Positions 1 through 64,000 of a stretch of 64,000 nt of DNA are shown here, piece by piece. The DNA comes from Phycisphaeraceae bacterium (GTDB taxonomy: Bacteria; Planctomycetota; Phycisphaerae; Phycisphaerales; Phycisphaeraceae), in the NCBI GenBank assembly GCA_028280965.1, contig JANQKT010000087.1:41282-105281 (forward strand). The letters are read 5' to 3'. The number at the start of each line of letters is the position of its first letter. Position 1 is the stretch's first letter. The notes below the pieces were generated by a model, which saw nothing but the letters and a program-made list of their open reading frames with translations, had not been told where the DNA came from and made no database searches. The position numbers and the translations under genes were made by a program.

Positions 1-1914
1 GCCGCCGCCGTTGACATCCATGATACCGGCGTCGTTGAAGGCCCAGGTGTCGTTGGGGTTGTCGAGGTTGACGTTGAGCTGGCCGCCGATGTTCGCGTTG
101 ATCGTCATAACGGTCGTGTCGAAGACCGGGAAGGCGACGGATCGGCCGTAGCTGTCCATCTGCGCGGCGTTGATATTCAAGGGCGCGTTCATGGTGAAGT
201 CGGGCGCGCTGAAGGCGATGACCAGGGCGCCGCCGCCGTCGAGCCCGACGGTCCCGCCGCTGAAGTTGAGCGTGGTTTCTTCGTTGACGATGCCGCCGTT
301 GAAGTGTATGTCGCCCGGCCCGTCGAACGTCGCGTTCGCGCCGCCGTTGACGCTGTTGAACGTCGAGAAGCCCTGGACGGCGAGGGTGGCGCCGTTGGAG
401 ACGTTGACGTCCGCGTCCGAGTTCCAGACCACGGGCGCAAAGATGACCGACGAGCCGGTGCCGGTGACGTTGACGTCCGCGTCGTTGGCGCCCGAGTCAG
501 CGCCGATGTGGATCGTGCTGCCCGAGACCGACGGGTCGGCGGCGCCGGAGTTGTTCAGGTTCAGCTGCCGGTCCATGACCCACACGTTGTCGGTCACGTT
601 CAGCTGCAGCCGGCCGCTGTTGAGGTTGAAGTAGCCGTCGAAGCGGTCGTTGCCCTCGAACGAGTCGAGGTTGAAGTCGGCCAGGGCGCCGTCCTCGATC
701 GTGATGACGTTGGTGGACGCCCCGCTGCCGTCGAAGTCCATGTCGGCGTCGTTGATCACCAGGGTGTTGCCGGCGGTGACGGTCATGCTCGCGTTCACGC
801 CGTTCATCTGGAAGTCGGTGCCGGCGTTGATCGTGGCGTCGTTGTTGAAGACGATCAGGCCCGAGTTGTTGATCGTCCCGCCGTCCGCGGTGAACGGCGC
901 ATCGAACTGGAGCGTGCCATCGCTATCGATGACGTTGATCGTCGTGGCCGCCCCGGCCATCGTGATCTCCCCGCCCTGGAGGTAGGCGACATCGGCGGGG
1001 ACGTCTGGGATAAAGAACGGCAGCGCCTGGCCGGGGATAAACCCGTTCTCAACATTCATCGTGCCGTCAAATGTCCAGGCATCCTCGATGTCGAGCGTCG
1101 AGTTGTGGCCAAGGTCGATCGTGCCGTCAAAGGCGTCGCTGAGTTCAACATCGATGTTGAGCGTCTGGTTGCGCTGGATATCGACCGCGCCCGAGCCGAG
1201 CACGCCGTCGAGGTCGATCCGCGCTTCGGTATCCTGGGCCTCGAGCGTCAGGGTCTGCGCTGCCGGGACCCCGCCGATGATGATGAACAGGTCGTTGACG
1301 TTGCCCGGCCGGATGACGCCGTCGTTGCTGAAGACCGTCGTGGCCGAGCCGAGCCCGTCGTTGTTGCGGATCGTGCCGTTGCCGAACAGCGTCCCGCCGG
1401 AATTGATATCGAACACGCCGACGTTGCCGAGGGCGGGGTCGTTGAACACCGTGCGGTTCGCGTTGGAGTAGGTCGCCCCGCTGTTGACCGTGATGTTGTA
1501 GGCCGCGACCGAGGTAAACGGCAGGGCCCCGATGTCGTCCTGCCCGGCGCGGAGGATGGTGCCGGCGCCCGACAGGCTGATCAAGCCGTTGACGTCAAGG
1601 AACTGGTCGGTGACATCGACCTGCATGCTGTTGGACATCGTCAGCGACAGGATCTCGTTGTCGATGGTCATATCGACGACATTGTTGGTGTTGAAGATCG
1701 CGTCGTCATCGGGGTCCGGCTCATCAGCGGGGGTCCAGTTGAAGACGTCGGTGTCCCACGGGTCGTTGCCCCCGATCCAGGTCCGGACGGCCGCGTCCGC
1801 GGGCATCGCCGACCCGATCGCGACCGCCGCCAGCCCGCCCAGGCCCAGCAGCCGGTTTCTACCCCCCGCCCACATCGATTCGATCAGTGCCCGTCGTGTG
1901 TATCCCTTTCCCAT
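1..1914 (-). CDS. Secreted autotransporter-like/beta-helix repeat protein, C-terminus truncated by window edge
   Basis: Minus-strand open frame from ATG at 1914 (MGKGYTRRALIESMWAGGRNRLLGLGGLAAVAIGSAMPADAAVRTWIGGNDPWDT...) runs off position 1. Signal peptide then many Asn/Gly/Asp-rich repeats (GGTxxxxGTIxN, INSGGTL). Not in the ORF track because no stop lies in the window. Confidence 0.8.
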   Translation of the reverse strand, partial: MGKGYTRRALIESMWAGGRNRLLGLGGLAAVAIGSAMPADAAVRTWIGGNDPWDTDVFNWTPADEPDPDDDAIFNTNNVVDMTIDNEILSLTMSNSMQVDVTDQFLDVNGLISLSGAGTILRAGQDDIGALPFTSVAAYNITVNSGATYSNANRTVFNDPALGNVGVFDINSGGTLFGNGTIRNNDGLGSATTVFSNDGVIRPGNVNDLFIIIGGVPAAQTLTLEAQDTEARIDLDGVLGSGAVDIQRNQTLNIDVELSDAFDGTIDLGHNSTLDIEDAWTFDGTMNVENGFIPGQALPFFIPDVPADVAYLQGGEITMAGAATTINVIDSDGTLQFDAPFTADGGTINNSGLIVFNNDATINAGTDFQMNGVNASMTVTAGNTLVINDADMDFDGSGASTNVITIEDGALADFNLDSFEGNDRFDGYFNLNSGRLQLNVTDNVWVMDRQLNLNNSGAADPSVSGSTIHIGADSGANDADVNVTGTGSSVIFAPVVWNSDADVNVSNGATLAVQGFSTFNSVNGGANATFDGPGDIHFNGGIVNEETTLNFSGGTVGLDGGGALVIAFSAPDFTMNAPLNINAAQMDSYGRSVAFPVFDTTVMTINANIGGQLNVNLDNPNDTWAFNDAGIMDVNGGG

Positions 1915-2165
1915 GGCCAATACCCTTTCTAGGTGGCGGGGCGCACACCACGGCCGGGCCCAACACAGGCCGGCCGGGGGCGTGCCCCTTGTTGCAAGTC
2001 TCTCGTTGTCTGGGAACGGATACCCCGGCCGAACCCCGATCTTTCAGCGGTATGAGGATCCGTGCCGGGTTTCGGGGCCGATCTGCGTAAAATCCGGGCC
2101 TAAGATGAGTCGATCATGGGAACAGAGCCCGCTTGGCCGATGTTAGGCAGATGGAGACGCGAACC

Positions 2166-2849
2166 ATGAACAGCCTCGCAGCCCGATTGTTCTGCCTGTC
2201 AGCGGCCCTGGGTGGGCTCGCCGCCTGCTCCAACGACGCGACGCCCTATACCGATGAGGCCGCCGCGATCGACCCGGCGATGCAGCCGCAGACCGACACG
2301 ACACACCCCACCGCGACCGCCGACCCGCCGAGTGATGCCATGCCCGAGCCCGATGAGACCCCGAAGACCGACCCCCCGCCCGCGCCGCCCGAGAAGGTCG
2401 AGCTGACCGACGAGCAGTGGCGGTCGATCCTCAGCGACGAGGAGTTCTACGTCCTCCGCCGATCCGGCACCGAACGCCCGGGCACGCACAAGTACAACCA
2501 CCACCCCAAGGACAAGAAGGGCGCGTTCCACTGCGTCGGCTGCGGCAACAAGCTCTACGACGCCAAGCACAAGTTCCACTCCGGCTGCGGCTGGCCGAGC
2601 TTCAATCAGGAGGTCGAGCCCGGCGCCATCACCGAACACCGCGATGTCTCGCTGGGCATGGTCCGGCTCGAAATGCGCTGCGCCCGCTGCGACGGCCACC
2701 TCGGCCACATCTTCGAGGACGGCCACCTCTGGGACCAGGAGACCGGCCTGCGGCACTGTGTCAACGGCACCGCGCTGATCTTCATCCCCGAAGGCGAAGA
2801 CCCGCAGGACGTCATCCGCAAGCACCGCGAAGAGCACGCGCACCGGTAA
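2166..2849 (+). CDS. msrB: Peptide-methionine (R)-S-oxide reductase (MsrB), lipoprotein form
   Basis: Lipobox-like start MNSLAARLFCLSAALGGLAACS; MsrB motifs CVGCGNKLYDAKHKFHSGCGWPSF, RCARCDGHLGHIFEDG, RHCVNGTAL. ORF track start 2133 is an upstream TTG. Confidence 0.93.
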   Translation: MNSLAARLFCLSAALGGLAACSNDATPYTDEAAAIDPAMQPQTDTTHPTATADPPSDAMPEPDETPKTDPPPAPPEKVELTDEQWRSILSDEEFYVLRRSGTERPGTHKYNHHPKDKKGAFHCVGCGNKLYDAKHKFHSGCGWPSFNQEVEPGAITEHRDVSLGMVRLEMRCARCDGHLGHIFEDGHLWDQETGLRHCVNGTALIFIPEGEDPQDVIRKHREEHAHR

Positions 2850-2853
2850 TCCC

Positions 2854-2934
2854 CGTTTCACGGGTGACGCGCAGCGTCCCTTCGATCCCTTCAAGAGCCC
2901 GTGCAGGGGACGCTGCGCGTCACCCGCGAAGCGG
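2854..2934. repeat. Intergenic inverted repeat, family B (GGGTGACGCGCAGCGTCCC)
   Basis: Arms cgtttcacgggtgacgcgcagcgtccc and ggggacgctgcgcgtcacccgcgaagcg; related copy at 62342-62416 and a single arm at 25253-25289. Confidence 0.85.
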
Positions 2935-3006
2935 CGTCTTCGACATTGACGCCGCCGCGGTCGATCTCTACTTTGGTGTGTTGAGAATTGCACCGAGGAA
3001 CCCGCC

Positions 3007-4146
3007 GTGAGCGCCACCACCCCTAAGCCCGCCCCGCCCAAGCTCGACGTCCCGCTGCTGGACCTCAAGACCCAGTACGCCGCGCTCAAGGGCGAGATCC
3101 TGCCCGTCGTCGAGCGCGTGCTCGACTCGCAGTACATGATCAACGGCCCGGAGGTCGGCGAGTTCGAGTGCCAGGCCGCGGGCTACTGCGGCGCGAAGTT
3201 CGCCGTCGGCTGCTCGTCCGGCACCGATGCGCTGATCCTTGCGCTCATGGCGCTCGGCCTCAAGCCCGGCGACGAGGTCATCACCACGCCGTTCACCTTC
3301 TTCGCCACTGTCGGCTCGATCCACCGCCAAGGGCTCAAGCCCGTCTTCGTGGACATCGACCCCGACACGTTCAACCTCGACACCGAGCAGCTCGAGGCCG
3401 CGGTCAACGAGAAGACCCGCGCGATCATGCCCGTGCACCTGTTCGGCCAGATGGCGGACATGGACACCGTCCTCGACGTCGCCGAGAAGCACGACCTGAA
3501 AGTCATCGAGGACGCCGCGCAGGCCATCGGCTCCAAGCAGAACGACGCCCCCGCCGGCTCGCTGGGCGACTGCGGGTGCTTCAGCTTCTTCCCCTCCAAA
3601 AACCTCGGCGGCGCCGGTGACGGCGGGCTTGTGACCACACAAGACGAAGAAACCTACGAACGCCTCAAGATGCTCCGCATGCACGGCGGCAAGAACCGCT
3701 ACTACCACGACGAGGTCGGCGGCAACTTCAGACTCGACACCCTCCAGGCCGCGTACCTCTCGGTCAAGCTCAAGCACCTGGACACCTGGCACGAAGGCCG
3801 CCGGAAGAACGCCGCGTTCTACGACGAAAGTTTGAAGGATGTCGCGCAGGTCAAAACGCCGGTGATCGCCGAGGGCAACCAGACGATCTACAACCAGTAC
3901 ACCCTGCGCGTCGAGCAGCGCGACGAGCTGCAGACTTACTTAAAAGAAGCCGGCATCGGCAGCGCGGTCTACTACCCGCTGTGCATGCACGAGCAGAAGT
4001 GCTTCGCCCATTTAGGCCAGGGCCCCGGCGACTTCCCCATCGCCGAGCAGGCCGCGGGCGAGGTCCTGTCGGTCCCGATCTACCCGGAGCTGAGTGAAGA
4101 ACAACTGACGCACGTGGTGGAGACGATCAAGCGATTCTACGCATAG
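3007..4146 (+). CDS. DegT/DnrJ/EryC1/StrS family PLP-dependent aminotransferase
   Basis: PLDLKTQYAALKGEI, CSSGTDALILALMALGLKPGDEVITTPFTFFATVGSI, EDAAQAIGS, FSFFPSKNLGGAGDGG, NFRLDTLQAAYL. Confidence 0.93.
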   Translation: MSATTPKPAPPKLDVPLLDLKTQYAALKGEILPVVERVLDSQYMINGPEVGEFECQAAGYCGAKFAVGCSSGTDALILALMALGLKPGDEVITTPFTFFATVGSIHRQGLKPVFVDIDPDTFNLDTEQLEAAVNEKTRAIMPVHLFGQMADMDTVLDVAEKHDLKVIEDAAQAIGSKQNDAPAGSLGDCGCFSFFPSKNLGGAGDGGLVTTQDEETYERLKMLRMHGGKNRYYHDEVGGNFRLDTLQAAYLSVKLKHLDTWHEGRRKNAAFYDESLKDVAQVKTPVIAEGNQTIYNQYTLRVEQRDELQTYLKEAGIGSAVYYPLCMHEQKCFAHLGQGPGDFPIAEQAAGEVLSVPIYPELSEEQLTHVVETIKRFYA

Positions 4147-4155
4147 ATAAGTAGC

Positions 4156-4237
4156 TACAGCCGCGACGCTACGCGTCGCCGGCAAAGCATGACAAGTCCA
4201 TCACGATTCCCCGGCGACGCGTAGCGTCGCGGCTGTA
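4156..4237. repeat. Intergenic inverted repeat, family A (GCCGCGACGCTACGCGTCGC)
   Basis: Near-perfect arms tacagccgcgacgctacgcgtcgccgg / ccggcgacgcgtagcgtcgcggctgta; related copies at 41113-41198 and 54591-54672. Confidence 0.9.
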
Positions 4238-4304
4238 ACGAAACAGGTTAATTACTTGACTTGCAAGCCTCCCCTTTCGACAATGGTTTGAAAGGGAGCT
4301 TTCG

Positions 4305-4535
4305 ATGAACCCACGCATGCTGCACGACGAGTTGAACGTCCGCCCGTTCCATCCGATTACGGTGGTCACGAGCGCCGGCGACCGCTATACCATCAAACAC
4401 CCCGAGCGTGCGGTGCCCGCGCCGGATCAACTCTACATCTTCGAGCGCCCGGGCACGGACGAGATCATCAAGCCGATCCGTGTGAGCTACAACCACATCG
4501 TCGCGATCGAGCCGCTGACCGATGCGGCGGCGTGA
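4305..4535 (+). CDS. Small hypothetical protein
   Basis: 76 aa; start preceded by gaaagggagct (SD-like). Confidence 0.6.
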   Translation: MNPRMLHDELNVRPFHPITVVTSAGDRYTIKHPERAVPAPDQLYIFERPGTDEIIKPIRVSYNHIVAIEPLTDAAA

Positions 4536-5155
4536 CTAACAGCATTGGTGCAATCAGTAACACAGTATTGTGCTTGGCCTATATCGTCGGCAACCATGAT
4601 TGGGCAGCCATGAGTTTGGGATACATTTTCAACTGTCGGTACTGTGGGGATCAAGTGAATACGAAGTCCCTGTCAGATTCACAGCATGGATCAGTATCTA
4701 GGCATTTAGATTACTTGTGTGATAAATGCCGGCAGATAAATGCAATTGAATATGCACTCAGGAAGAATGAAGAAGTAAAGTTTGAACCCTTTCAGTTTCC
4801 TGTGGTCAAACTTAGCGGTCAAATTGATGAACTGTTAAAGATTAAGCTGGCAACAGAAGGGTTCTTTAGCAGATCCGCAAGGCGCGAAATTTCTGAAACG
4901 CTTAAGCGATTGCGTATTGAGATCGAATCCATCAGGAACTTGCCGGATGAAGAGCAAAGTACTCAGTTGAGACAGCTGTTGAGTTATTCAACAGCTGCTA
5001 GACACAAAGCGTTGGCTGATGGCGCTAACTCCTACAAGCATCCGAAATGGGCTTCGGCCGCAGCTAGTGAAAGTTGGCTGATCGAATTATTGACTGTCGA
5101 TTCAGTTTCTCTAGCTCAAGTTGAGATATTGATAGCTGACCTAATCAACCGTTGA
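4532..5155 (+). CDS. Hypothetical protein with CxxC...CxxC zinc-binding motif, AT-rich
   Basis: 207-aa frame with CRYCGDQ...CDKCRQ; visibly lower GC than flanks. True start could be ATG at 4610 (MSLGYIFNCRYCG). Confidence 0.6.
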   Translation: MTNSIGAISNTVLCLAYIVGNHDWAAMSLGYIFNCRYCGDQVNTKSLSDSQHGSVSRHLDYLCDKCRQINAIEYALRKNEEVKFEPFQFPVVKLSGQIDELLKIKLATEGFFSRSARREISETLKRLRIEIESIRNLPDEEQSTQLRQLLSYSTAARHKALADGANSYKHPKWASAAASESWLIELLTVDSVSLAQVEILIADLINR

Positions 5156-5160
5156 CGGAT

Positions 5161-6054
5161 TCAAACCCCCGCGCCGTCCAGCACGCCGGTCTGTTGCAGC
5201 AGCGCTTCGAGTTTTGTCGCTAGATCATCCGGCAGCTCGGTCAGGGGCAGGCGGACCGCGCCGGTGTCGACGCCGGTCATCTTCATGGCGGCCTTGATCG
5301 GGATCGGGTTGGTGCTCAGGGTCAAGAGGCCCTTGCACAGGTGGAACAGCTCGTGGTGCAGCGCGCGGGCCGCCGGGAGATCGTTCGATGCGGCTGCATC
5401 AACCAAAGCCTTGACCTTCGCGGGCAGGAGGTTGGACAGCACGCTGACGACGCCGACGGCGCCGACGGACATCATCGGCAGCGTCAGGCCGTCATCGCCG
5501 GACAAGAGCGGGATGTCGCAGATGTTGGCGACGGCGGAGGTCATGTCGAGGTTGCCGGTCGCGTCCTTCAAAGCAATGATCATGTCGTGTTCGTAGAGCC
5601 GCGCGACGGTCTCGGGGGACATCGTCACGTTCGTCCGGCCGGGGATGTTGTAGAGCACGATCGGCAGGCCGACCTCGTCCGCGACGGTCATGAAGTGGCG
5701 GTACAGGCCTTCCTGCGTCGGCTTGTTGTAGTAGGGGTTGACCATGAGCGCGGCGTCGGCGCCGACGGCCTTGGCGTGCTTGGTGGTGAACAAAGCCTCG
5801 GCGGTGTTGTTGCTGCCCGTGCCCGCGATGACCTGCACCTTGCTGTCCGCGGCCTCGGCGACGGCGGTGATGATCTTGTTGTGCTCGTCGTGCGTGACGG
5901 TCGGCGACTCGCCGGTCGTGCCGACGGGGACGACGCCGTCGATGCCCTGCTCGACCTGGAAGCGGACGTTGGCCTTCAGCCGGTCGTAGTCAACGGCCGA
6001 GCCGTCGGCGATGAAGGGTGTGACGAGGGCGGTGTAGGCGCCGGCGATGTGCAT
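5161..6054 (-). CDS. dapA: 4-hydroxy-tetrahydrodipicolinate synthase
   Basis: GAYTALVTPF, VPVGTTGESPTVTHDEH, VIAGTGSNNTAEA, PYYNKPTQEGLYRHF, LYNIPGRTNV, ALKDATG. Confidence 0.96.
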   Translation of the reverse strand: MHIAGAYTALVTPFIADGSAVDYDRLKANVRFQVEQGIDGVVPVGTTGESPTVTHDEHNKIITAVAEAADSKVQVIAGTGSNNTAEALFTTKHAKAVGADAALMVNPYYNKPTQEGLYRHFMTVADEVGLPIVLYNIPGRTNVTMSPETVARLYEHDMIIALKDATGNLDMTSAVANICDIPLLSGDDGLTLPMMSVGAVGVVSVLSNLLPAKVKALVDAAASNDLPAARALHHELFHLCKGLLTLSTNPIPIKAAMKMTGVDTGAVRLPLTELPDDLATKLEALLQQTGVLDGAGV

Positions 6055-6186
6055 GGTTGGGCTCCGGTAAAGCGTGAATCAACATTGTATGGGCAAGCGA
6101 TAACGAGCAACAAAACCTGTGGAGGTTCGGTACCCTCCCCCTGCCCCTCCCTCAAGGGAAAGGAGTTGATTCAATAGTGCTTGGTC

Positions 6187-6699
6187 TCAGCCCGACCGCA
6201 GCGCGAGGATGAGCTCGACCTTGCCGACGTGCTCACCCAATTGCTCGGCGATGTCGCCGGGGCCGATGCCCTGGTCGGCGAGGGCGTACACCTCGCGGGT
6301 CAGGGGGTCGGCCTGGTCCGGCGGGCGCTGGGGGGTGATGAGCTCGGCGTGCTCGTCCGGCGGGAGGGACGCGGACACGGCCGAGCGGGCCGGGGCCTGG
6401 TCGGCTTGTTGGCCGAGCGCTTCGAGCCTGGCGATGCGCTCGTCGGCGTCGCGTACGGCCTTCTCGATGCGGACGACTTTGGCGTCCAGCTGCGAGCCGA
6501 GGTCCTTGGCCATGCGGTTGATGTCCACCATGAGCGCCTCGAGCTCGTCGCGGACGCCCTGCTTCTGCCGGGCGCGCTCGACGTGGTCGCGGGCGGTCGC
6601 CTGGGTCGCGGCGGACTTGTTGCGGCTGCGGCCCAGCGAGAACATCGCGGCGATGATGAACAGGATGCCCAGGACCAAGAGGCCGTATTCCCAATCCAT
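6187..6699 (-). CDS. Membrane-anchored coiled-coil protein with C-terminal HTH-like segment
   Basis: N-terminal TM (YGLLVLGILFIIAAMF), central heptad-rich region, C-term ALADQGIGPGDIAEQLGEHVGKVELILAL. Confidence 0.65.
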   Translation of the reverse strand: MDWEYGLLVLGILFIIAAMFSLGRSRNKSAATQATARDHVERARQKQGVRDELEALMVDINRMAKDLGSQLDAKVVRIEKAVRDADERIARLEALGQQADQAPARSAVSASLPPDEHAELITPQRPPDQADPLTREVYALADQGIGPGDIAEQLGEHVGKVELILALRSG

Positions 6700-7202
6700 C
6701 AGCCGGCCCCCCCCTCGGTTTGCCGCAGCTCATCGAGCAGCGCGTCGGCGGCGGCCTGGGCGGCGCGCTGCGCCTCGGGCAGCGGCACATTGGCCTGCTT
6801 TGCCAGCGCTTGAACCGATGCGTGCTCGGGCTTGACCGTGAGCGTTTGCCCGTTGAGCGAGCCGGCCTTGAGCTGGACATCGCCCAAACGCGTCGGCCGG
6901 TCGTGCCAGGCGCGGTCGAGCACGACGCGGTCCCACGCGCGGACACGCACGCCGAAGCTGCCGGTCAGGCGCAGCATCTGCTCGGCCAGCACAGCACGGT
7001 CGGCTTCGCTGACCAGTGCGCTGAGCATGACCGCCGGGCGGCCTTTTTTCATCGTGATCGGCGTGGCCCAGGCGTCGAGCGCGCCGCGTTCGAGCAGCTC
7101 ACTGATCGCGTGCCCGGTGAGTTCGCCGGTCGTGTCGTCGAGGTTGACCACCAGCTCGACCACGGCTTGCGGGGCGTGCGGGCTGTCGTTGGGCGTCGCC
7201 AT
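6699..7202 (-). CDS. Stand-alone LarC C-terminal domain (LarC2-like / DUF111) protein
   Basis: VELVVNLDDTTGELTGHAISELLERGALDAWATPITMKKGRPAVMLSAL matches the LarC C-terminal pattern (NIDDMxPE...GAxDvWxTPixMKKgRPg..LsvL); no LarC N-terminal part adjacent. Confidence 0.75.
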   Translation of the reverse strand: MATPNDSPHAPQAVVELVVNLDDTTGELTGHAISELLERGALDAWATPITMKKGRPAVMLSALVSEADRAVLAEQMLRLTGSFGVRVRAWDRVVLDRAWHDRPTRLGDVQLKAGSLNGQTLTVKPEHASVQALAKQANVPLPEAQRAAQAAADALLDELRQTEGGAG

Positions 7203-7229
7203 CGCATGATTCTAGCGGGAAGCGGGCGG

Positions 7230-8288
7230 ATGCAGGCGCACCGGTACAATCGCCTTGTGGCCACCAACCCCGACAGCCCGAACTACCACCCGCTGGTCCG
7301 GCGGGTCGCGCGGGCGCTGCGGCAGCGCTGCCGTGTCCGCGCGGGTTCGACGGTCGTCATCGGGTGCAGCGGCGGCGCGGACTCGGTCGCGCTGGTGCGT
7401 GCGATGGCGATGCTCGCTGGGCGCAGGCGTTGGCGGCTCAGGCTTGTTGTCGGGCATGTCCAGCACCACCTGCGCGACGAAGACGCCGAGGCGGACGCGG
7501 CCTTTGTCGCCAGGCTGGCCGGCGGGCTGGGGCTGGGCTACGAACGGCGGGACATCCACCCGGTCGAGCAATCCGGCAACCTCGAAGCGGCGGCACGGAA
7601 GCAGCGCTACCACGCGCTCGCCGACATCGCGCTGAAGCGCGGCGCTGCACATGTCGCCACCGCGCACCATGCGGACGACCAGCTCGAGACGCTGCTCATG
7701 CGTTTGATCCGCGGGGCGGGCACGAAGGGCCTGCGCGGGATCGCCTGGCGTCGGCGGCTGCGCACCGCGGATGAGAACGCGCGCGTCTACGCCGTCCGCC
7801 CGATGCTCGAGGTCGAACGCGACCAGGCGCTCGACCTGTTGAACGCGCTCGGTCAGCCCTGGCGGGAGGACGCGACCAACGCCGACACGACCCGCGACCG
7901 CGCCCGGCTGCGGCACGAGGTCATCCCGGTCATCAAAGCGATCCGCGGCGACGTCGCTGGCAAGGCCGTCGCGCTGGGCGAGCAGTTCGGTCACCTGCAC
8001 CAACTCGTTGAACAGCAGGTCGCCGCTGAATCGACCGGCGAAGCGCTGGACACGATCGACCGCGAGCGTGCCCGGTCGCTGAACCCGATCGTGCTGACGC
8101 AGATGCTCCGGCGGGACCTGATCCACGCGGGCGTCCCGGCCGACCGCGTCCCCGGCCACGCGCTGCACCCGGTCATCGAAGCGGTCCGCGACCGCGTGGG
8201 CGGCGTCCGGCGGTTTGAGTTCGCCGAAGGGATCCGGATCGAGGTCGACCGGTTTCGTGTCCGCGTGTTAAAAGCCACAAGAACGTAG
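7230..8288 (+). CDS. tilS: tRNA(Ile)-lysidine synthase
   Basis: SGGADSVALVRAMAML PP-loop, HVQHHLRDEDAEADAAFV, ATAHHADDQLETLLMRLIRGAGTKGLRGI. Track ORF start 6720 is an antisense extension; ATG 7230 or GTG 7257 more likely. Confidence 0.92.
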   Translation: MQAHRYNRLVATNPDSPNYHPLVRRVARALRQRCRVRAGSTVVIGCSGGADSVALVRAMAMLAGRRRWRLRLVVGHVQHHLRDEDAEADAAFVARLAGGLGLGYERRDIHPVEQSGNLEAAARKQRYHALADIALKRGAAHVATAHHADDQLETLLMRLIRGAGTKGLRGIAWRRRLRTADENARVYAVRPMLEVERDQALDLLNALGQPWREDATNADTTRDRARLRHEVIPVIKAIRGDVAGKAVALGEQFGHLHQLVEQQVAAESTGEALDTIDRERARSLNPIVLTQMLRRDLIHAGVPADRVPGHALHPVIEAVRDRVGGVRRFEFAEGIRIEVDRFRVRVLKATRT

Positions 8289-8315
8289 CAGGCCGCCTCT
8301 GTTTGTTTCGCCGGG

Positions 8316-9092
8316 CTAGTTGCCTTGAAGGGCTTTGAGCCTGGTCAGGACTTCGGCGGGCTCGGCACGGACGCGGTAGTCTTCGTGGGCGTGGGCGAAG
8401 TGGATCTTGCCGTCGCTGCCGATGAGGTAGGTCGCCGGTAGCGGCAGTTGGGCTGATTCATCGCCGTTGTGCTTCACCAGGTCGATCTTACCTTCCCAGT
8501 ACTTGACGATCTCGGGGGTGACCTGTGTGGTGATCCCAAAGTCACTGGCGGCCTTGTTGCCGACATCAGAGAGCACGGTGAATTTCAGATCATTCTTCTC
8601 CTGGCTGCTCAGCGTGTAATCGGGCAGCTGCGGGCTGATCGCGACCAACTGCCCGCCGAGGGCCTGGATCTCGTCGAGGTATTGCTGCCATTGGGCAAGC
8701 GTGATGTTGCAATATGGGCACCACGCGCCGCGGTAGAAGACGACGATGACGGGCCCTTGCGCGAGCAGGTCGGCGGAGTTAACCACCTTGCCCGTTGCGT
8801 CGGGGAGCTCGAAGGCGGGTGCGGTGTCGCCCGCCGATTTCATTGTGTTAAGCACGCCAGTGGCTTTGACTTTGGCGATACCATCATCATAGAGGGCCTT
8901 GGCATCGTCGGTTGCCCCCGCAGCCCACTCGGCCTTCTTCGCGTCGAGAGCGCTTTGGAGATCGTTGGCGTAGTCGGCAGTCATCGTGGGTGTCGTCTGG
9001 TCCGCCGGGCTGGAAGAATCGGTGACCTCGGCATCGCAAGCCGCGAGCCCAAGGATAGCGGGGGCAAGGCACATCGCATAGCGCATCGTCAT
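8316..9092 (-). CDS. Peroxiredoxin-like AhpC/TSA lipoprotein
   Basis: APAFELPDATGKVVNSADLLAQGPVIVVFYRGAWCPYCNITL; N-terminal lipobox-like LGLAACD. Confidence 0.88.
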   Translation of the reverse strand: MTMRYAMCLAPAILGLAACDAEVTDSSSPADQTTPTMTADYANDLQSALDAKKAEWAAGATDDAKALYDDGIAKVKATGVLNTMKSAGDTAPAFELPDATGKVVNSADLLAQGPVIVVFYRGAWCPYCNITLAQWQQYLDEIQALGGQLVAISPQLPDYTLSSQEKNDLKFTVLSDVGNKAASDFGITTQVTPEIVKYWEGKIDLVKHNGDESAQLPLPATYLIGSDGKIHFAHAHEDYRVRAEPAEVLTRLKALQGN

Positions 9093-9269
9093 GGTCCTCG
9101 GTCTTCATTTGGAGTTGGGTACGAACAGATAGCAGCGATGCCCCGGCGTTTATTCCTAAGATAGGCAACAGCCGAAACGAATTTGCTCCGCCCGGTTTAT
9201 CCCAGACAAGCTGTAAGCCCGCCGTGTCCCCGCCTCGTATCATGTTGGACTGATCCGATCTGCCCCACA

Positions 9270-10373
9270 ATGTTCCTCCAAATCTCCTCCATCACGCGTG
9301 TCACGTTTGTCGAGGCGGTCCGCCAGCCGATCTTTGTCGTGCTGCTCTTGATCGGCACGCTGCTGATGGTGCTCAACCCGTCGATGTCGGCGTACTCGAT
9401 GGAGCCGGGCGCGGGCGACAACCGGATGCTCGTGGACCTCGGGCTGGGCACGGTCTTCCTGGTCGGCGTGTTCCTCGCGGCGTTCACCGCGACCGGCGTG
9501 GTCAACCAGGAGATGGAGAGCAAGACCGCACTGACCGTCGTCTCCAAGCCCGTGCCCCGGCCGGTCTTCATCGTCGGCAAATTCATCGGCGTGGGCGCCG
9601 CGATCTCGATCGCCGCCTACCTGCTCATGCTCGTGTTCCTGCTCACGCTGCGTCACCGCGTGCTGCAGAACGCCAGCGACGACATCGACTGGCCGGTTAT
9701 CTTGTTCGGGGTCGGTGCGGTGCTGCTCGCGCTCGCGATCGCCGGGGCGGGCAACTACCTGTACGGCAAGGTCTTCACCTCGACGTTCATCTACGCCCTG
9801 CTCATCACACTGACGCTGGGTTTTGGCTTGGTGACGCTGATCAACAAGGACTGGGCGTTCCAGAGCCCGGCGACGGACTTCGCCGCCGACGACGGGCGCA
9901 TGGCCCAGGTCGCGGTCGGCGGGGTGCTGATGCTGCAGGGCCTGCTGATCCTCACCGCCGTCGCGGTCGCGTTCTCCACGCGCTTCAGCCAGGTCGTCAC
10001 CCTGATCATCTGCATCGGCGTCGTGATGCCGGTCGGCATGATGTCCGGGGCGCTGAGTCAGCTCGTCAACAACGCGCTGGGCATCGCCGCGGACACGCGC
10101 ATCGACACCGCCATCCAAGCCATCATCGCCGCCGACCTGCCGCTCGCGCGCAAAGCGGCGTACATCGTCGCGAAGCTGGTCTACATCGTTGCACCCAATT
10201 TCCAGTACCACTGGCCGGCGGACGCGATCGGCCAGGGCAACTCGCTGACGCACGATGCGGAAGGCAAACTCAGCCTCGGGTACATCGGCCTGGTCTTCGC
10301 CTACAGCTGGGCGTATATCGCCGCGGTGCTCGGGCTGGCGGTGGTGCTGTTCCAGAAACGGGAGGTCTCGTGA
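9270..10373 (+). CDS. ABC-2-type transporter permease
   Basis: Multi-TM protein, EMESKTALTVVSKPVPRPVFIVGKFIG typical of ABC-2 permeases; start MFLQISSITRVTFVEAVRQP. Confidence 0.8.
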   Translation: MFLQISSITRVTFVEAVRQPIFVVLLLIGTLLMVLNPSMSAYSMEPGAGDNRMLVDLGLGTVFLVGVFLAAFTATGVVNQEMESKTALTVVSKPVPRPVFIVGKFIGVGAAISIAAYLLMLVFLLTLRHRVLQNASDDIDWPVILFGVGAVLLALAIAGAGNYLYGKVFTSTFIYALLITLTLGFGLVTLINKDWAFQSPATDFAADDGRMAQVAVGGVLMLQGLLILTAVAVAFSTRFSQVVTLIICIGVVMPVGMMSGALSQLVNNALGIAADTRIDTAIQAIIAADLPLARKAAYIVAKLVYIVAPNFQYHWPADAIGQGNSLTHDAEGKLSLGYIGLVFAYSWAYIAAVLGLAVVLFQKREVS

Positions 10374-10750
10374 TGACGGATTCCTTCGCGGACAACAAGA
10401 CGGGCAACCGGGCGGGCTACGAGGTCGTGCACCTGGATGATCTCCAGCCGACCAGGTGCCCCTGCGGCACGACCCGCCGGGCGTTTACGGGTGTCGCCGA
10501 CGCGCCCGCGTCGCTGCACCGGGTGACGATCGATTGCGAAGCGAAGACGCACTACCACAAGACGCTCACCGAGGTCTACTACATCCTCGAGGGCGAGGGC
10601 CACATGGAACTCGACGGCGAGCGGGTCCCGGTCAGGCCCGGCTCGTCGATCCTGATCCGCCCCGGCTGCCGGCACCGCGCGGCCGGGGACATGACGATCC
10701 TCAACCTCTCGATCCCGAAGTTCGATCCGGACGATGAGTGGTTTGATTGA
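10373..10750 (+). CDS. Cupin-domain protein
   Basis: HYHKTLTEVYYILEGEGHMELDGERVPVRPGSSILIRPGCRHRA; TGATG coupling with the preceding permease. Confidence 0.88.
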   Translation: MTDSFADNKTGNRAGYEVVHLDDLQPTRCPCGTTRRAFTGVADAPASLHRVTIDCEAKTHYHKTLTEVYYILEGEGHMELDGERVPVRPGSSILIRPGCRHRAAGDMTILNLSIPKFDPDDEWFD

Positions 10751-10837
10751 TTGGCGGTATCGGTGTGAAACACCCGGAGCCCACGCTCATCGAACGCGGG
10801 CTCTATGATGTGTGCCCAACACATCCCGGAGTGATCG

Positions 10838-11254
10838 ATGCGTACTACCGCCCTCACCACCGCCCTGCTGCTGACCGTCCTTTTCTTCACCGCTTGCAAG
10901 AGCGCGATCACTTGCGATCCCTGCCCCTGCGCCGGGATCAATCAGGGCAAGGGTGTCTACCGCCACGTCGTTGTTTTTAAGTTCAAGCAGACGGCGACCC
11001 CGGAACAGATCAACGAAATCGTCGAAGACTTCGCAGGTCTTCAGAATCAGATCGACGCGATCACCGGCTTCGAGCACGGCGTCAACGTCAGCCCCGAGGG
11101 CCTGGACCAGGGCTTCACCCACGTCTTCCTTGTCAGCTTCAAGGACAAGGCGGGGTTAGAGCAATACCTGCCCCACCCGGCACACAAGACATTCGTCGAG
11201 CAACTACGACCGCTGCTGGAAGAACCCTTCGTCGTGGATTATGTGGCGCAATAA
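10838..11254 (+). CDS. Dabb (stress-responsive A/B barrel) domain lipoprotein
   Basis: Lipobox FFTACK; VYRHVVVFKFKQTATPEQINEIVEDFAGL...GFEHGVNVSPEGLDQGFTHVFLVSFKD. Confidence 0.85.
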   Translation: MRTTALTTALLLTVLFFTACKSAITCDPCPCAGINQGKGVYRHVVVFKFKQTATPEQINEIVEDFAGLQNQIDAITGFEHGVNVSPEGLDQGFTHVFLVSFKDKAGLEQYLPHPAHKTFVEQLRPLLEEPFVVDYVAQ

Positions 11255-11319
11255 AACCATCTATCAGCCTTGTTGATGACCGCGGTCTCGACCAACCGAA
11301 CGTAGAGCACTGACCCACG

Positions 11320-11640
11320 ATGAGCAAAACACCCGTCTACCGCCACGTCGTTGTTTTCAAATTCAAGGAGACGACGACCGAGCAGCAGGCCCAGGCCATT
11401 ATCGATGGCTTCGCCAACCTGCCCAGGCACATCGACGCGATCATCGGCTACGAGCACGGCGTCAACGTCAGCACCGAGGGCCTGGACCTGGGCTACGACC
11501 ACGTCTTCTTCGTGACCTTCAAAGACCGGTCCGGCTTTACCGATGAGTACCTGCCGCACCCGGTGCACAAGGCCTTCGTCGAGATGCTGCTGCCGCTGGT
11601 CGAGACGCCTTACGTGGTGGATTACTACGTGGCGGAGTGA
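11320..11640 (+). CDS. Dabb domain protein, tandem paralogue of 10838..11254
   Basis: VYRHVVVFKFKETTTEQQAQAIIDGFANL...GYEHGVNVSTEGLDLGYDHVFFVTFKD, highly similar to the upstream gene. Confidence 0.88.
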   Translation: MSKTPVYRHVVVFKFKETTTEQQAQAIIDGFANLPRHIDAIIGYEHGVNVSTEGLDLGYDHVFFVTFKDRSGFTDEYLPHPVHKAFVEMLLPLVETPYVVDYYVAE

Positions 11641-11659
11641 ATAGACGACGTCCTTAGGA

Positions 11660-12064
11660 ATGGCTGATGGACGCGCTGCTGTTTTTATTGTTTTTTGCCG
11701 CTGTCTATGTGATCGTGGAAACGACCCGCTCAGTCCATTTCTCTTTATCTATAAACCGAAAACGATCGTTATTGCCGCCTACACGCTTGTAGCGTTGTAC
11801 ATCGCCAGCGGCACGGCATTGACCTGGATGCTGGCCGTACTGAGCACGTCATTCGGCAAAGACAGGGCCGGGCACATGCTCGTCGGTTTGCTTGTCACTG
11901 TTGCGTTCATAGCCCCGCCGCTTCTGATTGCACGGGCGAACACGAAGAAGATGCATAAACAGCGCAAGGGCTTCTGCTCTAGGTGCAGCTATGACCTGCG
12001 CGGCAGTGCAGACAGCAGCCACTGCCCGGAATGCAGGGCTCGGATTCCGCAACGTTTACGATAA
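11660..12064 (+). CDS. Membrane protein with C-terminal zinc ribbon (CSRCSYDLRG...CPECRA)
   Basis: Two TM segments then KGFCSRCSYDLRGSADSSHCPECRARIPQ. N-terminus may be frameshifted (see findings). Confidence 0.6.
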   Translation: MADGRAAVFIVFCRCLCDRGNDPLSPFLFIYKPKTIVIAAYTLVALYIASGTALTWMLAVLSTSFGKDRAGHMLVGLLVTVAFIAPPLLIARANTKKMHKQRKGFCSRCSYDLRGSADSSHCPECRARIPQRLR

Positions 12065-12067
12065 GCC

Positions 12068-13039
12068 TCAATCCGTCTTCACATCCATCCGCGACAGCAG
12101 CGCATCGAATTGGTCGAGCGAGTAGAAGTCGATCGAGAGGGTCCCGCCGCCCTTCTTGCGGCCAGCCTTGATCTTGACCTTGGTGCCCAGCTGCTCGCCG
12201 ATCTGTTTCTCGAGGTCGGTCAACGCCGGGGCGTTGTTTGTGTTTGGCGTCTTGCCGCTTGGCGGCTTAGCGCCCGCGGCGTCCTGCAGCCGCCTCACCT
12301 CCGCCTCGACCTGCCGGACCGACCAGCCCTCGCGGACCGCGCGCTCGGCGACGGCTTTTTGCTGGCCCGCGTCCGCCAGCCCCGCGATCGCCCGGGCCTG
12401 ACCCATCGACAGCAGCTTCTCACGGATCAGGTCACGCACAAAGTCCGATAAATCAAGCAGGCGCAGGAGGTTAGACACTGAACTGCGTTCAAGGCCGACC
12501 CGCTCGGCGATCTGCTGGTGCGACAGGCCGAACTGTTCGCCCAGATGCTGGAAGGCCTCGGCCTTCTCGATCGGGTTCAGGTCTTCCCGCTGGAGGTTCT
12601 CGATCAGCGCCCATTCGGCGGCCTTCTCGTCCGACAGTTCTCGGACCAAAGCGGGGATCTGTTTGAGCCCGGCTTCTTGAGCCGCCCGCCAGCGGCGCTC
12701 GCCGGCGATGAGCTCGTACTGTCCCGCGCTTTTGGGGTTCGGACGGACGACGATCGGCTGCATCACGCCGTCGTTCTTGATCGAATCGGCCAAGGACCGG
12801 ATCAGGGCCGGATCAAACCGTTGCCGCGGCTGATGGCGGTTGGGCCGGATCGAGCCGATCGCCAGGTGCAACAGCCCTTGTTGGTCCGCCCCCGAAGCCG
12901 TCTGCTCCGCGGGGTCTGGCGTGGCTGACGGAACAACTGAGGCCGGGGCCTGGACAGGCGGCTGGACCTCGACAGGCGTGGCCATGAGCGAGCTGAGCCC
13001 GCGTCCGAGGCGGGAAGGGCGGTTCTTCTTCGTGGACAT
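12068..13039 (-). CDS. parB: Chromosome-partitioning protein ParB
   Basis: MSTKKNRPSRLGRGLSSLM; IRPNRHQPRQRFD, YELIAGERRWRAAQEAGLKQIPALVRELSDEKAAEWALIENLQREDLNPIEKAEAFQHL, HTH SHQQIAERVGLERSSVSNLLRLL. Confidence 0.96.
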   Translation of the reverse strand: MSTKKNRPSRLGRGLSSLMATPVEVQPPVQAPASVVPSATPDPAEQTASGADQQGLLHLAIGSIRPNRHQPRQRFDPALIRSLADSIKNDGVMQPIVVRPNPKSAGQYELIAGERRWRAAQEAGLKQIPALVRELSDEKAAEWALIENLQREDLNPIEKAEAFQHLGEQFGLSHQQIAERVGLERSSVSNLLRLLDLSDFVRDLIREKLLSMGQARAIAGLADAGQQKAVAERAVREGWSVRQVEAEVRRLQDAAGAKPPSGKTPNTNNAPALTDLEKQIGEQLGTKVKIKAGRKKGGGTLSIDFYSLDQFDALLSRMDVKTD

Positions 13040-13101
13040 GCTGGCCTCCGTGCCGGGGAAGGGTTGTTTGACACGATACCCGCCCCGCTTTGGCCGTGCA
13101 A

Positions 13102-13117
13102 GGTTCCACGTGGAACA
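13102..13117. promoter_or_regulatory. parS-like palindrome (one end-base mismatch)
   Basis: ggttccacgtggaaca vs TGTTCCACGTGGAACA, 62 bp upstream of the parB start. Confidence 0.75.
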
Positions 13118-13234
13118 GGCCATGCGCCAGCGCCTTTCGCTCAGCAGCACGCGGCTAAGAGCTGCGAGGTCGAGCTCGCAGAGGGCCTGCCGCGCATCTG
13201 TTAGCCGTGGGCTGGGACCCGGCTGCACTATTGC

Positions 13235-13250
13235 TGTTCCACGTGGAACA
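13235..13250. promoter_or_regulatory. parS site, perfect palindrome
   Basis: tgttccacgtggaaca; fits the ParB/Spo0J-type consensus TGTTNCACGTGNAACA. Confidence 0.85.
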
Positions 13251-13443
13251 CCTGCCGATGACCCGTGTTGCTGGCGCCCTGTACCCGCTTGGCCAAGCTG
13301 GAAGGATGTTGCCTCGCAAAATTATCGGACGATTAGTCGGTAGGGTTACCTATCCACAACCCCCAAACAGACGCCCAGCCGGCCTAATCCGACCCCCGAT
13401 TCGGGTCGATGAGCGCTTTATACGTTTCTGACGGGCCAGCCGC

Positions 13444-14307
13444 GTGAATGAACATAATTCACAATCCAGCCCCTCATCGGCTTCCGCATCGATCGATCTG
13501 GACCGCGCTCTCGCCGAGGTCGAGTCACTCGGGCGGCAGCTCGACCAGCTCAAGCAGGAGCTGGTCTGGTCCAACCGCCTGACCACGCTCGGCACGATGT
13601 CGGCGGTGCTGGCCCACGAGTACAACAACTTGCTCACGCCCATCGGCAGCTACGCGCAGCTCGCGCTGGCGAACCCCGGCGACCAGGCCCTGGTCCGCAA
13701 GGCGCTGGATACCGCGGTAGAGGGCGTCCGGCAGGCCCAATCGATCGCGCAGGCGACGCTGGGTTTTGCACGGCCGAGCGACCGGGAACATCCCGCGAGC
13801 GCGTCGCTATCCGAAACAGTCAAGCAATGCCTTCAGTATGCGGGCAAAACAGTAGAGCGGGACAGCATCGAGTTGGAGATCGATGTGCCTGAAGCCCATG
13901 TGGCATTGGGGCCGACCGAGCTGCAGCAGGTGCTGGTCAACCTGATCGAGAACGCACGCAAGGCCATGGCGGGCCAGCGTACCCGCCGTCGGCTTACGGT
14001 TTCGGCTTCGCCCGAGCAGGGCGGCTGGCGGATCGATGTCGCCGACACCGGGCCGGGCTTCCCCGACGGGTTGGGCGAAGACGCATTCGAGGCCTTCACG
14101 ACCCGGCCGACCAACAAGCAATCCGGGGCACCTTCCGATGGGTCTTCTGAGGGATCTTCCGGGGGACGCTCCGGGGGCGGCACTGGGCTGGGCCTGCGGA
14201 TCTGCAAGGACCTGGTCGAGTCGGCGGGGGGCTGGATCCGGGTGGAGCCGTGCGCTCCGGGAAGCAACGGGGCGACGCTCCGGTTCTGGCTGCCCGCCGG
14301 CGGGTGA
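13444..14307 (+). CDS. Histidine kinase without recognisable sensor domain
   Basis: H-box LGTMSAVLAHEYNNLLTPIGSYAQL, N-box VLVNLIENARKAM, DTGPGFP, GGTGLGLRICKDLVESAGG. Confidence 0.9.
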   Translation: MNEHNSQSSPSSASASIDLDRALAEVESLGRQLDQLKQELVWSNRLTTLGTMSAVLAHEYNNLLTPIGSYAQLALANPGDQALVRKALDTAVEGVRQAQSIAQATLGFARPSDREHPASASLSETVKQCLQYAGKTVERDSIELEIDVPEAHVALGPTELQQVLVNLIENARKAMAGQRTRRRLTVSASPEQGGWRIDVADTGPGFPDGLGEDAFEAFTTRPTNKQSGAPSDGSSEGSSGGRSGGGTGLGLRICKDLVESAGGWIRVEPCAPGSNGATLRFWLPAGG

Positions 14308-14592
14308 ATCGGGGTCGCTTTCACGCGCAAATCAAGCCGATGTCCTGCAGCAGCCGATAGATTATCCACCATTCATGCACACTATCGGACCTTGCGTGTA
14401 TAACTTCGGGACCGGACGGCAGGGCTATGGTTGAACGGCACGGTGTATTTTTTTCTTGTTTAGCAAAGAAAAATTGAATTTCTCGATCCGTGGGCCACGA
14501 ATCGGCGGGGTCATGCCGAGATTAAACAAACATGTGTTGCATTGTGGGGCATCGTGTCGTATTCTCTCTTGCCTTAGGGAGACACATCACGA

Positions 14593-15099
14593 TTGGTTTT
14601 TGCCGGCACCTACGAGCACGCGATTGATGCCAAACACCGCCTCGCCATCCCGTCTGATGTCCGCCGCATTCTGCAGCGGGGGCTGGGCACGGGCGAAGGC
14701 GACGCGGTCGCGCTGTACTGCGTGCTCGGCGGGGCGGACGTCTTGTGCCTCTACACCGAGCCGGGCTACCAGCGGCTGGCGGAGGAGCTGCGGGGGTCCG
14801 ACATCGACCCGGTCGAGCTCCTGGCGTACGAAGAGGTCTTCTACGCGAACTCCAAGCGGATCGAGATGGACAGCGCCGGCCGAGTCCGGCTGCCCGACCA
14901 CCTGCTCCAGCAGACCGGGCTCTCGGGGGAGGTGGTCATCGTCGGGGCGGGCGACCACCTGAAGATCCGCGACCGGGCGGCCTGGCAGGCCCACCTGGAA
15001 GCGGTGCTGCGGGACCGGCCGAATATGCTGGTCAACCCCCGGCTGATGCTCGGGCGTGGCGGGGCGAGGAAGACGGCGGGCCCGGAAAACCCGTCGTGA
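14593..15099 (+). CDS. mraZ: Transcriptional regulator MraZ
   Basis: FAGTYEHAIDAKHRLAIPSDVRR ... ANSKRIEMDSAGRVRLPDHLLQQTGLSGEVVIVGAGDHLKIRDRAAW; TTG start. Confidence 0.92.
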   Translation: MVFAGTYEHAIDAKHRLAIPSDVRRILQRGLGTGEGDAVALYCVLGGADVLCLYTEPGYQRLAEELRGSDIDPVELLAYEEVFYANSKRIEMDSAGRVRLPDHLLQQTGLSGEVVIVGAGDHLKIRDRAAWQAHLEAVLRDRPNMLVNPRLMLGRGGARKTAGPENPS

Positions 15100-15643
15100 C
15101 AACACGAAACGAAGGTCGGCGGGGCAGGGACCGCCCAGCCGGCCGGGTGACTCAAGGCGTCCGGGCCCGAACGGAATCGGGCAACCGGGCGCGACAGACA
15201 AGCAGCGGAGGCCGAACGGACTCGATTCGGCCGCCGTCTGACCGGCCTGCAAGGTCTTCGGTGATGCCAGGGACGGTGTTGCCAACGGACCAGACTGACT
15301 CTAGGCATCAGTGATCGGGTGCTCACGCACCGACTCCCGTCAGTCAACGCCGATCAGACCAAGGCCCCTCCGCTGTGTCGGCCTGCCCAGCGCAACACCG
15401 TGCGACGGTTACCGGACGCTGTGTGTCGGGTGTTCGCACTCTGCCTCCCCGTCGTTGGGCTGCCTGGTTGCGGATCAAGGTTCACCTGCTTGCCCAGGAA
15501 AACACCGGATAATCGCCGTTAATCCGTCATTTCAGCGGCGTCGGACAAATAACCGGCCTATATTCTCATTGCCTGCGTCATGGATGACCGATAAGGTGCG
15601 CGTCGATAAGATGGGTTGTGCCCAAAAATTATGAACTTCCCCC

Positions 15644-15842
15644 TTGAATCAGGGGTGTGAACATGGGTAAAATATTAGTGAGTATTGTGTGAACAGGCCG
15701 ATAGCCGTTAACGTAGCAGTTAATGGCCGGGCCTGACTGCTTGCCGGGCGTGCCGAAGGATCAGCACGAAATGCCGGCCCTGAGTTTGTCTTTTCTCCTC
15801 CGCCACGCCCCGCGGGTTCCGTCTGCGAGGCGTGGTTTTTTT
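15644..15842 (+). ncRNA. Candidate small RNA: promoter-like sequence plus intrinsic terminator with no ORF between
   Basis: TTGAAT(15644-15649)-18 bp-TAAAAT(15668-15673); strong terminator ccacgcc...ggcgtggttttttt at 15803-15842. Confidence 0.4.
15803..15842 (+). terminator. Rho-independent terminator
   Basis: CCACGCCcCGCgggttccgtctGCGaGGCGTGG followed by T7. Confidence 0.88.
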
Positions 15843-15872
15843 GTGCGCTGTCAAGCCCATAGTGTCACCTGT

Positions 15873-16466
15873 TTACTCGACACCGAAGCGCTTCTGCAGC
15901 GCGGTAACGACACCGCGAGCCTGCTCATCAACCAAGAACCCGTAACGCCCGTCTTTGTTACGTTTCATTGTACTGACCGCCACCGATTTGATCGGTGTGC
16001 CCTCCAACTCAAACTCGATGCGGTAGACGATGTGCAGTAGCTGATCCGGCCCCTCCTCCCCCTCGGAGACCTGGCCAAGCAATGTCACTTCCGCAGATTT
16101 GAGTACCTGCCCCAACTCAGGGCTAAAGCGGACCAGTGAAGTCATCAGTTTCGAGAAGAAAACAGGAGCCGGTGTTTTCTCGAGTTCCCGGAGCGAGTTG
16201 ATGCCGTCGAGAAACACCCCGAGTTCTGCGAATTCGCCGTCTGCTTCGGCTTTCTTGGCGATCACAATAAACAACTGCTTCAATTGTTCCAATTCGGCGG
16301 GATGCATGAGCTGCGACATCGTGTCGTAGTCGCCTTCACGCATCGAATCCATATAGAGTTCGACGGTTTCACGCACTTTTTCATCGGTGATCGGTTCGGC
16401 CAAGTGGCCTTGTGAGCAAACGCAAAGCAGGAGCGTGAGGAGGGTAATGCGTACCGGCTTCATCAT
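15873..16466 (-). CDS. Secreted hypothetical protein
   Basis: Signal peptide MKPVRITLLTLLLCVCSQGHLA; no family recognised. Confidence 0.7.
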   Translation of the reverse strand: MMKPVRITLLTLLLCVCSQGHLAEPITDEKVRETVELYMDSMREGDYDTMSQLMHPAELEQLKQLFIVIAKKAEADGEFAELGVFLDGINSLRELEKTPAPVFFSKLMTSLVRFSPELGQVLKSAEVTLLGQVSEGEEGPDQLLHIVYRIEFELEGTPIKSVAVSTMKRNKDGRYGFLVDEQARGVVTALQKRFGVE

Positions 16467-16517
16467 TGTCCCTTTCTTCAGGAGCGGAAGAGTACCGAGA
16501 TAACTGCTGTCTATGTC

Positions 16518-17204
16518 TTACTCGGGATAACGCCACGTCTCGCCGGGCTGCATTTCTTTGACCTCGACGCCTTGTGGTTCAAAGCCTTCGATGGTTTGGT
16601 TCAAGACATCGAACGTCTTGTAGTGGACCGGCACGGCGAACTTCGGCTTGATGAACTCGGCGGCCTTGGTCGCGAGATCGGTGCCCATCGTGAAGCGGTC
16701 GCCGCAGGGGATCATCGCGATGTCGGGCTTTGCGACCTCGCCGATGAGCTTCATGTCCGAGAAGAGCGCGGTGTCGCCGCAGTGGTAGAGCTTGACCCCG
16801 CCGATGGAGAAGACCAGGCCCATCGGCTGGCCCATGTACTGGCCTTTGTACGAAGACGAATGGAAGGCGGGGGTCAAGGCGACGTATCCGAAGTCGGTCG
16901 GGATGCGCCCGCCGGGGTTGCCCGGGTCGATGTTGTCGTGGCCGCATTCGGTGGCGACATAGACGCACAACTCGTAGGCGCCGATGACGGTGGCGTTGTT
17001 GGCCTTGGCGATGGCGATGGCGTCGTCGTTGAAGTGGTCCTCGTGGCCGTGGGTCAGCGCGACGTAGTCGCACTGGATCTCTTCGGGCTTGTGCCGGGCC
17101 AGCGGGTTGCCGGTGAGGAAGGGGTCGACGCAGACGGCCTTGCCCGTGTCGGTGTCGCGGATGAGGAAGCCGGAGTGGCCGAGGAAGGTGAGGTCGATAG
17201 GCAT
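16518..17204 (-). CDS. UPF0173-like metal-dependent hydrolase (metallo-beta-lactamase fold)
   Basis: MPIDLTFLGHSGFLI, VALTHGHEDHFNDDAIAIAK, CGDTALFSDMKLIGE, IPCGDRFTMG, AVPVHYKTF. Confidence 0.92.
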   Translation of the reverse strand: MPIDLTFLGHSGFLIRDTDTGKAVCVDPFLTGNPLARHKPEEIQCDYVALTHGHEDHFNDDAIAIAKANNATVIGAYELCVYVATECGHDNIDPGNPGGRIPTDFGYVALTPAFHSSSYKGQYMGQPMGLVFSIGGVKLYHCGDTALFSDMKLIGEVAKPDIAMIPCGDRFTMGTDLATKAAEFIKPKFAVPVHYKTFDVLNQTIEGFEPQGVEVKEMQPGETWRYPE

Positions 17205-17514
17205 AGCGGGCTCGGTTGGGGCCAAGGGTGCCGAGGATGATAGCGTCCCACGTCGGGCGTATGAAGGGGGCAGGCGTATGAGGAAGGGGCGATCCCCTTC
17301 AACAGGGGGCCGCCCCTTCTCATAAACGAAAAATGATGCAGGGGCGGGCCAATCGGACCGCCGCCTGCATCTTTCCAAGAAGCGAGTGGGTGTTGAAGCG
17401 GGGTGCTGGTTTCGCGGTCACCCGCTGATGTTCGTATCGGGCGCGGGGGCGCACGACTGAAGCGCCGGGGCGCAGATCAGTCACGAAAATTGAGACGGGG
17501 TGGGGCGGTGACGC

Positions 17515-19740
17515 TTACCCGCCGGGCCGGACGGGGCTGGGCGGCTGGAGCTGCTGCTGGTTCAGCTCGTACCATTCGCGGTAGCCGCGGGGCTCGGGGA
17601 ACAACACCTGCCAGCCGTCTGCCCAGCCGGCGGCCTGGGCCTGCTGGTTCAGCGGGGGCTGTATCTGCCAGTAACTGAGGAACAGCAGCGGCCGGCGCTC
17701 CTCGGGCTTCATGTCGGCCTCGGCGATGGCGACCAACTGCGCCCCCTCACGCCAGATAGAGCTCTTCTGCGGCAGCGTGAAGCCCGGGTCGGCCATCGCG
17801 TCGAGGAAATAGAACAGCACCAGGTCGCCGAAGGGCGGCAGGTTCTGGCGGCCCTGGACATCCGCGTCGTTCTTGCGCTCGGTCTGGCGCTCCTTGAGGA
17901 ACGAGTCGTACGCCGCCTTGCCCTGGTCGAAGTACCGACGCATCTCGTTGGGGTTGCGCGAGGCGATGCCCCGGCGGAAGGCCTCTCGGATCCAGAACTG
18001 GATCATCTCGATGGCTTGGAAGCCCAGCTCGTCCTCCATGCGGGCGCGGACGAAGTCGGCAAGCCGCAGGTTGTAGTCCCCGTCGCCGGCCACGACCGAG
18101 TCCGGGTCCTGGCCGTACTCATCCTGGGCCATCTGGAAGTACTTGCGGGCGTTGGCCTCGTCGCCGTCGAAGTAGTAGAGGACCACCGCGGCCTGGAGGA
18201 AGTTCTCGTGACCGCGGTTGTAGGTGTCCAGGTTGTGGGTCTCGCCGAAGTCGCCGCGCTCGAACATCTCGCGGGTCTGGACGACGGCGCGTTCGTAGGC
18301 GGGGATCATGCGCGTGTCCGCGGCGTAGTGGATGCGCGACTCGCCGAAGGGCCCGAGCGCCTCGACCTCGGGCCGGTAGGCGATCTTGCCGTAGCGCGCA
18401 AGGTCCTGCAGCGCGTGGATCGTGGCGCGGTTGGCGTTGATGAAGTCGACACGGCCCTTGTCCTGGGTCCACCGCTTGGCGCGGAGCGTACCCAGCGCGG
18501 TCCAGTACACCGAATGGGCCGAGGGGTGCCGCCAGTCGATCGGGCCGAAGCGCTCCATGCACGCGACCATGTACGCCGGGTCCATGTGGTAGTCGGCGAT
18601 GAGCGTCTGGGCACGCAAGAGATCCAGCAGCGGGACGAGGTTGATCACCTCCACGTCGGGGAAACGCTCGCGGACCCGGTCCACATCGATAAACGGACGA
18701 TCGATGATAATCCGCTGGGCGGTGGGGTCCGCCAGCTCCTGCTGGTACAGCCAGGCCTTGACCGCGACGCCCTCGATGCCGACCGTCTCGCTGCTGATGA
18801 CCGCGGGGTTGTCGATCGGGTAGCCCGCGTCGCGGTAGAGCATGACCCGGCCGAGCGCACGGAGGGTCTTGCCGTTCAGCCCCAGGCCCAGCTCCTCGCC
18901 GCCCGGCCCGGTGAGCGCCTCGAGCTCGCGGACGACCGGCTCGAGGTCGGGGTACGCCTGGAAGAACCGCGCCCGCGCGTCGGCGCTGAGGTTCTCGAAA
19001 TAGTTCGAGGCGTTGTAGTCGTCGTCGGGTCGGCCGGGCCTGCGGAGGTAGGTGTCGGCCATGCGCTCGACCGCGCGCATCTGCTCGGTCGCCCGCCACT
19101 CGGTATGGACCAGCGGGTCGAACTCCTCCTGCGTCGGGGCGTTCTCGCCGCGGTACTCGGCCTTGAGCCGCCTGTCCGGGTCGGGCGGGCCCAGGATCGT
19201 CTGCCAGGTGTCGATCCAGCGCTCTTTGTAGTACCAGTGGAAGTCGTCGGTCTGGCCCGCCATCTTGTGGCCGAGGATCCAGCCCAGCGAGCGGTACAGC
19301 ACCACGCCGTTGGGGTTGTTGGGGATCCCGCGGTCGCGGATCAGGGCCATGCCCTTCTGGACCCAGTCCCAGCGCTCCTCCTTGGTCTTGCACTTGACCG
19401 AGATGTTGTAGGCCATGTTCCAGCCATGGAAGTTCCAGGCCTCCGGGTAGCGTGGCTGGAGCGTGGTAATAAACTCGGCGAGTTGATTGGCCTCGTGGAA
19501 CTTGCCCTTCTGTTTCAGGTCTTCGGCCCGCTGCCAGGTGATATTGACCAGGATCCCGCGGAACGAGCCGAGGGCCTCGCCGAAGGCGTACGCGGGGTTG
19601 GCGCTGTCCCCGACCTCGATGTCGTAGGTGATCTGGCGTTCGACGCGCTCGCGGTTGATCGACGGCGTCATCAGGAACGCGCCAAGCAACCCAGCGGCGA
19701 GCAGGACGAGCGCGACGGATTGGATCAGGCGGTCGTGCAT
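17515..19740 (-). CDS. Large hypothetical protein with N-terminal TM and helical-repeat-like body
   Basis: 741 aa; MHDRLIQSVALVLLAAGLLGAFLM; upstream neighbours on the same strand are an ABC permease and ATPase. Confidence 0.75.
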   Translation of the reverse strand: MHDRLIQSVALVLLAAGLLGAFLMTPSINRERVERQITYDIEVGDSANPAYAFGEALGSFRGILVNITWQRAEDLKQKGKFHEANQLAEFITTLQPRYPEAWNFHGWNMAYNISVKCKTKEERWDWVQKGMALIRDRGIPNNPNGVVLYRSLGWILGHKMAGQTDDFHWYYKERWIDTWQTILGPPDPDRRLKAEYRGENAPTQEEFDPLVHTEWRATEQMRAVERMADTYLRRPGRPDDDYNASNYFENLSADARARFFQAYPDLEPVVRELEALTGPGGEELGLGLNGKTLRALGRVMLYRDAGYPIDNPAVISSETVGIEGVAVKAWLYQQELADPTAQRIIIDRPFIDVDRVRERFPDVEVINLVPLLDLLRAQTLIADYHMDPAYMVACMERFGPIDWRHPSAHSVYWTALGTLRAKRWTQDKGRVDFINANRATIHALQDLARYGKIAYRPEVEALGPFGESRIHYAADTRMIPAYERAVVQTREMFERGDFGETHNLDTYNRGHENFLQAAVVLYYFDGDEANARKYFQMAQDEYGQDPDSVVAGDGDYNLRLADFVRARMEDELGFQAIEMIQFWIREAFRRGIASRNPNEMRRYFDQGKAAYDSFLKERQTERKNDADVQGRQNLPPFGDLVLFYFLDAMADPGFTLPQKSSIWREGAQLVAIAEADMKPEERRPLLFLSYWQIQPPLNQQAQAAGWADGWQVLFPEPRGYREWYELNQQQLQPPSPVRPGG

Positions 19741-19751
19741 GGTTCGGGGAG

Positions 19752-19901
19752 CAGGGAATCGGGATTAGGGAATAGGAAAGTGGGCAACACGCGTGGTTAG
19801 TGTAGGATCGATCCGGGCCATCTATCTCTCATACGCTCGCACAGCGTTTTCAGTTTCAAGGACGCTTCAATGGCCCTTATTCCCGACTCCCGATTCCCTA
19901 A
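19752..19901. repeat. Inverted repeat, family G (AGGGAATCGGGA.../...TCCCGATTCCCT)
   Basis: agggaatcgggattagggaata and ttattcccgactcccgattccctaa arms; right arm contains the TAG stop of the next gene. Confidence 0.75.
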
Positions 19902-21925
19902 ACGGTCACCCTTGCGATCTCTTTCCGGGAGAAGAAGAACAGGCCGATCGCGCCGACGATGCCGGTCCACATCAGGCCGATCTTCCAGAAGGCCTTGAAC
20001 AGCAGCCCGTTGCCGATGACCTGGCCGTTGGACAGCGGCTCGGTGGTGTTGAACCCGCCGAAGGACGGGACGAGCAGCATGAATGTCCCGCCGAGCACGC
20101 GCACCAGCACGCGGAAGGCCTCGTAGACCTCGCCGTTGCCCAGGTGGGAGAAGAACGTGCCGAGGGTCGAGGTGATGAGGGTCCAGGCGTCTGTGTCCGG
20201 CGCACTGACATAGGAGTTCAGCGACTCGTCGATCACGCCGCTGAATGTCGCGGCGACGAACACGACCAGCGAGACCATCGCCGCGACCGGGAAGCTCATG
20301 AGTGACCCCGCCGCGAGCCCGAGCATCGCCAGGAAGCAGAGCTTGAGCCAGACGATGGCCATCGCCCGGGCGAGGTTGGCCTCGAACGAGCCGACACGGT
20401 AGTACAGCTCGATCTGCGCGTCCTTGTAGTTGAAATCGAGGTAGTCCTGCCTGACCCCGTCACGCCGGTAGGCAGGGACCTCGATCGTGACGAGCATCGT
20501 GCCGTCCTGGCCGATCATGCTCGCGGGGATGTTGACCTCGTGCGGCGTCTCGACCGGCACCTCGCCGTTGCTGACCGGCGACGCCGGGGCGCCCGGACGA
20601 GACGGCGGGGGGTAGGGCAGGTTGTTGACCTTGAGGTAGAACTCGACGAACTGGTCGTCCGGCTCGGGGCTGGTGTCGGTAGTCAGCACCAGCTGGATCG
20701 TCTCGCGGTCGATCTGTTCCCCCGCCTTCTCGATCACCTGCGGCGGGACCTGTTCGAGCACCGCGCGCGTCAGCTCGTTGGGCCGGCCGGCGATCCAGGC
20801 CGTGACCTGGTCCGCGTCTTCCCCGCCGAGCCCGCCTTCGTCCACGAGGATCGCCCGGGCGCGCTCGATCGCGGCGTTGGACGCCGCGACCGCGTTCTCC
20901 AGGCCCTCGAAGCGGTACTGCTTGCTCGACCCGCCATCGATGGTGTAGAAGCGCGCGACCGCTTCGGCGACGATCTCCTGCCGGGCCGGCTCCGGCAACG
21001 CGCCGATCGGATCGCCTACCTCGCCGAACTTCTCCGGGTCGCGCTGCTGCTTCTCCTGGAGCATGTTGTCGAACATCGCGTCCCAGCCGATGTCCATCGG
21101 CTCGGGGACCATCGCCAGCCGGGCGGTCAGGACCTCCCGATGCACCGCACCGCGGTCGAACTCGTTGAGCGCGGGGTTGCGCGCGATCGACATCGTGAAG
21201 CCGTAGATCGCCACGCCCGCGACCGTGACCAGCACCGCGTTGAGCAGCACGACCCCCAGCCACTTGCCCAGGAGGTACTGCCACCGCGCCAGCGGCTTGG
21301 TCAGGGTCATGTGCGCCTGGCGGGAAGACAGCTCGAGGCTGACCGACCGCGCCGCGAGCAGCACCGTCATCAGCCCGAGCAGCACCGACACGATCGCGGT
21401 CGAGTACGTCAGAAACCGCTGGATCATGTAGGTGACGCGGTCCTCGCTGCTCAGAATCAGCGGCATGACAACCAGCAGCACGAGCAGGGCGACGATGAAG
21501 ATCAGCGCGATGCCCATGCGCAGCGCCTCTTCGAGCATCGTGCGCGCGACACCAAGCGCCGCATAGCCCGGGCGGAGGATCAACCGCAACAGGTTGATGC
21601 CCAGCAGGAAGCCGATGACCGCGAGGTAGAGGTAGATCGAAGTGCGCCAGCCGGGTTCCCAGCCGATCGCGAGCATCAGCAGCGTGACCAGGCCGAACCC
21701 GACCGTCGTCAGGACAAAGGTATTGACACGCTTGACCCACGGCGTCTCGCGCCATCGGTAAAGGCCGTACAGCGTCCAGGCGCTGCCGATGAACCCGCCC
21801 GCGAACGCGAGCCATCGCGCGGGTGCATCGGCCTCTTGCGCCGCCAGCAGGAAGTACAGGCCGTTCGCGGCAACCGCGATCGCCACCCACACCGCGAGCC
21901 AGGTTTTCCAGGTGAGCTTGAGCAT
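19898..21925 (-). CDS. ABC transporter permease (ABC-2 type) with large extracytoplasmic segment
   Basis: N-terminal TMs, SLELSSRQAHMTLTKPLARWQYLLGKWLGVVLLNAVLV, C-terminal TMs; overlaps the ATPase gene. Confidence 0.88.
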   Translation of the reverse strand: MLKLTWKTWLAVWVAIAVAANGLYFLLAAQEADAPARWLAFAGGFIGSAWTLYGLYRWRETPWVKRVNTFVLTTVGFGLVTLLMLAIGWEPGWRTSIYLYLAVIGFLLGINLLRLILRPGYAALGVARTMLEEALRMGIALIFIVALLVLLVVMPLILSSEDRVTYMIQRFLTYSTAIVSVLLGLMTVLLAARSVSLELSSRQAHMTLTKPLARWQYLLGKWLGVVLLNAVLVTVAGVAIYGFTMSIARNPALNEFDRGAVHREVLTARLAMVPEPMDIGWDAMFDNMLQEKQQRDPEKFGEVGDPIGALPEPARQEIVAEAVARFYTIDGGSSKQYRFEGLENAVAASNAAIERARAILVDEGGLGGEDADQVTAWIAGRPNELTRAVLEQVPPQVIEKAGEQIDRETIQLVLTTDTSPEPDDQFVEFYLKVNNLPYPPPSRPGAPASPVSNGEVPVETPHEVNIPASMIGQDGTMLVTIEVPAYRRDGVRQDYLDFNYKDAQIELYYRVGSFEANLARAMAIVWLKLCFLAMLGLAAGSLMSFPVAAMVSLVVFVAATFSGVIDESLNSYVSAPDTDAWTLITSTLGTFFSHLGNGEVYEAFRVLVRVLGGTFMLLVPSFGGFNTTEPLSNGQVIGNGLLFKAFWKIGLMWTGIVGAIGLFFFSRKEIARVTV

Positions 21926-23244
21926 CAGCCGTTGAGCAGGTCGTCGATCACGCCCTTGTCGGTTTGCGGTTTCGCGTCGCGCGGTTTCGTCTCGCCCGCG
22001 CTCGGGTCGGCGGGCTTGGGCGACCGGGGCTCGGCCGGCTTGTCGCCGGCCAGCTCGGCGAGGACGCTGTCTGCCTCGCTCGGCGCAGCGGGCGCGGGCT
22101 GGGCCCCGGGCTGATCCGAGCCCGCGCCGCGCTCTGGCGCGGCTTGGGCAGTCGTTGTTGATGCACCGGCTGCCGGTTCGGGTGCCCTCGGGGCTTCACC
22201 GCTGACCAGCGACTCGATCAGCACCTCGCGTTCCTGCGTCTGCTTACGCTCGGCGAAGGCGGCATCGTCCTCGTCCTCGCCCTGCAAGAACGCCGCGACG
22301 TCCCGGCCGGACCGGGCGCCGTACGTGTGCAGGCCCTGCTGCTTCGCTTCCTCGACCATCTCGAGGAACACTTGTTCAAGCGTCCGTCGGGGGTGGTCGA
22401 GCGCGACATCCGTGACGCCCAGGCGTTCGAGCGCCGCCACGATCTGTTCGTCGCTGACCTGGTCCAGCGCGCCGGTCGTAATGGTGGTTTTTTCCTGGAC
22501 CTCGAGCAGCCGGTCGAGGTTGCCTTCCCGCCTGACTTTCCCGCCGTACATCATGGACACGCGGTCGCACACGTCCTGCACATCCGCCAGGAGGTGCGAG
22601 CACAGCAGGATCGTCTTGCCCCGGTCGCGCAGCTGGGTGATGACCTTTTTGACATCATTGGTCGCGATCGGATCCATGCCCGAGGTCGGCTCGTCGAGGA
22701 TCAAGAGCTCAGGGTCGTTGATCAGCGCCTGGGCGAGGCCGACCTTCCGCATCATGCCCTTGGAGAACTCGCCGACCGGCCGGTTCGCCGCGTGCTCGAG
22801 ACCGACCATCTCCAGCAGCATCTCGATCCGCTTCTTCCGCGTCGTGCGGTCCAGGTGGAACAGCTTGCCGTAGTAATCCAGCGTCTCGGTCGGGGAGAGG
22901 AACCGGTACAGGTATGTCTCTTCCGGCAGGTAGCCGATCCGCTTCTTGGTCGCGACGTCCCGCGGCAGGCTGCCGAACACCGCCAGCTTGCCCGAGGTTG
23001 GGTGCAGGAGCCCCAGGATCATCTTGATCGTCGTGGACTTGCCCGATCCGTTGGGGCCCAGGAGCCCGAACACCTCGCCGCGGAGGATCTCAAAGTCGAT
23101 CGCATCGACCGCGCGGACCTTGTCGCGGAGCCAGAAATCCTTGAAGACCTTGGTCAGCCCGAGCGCCTTGACGACGACGTCTTCGGCCCCCGGAAGGTTC
23201 GGGGGCGCTGCCGGGGGCGGGGCGGTTTCCGGGGGCTCGGCCAT
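21925..23244 (-). CDS. ABC transporter ATP-binding protein with Ala/Pro-rich C-terminal tail
   Basis: GPNGSGKSTTIKMILGLLHPTSG, FSKGMMRKVGLAQALINDPELLILDEPTSGMDP; ~90-residue low-complexity tail ending KGVIDDLLNG. Confidence 0.93.
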   Translation of the reverse strand: MAEPPETAPPPAAPPNLPGAEDVVVKALGLTKVFKDFWLRDKVRAVDAIDFEILRGEVFGLLGPNGSGKSTTIKMILGLLHPTSGKLAVFGSLPRDVATKKRIGYLPEETYLYRFLSPTETLDYYGKLFHLDRTTRKKRIEMLLEMVGLEHAANRPVGEFSKGMMRKVGLAQALINDPELLILDEPTSGMDPIATNDVKKVITQLRDRGKTILLCSHLLADVQDVCDRVSMMYGGKVRREGNLDRLLEVQEKTTITTGALDQVSDEQIVAALERLGVTDVALDHPRRTLEQVFLEMVEEAKQQGLHTYGARSGRDVAAFLQGEDEDDAAFAERKQTQEREVLIESLVSGEAPRAPEPAAGASTTTAQAAPERGAGSDQPGAQPAPAAPSEADSVLAELAGDKPAEPRSPKPADPSAGETKPRDAKPQTDKGVIDDLLNG

Positions 23245-23301
23245 CACCCGATTCTATACGTTCGGGGGGCGGCCGGGTTGGCCTGAATCAGAGCGGGTGC
23301 C

Positions 23302-23754
23302 TCACCAAGTCCTATGCTCGGCCGAGTCGTTGGGCGCGATCTCGCCGGTGTTCTCGTCGTAGAACCACGCCGAGCTGCCCACCGCGCCGTCGCCGAGCGG
23401 GACGGTGTCGGTGAACGGGTTCTTGGGCATGAAGGGCATGTATGGCCCGAGCGGGTAGCCGGCGGTGCCGATCGGCGCGGTCGCGCCGGCCTCGTTGCTG
23501 GACAGCGTCATCTGGTCGATGAAGTTGGTCAGCGTCGGGTAGTTGCCGTTGTGCTGGTTCTTGTACAACTCGAGCTGAGCCCGCATCCGGAACAGGTCCT
23601 GCTGCAGGGCGCTCTCCTTGGTGTCCTGCGAGGCGCTGGAGAACTGCGGGACGACGATCGCGGCGAGGATCCCCAGGATCACCACCACGACCAGGATCTC
23701 GACCAGCGTGAAGCCCCGGCGGGCGGTCTGACGGGTGTGTAGCGGCAGGTTCAT
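23302..23754 (-). CDS. Type II secretion pseudopilin (GspG-like)
   Basis: RRGFTLVEILVVVVILGILAAIVVPQFSSAS prepilin motif; YKNQHNGNYPTL; PKNPFTD. Confidence 0.9.
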   Translation of the reverse strand: MNLPLHTRQTARRGFTLVEILVVVVILGILAAIVVPQFSSASQDTKESALQQDLFRMRAQLELYKNQHNGNYPTLTNFIDQMTLSSNEAGATAPIGTAGYPLGPYMPFMPKNPFTDTVPLGDGAVGSSAWFYDENTGEIAPNDSAEHRTW

Positions 23755-24176
23755 AGCGGTTTTCCTTGTCGTCGCCGGGCCCCTCGGCGCATACGCCCGC
23801 CCGGTATAGGTCCACCGCAACTATCGAATCCCCCCGCGCGGCCGTGAAGCGCGGGGGCCCGATTCCCTGTGCAGCGGGGTAGCCGGCGCCGGCTGTAACG
23901 GCTGGGCAGGGCCCCAGAAGCCCCCAGACTGCAGGACCGGCCCGGGTTTGGGCGGAAACGAACGTTGGGTAGCCGGGGTGGAGGCTCGGCGACGCCCCGG
24001 AACGTGTCGGCATGGACAGGATCAACACAACCGGGTCCGGGGGCTCGCAAGCTCGGCCCCGGCCACCCGACAGCCGGCTTTTCGCCCCTCCGGCTTGCAT
24101 CCCCGGCCGGGCTTTGTCACAATACCCGGCTCGAAACCCCGATCGACCCCGAACCCGCCGACGAAAGGCAGACCCC

Positions 24177-24380
24177 ATGGCCATCCGGATCAAGGCCCGC
24201 AACGGTGAATCCGCCGAGCAGATGCTCCGCCGCTTCAAGAAGCTGTGCGAGAAAGAAGGCCTGACCAAAGAGATCAAGAAGCGCGCCTACTACGAGAAGC
24301 CCAGCGAGCGGAAGCAGCGGGCCCTGCGCAAGCAGGTCAAGCGCACCGAGATGGGCGGCCGCGGCCCGCGGCGCAAGTAA
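24177..24380 (+). CDS. rpsU: 30S ribosomal protein S21
   Basis: MAIRIKARNGESAEQMLRRFKKLCEKEGLTKEIKKRAYYEKPSERKQRALRKQVKR. Confidence 0.93.
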   Translation: MAIRIKARNGESAEQMLRRFKKLCEKEGLTKEIKKRAYYEKPSERKQRALRKQVKRTEMGGRGPRRK

Positions 24381-24410
24381 GCGCCTCTCTCCATCCAGGA
24401 CCACTGCGAA

Positions 24411-24438
24411 GCCCACGCCCTAAGAGCGTGGGTTTTTT
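24411..24438 (+). terminator. Rho-independent terminator after rpsU
   Basis: cccacgc cctaaga gcgtggg tttttt. Confidence 0.88.
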
Positions 24439-24724
24439 ACGACGCGGCCTCCTCGATCGCCAGCGCCAGGTCCACATCCTTTTGCGTCACCTTGTTCCCC
24501 GCGTCGTGCGTGCTCAGCGAGATGGTCACGCACGAATAAACGTTCCACAGCTCGGGGTGGTGGTTTGCCGCCTCCGCCTCGAGCCCGATGCGCACGATCA
24601 GCGCGAGCGCCTCGCGGAAGTCGGCCAGCTTGAACGCCTTGGTCAGCTTATCGTCTTCAAACGACCAGCCGGGCAGGGAGGCGAGTGCGGATTCGATCTG
24701 TTCGCTTGAGAGCGGGCTTGCCAT
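24437..24724 (-). CDS. phhB: Pterin-4a-carbinolamine dehydratase
   Basis: LPGWSFEDDKLTKAFKLADFREALALIVRIGLEAEAANHHPELWNVYSCVTISLSTHDAGNKVTQKDVDLALAIE. Confidence 0.94.
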   Translation of the reverse strand: MASPLSSEQIESALASLPGWSFEDDKLTKAFKLADFREALALIVRIGLEAEAANHHPELWNVYSCVTISLSTHDAGNKVTQKDVDLALAIEEAAS

Positions 24725-24886
24725 CGGTATCTCCTGATCGGGCTTGACGGGGCGACGGGGACAGTCCCTCTGAGTAGAGGGCCTGTCCGCTTTGTGTGCG
24801 TTTAATGATAGGAGAACTGATTAAAAACAGGCGCAGCGCTCGCGCGCCGCGCCTGCGGTTGGGGTTTCACGGGATCTCAGCACCGG

Positions 24887-25159
24887 TCAGACCAGCACCG
24901 CCCGGTCGTCGGGCACGTAGGCGGCGGTGTCGCCCGCCTCCGCGCTCCGATCGACCGTGCCCAGCTCGACGGCCGGGGCGTAGAGCAGCTTGTGGACCGC
25001 ATCGATGTGGTCCTGGCCGTAACGCCGGTGCCCGCCGGGGGTCCGGTGTGCCGGTGGGATGAGCCCTGCGCGCTCCCAATTGCGCAGCGACTCGGCCGAC
25101 ACGTTGAACCGGCGCGTGAGCACGCCGATCGAGAAGGTCCGCGTTTCGAGTTCGGCCAT
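24887..25159 (-). CDS. MerR-family HTH regulator
   Basis: FSIGVLTRRFNVSAESLRNWERAGLIPPAHRTPGGHRRYGQDHIDAVHKL. Confidence 0.9.
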   Translation of the reverse strand: MAELETRTFSIGVLTRRFNVSAESLRNWERAGLIPPAHRTPGGHRRYGQDHIDAVHKLLYAPAVELGTVDRSAEAGDTAAYVPDDRAVLV

Positions 25160-25296
25160 GACAGGCCTCCTTACGCTGCGTCAAGAGCAGGGCAGGTTAA
25201 AACCGCAACCAAGACCGGCCGGGTCTGTTGTTGATTGTTTGTTCCGTTGTTTGTTTCGCGGGTGACGCGGAGCGTCCCGTGCGGGCGCCAACAGCC

Positions 25297-26436
25297 TCAC
25301 ACCCCCAGCACCCACGGCGACGCGAGCACCACCGCCGCCGACCCGAGCGCGACGATCACCAGCGCCCCCGCGAGCACGATCGCCAGCTCGACCAGCTGCG
25401 TCTGCACGATCAGCCACCGGCCGCAGCCGAGCTTGTGCAGCGTGCGACGTTCGGCTTCGCGCAGCCTCATGGATAGCGCGATCACCAGGCCGATCAGCAT
25501 CACCACCGCGAGGCCGACCAGCGCGGTGTTCGCGTCGAACAGCCGCTTGATCCGCAGCACCAGGCCCATCAGCTCATCCATCACCTCGGCCGGGCGCAGC
25601 GCCTGATACATCGGCGAGGCGTTGTAGCGCGCGGTGATCAGCGTACGGTCCTTGTCTGTTCCAGGAAGCACGATCACCGCGGAGCAGGGCAGGTCGGCTT
25701 CGTCGCCGTGGAAGTGGAAGGTGTCCACGTTGTCGGGCGTGATCCGGATCGCGGTGACGGCCGCGGCGTGCGCCGCTTCGGACTGGTGCGCCTCGGGGTC
25801 GTGCCCGTGTCCGTGGCCGGCGATGATCCAGGCCGTCTTCATACCGACGAAGACCGCCTCGTCGTCCGCGTTGTTTGCCGGGTTCAGCACGCCGACGACG
25901 TCGAGTTCTAACGGCATCGTATGGGCGAGGTTGTACAGGTTCTCGCGGTCAACGGTGAGTGTGTCGCCCACGCCGATGTCGAGTCGTTGCGCGACACCGT
26001 GCCCGAGCACGGCCTGGCCCATGAGGTCCGGCGTGCCGCCTCGCTTGAGCGACAGGCCGCGGAAGGCGAGGTAGCCATCCAGGTCCGTGCCGACGACCGG
26101 TGCGCCTTTCGTTGTGTGCCGCGCGTGCAGCGGGATCGCATACGCGTCGAACGCGTGGTCTGTTTCGAGCTTGTCCACCAGCCCAAACGGCACATCCTCG
26201 GTCCGCCCGTCGCGGAACAAGAGCGCCTGCAAAAGCAGGTCGTATCGGTTGCCTTTCGCGCCGATGATCACCGGTGTCGCGTCGGCTCGGGCGCCCATCC
26301 GCGCGTCGTAGGACCGGATCACCAGCGTCACCGCGACCGGCAGCAGCAGCAGCAGCCCGAGCGCCGCGATAAGGATCAGTGTCCGCCCGCGGTGCGCGCT
26401 GGTGTACTTCCATGCCAGGTAGCCCGCCGATCTCAT
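25297..26436 (-). CDS. FtsX-like ABC transporter permease
   Basis: YLAWKYTSAHRGRTLILIAALGLLLLLPVAV; C-terminal TMs; overlaps the ATPase gene by 4 nt. Confidence 0.85.
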   Translation of the reverse strand: MRSAGYLAWKYTSAHRGRTLILIAALGLLLLLPVAVTLVIRSYDARMGARADATPVIIGAKGNRYDLLLQALLFRDGRTEDVPFGLVDKLETDHAFDAYAIPLHARHTTKGAPVVGTDLDGYLAFRGLSLKRGGTPDLMGQAVLGHGVAQRLDIGVGDTLTVDRENLYNLAHTMPLELDVVGVLNPANNADDEAVFVGMKTAWIIAGHGHGHDPEAHQSEAAHAAAVTAIRITPDNVDTFHFHGDEADLPCSAVIVLPGTDKDRTLITARYNASPMYQALRPAEVMDELMGLVLRIKRLFDANTALVGLAVVMLIGLVIALSMRLREAERRTLHKLGCGRWLIVQTQLVELAIVLAGALVIVALGSAAVVLASPWVLGV

Positions 26437-27089
26437 GACACGACCCCCTTCTCGACGTGGACGACACGGTCGAAGCGCGGCAGCAGCGACTTGTCGTGCG
26501 TCAGCATGACCAGCGTCGCGCCGTGTTCTTCAACCAACTGCATGAGCAGGTCGAGTGCTGATGTAGCAGTGTCGTTGTCCAGCGACGCCGTCGGTTCGTC
26601 CGCAAGCACCAGTGTGGGCTTGGTGATTAACGCCCGGCAGATACCGACGCGCTGACGCTCGCCCTGCGACAGGCCCGACACTACGCGCCCGGCGGCTTCA
26701 CTTAAGCCAACACGTTCGAGCAATGCGTCCGCACGCTCTCGGGTTTTTCGATCAAGCCGCAGCGATCGGTTCAGACGGCAGGGCAGCAGCACGTTGTCCC
26801 GTGCCGAGAGGTAATCGACCAGCTCGATGCCCTGGAACACCAGGCCCATCGTCGAAAGCCTGAGGCGCCGGCGGGCCTTGTCGTTCATCGCCGACACCGT
26901 TTGGCCATCGATCGCGACTTTGCCCCGCGCCGGCACGAGGATGCCCGCGATGAGGTGCAGCAGCGTCGTCTTGCCGCTGCCGCTGGGCCCGATGACCGCG
27001 GCTTTCTCGCCCTTCGCGATCGACAGCGCGGCGGTCAGCTCGAAGCCGCCGGTGTCGTAGGCAAACGCGATGTCGCTGAGCTCGATCAT
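26433..27089 (-). CDS. ABC transporter ATP-binding protein (LolD/MacB type)
   Basis: MIELSDIAFAYD, GPSGSGKTTLLHLIAG, LSQGERQRVGICRALITKPTLVLADEPTASLDND. Confidence 0.93.
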   Translation of the reverse strand: MIELSDIAFAYDTGGFELTAALSIAKGEKAAVIGPSGSGKTTLLHLIAGILVPARGKVAIDGQTVSAMNDKARRRLRLSTMGLVFQGIELVDYLSARDNVLLPCRLNRSLRLDRKTRERADALLERVGLSEAAGRVVSGLSQGERQRVGICRALITKPTLVLADEPTASLDNDTATSALDLLMQLVEEHGATLVMLTHDKSLLPRFDRVVHVEKGVVS

Positions 27090-28390
27090 GAATCGTTCAT
27101 CACGTCCTCGGCGGTCTGATCCCCGTCGTCGACCCGGTGTTGCTGGAGGATGTGGCTCTCGACGATCCGCCAGCCATCGCCGCGCGGCGCGACGGTATAG
27201 ATCGCCTCGAACGCGTTGGTCCGGGCGTGCGTGTGGCCGAAGTGCGTGACCACGCCGTCGACCTGCCACGAGGCTTTGACAAGAAACGAACCTACCTCCT
27301 CGTCGGGCGGGGTTGTGGCGTTCGACTCAAAGTTACCCATCAACTCCATCGACTGCATCTCAACCCGCACGACCTTCGATACCGCGCCGTTTTCTTCCAG
27401 CACGATTAGCGACCGGTACACGTCGTTATAAATCGTCTCGAGCATCGGGCCATCGACGCTCTGCGCGAGGGCATCGTACACCGCGCCCTCGTCGGTGTAG
27501 TCGAACGCCCGGTAGATGTTGCGGTGCAGCGACTCGAAGATCGCCAGGGCCTCCGCGTCGCTCGGCGGAGTGTGCGAAGGCGTGTGCTCGATCCGGATGC
27601 TGCCGACGGGCAGCGTGACCGCGCCGAGCAAAGCCCCGGCCGTGAGCGCGGCCCACCGGCCCCGCGGTTGCCGCTGCCACAACACGGCCGCCACGCACAG
27701 GCCGATCAGCGTGATCACGATCGACAACACGGGGACGCGCAGCCATCGGCGCTCAATCGTCACGGACGCGTCGAAGCCCGCGGGCAGGCCCGAGGCCGCC
27801 TCGCTGTGCCAGGTGTAGCTCGGCTCGGCGGGGGTCAGGAGCACGATCTGCTGCCGCCCTTCGCCCTCGACCAGCGCGACGACCTGCAGGCCCTCGCCTT
27901 CGTGGATCGGCTCACCGTCCGCGTCGTACTGGTTGGCGAAGACCGTCCAGTCGATCGACACCCGACGGGGCTCGCCCTTTGTCTCGTAGCGGGCGACGAA
28001 CTTGAGCGTGCCCTGCTCGAGCACCTGCGCCTCGGGGAACCGCCGGGCTGGCTGGCGGGAGTTGCTCATCTTCACAACCGGCGCGAGGACGGTCGGAGGG
28101 ACGGTGGTGCCATCAATCCTCACCGGGCAACGCTCCGCGAACACCGGCGCGATCAACCGCGCCAGATCCTCCGGCTCCATCCGGTCCATCTCGACCGGCG
28201 ACATCCCATCAAACACCGCGAGCTTCGCATCCTTTGCAGGGATGCTGACGATCAGCTCGACCGCCTGGTTGTCGATGCCGGCCTGGAACGTGACCTGCGG
28301 GAACTCGTCGGCGAGGTGCGCGTGGGTCGGCGGGGCGTGCAGCAGCACGAGACCAATCAGCACGAACAGCCATCCGGGCCGGAATCGCAT
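27086..28390 (-). CDS. Membrane-anchored secreted hypothetical protein
   Basis: Signal peptide MRFRPGWLFVLIGLVLLHAPPTHA; TM VPVLSIVITLIGLCVAAVLW; overlaps the ATPase gene, operon-like. Confidence 0.78.
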   Translation of the reverse strand: MRFRPGWLFVLIGLVLLHAPPTHAHLADEFPQVTFQAGIDNQAVELIVSIPAKDAKLAVFDGMSPVEMDRMEPEDLARLIAPVFAERCPVRIDGTTVPPTVLAPVVKMSNSRQPARRFPEAQVLEQGTLKFVARYETKGEPRRVSIDWTVFANQYDADGEPIHEGEGLQVVALVEGEGRQQIVLLTPAEPSYTWHSEAASGLPAGFDASVTIERRWLRVPVLSIVITLIGLCVAAVLWQRQPRGRWAALTAGALLGAVTLPVGSIRIEHTPSHTPPSDAEALAIFESLHRNIYRAFDYTDEGAVYDALAQSVDGPMLETIYNDVYRSLIVLEENGAVSKVVRVEMQSMELMGNFESNATTPPDEEVGSFLVKASWQVDGVVTHFGHTHARTNAFEAIYTVAPRGDGWRIVESHILQQHRVDDGDQTAEDVMNDS

Positions 28391-28948
28391 CGCGGTATGG
28401 TAGGCCAATCCCGCCACAAAACCCGGGCGCGGCGTCTCCGCCGAACCCGGGGTTGGGTTTTAACCATCTGCTCTTGACTTGCCAAAGAACACGGCCCAGA
28501 CCATCCGGGCCGAACGCCGCTGAGCCGATCGCTCGGGTCAGGGACGAATAAAGCGCAAAACCCCTGTGGGGGAAGCTGCCGCGCTGCCTGGTTGTGGGGG
28601 CGGAAGCGGGGGTCAGGCTTTGCGATAGCCGCGTTCAAAACCGCGGTCTCGCATGGCCGGTGAATTCGCCGCGCGATTGGCGACGGTTCCCGCTGGGCAC
28701 GGCCGGCCTAAGAACTGGCCGACGTGCCAAACACCACCAGGCAGCAGCGCACTGAGGAGGCGCTGTAGGTGAATCGAGATTGGGTGCTGCCTGGGGCTCA
28801 TCGTTGAATCCGGTTGGGGGCTACGTGCCCGTGTGTGCCCGAACCATATCGGCGGATCGCGGCGGATGCAACAGCTTTTCCCGCATTTTGCGGAAGTTTT
28901 GCAGTTCACCGCGCGTAAGTCTTGTGTTGACAGGTTTTGGTGGGTTGG

Positions 28949-29033
28949 TTTGGAACCACAGATACACACCGATGCACATCGGTCAATCCAGACAATTCCT
29001 ATCTGTGTTCATCCGTGTGCGTCTATGGTTTCA
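28949..29033. repeat. Inverted repeat, family D (ACCACAGA...CACACNGAT)
   Basis: ttggaaccacagatacacaccgatg ... catccgtgtgcgtctatggtttca; overlaps the stop codon of the next gene. Related: 33088-33175, 43901-43984, 46914-47014. Confidence 0.85.
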
Positions 29034-30122
29034 CGCCTTCCCAAACCGGTAGTGCGACACGCCCCATTCGCTCCCGCCCGCGTAGCCCCACAGCTCGGCG
29101 CAGGCCATGAAGAAGATCCGCCAGCGTTGCAGCCAGACCTTTGCGCTGGCTCGGCCGTAGGTCTGTTCGAACAGCGGCAGGATCAGCGAACGCGCCTGGT
29201 CGGTGTTGCTCAGCCAGGCCTCCGCGGTCTTCTGGTAGTGCGTGCCGTCCTGCCGCCAGTCCTGTTCACAGGCCAGGTGCTTGTCGAAGCGGGGCAAGTA
29301 AGTGTGGGCCGGCATGATCCCGCCGGTGAAGAAGTGCCGGCCCATCCAGTTGCTCTGGCCGGCTTCCTCGAAGAGGTACGTGAACCGCCGGTGGCTGAAG
29401 ACGTGTACGAACAGCCGGCCGTCGTCCTTGAGCCAGCCCGCGACGCGGCGCATCAGCTCGCGGTGGTTGGCCATGTGCTCGAACATCTCGACGCTGACGA
29501 CGCGGTCGAAGACGCGGTCGGTTTCGAAAGTGTTGATGTCGGAGGTGACGACGCTGACGTTGCCAAGCCCCAGTTCGCCCGCCCGGCCGAGGATATACGC
29601 GCGCTGGGAGGCCGAGTTGGAGACCGCGGTGATCCGCGCCGCCGGGTGGTGCTCGGCCATCCACAGCGTCAGCGAGCCCCAGCCGCAGCCGAGCTCGAGG
29701 ATATCCATCCCATCCGCGAGTTGGGCACGCTCGCAGACGAGCGCGAGCGCCGCGTCCTCCGCCTGATTGAGCGAACGCACACCATCCGCCCACGTGCAGC
29801 CGGAGTACTTCAGCCGGTGGCCGAGGCAGTGCTTGTAAAACGCGGCGGGGACCTCGTAGTGCTGGCGGTTCGCGTCCGTGGTCTTCACCGCGATCGGCCC
29901 GGCGGAGAGTTTCTCGCGCAGCGCGGCGGTGCGCTGTTCGACCGCGTCGTCACCGCCCGCGCCTTCCTGCTCTAGGCGCTCGGTCAGCAGCCGCCGAATG
30001 CCCCGGCGGATCAGCGCGTCCGGAACCCAGCCCCGCTCGGCCAGGCCCATCAGCCCGCCCTCACGGCCGGTGTCGCGCGGCCGTTGGTCGGCCCGCGCCA
30101 TGTCTGTTGATGCGCTGGTCAT
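29031..30122 (-). CDS. Cyclopropane-fatty-acyl-phospholipid synthase-like SAM methyltransferase
   Basis: HYEVPAAFYKHCLGHRLKYSGCTW, DILELGCGWGSLTLWMAEHHPAARITAVSNSASQRAYI, VVSVEMFEHMANHRELMRRVAGWL. Confidence 0.92.
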   Translation of the reverse strand: MTSASTDMARADQRPRDTGREGGLMGLAERGWVPDALIRRGIRRLLTERLEQEGAGGDDAVEQRTAALREKLSAGPIAVKTTDANRQHYEVPAAFYKHCLGHRLKYSGCTWADGVRSLNQAEDAALALVCERAQLADGMDILELGCGWGSLTLWMAEHHPAARITAVSNSASQRAYILGRAGELGLGNVSVVTSDINTFETDRVFDRVVSVEMFEHMANHRELMRRVAGWLKDDGRLFVHVFSHRRFTYLFEEAGQSNWMGRHFFTGGIMPAHTYLPRFDKHLACEQDWRQDGTHYQKTAEAWLSNTDQARSLILPLFEQTYGRASAKVWLQRWRIFFMACAELWGYAGGSEWGVSHYRFGKA

Positions 30123-30916
30123 GCCCGCTCACCCCGCTTCGGCAGCCACGGGAAGAACGCGCTGGTTTCGCGTTGGTATTGCCTGTATGCCTCGCCCTTG
30201 CTCTGCACCGCGCGCATCTCGGTGTAGGGGATGCCGGTCACGAATACGAGGAACAGCCCCATGACCAAAGGCCCGAGCAGTGCGGCGTATCCGATCGACG
30301 TGGCAAACGTCGCCCCGATCGCGAGGTAGGCGAACCAGTGCAGCCACTCGAAGAAGTAGTTGGGGTGGCGTGAGTATCGCCAGAGGCCTTGCTTGCAGAC
30401 CTGGCCGGTATTGGCTGGGTCACGCTTGAAATCGGCGAGTTGTTTGTCAGCGAGGGCTTCGCCCCCGATGGCGACAAGCCAGATCGCGATGCCCACTGGC
30501 AAGCGCCAGCCGACCGGCCCATCGAACGACATCGCCGCGACCATGGGCATCAGAAAGAGCACGACGAAGATTGCCTGTATCTGGAAGAAAACAAAGAACG
30601 CCAGCGGGGCCTTCTCGCCGTAATGCCGACGCATGTGCGCGTACCGGCCGTCCTCTTCCTTGCCGTGGACACGCTTAAAGAGATACCACGCTAAGCGCAG
30701 TGCCCACACCGCGCCAAGGATCGCGACCCAGACACGCCGCTGGAACACGCCGTCGAGCATCACCGCCGCGAGGATCACACCCAGGCCGATGAAAAACGCC
30801 CAGGCGACATCGACATGGCTCGCGTTGCCGATGCGGTGGCAGAACCACCACACACCAACAAACGCCACCGCCGCGATGGCCCATGCCCACACCAGCCATA
30901 GCCAGGGCTCGGTCAT
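30119..30916 (-). CDS. DUF1295 family membrane protein (steroid 5-alpha-reductase-like)
   Basis: GLWRYSRHPNYFFEWLHWFAYLAIG; multiple TMs; ATGA overlaps with both neighbours. Confidence 0.9.
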   Translation of the reverse strand: MTEPWLWLVWAWAIAAVAFVGVWWFCHRIGNASHVDVAWAFFIGLGVILAAVMLDGVFQRRVWVAILGAVWALRLAWYLFKRVHGKEEDGRYAHMRRHYGEKAPLAFFVFFQIQAIFVVLFLMPMVAAMSFDGPVGWRLPVGIAIWLVAIGGEALADKQLADFKRDPANTGQVCKQGLWRYSRHPNYFFEWLHWFAYLAIGATFATSIGYAALLGPLVMGLFLVFVTGIPYTEMRAVQSKGEAYRQYQRETSAFFPWLPKRGERA

Positions 30917-32205
30917 GACACCACCTGAATCGGCTCGACGACAGTCGGCGGGTCGGTGCAGCCCGGCCGGCGGACCTCGAACTGCGCCAGCCCGATGTTG
31001 CCCTCGATGAACCCGCCCTCGCAGTAGGCGAGATAAAACTCCCACAGCCGGACCAGCTCGCGCGGGTAGCCGCGTTCGAGCACGTGCTCGCGGGCGTGAT
31101 GCAGGTTGTCCGCCCAGCGCCGCAGCGTCGTGGCGTAGTGTGGGCCGAGCTCTTCAAAGTGCGTCATCGAGAGGTCGCTGGACGCGGTCATCGCGTTGCG
31201 CAGCACGCCGATGGCCGGGATGCACGAGCCCGGGAAGATGTACTTCTTGATGAAGTCCACGCACTTGCGTGCTGACTCGTAACGGGCATCCGGGATCGTG
31301 ATCGTCTGGATGATGCCCCGGCCGGTGGGCTTGAGCAAGGCGGAGCACTTGTCAAAAAACGCGCCGTAATACTGATGGCCGACCGCCTCGATCATCTCGA
31401 CGCTGACCAGCTTGTCGTACTGCCCTTCCAATTCGCGGTAGTCACGCAGCAGGAGCCTGACGCGATCGCCCAGCCCGCGCTCGGCGATGAGCTTCGCGGT
31501 GTAGTCGTGCTGCTGCCTGCTCAGCGTTGTCGTCGTCACCCGGCAGCCGGTGCGCTCGGCGGCCCGCAGCGCGAGTGCGCCCCAGCCTGTTCCGATCTCA
31601 AGCAGGTGCTGGTCCGGCGTCAGGCCGAGCTTATCGATCAGCCGGTCGAGCTTGGCGTGTTGTGCGTCGATCAGCGGCGTGTCCGGTGAGTCAAACACGG
31701 CGCAGGAATAGCAGAGCGTTGGGTCGAGCAGCAGCTCGAAGAAGTCGTTGCCCAGGTCGTAGTGCGCCGCGATGTTGCCGCGGCTACCAGTGCGCGTATT
31801 GCGTCTGAGTGCGTGGCCGAGCCGGAGCAGCGCCCCGCCGACCCGGACCGACAGGCGGTCCATCTCGTCGGAGAGCGCGAGGTTGCGGGCGAAGACGCGG
31901 ACCAGCGCGGTCAGGTCGTCGCAATCCCACAGGCCGTGGACGTAGCCCTCCGCGGCGCGCAGGTGCCCGCCGAGCACGGCGTCGCGGTAAAAACGCGGGT
32001 GGCGGACGGTGATCGTGCAGCGCGGGCTCCTGGCCGTGTGCGCGACGCCAAAGGTTCGCCGCCCGCCATTGTCGAGCAGCGTGACCTGCGCGTCGTCGAT
32101 GCGTGCGAGCTGGCCGAGCAGCAGCGACCGGCAGGCGCGGTCGGCCAGGCCCGGCCGATCGGACGCGGGCAGCGAGCGGGATGCGGGGATGATGGACGTA
32201 GACAT
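30913..32205 (-). CDS. Cyclopropane-fatty-acyl-phospholipid synthase
   Basis: NIAAHYDLGNDFFELLLDPTLCYSCAVF, HLLEIGTGWGALALRAAERTGCRVTTTTLSRQQHDY, VSVEMIEAVGHQYYGAFFDKCSALLKPTG, FIKKYIFPGSCIPAI. Confidence 0.95.
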   Translation of the reverse strand: MSTSIIPASRSLPASDRPGLADRACRSLLLGQLARIDDAQVTLLDNGGRRTFGVAHTARSPRCTITVRHPRFYRDAVLGGHLRAAEGYVHGLWDCDDLTALVRVFARNLALSDEMDRLSVRVGGALLRLGHALRRNTRTGSRGNIAAHYDLGNDFFELLLDPTLCYSCAVFDSPDTPLIDAQHAKLDRLIDKLGLTPDQHLLEIGTGWGALALRAAERTGCRVTTTTLSRQQHDYTAKLIAERGLGDRVRLLLRDYRELEGQYDKLVSVEMIEAVGHQYYGAFFDKCSALLKPTGRGIIQTITIPDARYESARKCVDFIKKYIFPGSCIPAIGVLRNAMTASSDLSMTHFEELGPHYATTLRRWADNLHHAREHVLERGYPRELVRLWEFYLAYCEGGFIEGNIGLAQFEVRRPGCTDPPTVVEPIQVVS

Positions 32206-32268
32206 GGTGGGCAGGCAGCAGGATAGCCCCACCCCGTCGGCGGGTCACATCATTCATTTCGTTCGCGC

Positions 32269-33069
32269 TCACGCCTCGGATTCAGCCGCCCGCCATTTCG
32301 GGTGCGGCACGAACGGCACGCGTTTGAGCCAGAGCCGCAGCGCGTGCCAGTAGATCGCCGCGATGACCTTGACCGTGACCAACGGGTACTTGAGCAGCAT
32401 GAGGTTCAGCCGAGTCGTCGTGATCGGCTGCCGTGTCATCGACAGCGAAGCGTCGAAGACGCGTCGGCCGGTCTCGGGGTCGAGGTTCTTCATGCTGACG
32501 ACGAGCCGCTCACCCGGCGTGCTAAACCGCCAGTCGTAGTCGTGGTCCATGGGCATGAAGGGGGAGACGTGGAAGTTTTTTTTGAACTGGAAACGCAGGG
32601 CGCTTTCGGGGATCTGTTTTGATCCGGGTGCTGAAGCGCCCTCCGCCGGGAGGACGTAGGCGTGGCGTTCGCCCCAGGGGGTGTTGTGGATCTCGACGAC
32701 GATCGTATCGAGGGCCTGGCCGTCCTCGGCGTAGCAGTAGAAGAACGTCGCGGGGTTCATCACGTAGCCGAAGTACCGCAGGTGTGCGTGCATGACGACG
32801 CGCCCGCCCGGGCGTCGGCCGGTCTGTTCTTCGACCTTGTCGAGCACGGCATCCTTGATTGATTTGCGGGGGTCACCGAAGTGGTCCTTGCGCAGCAGGC
32901 AGGCGAGGTTGAAGCGGTTGACCGACCAGAGCAGCTTGCCGAAACCGTTGAAGACGGTGTCCAGCTCATCGAGGTCCAGCGCGAGCATGAACATGCGGTA
33001 CGACAGCGCGTGGGGTTTGGGCTCGAACCGCCGGTGCCGGACAACGCCCTGATAGATGGCTGAGTTCAC
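32269..33069 (-). CDS. DUF1365 family protein
   Basis: [79 protein letters not shown]. Confidence 0.94.
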
Positions 33070-33087
33070 GTGTTAATCATAGTTCGG

Positions 33088-33175
33088 GTTTGGAACCACA
33101 GACGTACACAGATCCACACGGATCAAAACATGCAGGGTTGATCCGTGTGGATCTGTGTACGTCTGTGGTTTCAAA
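33088..33175. repeat. Inverted repeat, family D
   Basis: ggtttggaaccacagacgtacacagatccacacggatcaa ... ttgatccgtgtggatctgtgtacgtctgtggtttcaaa, very long near-perfect arms. Confidence 0.93.
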
Positions 33176-33181
33176 AACGCA

Positions 33182-34429
33182 TCACAAAGACAGCCCGAAT
33201 GGCTCGACCGCGCGGAGCGCGCTGGCGACGCCGTCTTCGTGGAATCCGTACCGCCAGTACGCGCCGCAGAAGCTGGTGCGGTTCTGGTGGTTGATGTTGT
33301 CGAACAGGTCGTGAGCGGCCTTACGCTCGGGCATGAACACCGGGTGCTCGTAAGGCACGCGGGCGATGACTTGTTCGGGATCGATCGTGCCCTCGTCGTT
33401 GAGCGTTACGCAGAGCGTCCTGGGTGCATCAAGCCCCTGGAGGATGTTCATGTTGTAGGTCAGGACAACGGGGCGATCATCTTCTTCCGGCACGCGGTAG
33501 TTCCACGCCGCCCAGCAGGCCCTGCGCTTGGGCAGCACGCGCTCGTCGGTGTGCAGGATAGCGAGGTTCGGCTGGTAGGGGATCGACGAGAGTGCTTCGT
33601 ATTCGTTGCCGGTCGTGCCGCGCCCGAGGATGCGCAGCGCCTGGTCGCTGTGGCAGCCGAGGATGATGTGATCGAAACGCTGGTTGGCTTCGCGTGGCGT
33701 GTCGAGCTCGATGTGGTCATCAAACCGGCGGGCCGCGGTGACCGGCTCGCTCAGGCGGATGCGGTCGGCGAACGGGCGGGTCAGCGCGGCCATGTAGGTG
33801 CGCGACCCGCCGACGACCGTGCGCCACTGCGGGCGGTCCCAGACGTTGAGCATGCCGTGGTTGCGGAAGAACTCCGCCATGAACCGCATCGGGAACTGTG
33901 CCACCTTCCGGGGGTCGGCGGACCAGATCGACGCGGCGATGGGGACGAGGTATTTGTCGTAAAAGTACTCGCCCAGGCCGTGGTGCCCGACGAACTCGCG
34001 CATCGTGGTCCGGTCGTCACCCGACTCCGCGAAGGCCCTGGCGAGCCTGTTGAACCGCAGGATGTCACGGAGCATGCCGAGGAACCTGGGGCTGGCGAGG
34101 TTGCGCTTCTGAGCGAACAGGCCGGTGATCGACCCGCCGTTGTATTCGAGACCGGTCTGATCACAGGCGACGGAGAAGCTCATGGTCGATGCGCGCGATT
34201 CGACGCCGAGCCGGTCGAGCAGCCTGATGAAGTTCGGGTAAGTCCAGTCGTTGAAGACGATGAAGCCGGTATCGACGGGATAGGATTGGCCACCGATCGT
34301 GACGTCGAGCGTGTTGGTGTGTCCGCCGACGTACGAGGCCTTGTCGAAGACGGTCAGCTCGTGCCGGCCGTGCAGCAGAAACGCCGCGGTCATCGCGCTG
34401 ATGCCGGTGCCGACGATCGCGATGCGCAT
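33182..34429 (-). CDS. FAD-dependent oxidoreductase (amine oxidase-like)
   Basis: RIAIVGTGISAMTAAFLLHGRHELTVFDKASYVGGHTNTLDV dinucleotide-binding motif; PVDTGFIVFNDWTYPNFIRLLDRLGV. Confidence 0.93.
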   Translation of the reverse strand: MRIAIVGTGISAMTAAFLLHGRHELTVFDKASYVGGHTNTLDVTIGGQSYPVDTGFIVFNDWTYPNFIRLLDRLGVESRASTMSFSVACDQTGLEYNGGSITGLFAQKRNLASPRFLGMLRDILRFNRLARAFAESGDDRTTMREFVGHHGLGEYFYDKYLVPIAASIWSADPRKVAQFPMRFMAEFFRNHGMLNVWDRPQWRTVVGGSRTYMAALTRPFADRIRLSEPVTAARRFDDHIELDTPREANQRFDHIILGCHSDQALRILGRGTTGNEYEALSSIPYQPNLAILHTDERVLPKRRACWAAWNYRVPEEDDRPVVLTYNMNILQGLDAPRTLCVTLNDEGTIDPEQVIARVPYEHPVFMPERKAAHDLFDNINHQNRTSFCGAYWRYGFHEDGVASALRAVEPFGLSL

Positions 34430-34449
34430 GAGTCAGGCTCCGGCAGGCA

Positions 34450-34545
34450 GGGGGACAGGCATCCATGCCTGTCATAGTCGTGTTCGACTTTGTCTCTTCG
34501 CTCGGGCCTTCGGCCCGATTGACAGGCAAGAATGCCTGTCCCCCC
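34450..34545. repeat. Inverted repeat, family C (GACAGGCATNNATGCCTGTC)
   Basis: gggggacaggcatccatgcctgtc ... gacaggcaagaatgcctgtccccc; each arm is itself palindromic. Confidence 0.92.
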
Positions 34546-34552
34546 AATCCTA

Positions 34553-35749
34553 TCATGCGGTCCCGCCGGCTTTGCGTGCGATGCTCTCGCTGGCCTTCTT
34601 GCCGAGTTCATCGAGCTTGTCGGTCGCGTCGTGGGCCTTCTTGCTGAGGACATCGGTCGCATCGTGCGCCTTTTTGCTCAGGGCATCGCTCGCGTCGTGG
34701 GCTTTCTGGCCGAGCGTGCTCGCGATGCTGGACTTCTTTTTCGGCGCCGCGATGTGGTCGGGGCGGGCGTCGGCCGCGGCCTCGGCCATGGAGAGAGCGC
34801 CTTCTTTAACCCGGTTGGCCACAAGCTTCTTCTCGGGCACGCCGCGGAGGTCCCAGATCAGGCCGGTCCAGCTCATCGCCTTGAGGATGTAGTAGGTGAT
34901 GTCGATCTCGTACCAGTAGAAGCCCTGCCTTGTGGAGGACTGGTAGTGGTGGTGGTTGTTGTGCCAGCCCTCGCCGAGGGTGAGCAGGGCGAGCCAGAAG
35001 TTGTTGCGCGAGTCGTCGCCGGTCTTGTAGCGCTGCTTGCCGTACTTGTGGCTCAGCGAGTTGATCGTGTAGGTGCCGTGGTAGGTCAGGACGGTGGAGA
35101 CGAAGAAGCCCCAGACGAAGACCTGCCAGCCGGAGGTGTTCAGGCCGATCGCCTGGAGCAGCACGCCAAGGCCGAAGAGGGCCAGCGCAAAGCCCGCGTA
35201 GACGATCGTGTCGAAGCGGTCGATGAAGCGCAGCTCGGGGTACTTGGCCAGGTCATGCACGGACTTCTGGTTGGTGCCGAAGGCGGCCTCGGTGGTGAAC
35301 CAGAACATGTGCGACCAGAGCATGCCGTGCTGCTTGGGCGAGTGCAGGTCTGGGTGCTCGTCGCTGTGGCGGTGGTGGTGGCGGTGGTGGGCGGCCCACC
35401 ACAGCGGCCCGCGCTGGATCGCGGTCAGGCCCCAGACGGCCATGACGAACTGGAAGGCCCGGCTGGTCTTGAAGGTCTTGTGCGAGAAGTAGCGGTGGTA
35501 GAAGCCGGTGATCGCGAACATGCGGGCGAAGTAGAGCCCGACACAGACCGCCACCGCCGTCCACGAGATGCCGACCAGCAGGACCAGCAGGCAGGCGGCG
35601 TGCATCGCGAAGTAGGGCATGTTCCGCAGCCACTCGACCTTCTTCGGGCCGGGCAGCTCGATCTGCTTGACCGACGCCGCGCCGTCGAAAAACTGACAGA
35701 CGGCCCGGCCGATGGCCCGGAGCGAAGCGCGCAACGAATTCAAAAGCAT
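34553..35749 (-). CDS. Fatty acid desaturase (acyl-CoA delta-9 type) with repetitive Lys/Ala-rich C-terminal tail
   Basis: Three His boxes: HRYFSH, HHRHHH, EGWHNNHH; C-terminal KKAHDATDVLSKKAHDATDKLDELGKKA. Confidence 0.95.
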   Translation of the reverse strand: MLLNSLRASLRAIGRAVCQFFDGAASVKQIELPGPKKVEWLRNMPYFAMHAACLLVLLVGISWTAVAVCVGLYFARMFAITGFYHRYFSHKTFKTSRAFQFVMAVWGLTAIQRGPLWWAAHHRHHHRHSDEHPDLHSPKQHGMLWSHMFWFTTEAAFGTNQKSVHDLAKYPELRFIDRFDTIVYAGFALALFGLGVLLQAIGLNTSGWQVFVWGFFVSTVLTYHGTYTINSLSHKYGKQRYKTGDDSRNNFWLALLTLGEGWHNNHHHYQSSTRQGFYWYEIDITYYILKAMSWTGLIWDLRGVPEKKLVANRVKEGALSMAEAAADARPDHIAAPKKKSSIASTLGQKAHDASDALSKKAHDATDVLSKKAHDATDKLDELGKKASESIARKAGGTA

Positions 35750-35887
35750 GGAGCGATTCCTTGGGGAGGAAACGCATTATAGCTCGGCAGAATCCCGGCG
35801 TTTCGCATAGTAATCCGCGCGCACGGCGTTCAGCCCGGCTCGGGAGGGCGGATCAAAATCTGATCGCGCGGTTGATCCCCCGTGGCG

Positions 35888-36787
35888 CTACGCGACGCCG
35901 TTGTTGTGGTTGTTCTTCGCGAGGTGCGCCGCCAGGAGCCCGCGTGAGAAAATCGTGAGCTCGTTCATGGAGTTCGCGGCGTAGAGGTTGGGGTGCGGGG
36001 GGCGGGGCATCTGGTCGGCGGCGTGCCGGCCGCCGACCATCAGCGGGGCGGGCAGGTGCGCCAGCCGCTGGGCGAGCGTGGAGAGCGGGGCGGTGCGCGA
36101 GGCCGATGGCTCGGCGGTCATCGAGCACCAGACCAGCGACGCGCCCTCGCGCTCGGCGACGGCGACGAACTGGTCCCACGGCGTGTTCGCCCCCAGGTTC
36201 AGCTCCCGCCAGCCCTGCTCGGCCAGCACCAGCGAGATGCACAGCGACGGGATCAGGTGGATATCGCCCGGCGGGGCCCCGCCGACCGCCAGCGGCCGGT
36301 CCTCAGGCGGGTAGGGGACCAGCGTGTGCAGGTAGCCCAGCGTGCGGATGCAGATGTCCGTCGCCCGGTGCTCGATCCCCACGCCGTCGGGGTTGTTGTG
36401 CCACAGCTCGCCGATGCGGGCCATCGCGGTGCGCAGCGGCCCGTCGATGAGCTCCGCCAGGCCGTGGCCGGCCAGGTACAGCCCGGTCACCGCGGCGATG
36501 AACTGCTTGTCCTTGCCGCGGGTTAGCAGGTCGTGGAACTGCTCGCCCAGCTGGCCCGTATCCGACCGGCCGGTGATGTCGTCTGACGCGGTCAGCCCGA
36601 GCACCGATGGGTCGCTGACGGTGTAGCCCCGCTGGCGGACAAACCGGACCGCCTCGGGCAGCTCGATCCGCCGGTGGCCCCCGGCCGTACGCGACACCGA
36701 GATCTGCCCGTCATCGATCCACCGTTTCAGCGACGACTCGCTGACTCCGATCGCCTGGCCGAGTTGTTTGGGGGAGAGATACTTCAA
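35888..36787 (-). CDS. Excisionase/MerR-type HTH regulator with cobalamin-binding domain (CarH/LitR-like)
   Basis: HTH YLSPKQLGQAIGVSESSLKRWIDDGQISVSRTAGGHRRI; W-x9-EH motif WHNNPDGVGIEH; B12-type GDIHLIP...LGANTPWDQFVAVA...MVGGRHA. TTG 36787 fits a TATAAT at 36812-36817; the track extends to 36940. Confidence 0.8.
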   Translation of the reverse strand: MKYLSPKQLGQAIGVSESSLKRWIDDGQISVSRTAGGHRRIELPEAVRFVRQRGYTVSDPSVLGLTASDDITGRSDTGQLGEQFHDLLTRGKDKQFIAAVTGLYLAGHGLAELIDGPLRTAMARIGELWHNNPDGVGIEHRATDICIRTLGYLHTLVPYPPEDRPLAVGGAPPGDIHLIPSLCISLVLAEQGWRELNLGANTPWDQFVAVAEREGASLVWCSMTAEPSASRTAPLSTLAQRLAHLPAPLMVGGRHAADQMPRPPHPNLYAANSMNELTIFSRGLLAAHLAKNNHNNGVA

Positions 36788-36949
36788 GGGCTCAGTCCAT
36801 GGACCCCGCCTATTATATCGGCCAGATCGTTCATATGAAAGTAAGGATAGGTCCGAATCAGGGCCGTATACAACATTATGGCCCATAAAAACGTTTAAAG
36901 TGTCTCCGGCCAGGGGCCTATCGGATGCTCCGATGGCCACGCACCGCCT

Positions 36950-37465
36950 GTGAACCCCACTATGCCACCCATTAACCCACCTACTGTCGAGCGCCAGAGC
37001 AAGCTCTGGCGGCTAACCATGAGCCAGTGGCTCGCCCGGCCGCCGGCCGAGCTGTTTACGTTCTTTGGCGACGCGCAGAATCTCGGCGAGATCACCCCCG
37101 ACACACTGCACTTCAAGATCCTCACCCCCACGCCGATCGAGATGCGGCCGGGCGCTTTGATCGACTACAGGCTCAGGGTCCGCGGCGTGCCGATCCGCTG
37201 GACGACGGAGATCACCGCGTGGGACCCACCGCACTCGTTCCGCGACACCCAGCTCCGCGGCCCGTACAGGCGGTGGGTCCACACCCACACCTTCACCGAA
37301 GAGGACGGCGGGACCCGCTGCGACGACGTCGTCGAGTACGCCCCGCCCGGCGGGCCGCTCGCGCCCTTGATCAACCGGCTCGTGGTGCAACGCGATGTCG
37401 AGCGGATCTTCGCCTACCGGGCGGAGGTGCTGGCACAACGGTTCGGGTCCGAGCACGAAGCGTAA
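36950..37465 (+). CDS. SRPBCC family protein
   Basis: WLARPPAELFTFFGDAQNLGEITPDTLHFKILTPTPIEMRPGALIDYRLRVRGVPIRWTTEITAWDPPHSFRDTQLRGPYRRWVHTHTF. Confidence 0.9.
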   Translation: MNPTMPPINPPTVERQSKLWRLTMSQWLARPPAELFTFFGDAQNLGEITPDTLHFKILTPTPIEMRPGALIDYRLRVRGVPIRWTTEITAWDPPHSFRDTQLRGPYRRWVHTHTFTEEDGGTRCDDVVEYAPPGGPLAPLINRLVVQRDVERIFAYRAEVLAQRFGSEHEA

Positions 37466-37563
37466 GCGCGTATGCGCGAATTCTTGCGACACGTGGCACG
37501 CGCTAACCATTCGTGCACAGACAAACCATCATCCGGCAGCAGCCGTCGTCAAGAGCGCGAAAC

Positions 37564-37983
37564 ATGACCCTCCTGTTCATCCACGCCGCCGCGACGTTCT
37601 ACATGACGGGGCTGATCTGGTTCGTGCAGCTGGTGCATTACCCGTTGATGGCCGGGGTCGGCGCCGAGCATTACGCCGAATACCAACACCAGCACGAGCG
37701 ACGGACCGGCTGGGCGGTCGGCCCGGCGATGCTGATCGAACTTATCACCGCGGCGTGGCTGGTGCTCGACACGCCCGCAGGCGTTGCACCCTGGCTGGCC
37801 TGGCTCGGGCTGGGGCTGGTCGCCCTGCTCTGGCTGAGCACTGCGGTGCTGCAGATACCCTGCCACAAACAACTCGGTAACGGCTTCGATCCATCGTCAC
37901 ACCGCCGACTGGTCGCAACCAACTGGCTGCGCACCGCGTTATGGTCGGGGCGTGGCGTGATCGCGTTTGTCATGCTGGGATAG
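37564..37983 (+). CDS. Four-TM integral membrane protein
   Basis: MTLLFIHAAATFYMTGLIWFVQLVHYPLMAGVG...; hydrophobicity pattern. Confidence 0.75.
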   Translation: MTLLFIHAAATFYMTGLIWFVQLVHYPLMAGVGAEHYAEYQHQHERRTGWAVGPAMLIELITAAWLVLDTPAGVAPWLAWLGLGLVALLWLSTAVLQIPCHKQLGNGFDPSSHRRLVATNWLRTALWSGRGVIAFVMLG

Positions 37984-38045
37984 CAGCTCTTGTACCAGCG
38001 GCGCCGCCCTTCACGAACAAACGACTAGATCACCTAAGCGACGGC

Positions 38046-39455
38046 TCACATCCCCAGCTCGACGTACAGGTCGTACAGGTGGTCGAACGTGTCGTGCAGT
38101 TTCGGGTCGATGATGAAGCGGACGACCAGCTTGCCCAGGTCGTCCGACGCTTCGAGCGGCACCAGGGTCCCGCCGCCCCAGTTGGTGATCTTCTTGAGCG
38201 TATCGACCATCTGGGGCGCCCGGCCGACCATCAGCCCGTGCATCGTGAGCCCGTCGCTGCGCATCTCTTTGACCATGCCCTTGATCGTGCCCATGTTTTC
38301 TTCGTGGGCCGGCGCGTCGGTGATCAGCACGGCCTGCTTGACCGCCTTGCTCGACCAGTTGAGCTGGCGCATCGCGCTCAGCCCCTCGTAGACCGCCTCG
38401 GGGAAGTCGCCCCCGCCGCTGGCTTCTACCTCGAAGAGGAAGCTGCGGACCTTGCCGATGTTGTCGGTGAGTTTGACCGCTTCGAGCATCGGCCGGTCGC
38501 CCTGGTCGCGGTAGATGATGACGCCCATCTTCATCGACTGCGCCAGGTCGTTGAGCGTCAGCATCAGCCGGTTGGTCTGGCCCTGCGCCCGGTGGATGAC
38601 ATGGCCCATCGAGCCGGTGCCGTCGATCACGACCGCGGTCTCCAGGTCCTGCTGGTGCAGGTTGTCCAGGTAGTTCACGGCCTCGGGGAACGCTTTGGCG
38701 TCCATCATGGCGATCGGCGCGAGCGGCTGTTCGCGGACCTGGCCGGTCTGCGGCTCAAACTCGGGGAAGCTCAGGTTCTTGCCGTTTGTCTTGATGTACT
38801 GACGCCAGGCCTCGACCGTCGCCGGCTGGCGGTCCAACCCCAAGAGCGCCCCCAGCCGGTCGCCGATCGTGACCAGCACGGCGTTGTCGATGTTCGTCAG
38901 CACCTGGCCCAGCCGCTTCTTCGCCCGGGAACGCAGCTTGTCATCGCCCGAGCGGACCGCGATCTCGATGCCCAGGATCGCGCGCTCGGGCACCTTCGAG
39001 CGCATCTCCTTCTCCGCGATCTTGCGGACCTGCTCGACGTCCACCGCGACCTCGACCCGCTGGGCCATGCGGATCACGCGCGGCTCGCTCTCGGCGTCGA
39101 ACTTGCCCTCGGGGATCGTCAGGCCCCGGCGGACCGCGGCGCGGATCGCGAAGCAGCGCACCTGCCAGGCCTCGTCCTCGAGCGCCTTGAGGACCGCCTG
39201 GTCCGCCTCGTCGCCGGTGAACCGCTCGAGCCTGAACAGCCCGAACACCCGGTAGTGCCACGCCTCTTCGGTCAGGATGTAGTTGAGCAGGCGCAGCTCG
39301 TTGTCGCTCTGCTCGGTGTAGGGGATCTCTCCGGGCTGCTGCGCGGGTTCGGCCGATGTGTCTGGGGCGGTGTCGGGCTGACACCGTGCTTCAAGCCCGC
39401 AGAAAACGATGCAAAGCGCAGCGACGGCTGGGATCAGTGGGAACACGCGTTTCAT
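38046..39455 (-). CDS. von Willebrand factor type A domain protein with N-terminal helical-repeat-like region
   Basis: Signal peptide MKRVFPLIPAVAALCIVFCG; LETAVVIDGTGSMGHVIHRAQ, VIIYRDQGDRP, GGGDFPEAVYEGLSAM, AVLITDAPAHEEN. Confidence 0.85.
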   Translation of the reverse strand: MKRVFPLIPAVAALCIVFCGLEARCQPDTAPDTSAEPAQQPGEIPYTEQSDNELRLLNYILTEEAWHYRVFGLFRLERFTGDEADQAVLKALEDEAWQVRCFAIRAAVRRGLTIPEGKFDAESEPRVIRMAQRVEVAVDVEQVRKIAEKEMRSKVPERAILGIEIAVRSGDDKLRSRAKKRLGQVLTNIDNAVLVTIGDRLGALLGLDRQPATVEAWRQYIKTNGKNLSFPEFEPQTGQVREQPLAPIAMMDAKAFPEAVNYLDNLHQQDLETAVVIDGTGSMGHVIHRAQGQTNRLMLTLNDLAQSMKMGVIIYRDQGDRPMLEAVKLTDNIGKVRSFLFEVEASGGGDFPEAVYEGLSAMRQLNWSSKAVKQAVLITDAPAHEENMGTIKGMVKEMRSDGLTMHGLMVGRAPQMVDTLKKITNWGGGTLVPLEASDDLGKLVVRFIIDPKLHDTFDHLYDLYVELGM

Positions 39456-39589
39456 CGATAAGCCCCATGGACGTAGATGCGGATCAACACGCATAAAACA
39501 GGTAGCATCAGCTTAGCCCAAAGGCTGCCGTGAATCTATAACCAACCCGAGAATCCCCGCCATACAAGAGGCGTGCCCCGCCGATCGCT

Positions 39590-39958
39590 TTATGGCTTCG
39601 GCATCTTCGTGTGGGCTTCTAAACGCCAACGGAATTGATTCGAGTCCTCATATTCACCTCGGGGAAGAATCGTCGTGGTGGACTTCGTTTGGGCCTCCAA
39701 TCGCCAACGAAACTGATTGGAGTCTTCGTACTCCCCGCGAGGCAGAACGCTTACAGAGGATTGGGCTTGGGCCTCCAGTCGCCAACGGAAATGGTTTGAG
39801 TCCTCGTTCTTTCCGCGCGGCAAGATCGAAGATTGGAGCCGCACCAAGTTCGCGTATGCACACGCCTCGGTGAGCCCGCCATCGGGCGTCGTCGTCTTAC
39901 ATCCCGAAACAATCGCTATACAGCAGATGATCGCGATCCCTGGAAAGCAACGCATCAT
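39590..39958 (-). CDS. Small lipoprotein with three 26-aa tandem repeats
   Basis: Lipobox CIAIVSGC; repeats LPRGKNEDSNHFRWRLEAQAQ / LPRGEYEDSNQFRWRLEAQTK / LPRGEYEDSNQFRWRLEAHTK. Confidence 0.7.
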   Translation of the reverse strand: MMRCFPGIAIICCIAIVSGCKTTTPDGGLTEACAYANLVRLQSSILPRGKNEDSNHFRWRLEAQAQSSVSVLPRGEYEDSNQFRWRLEAQTKSTTTILPRGEYEDSNQFRWRLEAHTKMPKP

Positions 39959-40005
39959 GTTTTCCTTGTATGAAAACGACAGCTGATCCGCAATGACCTA
40001 AGCCG

Positions 40006-41094
40006 TTAATCTTCGAACCCGTGCGTGCTCACCCAATGCCCCGGTTCGCCGGGCACCTCTTTGAGCGGCGGGCGGTCGAGCAGGCTCGAACGCGTCACGA
40101 ACTCGACGCCCTCCATCTCCTCCGCGGCCATCTCGGCCTTCTCCTCCGCGGTGGCCTCGATCGAGTGTGATCGGCCGGCCTCTTCGTCCTTGAAGTAGCT
40201 GATCGGGCTGGGGACATCGCCCAGCAGCATGATCCGCTGCTTCTCGCGGTTGGGGTCCGGGCTCGGGGCGGCGGACAAGAGCGCCTTCGTGTACGGGTGC
40301 AGCGGGTTGTTGTACAGCGTGTCGCGGTCGGCGAGCTCGACGATCTTGCCCAGGTACATCACCGCGATGCGGTCGCAGAAGTGCTCGACGACCGCGAGGT
40401 TGTGCGCGATGAAGAGGTAGCTGAGGTTGAACTCGTCCTTCAAATCCTGCATCAGGTTGAGCACCTGCGACTGGACCGAGACGTCGAGCGCCGAGACCGG
40501 CTCGTCGCAGACGATGAACCGCGGCTCGAGCGCGAGCGCGCGGGCGATGCCGATGCGCTGCTTCTGCCCGCCGGAGAACTCGTGTGGGTAGCGGAACATG
40601 TGTTCGGGCTGCAGGCCGACCTTCTTGAGGAGGTCCTGCACGCGAGCCTCGAGCTCGGCGCCGGCGCAGATCCTGTGGACCTTCAGCGGCTCGCCGATGA
40701 TGCGCCCGACGGTCATGCGCGGGTTCAGCGACCCGCCGGGGTCCTGGAAGATGATCTGCATCTCCCGGCGGAGCTGCTTCATGCGGGTGCCGGGCGCGCT
40801 CAGCACGTCCTCGCCGTCGAACACGACGCTGCCGGCCGTCGCGTCGATCAGCCGGAGGATCGACCGGCCGACGGTCGACTTGCCGCAGCCCGACTCGCCG
40901 ACCAGCCCGAGCGTCTCGCCCCGGCCGACGGTGAAGGACACATCATCGACGGCCTTGACGTTGCCGACCTGCGAGCGGAGCAGCCCGCGCTTGACCGGGA
41001 AGTAGGTTTTGAGGCCGTTGACCTCGAGCAGCGGGCGCTTGCTCGTCGCGGCGGCGGTCGGTGCGGGCTGGGTCGCGGGGGCGGCGGTGGTCAT
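40006..41094 (-). CDS. Oligopeptide/dipeptide ABC transporter ATP-binding protein (DppF/OppF type)
   Basis: [102 protein letters not shown]. Confidence 0.95.
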
Positions 41095-41112
41095 GCAGTC
41101 ATGATACCCGAG

Positions 41113-41198
41113 GGAACAGCCGCGACGCCACGCGTCGCAGGTATCTTGTGACAAACCGATCACAATGATCCGGCGACGCGTGGCGTTGCGGCTGTTCC
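41113..41198. repeat. Inverted repeat, family A
   Basis: ggaacagccgcgacgccacgcgtcgc ... gcgacgcgtggcgttgcggctgttcc. Confidence 0.9.
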
Positions 41199-41213
41199 AA
41201 TACGCGGATCGAC

Positions 41214-42725
41214 TCACCGCACCGGCAGCTCGACCTCGCGCTGTTCGTATTGCCCCTCGCGGGTCGGGTCCCAGCGTTTGACCGTCAGCCTGAGCGTTTC
41301 GCCATCGGCCCGATCGATCGCGTCGGCGAAGCTCTCGAAGTCATTCACCGGCCGGCCATCAACCGCAGTGACGACAGACATGCGTTGGATGCGCTCCCTG
41401 TCGGCGGGCGAGCCGTCCTCGATCAGGCGCACGAGCACGCCGGGCGTGTAGGCCCAGCCGAGCCGCACCGCGAGGCCGGGTGTGAAGCTCTCGAACCGGC
41501 CCAGGCCGACGCGCGTCGCCAGGCTCTCGGGCTGCGGCTCGAAGGGGTTGTCCAGCCGGCGGGGCGCGATGAGTGAGCCGACCTCGCGCGGATCCTCGAC
41601 CAGCGTCATGCGCAGCGTCAGCCTGCGCCCGTCCCGCCAGACGCGGATCGGGATCTCGGCGCCGGGCGGGTGGCTCGACACCGCGATGCGCAGGGCCTCG
41701 CTTGTATCGACGACTTTGCCATCGACGTGCGTGATGACGTCGCCCAGCCGGATGCCCGCCTGGTCCGCCGGCCCGCCGGGCACCGGTTCGCACAGCACGC
41801 CATCGCCCTTGAAGCCGAGCTCGCGCCGGGTCGCGAAGTCGATGTCGTTGATGTAGACGCCCATGTAGCCCCGGCGGACCTCGCCGTTCTCAATAAGCTG
41901 ATCCGCGACGTTGACGATCTGATCGATCGGGATCGCGAAGCCCAGCCCGGAGAACGTTGCCGCTGGGTTGCCCTCGACGGCGATGGCGGTGTTCATGCCG
42001 ATCACCTCGCCGCGGACGTTGGTGAGCGGCCCGCCGGAGTTGCCCGGGTTGATCGCCGCGTCGGTCTGGATGAAGTTCTCGTAGTTGTTGACGCGTGCGT
42101 CGCGCAGCCGCCGGCCGGTCGCGCTGACGATGCCCTGGCTCATCGAGAACTCGAACTGGAACGGCGAGCCGACGGCGAAGACGATCTCGCCCTGCTCCGC
42201 CGGTTCGGCCGCCAGCGCCGCGGGGATCAGGCCCTTGCGGTTGATCCTGAGCACGGCGACGTCGGTCTTGTCGTCCGTGCCGACGATCGTCGCGCGGTAC
42301 TCCCCGCCGTCCTCGAAGCGGACGACGACCTGCTCGGCCCGGCCGGTGAGCGCGTCTTCCACCACGTGGTGGTTGGTGATGATGTAGTCCTGGTAGTCGT
42401 TGGGGTCGTTCTCGAAATCCGGGTAGTACCGGTAGACCCACCCCGACCCGCCGCCGGCCCACGACAGCCGCCCGCCGGCGACGCGGTCGCGTGTCTGCAG
42501 AGAGATGCTCGTCACGCTCGGGCGCACGACCTCGGCGACGTCTTTGAACGCCTCGGACAGCGTGGACAGCGTCGGGTTATCGACCAGCCCCTGGCGGACC
42601 TGCGCGATGCGCGCCTGCTCGTACGACCGGGCGATCTGCCGGACCATGCCCGGCCCGACAAGCATCGCCAGGACGAGGGTCGCCCCCAGCAGCAGCGTCG
42701 GCCCGTACCAGCGGATGCGTGACAT
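41214..42725 (-). CDS. Do/DegP-like trypsin-fold serine protease with PDZ domains
   Basis: Triad motifs [65 protein letters not shown]. Confidence 0.95.
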
Positions 42726-42927
42726 AGTGGTCTCCGGGGCTGTCAATAACAAGCGGATCGGCCTGATCCACTACGAAGTGTAGCCCGTGGGGGTTTGGAG
42801 GCCAGAGTGTCTTGCAGATTCCCTGAACCAAGCCCACAGCATTGGCGCAGCCAACGCCGCGCGGATCCCGGATGCAAAGGGCTTGGGACCAGACGCTTCG
42901 CGGACTCAGCGTCGGTGTTGGGTCCTG

Positions 42928-43785
42928 CTAATCCTTCATCCCGTACACCCCGCCGTCCGCGAGGTACTCGCCGGATTCGACCTGCCTGCACCACCGCTCG
43001 GCGGCGTCCTGCAGCGCCTCGCCGAGCTGGGCCATCGGCGGGGCGAACGGCGGCTGCCAGTCGCTCATGCCCATCACGTCCTGCAAGACGACGACGTGCC
43101 CGTCGCACGCCGGGCCCGCGCCGCAGCCGACGACCGGGATGCGCTCGCCGGTGCGCGGGTGGCGCGCCTTGTCCACGATGCGCTGCGAGACCTCGTCCGG
43201 CACCGCTTCGATGAGCAGGACCGAGGCGCCCATCGCGATCATGAGCTGGGCGGTATCGACGAGGATGTCCGCGTCGCGCTTGGTCCGGCCGGCGGCCTTG
43301 TACCCGCCCTCCATACGGACCTGCTGCGGCCGGCTGCCCAGGTGCGCGACGACGGGCACGCCCGCCTGCGCGAGCTTCTCGACCAGCGTCGCGTGGCTGC
43401 CATCGACCTCGAGCTTGACGCAGTCGGCGCCGGCGTCCTGGATAAAGGCGACGGCGTTGCGCACGGCCTCGGCCTCGTCGGCCTGGTAGCTGCCGAAGGG
43501 CATGTCCGCCATGACGAGCGCGTTGGGCGCGCCGCGCCGGACCGCCGCGGTGATCTCGAGCATGAACGGCATCTTGGCGGGCAGGGTCGAGTCGTGGCCG
43601 AGGATGAGCTGGGCCGCGGTGTCGCCGACCAGGAAGCTGGAAACCCCGCCGCGCCACAGCCACCTCGCCGTCGTCGCGTCGTAGCAGGTCAGCATCGCGA
43701 AGGGCTGTTTGGCTTCGGCCCATTTGCGCCAGTCACGGAGCGTGACCCGGCGGTCGGGGCGTTTCATGGTTTCGGTGGGCTGCAT
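42928..43785 (-). CDS. panB: 3-methyl-2-oxobutanoate hydroxymethyltransferase
   Basis: MLTCYDATTARWLWRGGVSSFLVGDTAAQLILGHDSTLP, PFGSYQ, VKLEVDGSHATLVEKLAQAGVPVVAHLGSRPQQVRMEGGYKAAGRT. Confidence 0.94.
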   Translation of the reverse strand: MQPTETMKRPDRRVTLRDWRKWAEAKQPFAMLTCYDATTARWLWRGGVSSFLVGDTAAQLILGHDSTLPAKMPFMLEITAAVRRGAPNALVMADMPFGSYQADEAEAVRNAVAFIQDAGADCVKLEVDGSHATLVEKLAQAGVPVVAHLGSRPQQVRMEGGYKAAGRTKRDADILVDTAQLMIAMGASVLLIEAVPDEVSQRIVDKARHPRTGERIPVVGCGAGPACDGHVVVLQDVMGMSDWQPPFAPPMAQLGEALQDAAERWCRQVESGEYLADGGVYGMKD

Positions 43786-43900
43786 GGCATTATTGTAGTC
43801 GGTAGCACGCCCAAGCCAATCAAGGCTGTGGAATGAAGCAATACAACACTTCGCTTCACCGCAGAGACGGGGAGGACCCGGAGAACACGGGGCAAGGTGT

Positions 43901-43984
43901 TTTGAAACCACAGACGCATACGGATAAACACAGGTCAAGACAAATTATGAATCATCGGTGTGCATCCGTGTGCGTCTGTGGTTC
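43901..43984. repeat. Inverted repeat, family D
   Basis: tttgaaaccacagacgcatacggataaacacagg ... catcggtgtgcatccgtgtgcgtctgtggttcc. Confidence 0.85.
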
Positions 43985-44164
43985 CGACTTGCCTTTTGCC
44001 ATACTATCCGCGCCCCTGTTGTGAAGCGAAGCGCTGCCTTACGTGCGGTGCGATTCTCACCGACCCCTACAACCACTACGGCTTACCAACTCGTGGCTTG
44101 GTGTTAAACCCGGCTGACATGCGGCCCGATAACCCACCGGAGGGTTTTAGCGAAAGGTCCGCCG

Positions 44165-45091
44165 ATGTCTGGTCAGATGCAGCAGTTCCGCGTGGTCGGG
44201 GTGAAGAACGGGTCGGGCGAGGACGTGTCGGTCGTGATCGACGCGGCGACCAAGGCCGCCGCCGAGGTCAAGGCCGAGCAGATGGACATTGAGACGACGC
44301 ACATCGTCCGGCTCAAGCAGGACGAGCCCGCGGCGCCGGACGAGCACGAGCTGTTCTCGTCCGAGGCCGCCGAGGCGCTCGCCGCGAAGCGCACGGACAA
44401 ACTGATCGAAGAGGTCGTCCCGCCGGAGGAACCCAAGGGCGTGGTGGAGCAGGTCGAAGCGCCCGCGCCGCAGGTGCAGGCGAAAACAAGAGCGAAGCCC
44501 GAGCCGAACCCGGTCATCGCCGCGACCACGCGCCCGACCTACGCCGCCGCGAGCGCCAAGCGCGAGCCGGCGGGGGCGGACGTCTCGGGCATGCGCGCCT
44601 TCGGCTTCGTGCTGGTCGTGCTGCTCGGCATGGCGGCGGGGGCGTACTTCGTCCTCGTCCACGAGCCCAACCAGGTCCAGGCCGACGATCACGAGATCAC
44701 CTTCGGCGAAGACATCTTCAGCGACGTCATCAACGGCGAGCTCGTGCTCGGCGAAGACCCGCCCGAGGTCCGCGACGCGTTCGAGGGCGCGAAGAACGCG
44801 ACGCGCCCGCTTGCGCCGGCGGGCGACAACGATGAAGGCCAGTTCATCATCATCGGCCGCCCAACGGCCGAGCCCGCTTCAGCGGGCGGGGACCAACCCA
44901 CAGCAGACCGCCCCAGCCTTATCCTCCAATCCGTCGTCACCAGCCACGAGGGCCGCTTCGCGGTGATCAACGGCAAGCTCTACAAGGAGGGCTCGACGAT
45001 CGCGGGGAGCAAACTTGTCAGCGTCGCCGACGACTGGGTGCTGATGGAAAACGCCGGCGACCAGTTCACGCTGCAGATCGAGCCGGAGTGA
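44165..45091 (+). CDS. Single-TM protein with GspB/PilP-like C-terminal domain
   Basis: TM FGFVLVVLLGMAAGAYFVLV; C-term SLILQSVVTSHEGRFAVINGKLYKEGSTIAGSKLVSVADDWVLMENAGDQFTLQIEPE. Confidence 0.6.
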   Translation: MSGQMQQFRVVGVKNGSGEDVSVVIDAATKAAAEVKAEQMDIETTHIVRLKQDEPAAPDEHELFSSEAAEALAAKRTDKLIEEVVPPEEPKGVVEQVEAPAPQVQAKTRAKPEPNPVIAATTRPTYAAASAKREPAGADVSGMRAFGFVLVVLLGMAAGAYFVLVHEPNQVQADDHEITFGEDIFSDVINGELVLGEDPPEVRDAFEGAKNATRPLAPAGDNDEGQFIIIGRPTAEPASAGGDQPTADRPSLILQSVVTSHEGRFAVINGKLYKEGSTIAGSKLVSVADDWVLMENAGDQFTLQIEPE

Positions 45092-45111
45092 TTAACAGGT
45101 GAAGCCAAGGC

Positions 45112-45450
45112 TCAACTGATCCACTTATAAATAATCGGCAGCAGCAGGCCGATGATGGCGAACCCACAAATCACCATCATCCCGAACCGGAGCTGCTCGA
45201 AATAGTCCAACGATTTCACGATCACTGCCAATAAAGCAATCAGCCATGCGCACCACAAGAAGAATCGCAGCGTGTCTGCCAATTCTTCGGATAGCGTTGT
45301 AAGTTCTTGCTTTTGGCGGCTGTGCAAGGTTGAACGGCCGCACTCGGGGCACCGGGCCCGTATCAAACCCTGCAGGTCGTATTGGCAATGCGGGCAGTGG
45401 CCGTGCTCAGGGGGCCGTTGCTTGCCCCAGGACACGCGGATAAAAAGCAT
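45112..45450 (-). CDS. Zinc-ribbon membrane protein (CPHCQYDLQG...CPECG)
   Basis: HCPHCQYDLQGLIRARCPECGRS followed by two TMs. Confidence 0.75.
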   Translation of the reverse strand: MLFIRVSWGKQRPPEHGHCPHCQYDLQGLIRARCPECGRSTLHSRQKQELTTLSEELADTLRFFLWCAWLIALLAVIVKSLDYFEQLRFGMMVICGFAIIGLLLPIIYKWIS

Positions 45451-45501
45451 GTTCTTTCAAACGCCTTTCACCCACCACGGTTGCCACCCGTGCTGTAAGC
45501 C

Positions 45502-46863
45502 TCACCCCGCCGCCATCGGCGTCAGGTACCGCACCGGCTGGTCGTTCGCCTTGTACTCGGGGAAGAAGTCGGTCTTGTCCGTCTCGAAGCCGAACAGCGC
45601 GTGCAGCGCCTCGGCGAAGACGACGCGGAAATCGACGTGCACCGGCAGGTCGCGGTTCTGGTAGAGCCTGCGCCGTTCCAGGCCGGTCCACTTGCCGTAG
45701 ACGTTGCCGCCCTTGACCATGCCGCCCATCGCGAGCATGAACCCGCCGTGGCCGTGGTCGCTGCCGTTGTTGCCGTTCTCGCGGACGGTCCGGCCGAACT
45801 CGGACATGACTAGGACCAGCGTCTTGTCCATGTGGCTGCCCAGGTCGTCGTGGAAGGCGCGCATCGCCTGGGCGAGGGTGCCGAGCATGTTCGCCATCGT
45901 TCCGGTGGACCCGCCCTGGTAGGCGTGGTGGTCCCAGCCGCCGTAGTCGAGCGCGGCGACCACCAGGCCCTCGCCGGCCTTGATGACCTTGGCGGTGTCG
46001 GCGAGCTGGCGGGCGAGGTGCGAGTTGGGGTACTTGGCGTTGCCCTGCCCGCGGACGATGCCGCGGAGGTGGCGCAGTTTCTCGATGCTTTCCTCGCCCT
46101 TCTCGACGAGCTTCTCGTTCAGGTCGTCCTCGGGCTTGTCCACGGGTTTGACCGCCGGGCCGCCGGACAGCCGCGGGCCGTCGTCGGCGGGGGCGTTGTC
46201 TTGCTCTGCGGGCTTGTCCCCGCCGGCGTTTCGGCGGAAGGCCTCGGCGTTGTCGTCGCAGCTGTAAAGCCGCTCGAACGCGTTCATCGCCCGGTCCGCG
46301 TTGCCCGTCGGCACGGCCAGCACCGGGTACTGCCCGCGCAGCGAACGCGGCAGCGTCGGCTGGAGCGACACGGCGCGCAGCGGGCGGTCGTGGTTGGACG
46401 ACGTCGCGGTGAGGTACCGGTTCAGCCAGCCCTCGGTGACGGACTTGACGCCCGGCGCGGCGCGCTCCATGAAGTCCTGCGCGTCGAAGTGGCTCCGCGT
46501 CGGGTGCGTCGAGCCGGTGCACATGATCGCGCCCAGCCGCTTGCCCTCGTACAGCTTGTGCAACGGATCGAGCGACGGGTGCAGCCCGAACAGGTTGGTC
46601 AGCGGGATGACCGCGGGGTTGTTCGCGTCGTCGGACTTCGCGGGGATCGCGATCGTCGGGCGGACGTTGTAGTACTCCGGGTCCCCGGCCGGGACGATCG
46701 CGTTCAGCGGGTCGGCCCCGCCACGCAGATAGATCGTCACCAGCGTCGGCGGGTGGCCCTGCTCGCGCAGCGCCTGCGCGAGCGCACGCGTGTTCAGGCC
46801 GAGCGCCGCGGCACCCATAAACGCGCTGGAACCTGCAAGAAACTGTCGGCGGGTTGGGGACAT
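45502..46863 (-). CDS. DUF1501 domain protein (Tat-type signal)
   Basis: SPTRRQFLAGSSAFMGAAALGLN; LVTIYLRGGADPLNAIVPAGDPEYYNVRPTIAIP; VVAALDYGGWDHHAYQGG; VLVMSEFGRTVRENGNNGSDHGHGGFMLAMGG. Confidence 0.95.
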   Translation of the reverse strand: MSPTRRQFLAGSSAFMGAAALGLNTRALAQALREQGHPPTLVTIYLRGGADPLNAIVPAGDPEYYNVRPTIAIPAKSDDANNPAVIPLTNLFGLHPSLDPLHKLYEGKRLGAIMCTGSTHPTRSHFDAQDFMERAAPGVKSVTEGWLNRYLTATSSNHDRPLRAVSLQPTLPRSLRGQYPVLAVPTGNADRAMNAFERLYSCDDNAEAFRRNAGGDKPAEQDNAPADDGPRLSGGPAVKPVDKPEDDLNEKLVEKGEESIEKLRHLRGIVRGQGNAKYPNSHLARQLADTAKVIKAGEGLVVAALDYGGWDHHAYQGGSTGTMANMLGTLAQAMRAFHDDLGSHMDKTLVLVMSEFGRTVRENGNNGSDHGHGGFMLAMGGMVKGGNVYGKWTGLERRRLYQNRDLPVHVDFRVVFAEALHALFGFETDKTDFFPEYKANDQPVRYLTPMAAG

Positions 46864-46913
46864 CGGGGTCGCTCCTGTTCATCAAGCCTGCTGGGCTTTG
46901 TTGTTGAACCACA

Positions 46914-47014
46914 GAGACACAGAGATCACAGAGACATACCAAGGAGTTCAAATTGTTTTGATAAACAATAAGAATTGCTCTTCTGTCCTCTGTGCTCTTT
47001 GTGTCTCTGTGGTA
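46914..47014. repeat. Inverted repeat, family D variant (ACCACAGAGACACAGAG)
   Basis: ttgaaccacagagacacagagatcacagag ... ctctgtgctctttgtgtctctgtggt. Confidence 0.88.
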
Positions 47015-47067
47015 AGCATGTCTTTAATCTGTGCCATCTGTGAAACCTATGGACAAACCTGCCTTGT

Positions 47068-48846
47068 TTATTGTTGTTGAAAGTCCGGCGATCCCAACAG
47101 GATCGACAGCATCTCCTGCGCGCTCGGGTTGCGCCCGAGTTCTTCATCAATGATCGTGCTGGTCCGCTCGCTCAGCCCGGCGGGCAGGACCTGGTTGGCG
47201 AGTTTTTTCTTCAGCTCCTCGGCGGGGAGGTTCGCGAGCAGCGCCTCGGGCACGCGGATACCTTTCAAACGGTTGCCCGCCAGGTCCATCGCGAACGTCC
47301 AGCGGTACACCAGCACGCCCGGGTCCAGCCAGGCCTCGGCGGTGTCGTACCAGCCCGTCGGGTCCGGGCAGCCGTAGGTCTTCTGGCCCATCAGCGACAG
47401 CGCCTGGTCGATCTGGCCGTAGGACGTCGCCTCGGCGCCGGTCGCGCGGACGGCGGAGACGACGTACTCGAAAGGCGTCTTGAACTTCACGCGGTGGTTC
47501 TGCCGGTACAGGAAGTCTTCGGAGAACACGATCGCCTCGTAGACCTCGGGCAGGTCGCCCTTGGTCCGCTTGAAGACCTTGGCGATCTCGGCGACCAGGG
47601 CTTCGCTCGGTTCGTCCCGCAGGAGGTACCGGCAGAGCTTGCGGCTGATGAAGTCGGCGGTGTACTTGTGCTTGGCCAGCGCGCGGATCACGGAGATGCC
47701 CTGCTCCTCGCCCCCGCCACGCAGGCGCGAGCCGAGCACGACCTTGTTGCCCGTGTCGTGGACGCCGGCGTTGAAGTAGAAGCCGTAATCGTCCTGTTGA
47801 TCCGCATTGCTGTTGCCGCGCCGGCGGTCGTTGCGGGCGTTGTCCTGCATGTTCCGGGGGCGCCAGCGGGCGGTCCAGCCGGTGAAGACGCGGGCGAGCT
47901 CGGTGACGTCGCGCTGCTTGTACTCGCGGTCCACGCCGAGCGTGTGCAGCTCCATCAGCTCGCGGGCGTAGTTCTCGTTGAGCCCGCGCTGCCGCTGCAG
48001 GGCGCGGACCGAGCGCGGCACGTTGTCGCGGTTCTCGTACTTCTCGATCAGCGCCAGCTCGCGCTCGGTCAGCGGCTTCTGCGACACCGCGTTGTCCAGG
48101 AAGAACAGCATCGCGGGGTGGCGGGCGGTGGCCATGAGCAAGTCCTCGAAGTCGCCGAAGGCGTGCTCGCGCAGGACGTTCTCTTCCCAGTGGTTGGCGA
48201 AGTACGCGACGTCGTTGGAGTTCTGATCGACCGAGAAGTGGTCCCGCCAGAACGCGATGATCACCTCTTCGAACTGGCGCCCGGAGTAGATCGCGCGGTG
48301 GTAGACCGCGGCGCGCAGCTCGGCCTGGACATCCCGGCGGAGCTGGTTGCGCTCGCGCTGCTCCTGCTGCCTAAGCTCGCGCTCGGCCTTGGTCGGCGTC
48401 TTGCCCTTGTACGGCGTGTACTCGGGGCGGTAGGTGCGGAAGATCTCGCCCATGCCCATGTTCAACGACGGCATGTGCTCGGCGAGGTGGGTGTCGACGT
48501 ACACGTTGTCGATGGATTCGGGGTCGAGCTGGTCACGCATCCAGTTCTCGACGCCCATCTCCAGCACGCGCTCCACCTGGCCCGGCCGGGCGCCGAAGGC
48601 CATGCGGTTGAGCACGTGCGTGGCGCGCTCGCGCTCGGTCAGGGGCGGGCCGCTGTCTTCCTCCGCCGAGACGCGGATGGCATTGCCCTCCGAATCCAGG
48701 CCCTGCTTGGCCCCGAGGCCCAGCTCGCGGATGCGTTGCTGCTCTTCTTCGGTGTCGCCGAGCTGTGCAACGACGGCGGCGGGCGCGATGACCAGCGCGA
48801 GGACAGCCAGCAGGCAGGTCGTCAACATCGGCAGGCGTTTGGGCAT
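47068..48846 (-). CDS. DUF1800 domain protein
   Basis: HVLNRMAFGARPGQVERVLEMGVENWMRDQL, WRDHFSVDQN, NENYARELMELHTLGVD, DVTELARVFTGW, CPDPTGWYDTAEAWL. Confidence 0.95.
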   Translation of the reverse strand: MPKRLPMLTTCLLAVLALVIAPAAVVAQLGDTEEEQQRIRELGLGAKQGLDSEGNAIRVSAEEDSGPPLTERERATHVLNRMAFGARPGQVERVLEMGVENWMRDQLDPESIDNVYVDTHLAEHMPSLNMGMGEIFRTYRPEYTPYKGKTPTKAERELRQQEQRERNQLRRDVQAELRAAVYHRAIYSGRQFEEVIIAFWRDHFSVDQNSNDVAYFANHWEENVLREHAFGDFEDLLMATARHPAMLFFLDNAVSQKPLTERELALIEKYENRDNVPRSVRALQRQRGLNENYARELMELHTLGVDREYKQRDVTELARVFTGWTARWRPRNMQDNARNDRRRGNSNADQQDDYGFYFNAGVHDTGNKVVLGSRLRGGGEEQGISVIRALAKHKYTADFISRKLCRYLLRDEPSEALVAEIAKVFKRTKGDLPEVYEAIVFSEDFLYRQNHRVKFKTPFEYVVSAVRATGAEATSYGQIDQALSLMGQKTYGCPDPTGWYDTAEAWLDPGVLVYRWTFAMDLAGNRLKGIRVPEALLANLPAEELKKKLANQVLPAGLSERTSTIIDEELGRNPSAQEMLSILLGSPDFQQQ

Positions 48847-49032
48847 CGGTGGGCTCGCGTGCGTGTGGAGGACGGGGCGGGCTCGGGCGGGGACCTGCGA
48901 ACACAGGTTCACCTAACAACTTTATATGCCCGATCGACGCCGTTCAAGGATTTTTCGCATATCCGGGCAGAAGTTGTTGTGCTGTAAACCGTTAATCGGC
49001 AAGGCGTAATCCAAACCATGTAGGATAGGCCC

Positions 49033-49557
49033 ATGGACGATATCGACGCGATCGAGGTGATGGCTGAGGGCCGGTTCCTGCGCCTGGTTCGCCGGGGGCG
49101 GTGGGAGTACGCCGAGCGGCCGGTGACGGCGGGGGCGGTGGCGGTCATCGCGACGACGGACACGGGCGAGCTGGTGCTGGTCGAGCAGCACCGCGTGCCG
49201 CTGGGCAGGATGTGCATCGAGCTGCCCGCGGGCCTGGCGGGGGACCTGGACGACGATCCGGACGAGAGCTTCGCCGAGGCCGCCCGCCGGGAGCTGCTCG
49301 AGGAGACCGGCTTCCACGCCGAGACCATCGAGCACCTGTTCAGGGTCTCCACCAGCCCTGGCCTGACCAGCGAGACGATCGACCTGTACCGCGCGACCGG
49401 CCTGACCCGCGAGCACGCGGGCGGGGGCGTCGGCCACGAGCAGATCACGGTGCACCTCGTGCCGGTCGCTGAGGTCGATCCCTGGCTGGCCGATCGCGCC
49501 GCGGATGGCGTCATGGTCGATATCAAGGTCTACACCGCGGCGGCGATGGTGAAGTGA
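49033..49557 (+). CDS. NUDIX hydrolase (ADP-ribose pyrophosphatase-like)
   Basis: Nudix box GDLDDDPDESFAEAARRELLEETGF; VLVEQHRVPLGRMCIELPAGLAG. Confidence 0.93.
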   Translation: MDDIDAIEVMAEGRFLRLVRRGRWEYAERPVTAGAVAVIATTDTGELVLVEQHRVPLGRMCIELPAGLAGDLDDDPDESFAEAARRELLEETGFHAETIEHLFRVSTSPGLTSETIDLYRATGLTREHAGGGVGHEQITVHLVPVAEVDPWLADRAADGVMVDIKVYTAAAMVK

Positions 49558-49605
49558 CGCGGCGGTAAAGCCCAACACGCTTCACACCGCTAAAGTTGTT
49601 TCTTC

Positions 49606-51483
49606 ATGCCGCCCGACCCCGACCCGCCCGACCCTCAACAACCCTCCACCGCCGCGGTGCTCTGGCGGCTGGTCAAGCTGACCTGGCAGTACAAGCTCGG
49701 CGTTGTCGTCATCGTCCTGCTGCAGATGGGCCTGCTCGCGTTCGCGCTCTCGGGCCTCGGGCTGGTCGGGCTGGGCATCGATGTCATCGGCGCGGAGATC
49801 GTCGATTCGGGCAAGCCGCCGAGTTGGCCGTTCGGTATCGAGCCGCCCGCCGACTGGCCGCCGATGACGCGGGTGCTCGTCATCGCCGGCGCGGTGCTCG
49901 TGCTCGGTGTCGCGCGCTTCGCGCTCGAACGCCAGTCGCAGGTCGTCAAGGCGCTGCTGGTCCGTGACATCGTCGTTGACCTGCGCAACACGGTCTACAA
50001 CAAGATGCAGCGGATGAGCTTCCGCTTCTTCGACCGCAACGAGTCCGGCTCGATCATCAACCGCGTCACAGGCGATGTCCAGGCCGTCCGGCGGTTCATC
50101 GACGGCGTGATGATCGAGCTGCTCATGCTCGTCATCGCGCTGGTGTTCTTCGTCGGCTACATGCTGAGTATCCACGTCACGCTGACCCTTGCCTGCCTCG
50201 CGACGACGCCGGTGCTCTGGGTCTTGACGTCGCTGTTCTCGCGCATCGTCCGCCCGGCGTACCGCCGCAACCGCGAGCTGTTCGACAAGGCCGTGCTTGT
50301 CCTCTCCGAGAACGCGCAGGGCGTGCACGTCGTCAAGGGCTTCGCGATGCAGGAAGACGAGAAAGAGAAGTTCAAGCGGGCCAACGACGCCGTCGCCGAC
50401 CAGCACCGCTGGATCTTCCGCAAGGTCGCGCTGTTCGTCCCGTCGGTCGGGCTGATCACCGCGGTCAACCTGCTCGTGCTGCTCATCTACGGCGGGTACC
50501 TCTACGCCAACGACCCCGCCTTCGCTTTCGGCTCGGGGCTGTTTGTTTTCGCGGGCCTGCTGCAGCAGTTCTCAAGCCAGGTCGGCAACCTCGCGCAGAT
50601 CACCAACGCGGTGCAGCGCTCGGTTATCGGCGCCCAGCGCGTGTTCGAGGTGCTGGACGAACCGATGGAGGTCGAATCCAAACACGAGGCGACGCGGCTG
50701 GGCCGCGTGAATGGACAGATTGCCTTCGACAACGCCAGTTTCCAATACAACGAAGACGATGCGCCTGCGCTGCAGGATGTGACCTTCGAGGCATATCCCG
50801 GCGAAACGATCGCCATCCTCGGCGCGACCGGCGCGGGCAAGTCCACGCTGCTTTCAATGATCCCGCGCTTCTACGACCCGACCCACGGCGCGGTCCGCGT
50901 TGATGGCCACGACCTGCGCGACCTGGACCTGGACGACCTCCGCCGAAACATCGGCACGGTGTTCCAGGAGACGTTCCTGTTCTCCAACACGGTGAAGAGC
51001 AACATCGCCTTTGGGTCACCCGACGCGACCCAGGAGCAGATCGAGCAGGCCGCGACCATCGCCCAGGCCCACGACTTTGTGACCACCGAGCTCGACCAGG
51101 GCTACGACACCGTCCTGACCGAGGGCGGCAACGGCCTGTCCGGCGGCCAGCGCCAACGCCTGGCGATCGCAAGGGCGCTCCTGCTCGACCCGCCGATCCT
51201 CTTGATGGACGACCCGACCGCCGCGATCGACCCCGAGACCGAGCACCTGATCCTCTCGGCGATGGAGAGCGCGATGCACGGGCGCACGACCTTTATCGTC
51301 GCCCACCGCTTGTCAACGCTCAAGCGCGCCGACCGCGTGATCGTGCTCGAAGGCGGGCGCATCACCGAGACCGGCACGCACGAGGAGCTGATGAAAACCA
51401 GCGAGCACTACCGCAGCGCCGCGGAAGTTCAGTTAGCGGATGATGATTCAAAGCGACTGCTGGGCTTTGTTCAAACCGATTGA
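49606..51483 (+). CDS. ABC exporter half-transporter (degenerate catalytic residue)
   Basis: TM domain, GATGAGKSTLLSMIPRFYDPTHG, GGNGLSGGQRQRLAIARALLLDPPILLMDDPTAAIDPETE, IVAHRLSTLKRAD. Confidence 0.95.
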   Translation: MPPDPDPPDPQQPSTAAVLWRLVKLTWQYKLGVVVIVLLQMGLLAFALSGLGLVGLGIDVIGAEIVDSGKPPSWPFGIEPPADWPPMTRVLVIAGAVLVLGVARFALERQSQVVKALLVRDIVVDLRNTVYNKMQRMSFRFFDRNESGSIINRVTGDVQAVRRFIDGVMIELLMLVIALVFFVGYMLSIHVTLTLACLATTPVLWVLTSLFSRIVRPAYRRNRELFDKAVLVLSENAQGVHVVKGFAMQEDEKEKFKRANDAVADQHRWIFRKVALFVPSVGLITAVNLLVLLIYGGYLYANDPAFAFGSGLFVFAGLLQQFSSQVGNLAQITNAVQRSVIGAQRVFEVLDEPMEVESKHEATRLGRVNGQIAFDNASFQYNEDDAPALQDVTFEAYPGETIAILGATGAGKSTLLSMIPRFYDPTHGAVRVDGHDLRDLDLDDLRRNIGTVFQETFLFSNTVKSNIAFGSPDATQEQIEQAATIAQAHDFVTTELDQGYDTVLTEGGNGLSGGQRQRLAIARALLLDPPILLMDDPTAAIDPETEHLILSAMESAMHGRTTFIVAHRLSTLKRADRVIVLEGGRITETGTHEELMKTSEHYRSAAEVQLADDDSKRLLGFVQTD

Positions 51484-51578
51484 ACCGCCAAGGCGCCAAG
51501 GACGCCAAGGGATACAAAGGTCCGACTGATTCACCGCGATGATGCCTTCCTTGGCGCACTTGGCGTCTTGGCGGTTCA
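51481..51578. repeat. Inverted repeat, family E (AACCGCCAAGGCGCCAAGG)
   Basis: tgaaccgccaaggcgccaaggacgccaagg ... ccttccttggcgcacttggcgtcttggcggttca; overlaps the upstream stop codon. Confidence 0.92.
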
Positions 51579-51588
51579 AAACCAACCC

Positions 51589-53433
51589 ATGAAAAACCAA
51601 CCCCAACAACCCCGCCTGCTCACGCACGTGCAGCAGACCGAGAAAGAAGCCAGGCAGCGGCCGCTGAGTTTTGCCGTGATCCGCCGGCTGCTCGGCTACA
51701 CACGGCCGTACGCGCTCCGGCGGAACGTCCTCATCGCGCTCGCGCTGACACGCGCCGTGCAGCTGCCCGCGCTCGCGTGGGCGCTCGCCGCCGTGCTCAA
51801 CGGGCCGGTGCTCGCGCAGGACTGGCACGGCGTCTTGTGGGGCGCCGCGGGGTTCTTCGCGCTCGCGGTCTCCACCGCGGTCGTCTTCCACTTCCGCATG
51901 AAGCTCGCGCTCGAGCTGGGCGAGGACGTCATCCACGACCTGCGCAGCGAGATCTTCAACCACCTCCAGTCGATGTCGATGCGGTTCTACGACACGACCA
52001 AGCTCGGGCGGGTCATCAGCCGGGTCACGTCCGACGCCGAGTCGGTCCGCATGGGCGTGCAGAGCGTGCTGTTCATCACGCTCGTGCAGCTGGGCGCGAT
52101 GGTGACCGCCGCGGCGGTGATGCTGTACTACGACCCGCCGCTGTTCTTTGTCGTGCTGGCGATGGCGCCGGTGCTGTGGTGGGTGAGTAAGTTCTTCCGC
52201 GACCGGCTGAGCACGGCGTACCGCGCGACGCAGGAGAGCTTCAGCCGCGTCACCGCGACGCTCGCCGAGTCGGTCAACGGCGTCCGCGTCACGCAGGGCT
52301 TTGTCCGCGAGGACACCAACGCCGAGCTGTTCGGCGAGCTCGTTGATGACCATGCGGCCTATCACGTCCGCTCGGCCAGGCTCCAAGCGGTCTTCCTGCC
52401 ATCCATCGAGCTCAACAGCCAATTGTTCATGGCGGCCCTGCTCGCGCTGGGCGGAGCGCAGGTCTTGCTCGGCCAGTTCTTCGCCGAGTACGCGGCGCAG
52501 ACACCCGCCGACCGTTTTGAATCGCTGGTCGTGTTTGCGCTGCTGATGCCGCAGTTCTTCAACCCGATCGCGACGATCGGCCGGCAGTACAACGACGCGC
52601 TGACCGCGATGGCCGGGGCCGAGCGCGTGTTCGGCCTGCTGGACACCGAGCCCGAGCGGCTCGACGCGGATGGCGCGACGGACCTGCCGCCGATCGACGG
52701 GCGGGTTGAGCTGGACAGCGTGACGTTCGGTTACCTGCCGGGCAAGCCGGTGTTGCACGGCATCTCGCTGACCGCCGAGCCGGGCCAGACCGTCGCGCTG
52801 GTCGGCCATACGGGCAGCGGCAAGACCTCGATCATCAACCTGATCGCGAAGTTTTATCTGCCAAGCGACGGCCGTGTGCTGATCGACGGCCACGACACGC
52901 GCGCGATCACCGGCCGGTCGCTCGCGAAGCAGCTCGGCATCGTGCTGCAGCGCAACTACCTGTTCACCGGCACAGTGATGGACAACATCCGCGTCGGCCG
53001 GCCGGGCGCGACCGATGAGGAGGTCATCGCCTCGGCCCGGGCGCTCGACTGCCTGGACATCCTCGAAGCGTTGCCGAAGGGCTTGCAGACCGAGGTCGGC
53101 GAGAAGGGCGGCAGCCTGTCGCTGGGCCAACGGCAGATCGTGTGCTTCTGCCGGGCGATGCTCGCCGACCCGCGGGTTTTGATTCTGGACGAGGCGACCA
53201 GCGCGGTGGACACGATGACCGAGGCGCGCGTCCAGGCGGCGCTCGCGAAGCTGCTCGCCGGTCGCACGAGTTTTGTCGTCGCGCACCGGCTGAGCACGAT
53301 CCGCCACGCGGATGTGGTCTTGCTGCTCGATGACGGCCGTATTATCGAACGCGGCAGCCACAACGACTTGCTCAAGCAGGGCGGGCGGTACGCGCACCTC
53401 TACCGCCAGTTCATCCACGCGAGCGAGGCTTGA
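51589..53433 (+). CDS. ABC exporter half-transporter (canonical catalytic Glu, LSLGQ signature)
   Basis: GHTGSGKTSIINLIAKFYLPSDG, GEKGGSLSLGQRQIVCFCRAMLADPRVLILDEATSAVD, VVAHRLSTIRHAD. Track TTG start 51568 lies in the repeat; ATG 51589 preferred. Confidence 0.95.
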   Translation: MKNQPQQPRLLTHVQQTEKEARQRPLSFAVIRRLLGYTRPYALRRNVLIALALTRAVQLPALAWALAAVLNGPVLAQDWHGVLWGAAGFFALAVSTAVVFHFRMKLALELGEDVIHDLRSEIFNHLQSMSMRFYDTTKLGRVISRVTSDAESVRMGVQSVLFITLVQLGAMVTAAAVMLYYDPPLFFVVLAMAPVLWWVSKFFRDRLSTAYRATQESFSRVTATLAESVNGVRVTQGFVREDTNAELFGELVDDHAAYHVRSARLQAVFLPSIELNSQLFMAALLALGGAQVLLGQFFAEYAAQTPADRFESLVVFALLMPQFFNPIATIGRQYNDALTAMAGAERVFGLLDTEPERLDADGATDLPPIDGRVELDSVTFGYLPGKPVLHGISLTAEPGQTVALVGHTGSGKTSIINLIAKFYLPSDGRVLIDGHDTRAITGRSLAKQLGIVLQRNYLFTGTVMDNIRVGRPGATDEEVIASARALDCLDILEALPKGLQTEVGEKGGSLSLGQRQIVCFCRAMLADPRVLILDEATSAVDTMTEARVQAALAKLLAGRTSFVVAHRLSTIRHADVVLLLDDGRIIERGSHNDLLKQGGRYAHLYRQFIHASEA

Positions 53434-53440
53434 GGTTGAT

Positions 53441-53575
53441 CTGCTCCCTCTCCCTTCTAGGGAGAGGGCCGGGGTGAGGGTCCAGCGTGATAGGCGCAGC
53501 GCACTACTGATTGAGCCGCGGCCTGTTTGACGCCCGACCCTCATCCCCCTTCTCCCTAACAGGGAGAAGGAGCCC
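53441..53575. repeat. Inverted repeat, family F (CCCTCTCCCT...AGGGAGAGGG / GGGTGAGGGT)
   Basis: ctccctctcccttctagggagagggccggggtgagggt ... accctcatcccccttctccctaacagggagaagg. Confidence 0.88.
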
Positions 53576-53677
53576 AAGCCTGTTCAGTTTGAACGGACTT
53601 GTCCTAAAGCCACGCCCCGTTTGTGCCGACTGTGACGATAACGTCGGATCAGCAGGCAACACTGACGAGGATGCGAG

Positions 53678-54184
53678 ATGCAGCAAGTCGCAAGCGATGA
53701 TGGCATGGCCCCGATCAACGGCCAACCCAAGGACACGGGCAACGACGTCGGCGGCCTGATCGCCGCGGTCGAGGCGAAGATGGCCGAGCTCATGGCCTGG
53801 CACGCCCAGCAGAACAAGCAGCTCGAGACCGACAAGACGGTGCTCGAAGCCCAGGCCGAGCAGCAGCGCGAGACGCTCGCTGCGCAGCGTAAGCAGCTCG
53901 AAGAGCGCGCCGCGCAGGTCGATCAGCAGCGGATCAAGCTCGTCGAGCTGACGAGCAAGCTGCGGGCCGAAGAGACCGCGATGTCGCGCGAGTGGGGCGA
54001 GGTCCAGCGCGAGCGGGAGTCGGTCCAGCGCCAGGCCGCGGAGCTGGCCAAGCAGCGCGAGCGCGTGGACGAGCGGGCCAAGAGCTGGCTGCGCGAGACC
54101 GCGACCGAGCTCAGCCAGCCCCTGAAGCTGACCGAGAGCGAAGCGCCCGAGGCCGGCGACGACGCGGACCGCGAAGCGGCTTAA
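53678..54184 (+). CDS. Coiled-coil hypothetical protein
   Basis: 168 aa, heptad-rich QLETDKTVLEAQAEQQRETLAAQRKQLEERAAQVDQQRIKLVELTSKLRAEE. Confidence 0.75.
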   Translation: MQQVASDDGMAPINGQPKDTGNDVGGLIAAVEAKMAELMAWHAQQNKQLETDKTVLEAQAEQQRETLAAQRKQLEERAAQVDQQRIKLVELTSKLRAEETAMSREWGEVQRERESVQRQAAELAKQRERVDERAKSWLRETATELSQPLKLTESEAPEAGDDADREAA

Positions 54185-54187
54185 GCC

Positions 54188-54580
54188 TCACCCAGACTCT
54201 GAATACGCCTCGACCTCGAACGGGTTGTCCCGGTAGGGGTCGTTGCCGCGCGCCCACTGCCAGGCGCCGGCGAGGACGTACGCCGGCGTGAACAGCGGGC
54301 CCCAGCGTTCGTACTGCTTGACATGGACGCGCTCGTGGGTGCGCGTGACGTCCAGCGCGGCCCGGGTCTGTGCGAGGACGACGTGGCCGATGGTGATCGC
54401 CATCGCGCCGCCTCTGACGAAGGGCAGGCGCTCAAGGATCGGCTTGACCCACCCGCCGTGGGCCTCGATGACGCCGGTGTGGATGGACCAGCCCCCGCCG
54501 GTCGCACGGGCGAGCAGGGCCCACGCCAGGCCGACGAGCGTGTTGGGGCAGGCCCAGAGGTAGAGGGGCAGGCGTTTCAA
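54188..54580 (-). CDS. Membrane protein with HExxHxxQYE motif
   Basis: RTHERVHVKQYERWGPLFTPAYVLAG with hydrophobic flanks; 130 aa. Confidence 0.75.
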   Translation of the reverse strand: MKRLPLYLWACPNTLVGLAWALLARATGGGWSIHTGVIEAHGGWVKPILERLPFVRGGAMAITIGHVVLAQTRAALDVTRTHERVHVKQYERWGPLFTPAYVLAGAWQWARGNDPYRDNPFEVEAYSESG

Positions 54581-54590
54581 CGGTCACAAG

Positions 54591-54672
54591 AATAGCCGCG
54601 ATGCTACGCATCGCTGGCAAAGCACCGTTGATCTATGAGGATCCGCCGGCGATGCGTAGCATCGCGGCTATT
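54591..54672. repeat. Inverted repeat, family A variant
   Basis: aatagccgcgatgctacgcatcgctgg ... ccggcgatgcgtagcatcgcggctatt. Confidence 0.92.
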
Positions 54673-54687
54673 ACTTTTCCATGTTGA

Positions 54688-55917
54688 TCACCGCAGCCGG
54701 ATCGTTGACAGCGCGACCGCGGCGAGCAGCACGGTGATCAGCCAGAAGCGGACAACGACCTGCTGCTCGGTCCAGCCGGCCATGTGGAAGTGGTGGTGGA
54801 CGGGGGCGCACTTGAAGATGCGCTTGCCGCCGCGGAGCTTGAACGAGCCGACCTGCAGGATGACCGAGAGCATCTCGAAGAAGAAGATGCCGCCGATGAT
54901 GAGCAGGAGCAGCTCCTGGCGGATGACGACGGCGAGGTAGCCGAGCGTCCCGCCGAGCGCGAGCGAGCCGGTGTCGCCCATGAAGACCTGCGCCGGGTGG
55001 CAGTTGAACCACAGGAAGCCCAGGCACGCGCCCGCCATCGCCCCGGCGAGGATCGCCAGCTCCTGCGCGTGCGGGATGTGCGGCACCAGCAGGTACTGCG
55101 CGAGGATGAACTCGCCGCGTTCGTAGCCGGCGATCAGGCACAGCACCATGAACGCGAAGGCGACCACGACCGTGACCCCCCCCGCCAGCCCGTCCATCCC
55201 GTCGGTCAGGTTCACCGCGTTGCTCGTGCCGGCGATGAACATCACCGCCAGCGTCACGAACACCGCGGCGGGCAGGATGATCAGCCCCGGCGAGGGCACC
55301 CAGTCGCCCTGCGCCGCGTCGTACACCCAGGTCTTCAGGCCCGGCAGGTTCAGCGAGCGCGACATCAGCTCGAACTCGTCGAGCCCGGCGAACTTCGACA
55401 CGCCGTGATGGAACACGAAGATCCCTAGCAGGACCGCGAGCCCGAGCTGGAAGATGAGCTTCTCCCAGGACCGCAGGCCGTCGCGCGAGCCGGGCTTCCG
55501 GCGGGCGGTGGTGAGCTTGAGCCAGTCGTCTGCCATGCCGATCCCCGCCATGCCGAGCAGGCAGATCAGGCCCATCCAGACGTAGAACCCGTGCTGGCGG
55601 GAGATGTCCGCGAGCAGCAGGGTCGTGACGACAATCGCGCCGACGATCATGACCCCGCCCATCGTCGGCGTGTTGGCCTTGGACTTCATCAGCTCGTTGA
55701 TGTCCTTGTTGAAGAACTCGGGGTTGTCCCCGATCTTCTGGCCCACCAGCCAGCGGATGATCTTCTTGCCAAAGCCCACGACCAGCGCGAACGACAGGAT
55801 CATGGCGAGCACCGCGCGGAACTCGACGAAGGTGAAGATGCGCAGGAAGCTGAAGAACGAGGCGTCGAGCCCGCCTTCGAGCTTGCGGTCCAGGAGTTGG
55901 ATGAGCAGGTAGAGCAG
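54688..55917 (-). CDS. mraY: Phospho-N-acetylmuramoyl-pentapeptide-transferase, probable CTG start
   Basis: NTPTMGGVMIVGAI, GMADDWLKL, NAVNLTDGMDGLAGG, FNCHPAQVFMGDTGSLALGG, PVHHHFHMAGW. Conserved N-terminus LLYLLIQLLDRKLEGGLDASFFSFLRIFTFVEFRAVLA extends upstream of the track start to CTG at 55917. Confidence 0.9.
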   Translation of the reverse strand: MLYLLIQLLDRKLEGGLDASFFSFLRIFTFVEFRAVLAMILSFALVVGFGKKIIRWLVGQKIGDNPEFFNKDINELMKSKANTPTMGGVMIVGAIVVTTLLLADISRQHGFYVWMGLICLLGMAGIGMADDWLKLTTARRKPGSRDGLRSWEKLIFQLGLAVLLGIFVFHHGVSKFAGLDEFELMSRSLNLPGLKTWVYDAAQGDWVPSPGLIILPAAVFVTLAVMFIAGTSNAVNLTDGMDGLAGGVTVVVAFAFMVLCLIAGYERGEFILAQYLLVPHIPHAQELAILAGAMAGACLGFLWFNCHPAQVFMGDTGSLALGGTLGYLAVVIRQELLLLIIGGIFFFEMLSVILQVGSFKLRGGKRIFKCAPVHHHFHMAGWTEQQVVVRFWLITVLLAAVALSTIRLR

Positions 55918-55961
55918 GGTAGGGTCTGGGGTTCAGGGTTTGGGTAGGTTTCAAAGCGCTC

Positions 55962-55990
55962 GAAGCCCACGCCGTGACAGCGTGGGCTTC
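55962..55990. repeat. REP-like hairpin (GAAGCCCACGC...GCGTGGGCTTC)
   Basis: Perfect 11-bp stem, no U-tract. Confidence 0.75.
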
Positions 55991-56008
55991 ACACCGGAGT
56001 TATGTCGG

Positions 56009-57373
56009 CTATTCGTCTTTCGGGGGCCCATTCCGGGGGAAACGCCGTTCAATCGCGGGGATCAGGCGTTCGAGCCGCATCCCGCGCGAGGCCTTGAGCA
56101 GGACGGTGTCGCCGGGCTGGAGGAGATTGACGACTTGGTCGGGGAGGTCGTCGGTCCAGGCTTGGTACGCCCGACAGGATACAGGCCCGTTGGCCTCATC
56201 GATCGCGAGACCGGCGAGTGGGCCAATGGTCACAAAAAGATCGATCGGCATCCCCGCAACGAATCGGCCGACCTGGCGATGGCTGTGCTCGGCGTGTTCG
56301 CCCAGTTCGAACATATCACCGAAGACGAACACCTTTCTCTTCGCGTGAAGCCGCCACAATGCCTGCATCGCCGAAGCAACACTGTCCGGGTTGGCGTTGT
56401 AGGCATCGTGGATCACCGTAGTCTGTTGTCCCAGCGCGAGGCGTTGCCATCGCCCAGCCGGGCGGGGTGCATCGCGATACGCGGACTCAATTATGTCTGG
56501 CTTAACCCCGATGCTCAGCGCGACGCACGCCGCGAGCATACCGTTTTGGCGGGTCGGCTCGTGTACCGGGTCCAGCGCTTCGGCGAGAAGTAATGCCTGT
56601 TGGTGCAGCGGCTCGGCGCGCAGATATGCGCTCTCGATAACAGAATCCACCCAAGGCACCTCGTTGGGCGCAATACAAAGCGTTTGCTCATCGAAGTGAT
56701 TCGCGATCGAGAACTCCTCCTCGATCACACCATCGAGCCCCCCGAAAAACTCCAAATGCTCCTCCCCAATGCTCGTGATCACCGCGATGTCGGGCCGGGC
56801 GATCGCGCTGAGGAAATCGATCTCGCCGGGGTGGTTCGTGCCGATCTCACACGCCACAAAATCATCCCGCGGCTTGCCGCTGAGCAGGGTCAGCGGCACG
56901 CCCAGGTGATTGTTAAAACTCTTGGGGCTCTGCGTGCCCTTCAGTCCCGCGTGGGTCAGGACGTGGTGGATCAGGTGCCGCGTCGTCGTCTTGCCGTTCG
57001 AGCCGGCGATGCCGATGACCTTGCAGCCGTCTGCTTTGAGTGCGTCGCGGTAGGCACGCGCAAGGTCTTGGAGGGCTTTGATGGTGTCCCCGACCCGGAG
57101 CACCGTCTGCTTCGGCACCCTCCCCCCGGCCCCGCCCTCAAGAGAAGGAGGTGCTGCGCTGACGATCGCAAGACTCGCCCCGGCGGCGAAGGCGTTGTCG
57201 ACGAAGTCGTGGCCGTCGAAGTTCTCACCCCGGATCGCGAGGTAGGCCTGGCCGGGCTTCAGCTCGCGCGTGTCGTGCCAGAGACCGGTGACCTCGGCGC
57301 TCAGGTCGTCGGGCTCAACGAGCCAGCGGCCCTGTGTGACGTTGGCCAGGTTTTGGTAGGTCCAGAAGTGCAT
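56009..57373 (-). CDS. murF: UDP-N-acetylmuramoyl-tripeptide--D-alanyl-D-alanine ligase
   Basis: DTRELKPGQAYLAIRGENFDGHDFVDNAFAAGA, GIAGSNGKTTTRHLIHHVL, FNNHLGVPLTLL, CEIGTNHPGEIDFLSAIARPDIAVITSIGEEHLEF, IHDAYNANPDSV. Confidence 0.95.
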   Translation of the reverse strand: MHFWTYQNLANVTQGRWLVEPDDLSAEVTGLWHDTRELKPGQAYLAIRGENFDGHDFVDNAFAAGASLAIVSAAPPSLEGGAGGRVPKQTVLRVGDTIKALQDLARAYRDALKADGCKVIGIAGSNGKTTTRHLIHHVLTHAGLKGTQSPKSFNNHLGVPLTLLSGKPRDDFVACEIGTNHPGEIDFLSAIARPDIAVITSIGEEHLEFFGGLDGVIEEEFSIANHFDEQTLCIAPNEVPWVDSVIESAYLRAEPLHQQALLLAEALDPVHEPTRQNGMLAACVALSIGVKPDIIESAYRDAPRPAGRWQRLALGQQTTVIHDAYNANPDSVASAMQALWRLHAKRKVFVFGDMFELGEHAEHSHRQVGRFVAGMPIDLFVTIGPLAGLAIDEANGPVSCRAYQAWTDDLPDQVVNLLQPGDTVLLKASRGMRLERLIPAIERRFPRNGPPKDE

Positions 57374-57394
57374 GGAGTTGTTGTTTTGTCGATC

Positions 57395-57421
57395 GCACGG
57401 CGTTGCTCAAGCAACGCCGTG
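57395..57421. repeat. REP-like perfect hairpin CACGGCGTTGCTcaAGCAACGCCGTG in the murE-murF gap
   Basis: 12-bp perfect stem. Confidence 0.8.
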
Positions 57422-57443
57422 GGCATGGAGGTTTTCAATCGTT

Positions 57444-59018
57444 TTACAACTTGTTGATCAGCTTGTCGCGCAGCGCGGCGGCGGCGTGCTCGCGGTCGTC
57501 GAAGTGTACTTTCTCCGTCCCGATGATCTGGTAGTCCTCGTGGCCCTTGCCGGCGATGAGGACGGTGTCGCCCGGGGACGCCAACTGAACCGCGAAACGG
57601 ATCGCCTCGGCCCGCTCCATGATGATGTATGCCTCGGGGTCCGGCATGGTCATATCACGCGTCAAACCCTTGGCGGCATCATCCAAGATCTGCTGCGGGT
57701 CTTCGGTGCGCGGGTTGTCGCTGGTCAGCACGACGACGTCCGCGTGCTGCTGCGCGGCCCCGGCCATGAGCGGGCGCTTGGCACGGTCCCGGTCGCCGCC
57801 GCATCCGAAGACCGTGATGAGTTTGCCTGCCGTCAGATCGCGCAACGCCTTACCGACGTTCTCGAGCGCGTCTGGTGTATGCGCGTAATCGACAAGGGCT
57901 GCTGGGAGTTGGGGGTTCGGGGTTGAGGGTTGGGGCCAAGCCGGGCCGACGGGTTCGAGTCGGCCGGGGACGGGGCGGCAGGTTTCGAGGCCTTGTTGGA
58001 GTTGGGATGCGTCGAGCTCGGCGGTGGCGTGTGCGAGTTCAGCGGCTTGTATGGCGTTGCTCAAGTTGTGGTTCCCCGGCATTGGGAGGGTTGCCTTGAA
58101 CTTGCCCCATGAACCATCGAACATCGCTTCGCTTGAACCAGAACTCATTTTGATCGGTGCGGCAACAGAAACCCCTTCACCCCACCGTGCAACAGCAGTC
58201 CAAATCGTCAACGCACAACAATTGCGCGACATCCGATCACCGTGATGAGCGTCATAGTTCAAGACCGCGACCGCGTCCTCATCCAGCCCCTCAAACAAGA
58301 TCGCCTTCGCGTCCGCGTAGGCCTCCATCGTGCCGTGGTAGTCCAGGTGGTCCTGCGTCAGGTTCGTGAACGCCGCGGCGGTGAAGCGCAGGTGGTCGGC
58401 CCGGCCCTGATGGAGCGCGTGGCTGGACACCTCCATCACGCAGTACGCGCAGCCGTTGGCGACCATCTCCGCGAGCAGGCGCGACAGCTCGATCGCCCCC
58501 GGCGTGGTCAGCTGCGCGGGGCGCGGGCCGCCGGGGCCGCCGGTGTCGAGTTCGACGGTACCAATGAGCCCGCACTTGTGGCCGGCGGATGCGAGCAGGT
58601 GCCTGGTGATTGTCACCGTCGTGGTTTTGCCGTTGGTGCCGGTGACGCCGATGAGTTTGATTTGGCGTGAGGGCCCGCCGAAGAAGCGCTCGGCGAGCAT
58701 GCCGCACAGGCGTTGATCGACCGCGACGCCCGGCTCGGCGGTGACAACCGCGACCGACTCGGGCAGCGCGAGCTCGGCGATCGCCTGGTCGTCTATATCC
58801 GGCAGCAGCAGGGCGATCGCGCCGGCGACGACGGCGTCGGGGACGAAGCGCAACGCCTCGGCGGTTGCAACACTTCCGGGGGCGGGGGCCGGGCGCGCGA
58901 TGAACAGCGAACCGGGCGCAACCCGCCGGCTGTCGTCGGTCAGGCCCGACAGCGTGGTGCGCGCATCGCCGTGGCGCGGTGTCAACGACAGCCCGTCGAT
59001 CAGTTGATTCAGGTGCAA
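57444..59018 (-). CDS. murE: UDP-N-acetylmuramoyl-L-alanyl-D-glutamate ligase (MurE type)
   Basis: LIGVTGTNGKTTTVTITRHLL, VMEVSSHALHQGRADHLRFTAAAFTNLTQDHLDYHGTMEAY, ALVDYAHTPDALENV, VFGCGGDRDRAKRPLM, TSDNPRTEDPQQI; TTG start. Confidence 0.95.
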   Translation of the reverse strand: MHLNQLIDGLSLTPRHGDARTTLSGLTDDSRRVAPGSLFIARPAPAPGSVATAEALRFVPDAVVAGAIALLLPDIDDQAIAELALPESVAVVTAEPGVAVDQRLCGMLAERFFGGPSRQIKLIGVTGTNGKTTTVTITRHLLASAGHKCGLIGTVELDTGGPGGPRPAQLTTPGAIELSRLLAEMVANGCAYCVMEVSSHALHQGRADHLRFTAAAFTNLTQDHLDYHGTMEAYADAKAILFEGLDEDAVAVLNYDAHHGDRMSRNCCALTIWTAVARWGEGVSVAAPIKMSSGSSEAMFDGSWGKFKATLPMPGNHNLSNAIQAAELAHATAELDASQLQQGLETCRPVPGRLEPVGPAWPQPSTPNPQLPAALVDYAHTPDALENVGKALRDLTAGKLITVFGCGGDRDRAKRPLMAGAAQQHADVVVLTSDNPRTEDPQQILDDAAKGLTRDMTMPDPEAYIIMERAEAIRFAVQLASPGDTVLIAGKGHEDYQIIGTEKVHFDDREHAAAALRDKLINKL

Positions 59019-59090
59019 GCGGTGTGCCTCCCTGCAACAGCTTAGCCGCGCGGCGTCGGCCGGAGTTTTTCATCGGCCGGATCACCGGGC

Positions 59091-59195
59091 GCCACTGACA
59101 AACATGTTGGTCCTGCCCGATCCGGCCTCAACAACCCGAACCACTGACAAGCGTGCAAACATACAGGGCCCACATCTGTTTGTCAGTGCTTGTGG
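59091..59195. repeat. Repeat family H (CCACTGACAA / TTGTCAGTGG) upstream of murE
   Basis: Two direct copies ccactgacaa (59092, 59141) and one inverted tttgtcagtg. Confidence 0.7.
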
Positions 59196-59277
59196 TCACC
59201 GTCTCAACGGAAGCGCAATGGCTTATCGGCGCCACCCGGCAGGTCCCGGCCAGGCCCGCCTGTTATGATCGCTATTC

Positions 59278-60783
59278 ATGGCCGATACGCCGGTCAACCC
59301 GACCAACGACAAACCCGTGGGCGCGATGCCCTGGCGCTGGCCGCTGCATTGGCAGATTTTGCTTGGTCTGATCATCGGTGCGACGATCGGCTTGGGGATC
59401 GGGGCGTGGGCGATTGATCAGGTCAATCAACTGCCCGTGAATGACAAGCCGCCGCCCGAGCTTGCCGGTATCAAGGCCGCCGAGTTCGCAACGACGAGCT
59501 ACGCCTACCTCTTCTTCGACCTCATCGGCGACCTGTTCCTGCAGGGGCTCAAGCTCATCATCGTCCCGCTGGTGACGACCAGCATCGTGCTCGCGGTGGC
59601 GAACCTCGTCGGCGGGCGGGCGACCGATGGCGGCGGGTCGCCCACCGGTTTCGGCCGGCTGGCGGGCAAGACGATGGGCTATTACGCGGCGACGTCTATC
59701 ATCAGCGTCGTGATCGGCCTGCTGGTCGTCAACGCGCTAGCGCCCGGCGTCGCGACCAACGATGCGGGCCAACGCGTCGGGATCCTCGAGGGACAGGACC
59801 TCACGGCGTTTGCGGGCGATCAGGCCGACGTCGATAAGAAGGTCGGTGGCAAGCAGGCGACGGATTTCCTGGATGTGTTCCGGGAGATGGTCCCGCCGAA
59901 CGTGATCGAGGCCGCGGCGCAGGGCAAGCTGCTGGGGCTGATCGTGGTTTCGATTTTAATCGGCTACTTCCTCGGCCGAAGCGGTACCGAGCCGGCCCGC
60001 GCGGTGAAGGCATTGACACAGGGTATCTACGACCTGACACTGACGATCACCGACTTTGTGCTCAAGCTCGCGCCGATCGGGATCATCGGGTTGATCGCCG
60101 CGACGTTCGGCGAGCAGTACGCGAAGCTCGTGCCCGACGGCCGGCTGCAGGTCTTTGTCACCGGCCTGACCACGTTCGCGGGCGGTGCGCTGCTGGCGCT
60201 GGCGGTCCACTTCTTCATCGTGATGCCGCTGATCCTGTTGTTTGTGGCGCGCGTCAACCCGATCCGGCATTACCGCGCGATGCTGCCGGCGCTGATGACC
60301 GCGTTCTCGACCGCGTCGAGCAGCGCGACCCTGCCGGTCACGATGGAGTGCGTCGAGGACCGGGCGACGGTGTCGAAGAAGACGACCAGCTTTGTGCTCC
60401 CGCTTGGTGCGACGGTGAACATGGACGGCACGGCGCTGTACGAGTGCGTCGCGGCGATCTTCATCTGCCAGGCGTTCGGCGTCGAGCTGACGTTTGCCCA
60501 GCAGTTCTTGATTGTCGTCACCGCGGTGCTGACCTCGATCGGGGTGGCGGGGGTGCCCTCGGCGTCGCTGGTCGCGATCGTCGTGATCCTCACCGCGGTG
60601 CAGGACGCCCTGCCCGCCGATGCGCTGCCCGACGGCGTGCTGCTGGTGTCGGGGATGGGCCTGCTGTTCGTCTTTGACCGCCCGCTGGATATGGTGCGGA
60701 CCGCGGTGAACGTGTTCTCCGATTCGGTCGGGGCGGTCGTGATCGCCAAGACCGAGGGCGAGGCGGGCGTGCTGACCGGCTAG
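59278..60783 (+). CDS. Dicarboxylate/amino acid:cation symporter (DAACS)
   Basis: LKLIIVPLVTTSIVLAVANL, FSTASSSATLPVTMECVED, FVLPLGATVNMDGTALYECVAAIFICQAFG, GVAGVPSASLVAIVVIL. Confidence 0.95.
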   Translation: MADTPVNPTNDKPVGAMPWRWPLHWQILLGLIIGATIGLGIGAWAIDQVNQLPVNDKPPPELAGIKAAEFATTSYAYLFFDLIGDLFLQGLKLIIVPLVTTSIVLAVANLVGGRATDGGGSPTGFGRLAGKTMGYYAATSIISVVIGLLVVNALAPGVATNDAGQRVGILEGQDLTAFAGDQADVDKKVGGKQATDFLDVFREMVPPNVIEAAAQGKLLGLIVVSILIGYFLGRSGTEPARAVKALTQGIYDLTLTITDFVLKLAPIGIIGLIAATFGEQYAKLVPDGRLQVFVTGLTTFAGGALLALAVHFFIVMPLILLFVARVNPIRHYRAMLPALMTAFSTASSSATLPVTMECVEDRATVSKKTTSFVLPLGATVNMDGTALYECVAAIFICQAFGVELTFAQQFLIVVTAVLTSIGVAGVPSASLVAIVVILTAVQDALPADALPDGVLLVSGMGLLFVFDRPLDMVRTAVNVFSDSVGAVVIAKTEGEAGVLTG

Positions 60784-60896
60784 GTCGAAACGCAAAAATG
60801 GGCGAGATTGAATTCGCGGCTTGCATGCCCCGTGTTCTGGTGTTAACCTATTTCCCAGACCTGAGAATTCAGGCCTAACTCTTGCCCCCGGAAGCT

Positions 60897-60935
60897 GCCT
60901 CTAGCTGAGCCTTGCTCGCTAGAGGCGGTTTTTTT
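60897..60935 (+). terminator. Rho-independent terminator
   Basis: gcctctag ctgagccttgctcg ctagaggc gg ttttttt. Confidence 0.88.
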
Positions 60936-61292
60936 GAGACGCACGACAGCCCAAGGCCTCAGCCGAACGTAAAAAAAAGCCCCGGCCAGCGTGTCGGGGG
61001 GGTCGGGTTCACGCCAGCCGGGGACAAGCGGACAGAGTCAATATTTTTCACCTTGTCCGAGTTCAGATTTTGTTGTGGATGATTCGGATCACAGACTGTG
61101 TGGGTACCAAGAAGGGAGTGAGCCAGCTTTCGCTATAACTCTTATCTGTTTAAGTATAGCGCCCGCTTGAGCTAAATCTGCCTTAACCACATGTTGGATA
61201 CAAGATTCAGGTCTTAACCCTACTCCGTTCCCAGATCGCCGTGAGCACGCAGACAGGGTAGGATGGCACGGTTCGAGGATCGGAGTGCAACG

Positions 61293-62336
61293 ATGGATGC
61301 GATCAGGATCGGCGTGATGGGCTGCGGGGTGGTGTCGGAATACGGCCACCTCCCGCCGTTGCGCGACAGTAAACGTTTTGATGTACACGCCTTGATGGAT
61401 CCGGATGCCGACCGGCTTGCTGATTATCAGAGGCGGTTTGGTGTGCCGCGCGGGTACACCGATCAGGACCCGTTTTTTACAAGCGGCCTCGACGCGGTCG
61501 CCATCTGCTCGCCCGCTCCGGTGCACCTGGAGAACATCAGGGGCTGCGCTGCACACAAGCTGCCCGCGCTGTGCGAGAAGCCCCTGGCGATGGACGCCGA
61601 CGAGGCGCAGCAGATCGTTGACGTCATGCGCGAGGCGAACCTGCCGCTCTATGTCGGGTTCTGCTACCGGTTCTCAGGTTGTGCGCAGACGATCCGTGAT
61701 TTGGTGCGCGATGACGCGATCGGGCAGGTGCGCACCCTCCGGCTGATCTACAACTGGGACTGCCACGGCAAGTACGAGCAGGGTCCCGACGGCCAATGGC
61801 GGGTGTACCAACGCCGGGTCGAACGGATGCTTGAGGGCGGGCCGATGGTGGATTGTGGTGTGCACCAGATCGACCTGGCGCAGTGGTGGCTGAACTCGCC
61901 GGTCGTGCGGTACCGGGGCCACGGCTCGTGGGCCGATGAGTTCGAGGCGCCCGACCACGTCTTCCTGCACATGGACCACGACTGCGGCGCGCACACGCTC
62001 GTCGAGATGTCCTACACCTACGGCCACACGACCAGGCACAAGTACAACGAGTTCATCTACGAGCTGATCGGCACCGACGGCATCATCCGCTACGAACGCA
62101 ACACCAACCTCTTCGAGCTGCGCACTCATCAATTCACCGAGAAGCTCAAGCACACCGGCGAGAAGAACTTCGCGGTGATGTACGATCACTTCGCGGATGC
62201 GATCCAGAAGAACGACCCCGGCGACCTGTGCACCGGCGAAGAGGCGATCCGTGTCACCGACATCGCTCGCAACGCGACCGACGCGATCATCGCGGACCGG
62301 ATCAGCAAGCCGGTGAAGATCGGCGCGTCGAAGTAG
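61293..62336 (+). CDS. Gfo/Idh/MocA family oxidoreductase
   Basis: IRIGVMGCGVVSEYGHLPPLRDSKRFDVHALMDPDADRL, AVAICSPAPVHLEN, ALCEKPLAMDADEAQQIVD, GPMVDCGVHQIDLAQWWL. Confidence 0.94.
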   Translation: MDAIRIGVMGCGVVSEYGHLPPLRDSKRFDVHALMDPDADRLADYQRRFGVPRGYTDQDPFFTSGLDAVAICSPAPVHLENIRGCAAHKLPALCEKPLAMDADEAQQIVDVMREANLPLYVGFCYRFSGCAQTIRDLVRDDAIGQVRTLRLIYNWDCHGKYEQGPDGQWRVYQRRVERMLEGGPMVDCGVHQIDLAQWWLNSPVVRYRGHGSWADEFEAPDHVFLHMDHDCGAHTLVEMSYTYGHTTRHKYNEFIYELIGTDGIIRYERNTNLFELRTHQFTEKLKHTGEKNFAVMYDHFADAIQKNDPGDLCTGEEAIRVTDIARNATDAIIADRISKPVKIGASK

Positions 62337-62341
62337 TGTTT

Positions 62342-62416
62342 AGCGGGAGACGCGCAGCGTCCCGCGCGCACTGTTTTAAATGATCCGCACGGGACGCTGC
62401 GCGTCACCTATGAAAC
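62342..62416. repeat. Inverted repeat, family B
   Basis: agcgggagacgcgcagcgtcccgcgcg ... gcacgggacgctgcgcgtcacct. Confidence 0.85.
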
Positions 62417-62431
62417 GGAAGCGCTTCGGTC

Positions 62432-63307
62432 TTATTCCGTCGTCGCCGGCACATCCGCGAGTGCGCCGCCGTCCAGCCAGGGCATCAGGCCGTCCAGCTC
62501 GTCGGTCACCGCGACCTCGCCGCCGGCCAGCAGCGTGTTGTGGCGCTTGTAGGTCCGGTGGTCCTGCACACGCATCGTCAGCGCCACCGTGTCGGCGCCG
62601 ACCGCCATCGCCAGCACGCGCGCCCGTCGGCGGTGCTCCAGCTCCAGCACCGGGCGGAACTCGAACGACTCGAGCTGCGCGATCCACTCGCCGATCCGGT
62701 CGGCCAATGCCTCCTCGCCCTGCGGCAGTTGCTTGCGCAGCAGCTCGCCCACCTCGACGACCGAGACCGGCAGCGAGCCGGCGATCAGGCCGTCGACCCG
62801 GCCGACCGCCATGCCGTCGGGCTGGAATTCGAGCTCGACGTAGCCGGAGAAGACCTGCGACCAGTTGGTCGTGGTGATCTTGAACGCGATGGCCAGCCGC
62901 CCATCGACCGCGAGCACGACCGGGCGGGTGATCTGCGTGGGCACCTCGTACCCGCGCTGGCCGGCCCATTCGTCGAACATATCCTGTGCGAGCGCGACCA
63001 GTTCCTCGTTGCTCAACTCCAGTTCCGCTGTCTGATCAAAACCCGCTTGCTCGTTGGCCGGCCCGAACGCCGGCAGCGCCGACGACGACTCGGGCTCATC
63101 GATCAGCGTGGACACGAGCCGCTGGGTGATCGCGTCGACCTGCTGCTCGCGCTCTTCGGGCGTGTGCTGTTCGAGGATCTGCTGGGCCTGGTTCCACACC
63201 GCCGGGGGCCGTCGGAGCAGGTAGACCGTCAGGCCCGCGCCGAACACGGCCGCCGCGCTGACGCCGATCACCGCCCGCCGGACCCAACGCCTGGTTCTTG
63301 CCTGCAT
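62432..63307 (-). CDS. Single-TM hypothetical protein
   Basis: MQARTRRWVRRAVIGVSAAAVFGAGLTVYLLRR; no family recognised. Confidence 0.75.
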   Translation of the reverse strand: MQARTRRWVRRAVIGVSAAAVFGAGLTVYLLRRPPAVWNQAQQILEQHTPEEREQQVDAITQRLVSTLIDEPESSSALPAFGPANEQAGFDQTAELELSNEELVALAQDMFDEWAGQRGYEVPTQITRPVVLAVDGRLAIAFKITTTNWSQVFSGYVELEFQPDGMAVGRVDGLIAGSLPVSVVEVGELLRKQLPQGEEALADRIGEWIAQLESFEFRPVLELEHRRRARVLAMAVGADTVALTMRVQDHRTYKRHNTLLAGGEVAVTDELDGLMPWLDGGALADVPATTE

Positions 63308-63465
63308 CGTCTCGCCTCCAATACCCCGTGCTTGTTATCGGTAAGCGGCGGACCACGCTGGCTTGTGTTCGGCGTGCAAGCCAACAATCGGTCCGTCTGT
63401 AACGGTTGGCGGGTTGTGCGGGCATTGATAGCGGTCATGGTCCAACTGACCTAAGCTGCCCGCCG

Positions 63466-64000
63466 ATGGACACCGAGCTCGTTGTCAACATCTCGGTCTC
63501 GGCCGTGGCCCTGATCGCACTGGGCGTGCTGCTGTTCACCGGCGCGCTACGCGAGCGGGCGCTCGCGCTCGGGCCCGAACGCGACCTGGGCTTGCCGCAG
63601 GGCGTCTACCTGGCCGGTGTCGCCGCGGTGTGCGCGTACGCGCTGGCGATGCTGGTGCTCGGCGGGTTGGAGGACCCGGCGGTCGGGCTGGTGCTGCAGA
63701 TCGTCCCGTTCGCGCTGATCGGGCTGCTGATCGGCCGGGCGATGAACACGGAAGCCGGGGCGCGCAAGATCGGTCTGGTGCCGCGTCGGCCGGGTCGGGA
63801 TGTGTGGTGGGCCGGGGTCGCGCTCGTGGTCGGCTACGCGTTGATGGGCTCGGCCTCGCTGCTGACCGGCCTGCTCGCGGGCCTGTTTGGGGACGCGCCC
63901 GAGCCGATCGCCCACGAGACGCTCCGCCGGCTGCAGGAGGACCCCAGCACCGACCTCGTCCTGGCGGTCATCTTCACCGCGGTAGTTATGGCGCCGCTCC
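63466..64000 (+). CDS. CPBP-like intramembrane protease, truncated by window edge
   Basis: MDTELVVNISVSAVALIALGVLLF...; multi-TM, PRRPGRDVWWAGVALVVGYALMG; open frame to the end. Catalytic EExxxR not reached. Confidence 0.5.
   Translation, partial: MDTELVVNISVSAVALIALGVLLFTGALRERALALGPERDLGLPQGVYLAGVAAVCAYALAMLVLGGLEDPAVGLVLQIVPFALIGLLIGRAMNTEAGARKIGLVPRRPGRDVWWAGVALVVGYALMGSASLLTGLLAGLFGDAPEPIAHETLRRLQEDPSTDLVLAVIFTAVVMAPL

Follow-up and report, generated by a model that had tools for sequence, protein, structure and literature searches.

Judged by sequence, the closest solved relative of the regulator described here is CtMerR of Chloracidobacterium thermophilum (8JBS/8JBT), rather than CarH proper. 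Both combine a SESS-KRW excisionase-like HTH with a CBD, both show all four elements of the light signature and both lack a Gly after the axial His loop, CtMerR having an Ala there; CtMerR is light-responsive and loses the adenosyl group in the light (PMC11796333), and the accessible text of its description reports neither its operator nor its targets. For the group with BldC-type HTH and CBD that the regulator shares with CtMerR, no operator or regulon was found described in the open-access literature, which is weak evidence because such a search misses most subscription papers. In CarH of Thermus thermophilus (TtCarH; 5C8D-F, 8C31), His132 is the switch ligand (PMC10442372), and the published CarH motif is D/ExHx2G/P-x41-SxT/V-x22-27-GG (PMC9304148). 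The photocobilins SasPcob and AbDPcob (8J2W-Y) also have a CBD with the Trp, the Glu-His pair and the axial His, but carry a biliverdin-binding globin-like domain and no HTH; in the SasPcob crystal AdoCbl is bound base-off/His-on (PMC10979010). BldC (6AMA/6AMK), a protein of 68 aa without a sensor domain, has a related HTH and binds 9-bp direct repeats head-to-tail, its own repeat being AATTXXXX(C) (PMC5859096). Finally, the class II LitR proteins PplR1 and PmlR2 lack an intact B12-binding domain, have a short LOV partner and use a TGTACA-N12-TGTACA site (PMC9758184).

The window analysed here, a 64-kb stretch of DNA of a Phycisphaeraceae bacterium, holds a regulator gene and neighbouring genes whose coordinates are collected in Table 1. 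The original prediction had placed an open reading frame at 35888-36940 on the minus strand and had seen in it an excisionase-like HTH and the W-x9-EH triad of CarH/LitR photoreceptors. Position and strand were confirmed, a MerR/excisionase HTH was found, and the triad is present (W, 36403-36401; EH, 36373-36368). Translation most probably begins at TTG 36787-36785 and not at the listed GTG at 36940, because the alignment with two congeners turns conserved exactly there and because promoter and operator fall within the longer frame; the predicted protein is therefore 299 aa long, and 51 codons at the start of the listed frame would be promoter region. Pfam matches were MerR, HTH_17, B12-binding_2 and B12-binding, and the order of domains is HTH, four-helix cap and Rossmann B12 domain. 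A PDB search with the window protein returned CtMerR first (8JBS, 4.7e-25) and TtCarH next, and one with the family profile again had CtMerR as best match (9.9e-49). The AlphaFold2 model reached a mean pLDDT of 93.2 and a pTM of 0.90, and Foldseek placed TtCarH and CtMerR on top, the CtMerR CBD with a TM of 0.82 (target length) and 2.5 Å. The four-helix cap and Rossmann arrangement, whose lack had been named as grounds for abandoning the photoreceptor reading, are thus predicted. Since Pfam domains, PDB matches and a motif kept in more than 100 homologues agree, the CarH-like signature is not a product of chance, and the fold (pLDDT 93, TtCarH and CtMerR best) supports a CarH/LitR-like light-sensing regulator, for which we infer AdoCbl binding and a light response.

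Table 1. Features of the regulator locus, in coordinates of the window.
Feature	Position	Strand	Basis
Regulator CDS, 299 aa, start TTG 36787-36785	35888..36787	-	Domains, predicted fold, congener conservation
MerR/excisionase/BldC-like HTH (SPKQLGQAIGVSESSLKRWIDDGQISVSRTAGGHRR)	36668..36772	-	Pfam; BldC structures 6ama, 6amk; HTH_BldC, excise
GELW-x9-EH adenosyl-pocket motif (GxxW + W-x9-EH)	36368..36412	-	Compared with CtMerR, TtCarH
B12 motif D-x-H-x2-P-x41-SMT-x27-GG	36029..36265	-	Published consensus
GxxxP element (GANTP) of published light signature	36179..36193	-	Motif comparison
Predicted operator, two 9-bp direct repeats TATCGGCCA GATCGTTCA	36816..36833	+	Matrix score 18.7, best in 64-kb window
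Sigma-70-like promoter TTCATA-16-TATAAT of regulator gene	36812..36839	-	1 found, 0.1 expected in region
Weaker second operator-like site, in gap before CFA/UfaM-like gene	32248..32265	+	Matrix score 14.0
Divergent SRPBCC (polyketide cyclase-like) gene	36950..37465	+	Pfam; recurrent neighbour at other loci
UPF0093/HemJ-like membrane protein	37513..37983	+	Pfam; locus comparison
Fatty acid desaturase (DesA type), next gene after regulator	34553..35749	-	Domain search
FAD/amine-oxidase family protein, UfaD candidate	33182..34429	-	Pfam
DUF1365 protein, UfaO-like	32269..33069	-	Pfam
Cyclopropane-fatty-acid synthase (CFA)/UfaM-like SAM methyltransferase	30913..32232	-	Domain search
DUF1295 (steroid-dehydrogenase-like) membrane protein	30119..31045	-	Pfam
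Second CFA/UfaM-like SAM methyltransferase	29031..30122	-	Sequence analysis

CtMerR shares 26% identity with the window protein in the fold match and has Arg, not His, after the Trp. With TtCarH the window protein has in common the fold, W-x9-EH, the His after the Trp, the axial His and the D/ExHx2G/P motif, but the RxWERRY recognition helix of CarH is absent from it and SESSLKRWIDDG is found; the CarH operator is made of 11-bp repeats and that of the family of 9-bp repeats; CarH controls a carotenoid operon whereas the window regulator adjoins a lipid operon; and the score against the CarH equivalog NF052513 (NCBIfam) was 46.5 bits versus a cut-off of 400. The regulator would work like CarH, yet by HTH, operator and curated cut-off it is not CarH proper. 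The HTH_BldC model scored 28.1 bits (model cut-off, 77).

With regard to the cobalamin pocket, the reading of DxHxxP as a non-canonical motif turned out to be wrong, as the published CarH motif permits G or P (PMC9304148), and DIHLIP-x41-SMT-x27-GG of the window protein fits it exactly (axial His codon, 36257-36259; Pro codon, 36248-36250). The SignatureFinder signature of light-responsive CBDs (GxxW, EH, GxxH, GxxxP) is also complete, as GELW, EH, GDIH and GANTP. Of 144 aligned sequences, which take in CtMerR and TtCarH as two references, 109 have Pro and 5 have Gly at the G/P site of the motif, and SasPcob reads GEWHALP (ExHxxP). We therefore rejected the Gly-to-Pro change as a functional oddity, Pro being in the published motif, in SasPcob and the family norm, and the altered cobalamin binding proposed from it is unsupported. 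The Trp is followed by His, like His132 of TtCarH, in the window protein and in only 22 of the 144 sequences overall. The original prediction thus held for a photoreceptor-type regulator and failed for a binding change by Pro, and it had missed the non-CarH HTH and operator as well as the axial residue of the family. By these alignments, the truly unusual residue of the family is the axial ligand, kept as His in the window protein.

Homologues came from 61 genomes of the order, 397 of the class and additional named genomes, and the family spans at least seven phyla (Planctomycetota, Myxococcota, Acidobacteriota, Verrucomicrobiota, Rhodothermota, Gemmatimonadota and Binatota). Of 119 non-redundant relatives, 100 have Tyr at the axial position, 10, including the window protein, have His, and 9 have another residue. 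In the Tyr forms the Glu, the NLG Gly and the GxxxP Pro are each conserved in 100%, GG in 99% and the Trp in 97%; at the second position of EH, 88% have His and the remainder Arg, and a Pro directly precedes the Tyr (D-P-Y) in 85 of the 100. For a Tyr-form member the same fold was predicted, and PF02310 is present in 33 of 40 relatives besides the window protein. In the tree the His rows are nested at several places among Tyr forms, several changes being needed; a single clade of His rows was rejected with a p-AU of 0.026, a modest result because the tree was a quick one and the group had been named after the data were seen. Parsimony would have the His of the window protein regained from Tyr. 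Coupling of the axial His with the His after the Trp, or with loss of the preceding Pro, was without significance, the 3 independent pairs being too small a number, and a plasmid outgroup search gave only four weak matches. Mmp10 was considered as a precedent for a Tyr lower ligand and rejected: its Rossmann domain holds B12 without a protein ligand, with a Leu below the cobalt, and its Tyr binds an Fe-S cluster, so that it is a precedent for His-off and not for Tyr-on. Our tentative view, held at somewhat less than even confidence, is that the window protein belongs, as a form with regained His, to the cross-phylum AdoCbl photoreceptor-repressors that normally have Tyr (GDPYxLPSL), would bind cobalamin base-off/His-off or Tyr-on, would still respond to light and would sit in BldC-like head-to-tail fashion on 9-bp repeats.

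Several relatives had features of their own. One sub-branch (L082-L090, L165, L168, L170) has W-x9-ER, with Arg replacing the His of EH, together with an axial Tyr. In a Myxococcales MAG (L124), a single contig encodes two Tyr-type paralogues (4252-5124 and 7974-8846) separated by about 3 kb. A member titled Klebsiella pneumoniae (L169, CAMBZJ010000024.1) groups with Binatota and delta-proteobacterial sequences, and its bin is probably mislabelled. Same-class B12-binding proteins with GxMWHxxExxxxxEH and GDxH but other output domains (L024-L028) are further photoreceptor candidates.

The loss of the axial His in most family members could also mean a repressor that does not depend on B12, as in the case of Myxococcus CarA and class II LitR, and that takes its light input from a partner short LOV or BLUF protein. 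Such relatives are known (class II LitR with short LOV, PMC9758184; CarA, PMC9304148), and congeners G003 and G004 carry BLUF proteins. However, neither a BLUF protein nor a match to the LOV core was found in the genome of the window, the latter by an exact pattern that could miss divergent LOVs, and of 52 regulator-bearing genomes 1 had the LOV pattern and 7 had BLUF; this disfavours a borrowed photoreceptor. Moreover, almost every member retains the adenosyl-pocket residues, whereas CarA lost the Trp, and the window protein retains both that Trp and PF02310, unlike CarA and class II LitR, respectively. We consider this alternative unlikely. As to chromophore supply, the genome of the window encodes two further B12-binding proteins as well as a PduO adenosyltransferase, which makes AdoCbl; the presence of PduO is uninformative about AdoCbl use, since 31 of 32 genomes without the regulator also have it. 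CobO-type adenosyltransferases were found in 0 of 52 genomes.

Upstream regions of 101 family members were strongly enriched in CGTTCA (81, against 15 expected), with 45 same-strand pairs spaced by 9 bp. The strict form CGTYCA-N3-CGTYCA occurred in 40 of the 101 and the eight other gaps between N0 and N8 in none. Tandem 9-bp repeats, AAWCGTYCA, are the predicted family operator. The CarH repeat nnnnTnnACAn was found in none of the 101 regions nor in the window, and the class II LitR site in none of the 101. A matrix of 18 bp, built with the window and its congeners left out, found 87 of 98 upstream regions versus 2 of 98 shuffled ones; cross-validation between sample groups gave 47/53 and 38/48, versus 0 shuffled in each case, and over 1.01 Mb of loci 79 sites appeared, nearly all beside a regulator, versus 1 in shuffled DNA. 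His forms (8/10) and Tyr forms (76/83) have this operator in common. The best site of the window, with a chance expectation of 0.017 per 64 kb, falls in the spacer of the regulator promoter, and congeners L031 and L032 keep it in the same place in better copies. Congener L031 also has a site, scoring 12.0, in the same gap as the weaker site of the window. Because BldC, whose HTH is related, assembles head-to-tail on 9-bp repeats, the comparison suggests the same geometry for the regulator. On these sequence comparisons, the regulator family is widespread and has its own predicted DNA target of 9-base repeats; in the open-access literature it is undescribed.

The strict pattern gave 25 sites in 21 of 48 regulator-bearing genomes and none in 26 genomes without the regulator (74 genomes; Fisher p 2e-5), and the reversed pattern, used as control, gave 0. 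The twelve distal sites inspected lay upstream of genes for a sigma-70 family protein (4), fasciclin (3), FolE (1), SOUL (1) and a CrtI-family phytoene desaturase (1), two being without a clear target; near regulators, a site was present at FolE in 13 of 13 cases and at the sigma factor in 5 of 6. Photolyase and FolE are each neighbours of the regulator at 13 of 61 loci. We propose that FolE, fasciclin, SOUL, the sigma factor, the photolyase neighbourhoods and CrtI make up a light/photo-oxidative regulon, which is similar to the class II LitR light regulon of Pseudomonas (PhrB, UfaM, FolE and an SDR; PMC9758184). In planctomycetes, a sigma-70 family protein with PIDFxDDxxF at its N terminus is repeatedly encoded next to the operator or regulator (L177, L178, L180, L185, L044:9830-10867) and is a candidate dedicated light-response sigma factor. 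These genes bear on whether the regulator might bind AdoCbl and report its level or redox state instead of light: signature residues show binding and not the physiological signal, but the target and neighbour genes (photolyase, FolE, CrtI, SOUL, fasciclin) relate to light/photo-oxidation, and AdoCbl is photolabile in this pocket of TtCarH, CtMerR and SasPcob, which makes such a role improbable. Genes for SOUL heme-binding and HemJ-like proteins recur in the neighbourhood too. Tyr is a common heme ligand and the SCHIC domain of AppA binds heme instead of cobalamin, and SignatureFinder noted AppA-like CBDs among relatives, so that members, above all the Tyr forms, might bind heme or another porphyrin and sense photosensitising porphyrins. 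Nevertheless, the adenosyl-contacting Trp and Glu, needless for heme, are kept at 97-100% in the Tyr forms, and the window protein has the His and the full corrinoid motif; we regard porphyrin sensing as very improbable.

Within the window, the genes following the regulator form a predicted lipid operon shared with congener L031, with gaps of 112-138 bp between its first genes, and point to a pathway for furan or otherwise modified fatty acids. We take UfaD to have the fold of the FAD/amine-oxidase family protein of the window. The Ufa pathway of Rhodobacter is under sigmaE control. In that furan fatty acid pathway (UfaM/UfaD/UfaO) genes for a DUF1365 protein (UfaO), a methyltransferase and an FAD oxidoreductase (UfaD, RSP1091) likewise stand together, but under ChrR control, whereas the window genes adjoin a B12-type regulator and their product is predicted (PMC7380195). 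The regulator likely controls the UfaD/UfaO/UfaM-like operon; a single clean operator is present in the genome of the window, and as the matrix scan of the 64-kb window found none directly before the desaturase gene, this control would act by promoter read-through and the weak internal site. Elsewhere in the window, a small lipoprotein-like ORF (39590-39958) contains three near-identical repeats (LPRGxYEDSNxFRWRLEAxxxS), and ABC transporter ATPases, an ABC-2 permease and a MacB-like protein are clustered at 19898-27269.

Altogether, it is quite probable that the locus encodes a light-controlled repressor with AdoCbl as chromophore, regulating itself and probably the lipid operon, within a cross-phylum family. 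The domains, fold, ligand residues, operator, target genes and the co-occurrence of operator and regulator come from sequence, and cobalamin binding, light response, repression and co-transcription of the lipid genes from inference. In the dark, AdoCbl would lie between the four-helix cap, whose Trp would stack on the adenosyl group with Glu and His holding it, and the Rossmann domain, with His as lower ligand, and the BldC-like HTHs of an oligomer would bind head-to-tail to the two repeats inside the promoter spacer. The bound oligomer would shut off the regulator gene, probably, by co-transcription, the downstream desaturase-UfaD-UfaO-UfaM-like operon and possibly the divergent SRPBCC and HemJ-like genes. 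Light would break the Co-C bond, the oligomer would fall apart and the genes would be expressed, protecting membranes from photo-oxidation.

The 9-bp operator offers a defined DNA target for the class, predicts a regulon that extends over at least seven phyla and provides a small DNA element from which gene switches driven by green light could be built. Because B12 photoreceptors are sought by their axial His (GxxH), the Tyr class would be missed. If the window protein did regain its His within a Tyr-bearing family, this family would let the part played by the axial ligand in B12 photochemistry be followed in a natural before-and-after series. The paired natural His and Tyr variants make the need for His-on ligation testable and, should AdoCbl binding persist in the Tyr forms, the His-on ligation of the textbooks would be unnecessary for B12 light sensing.
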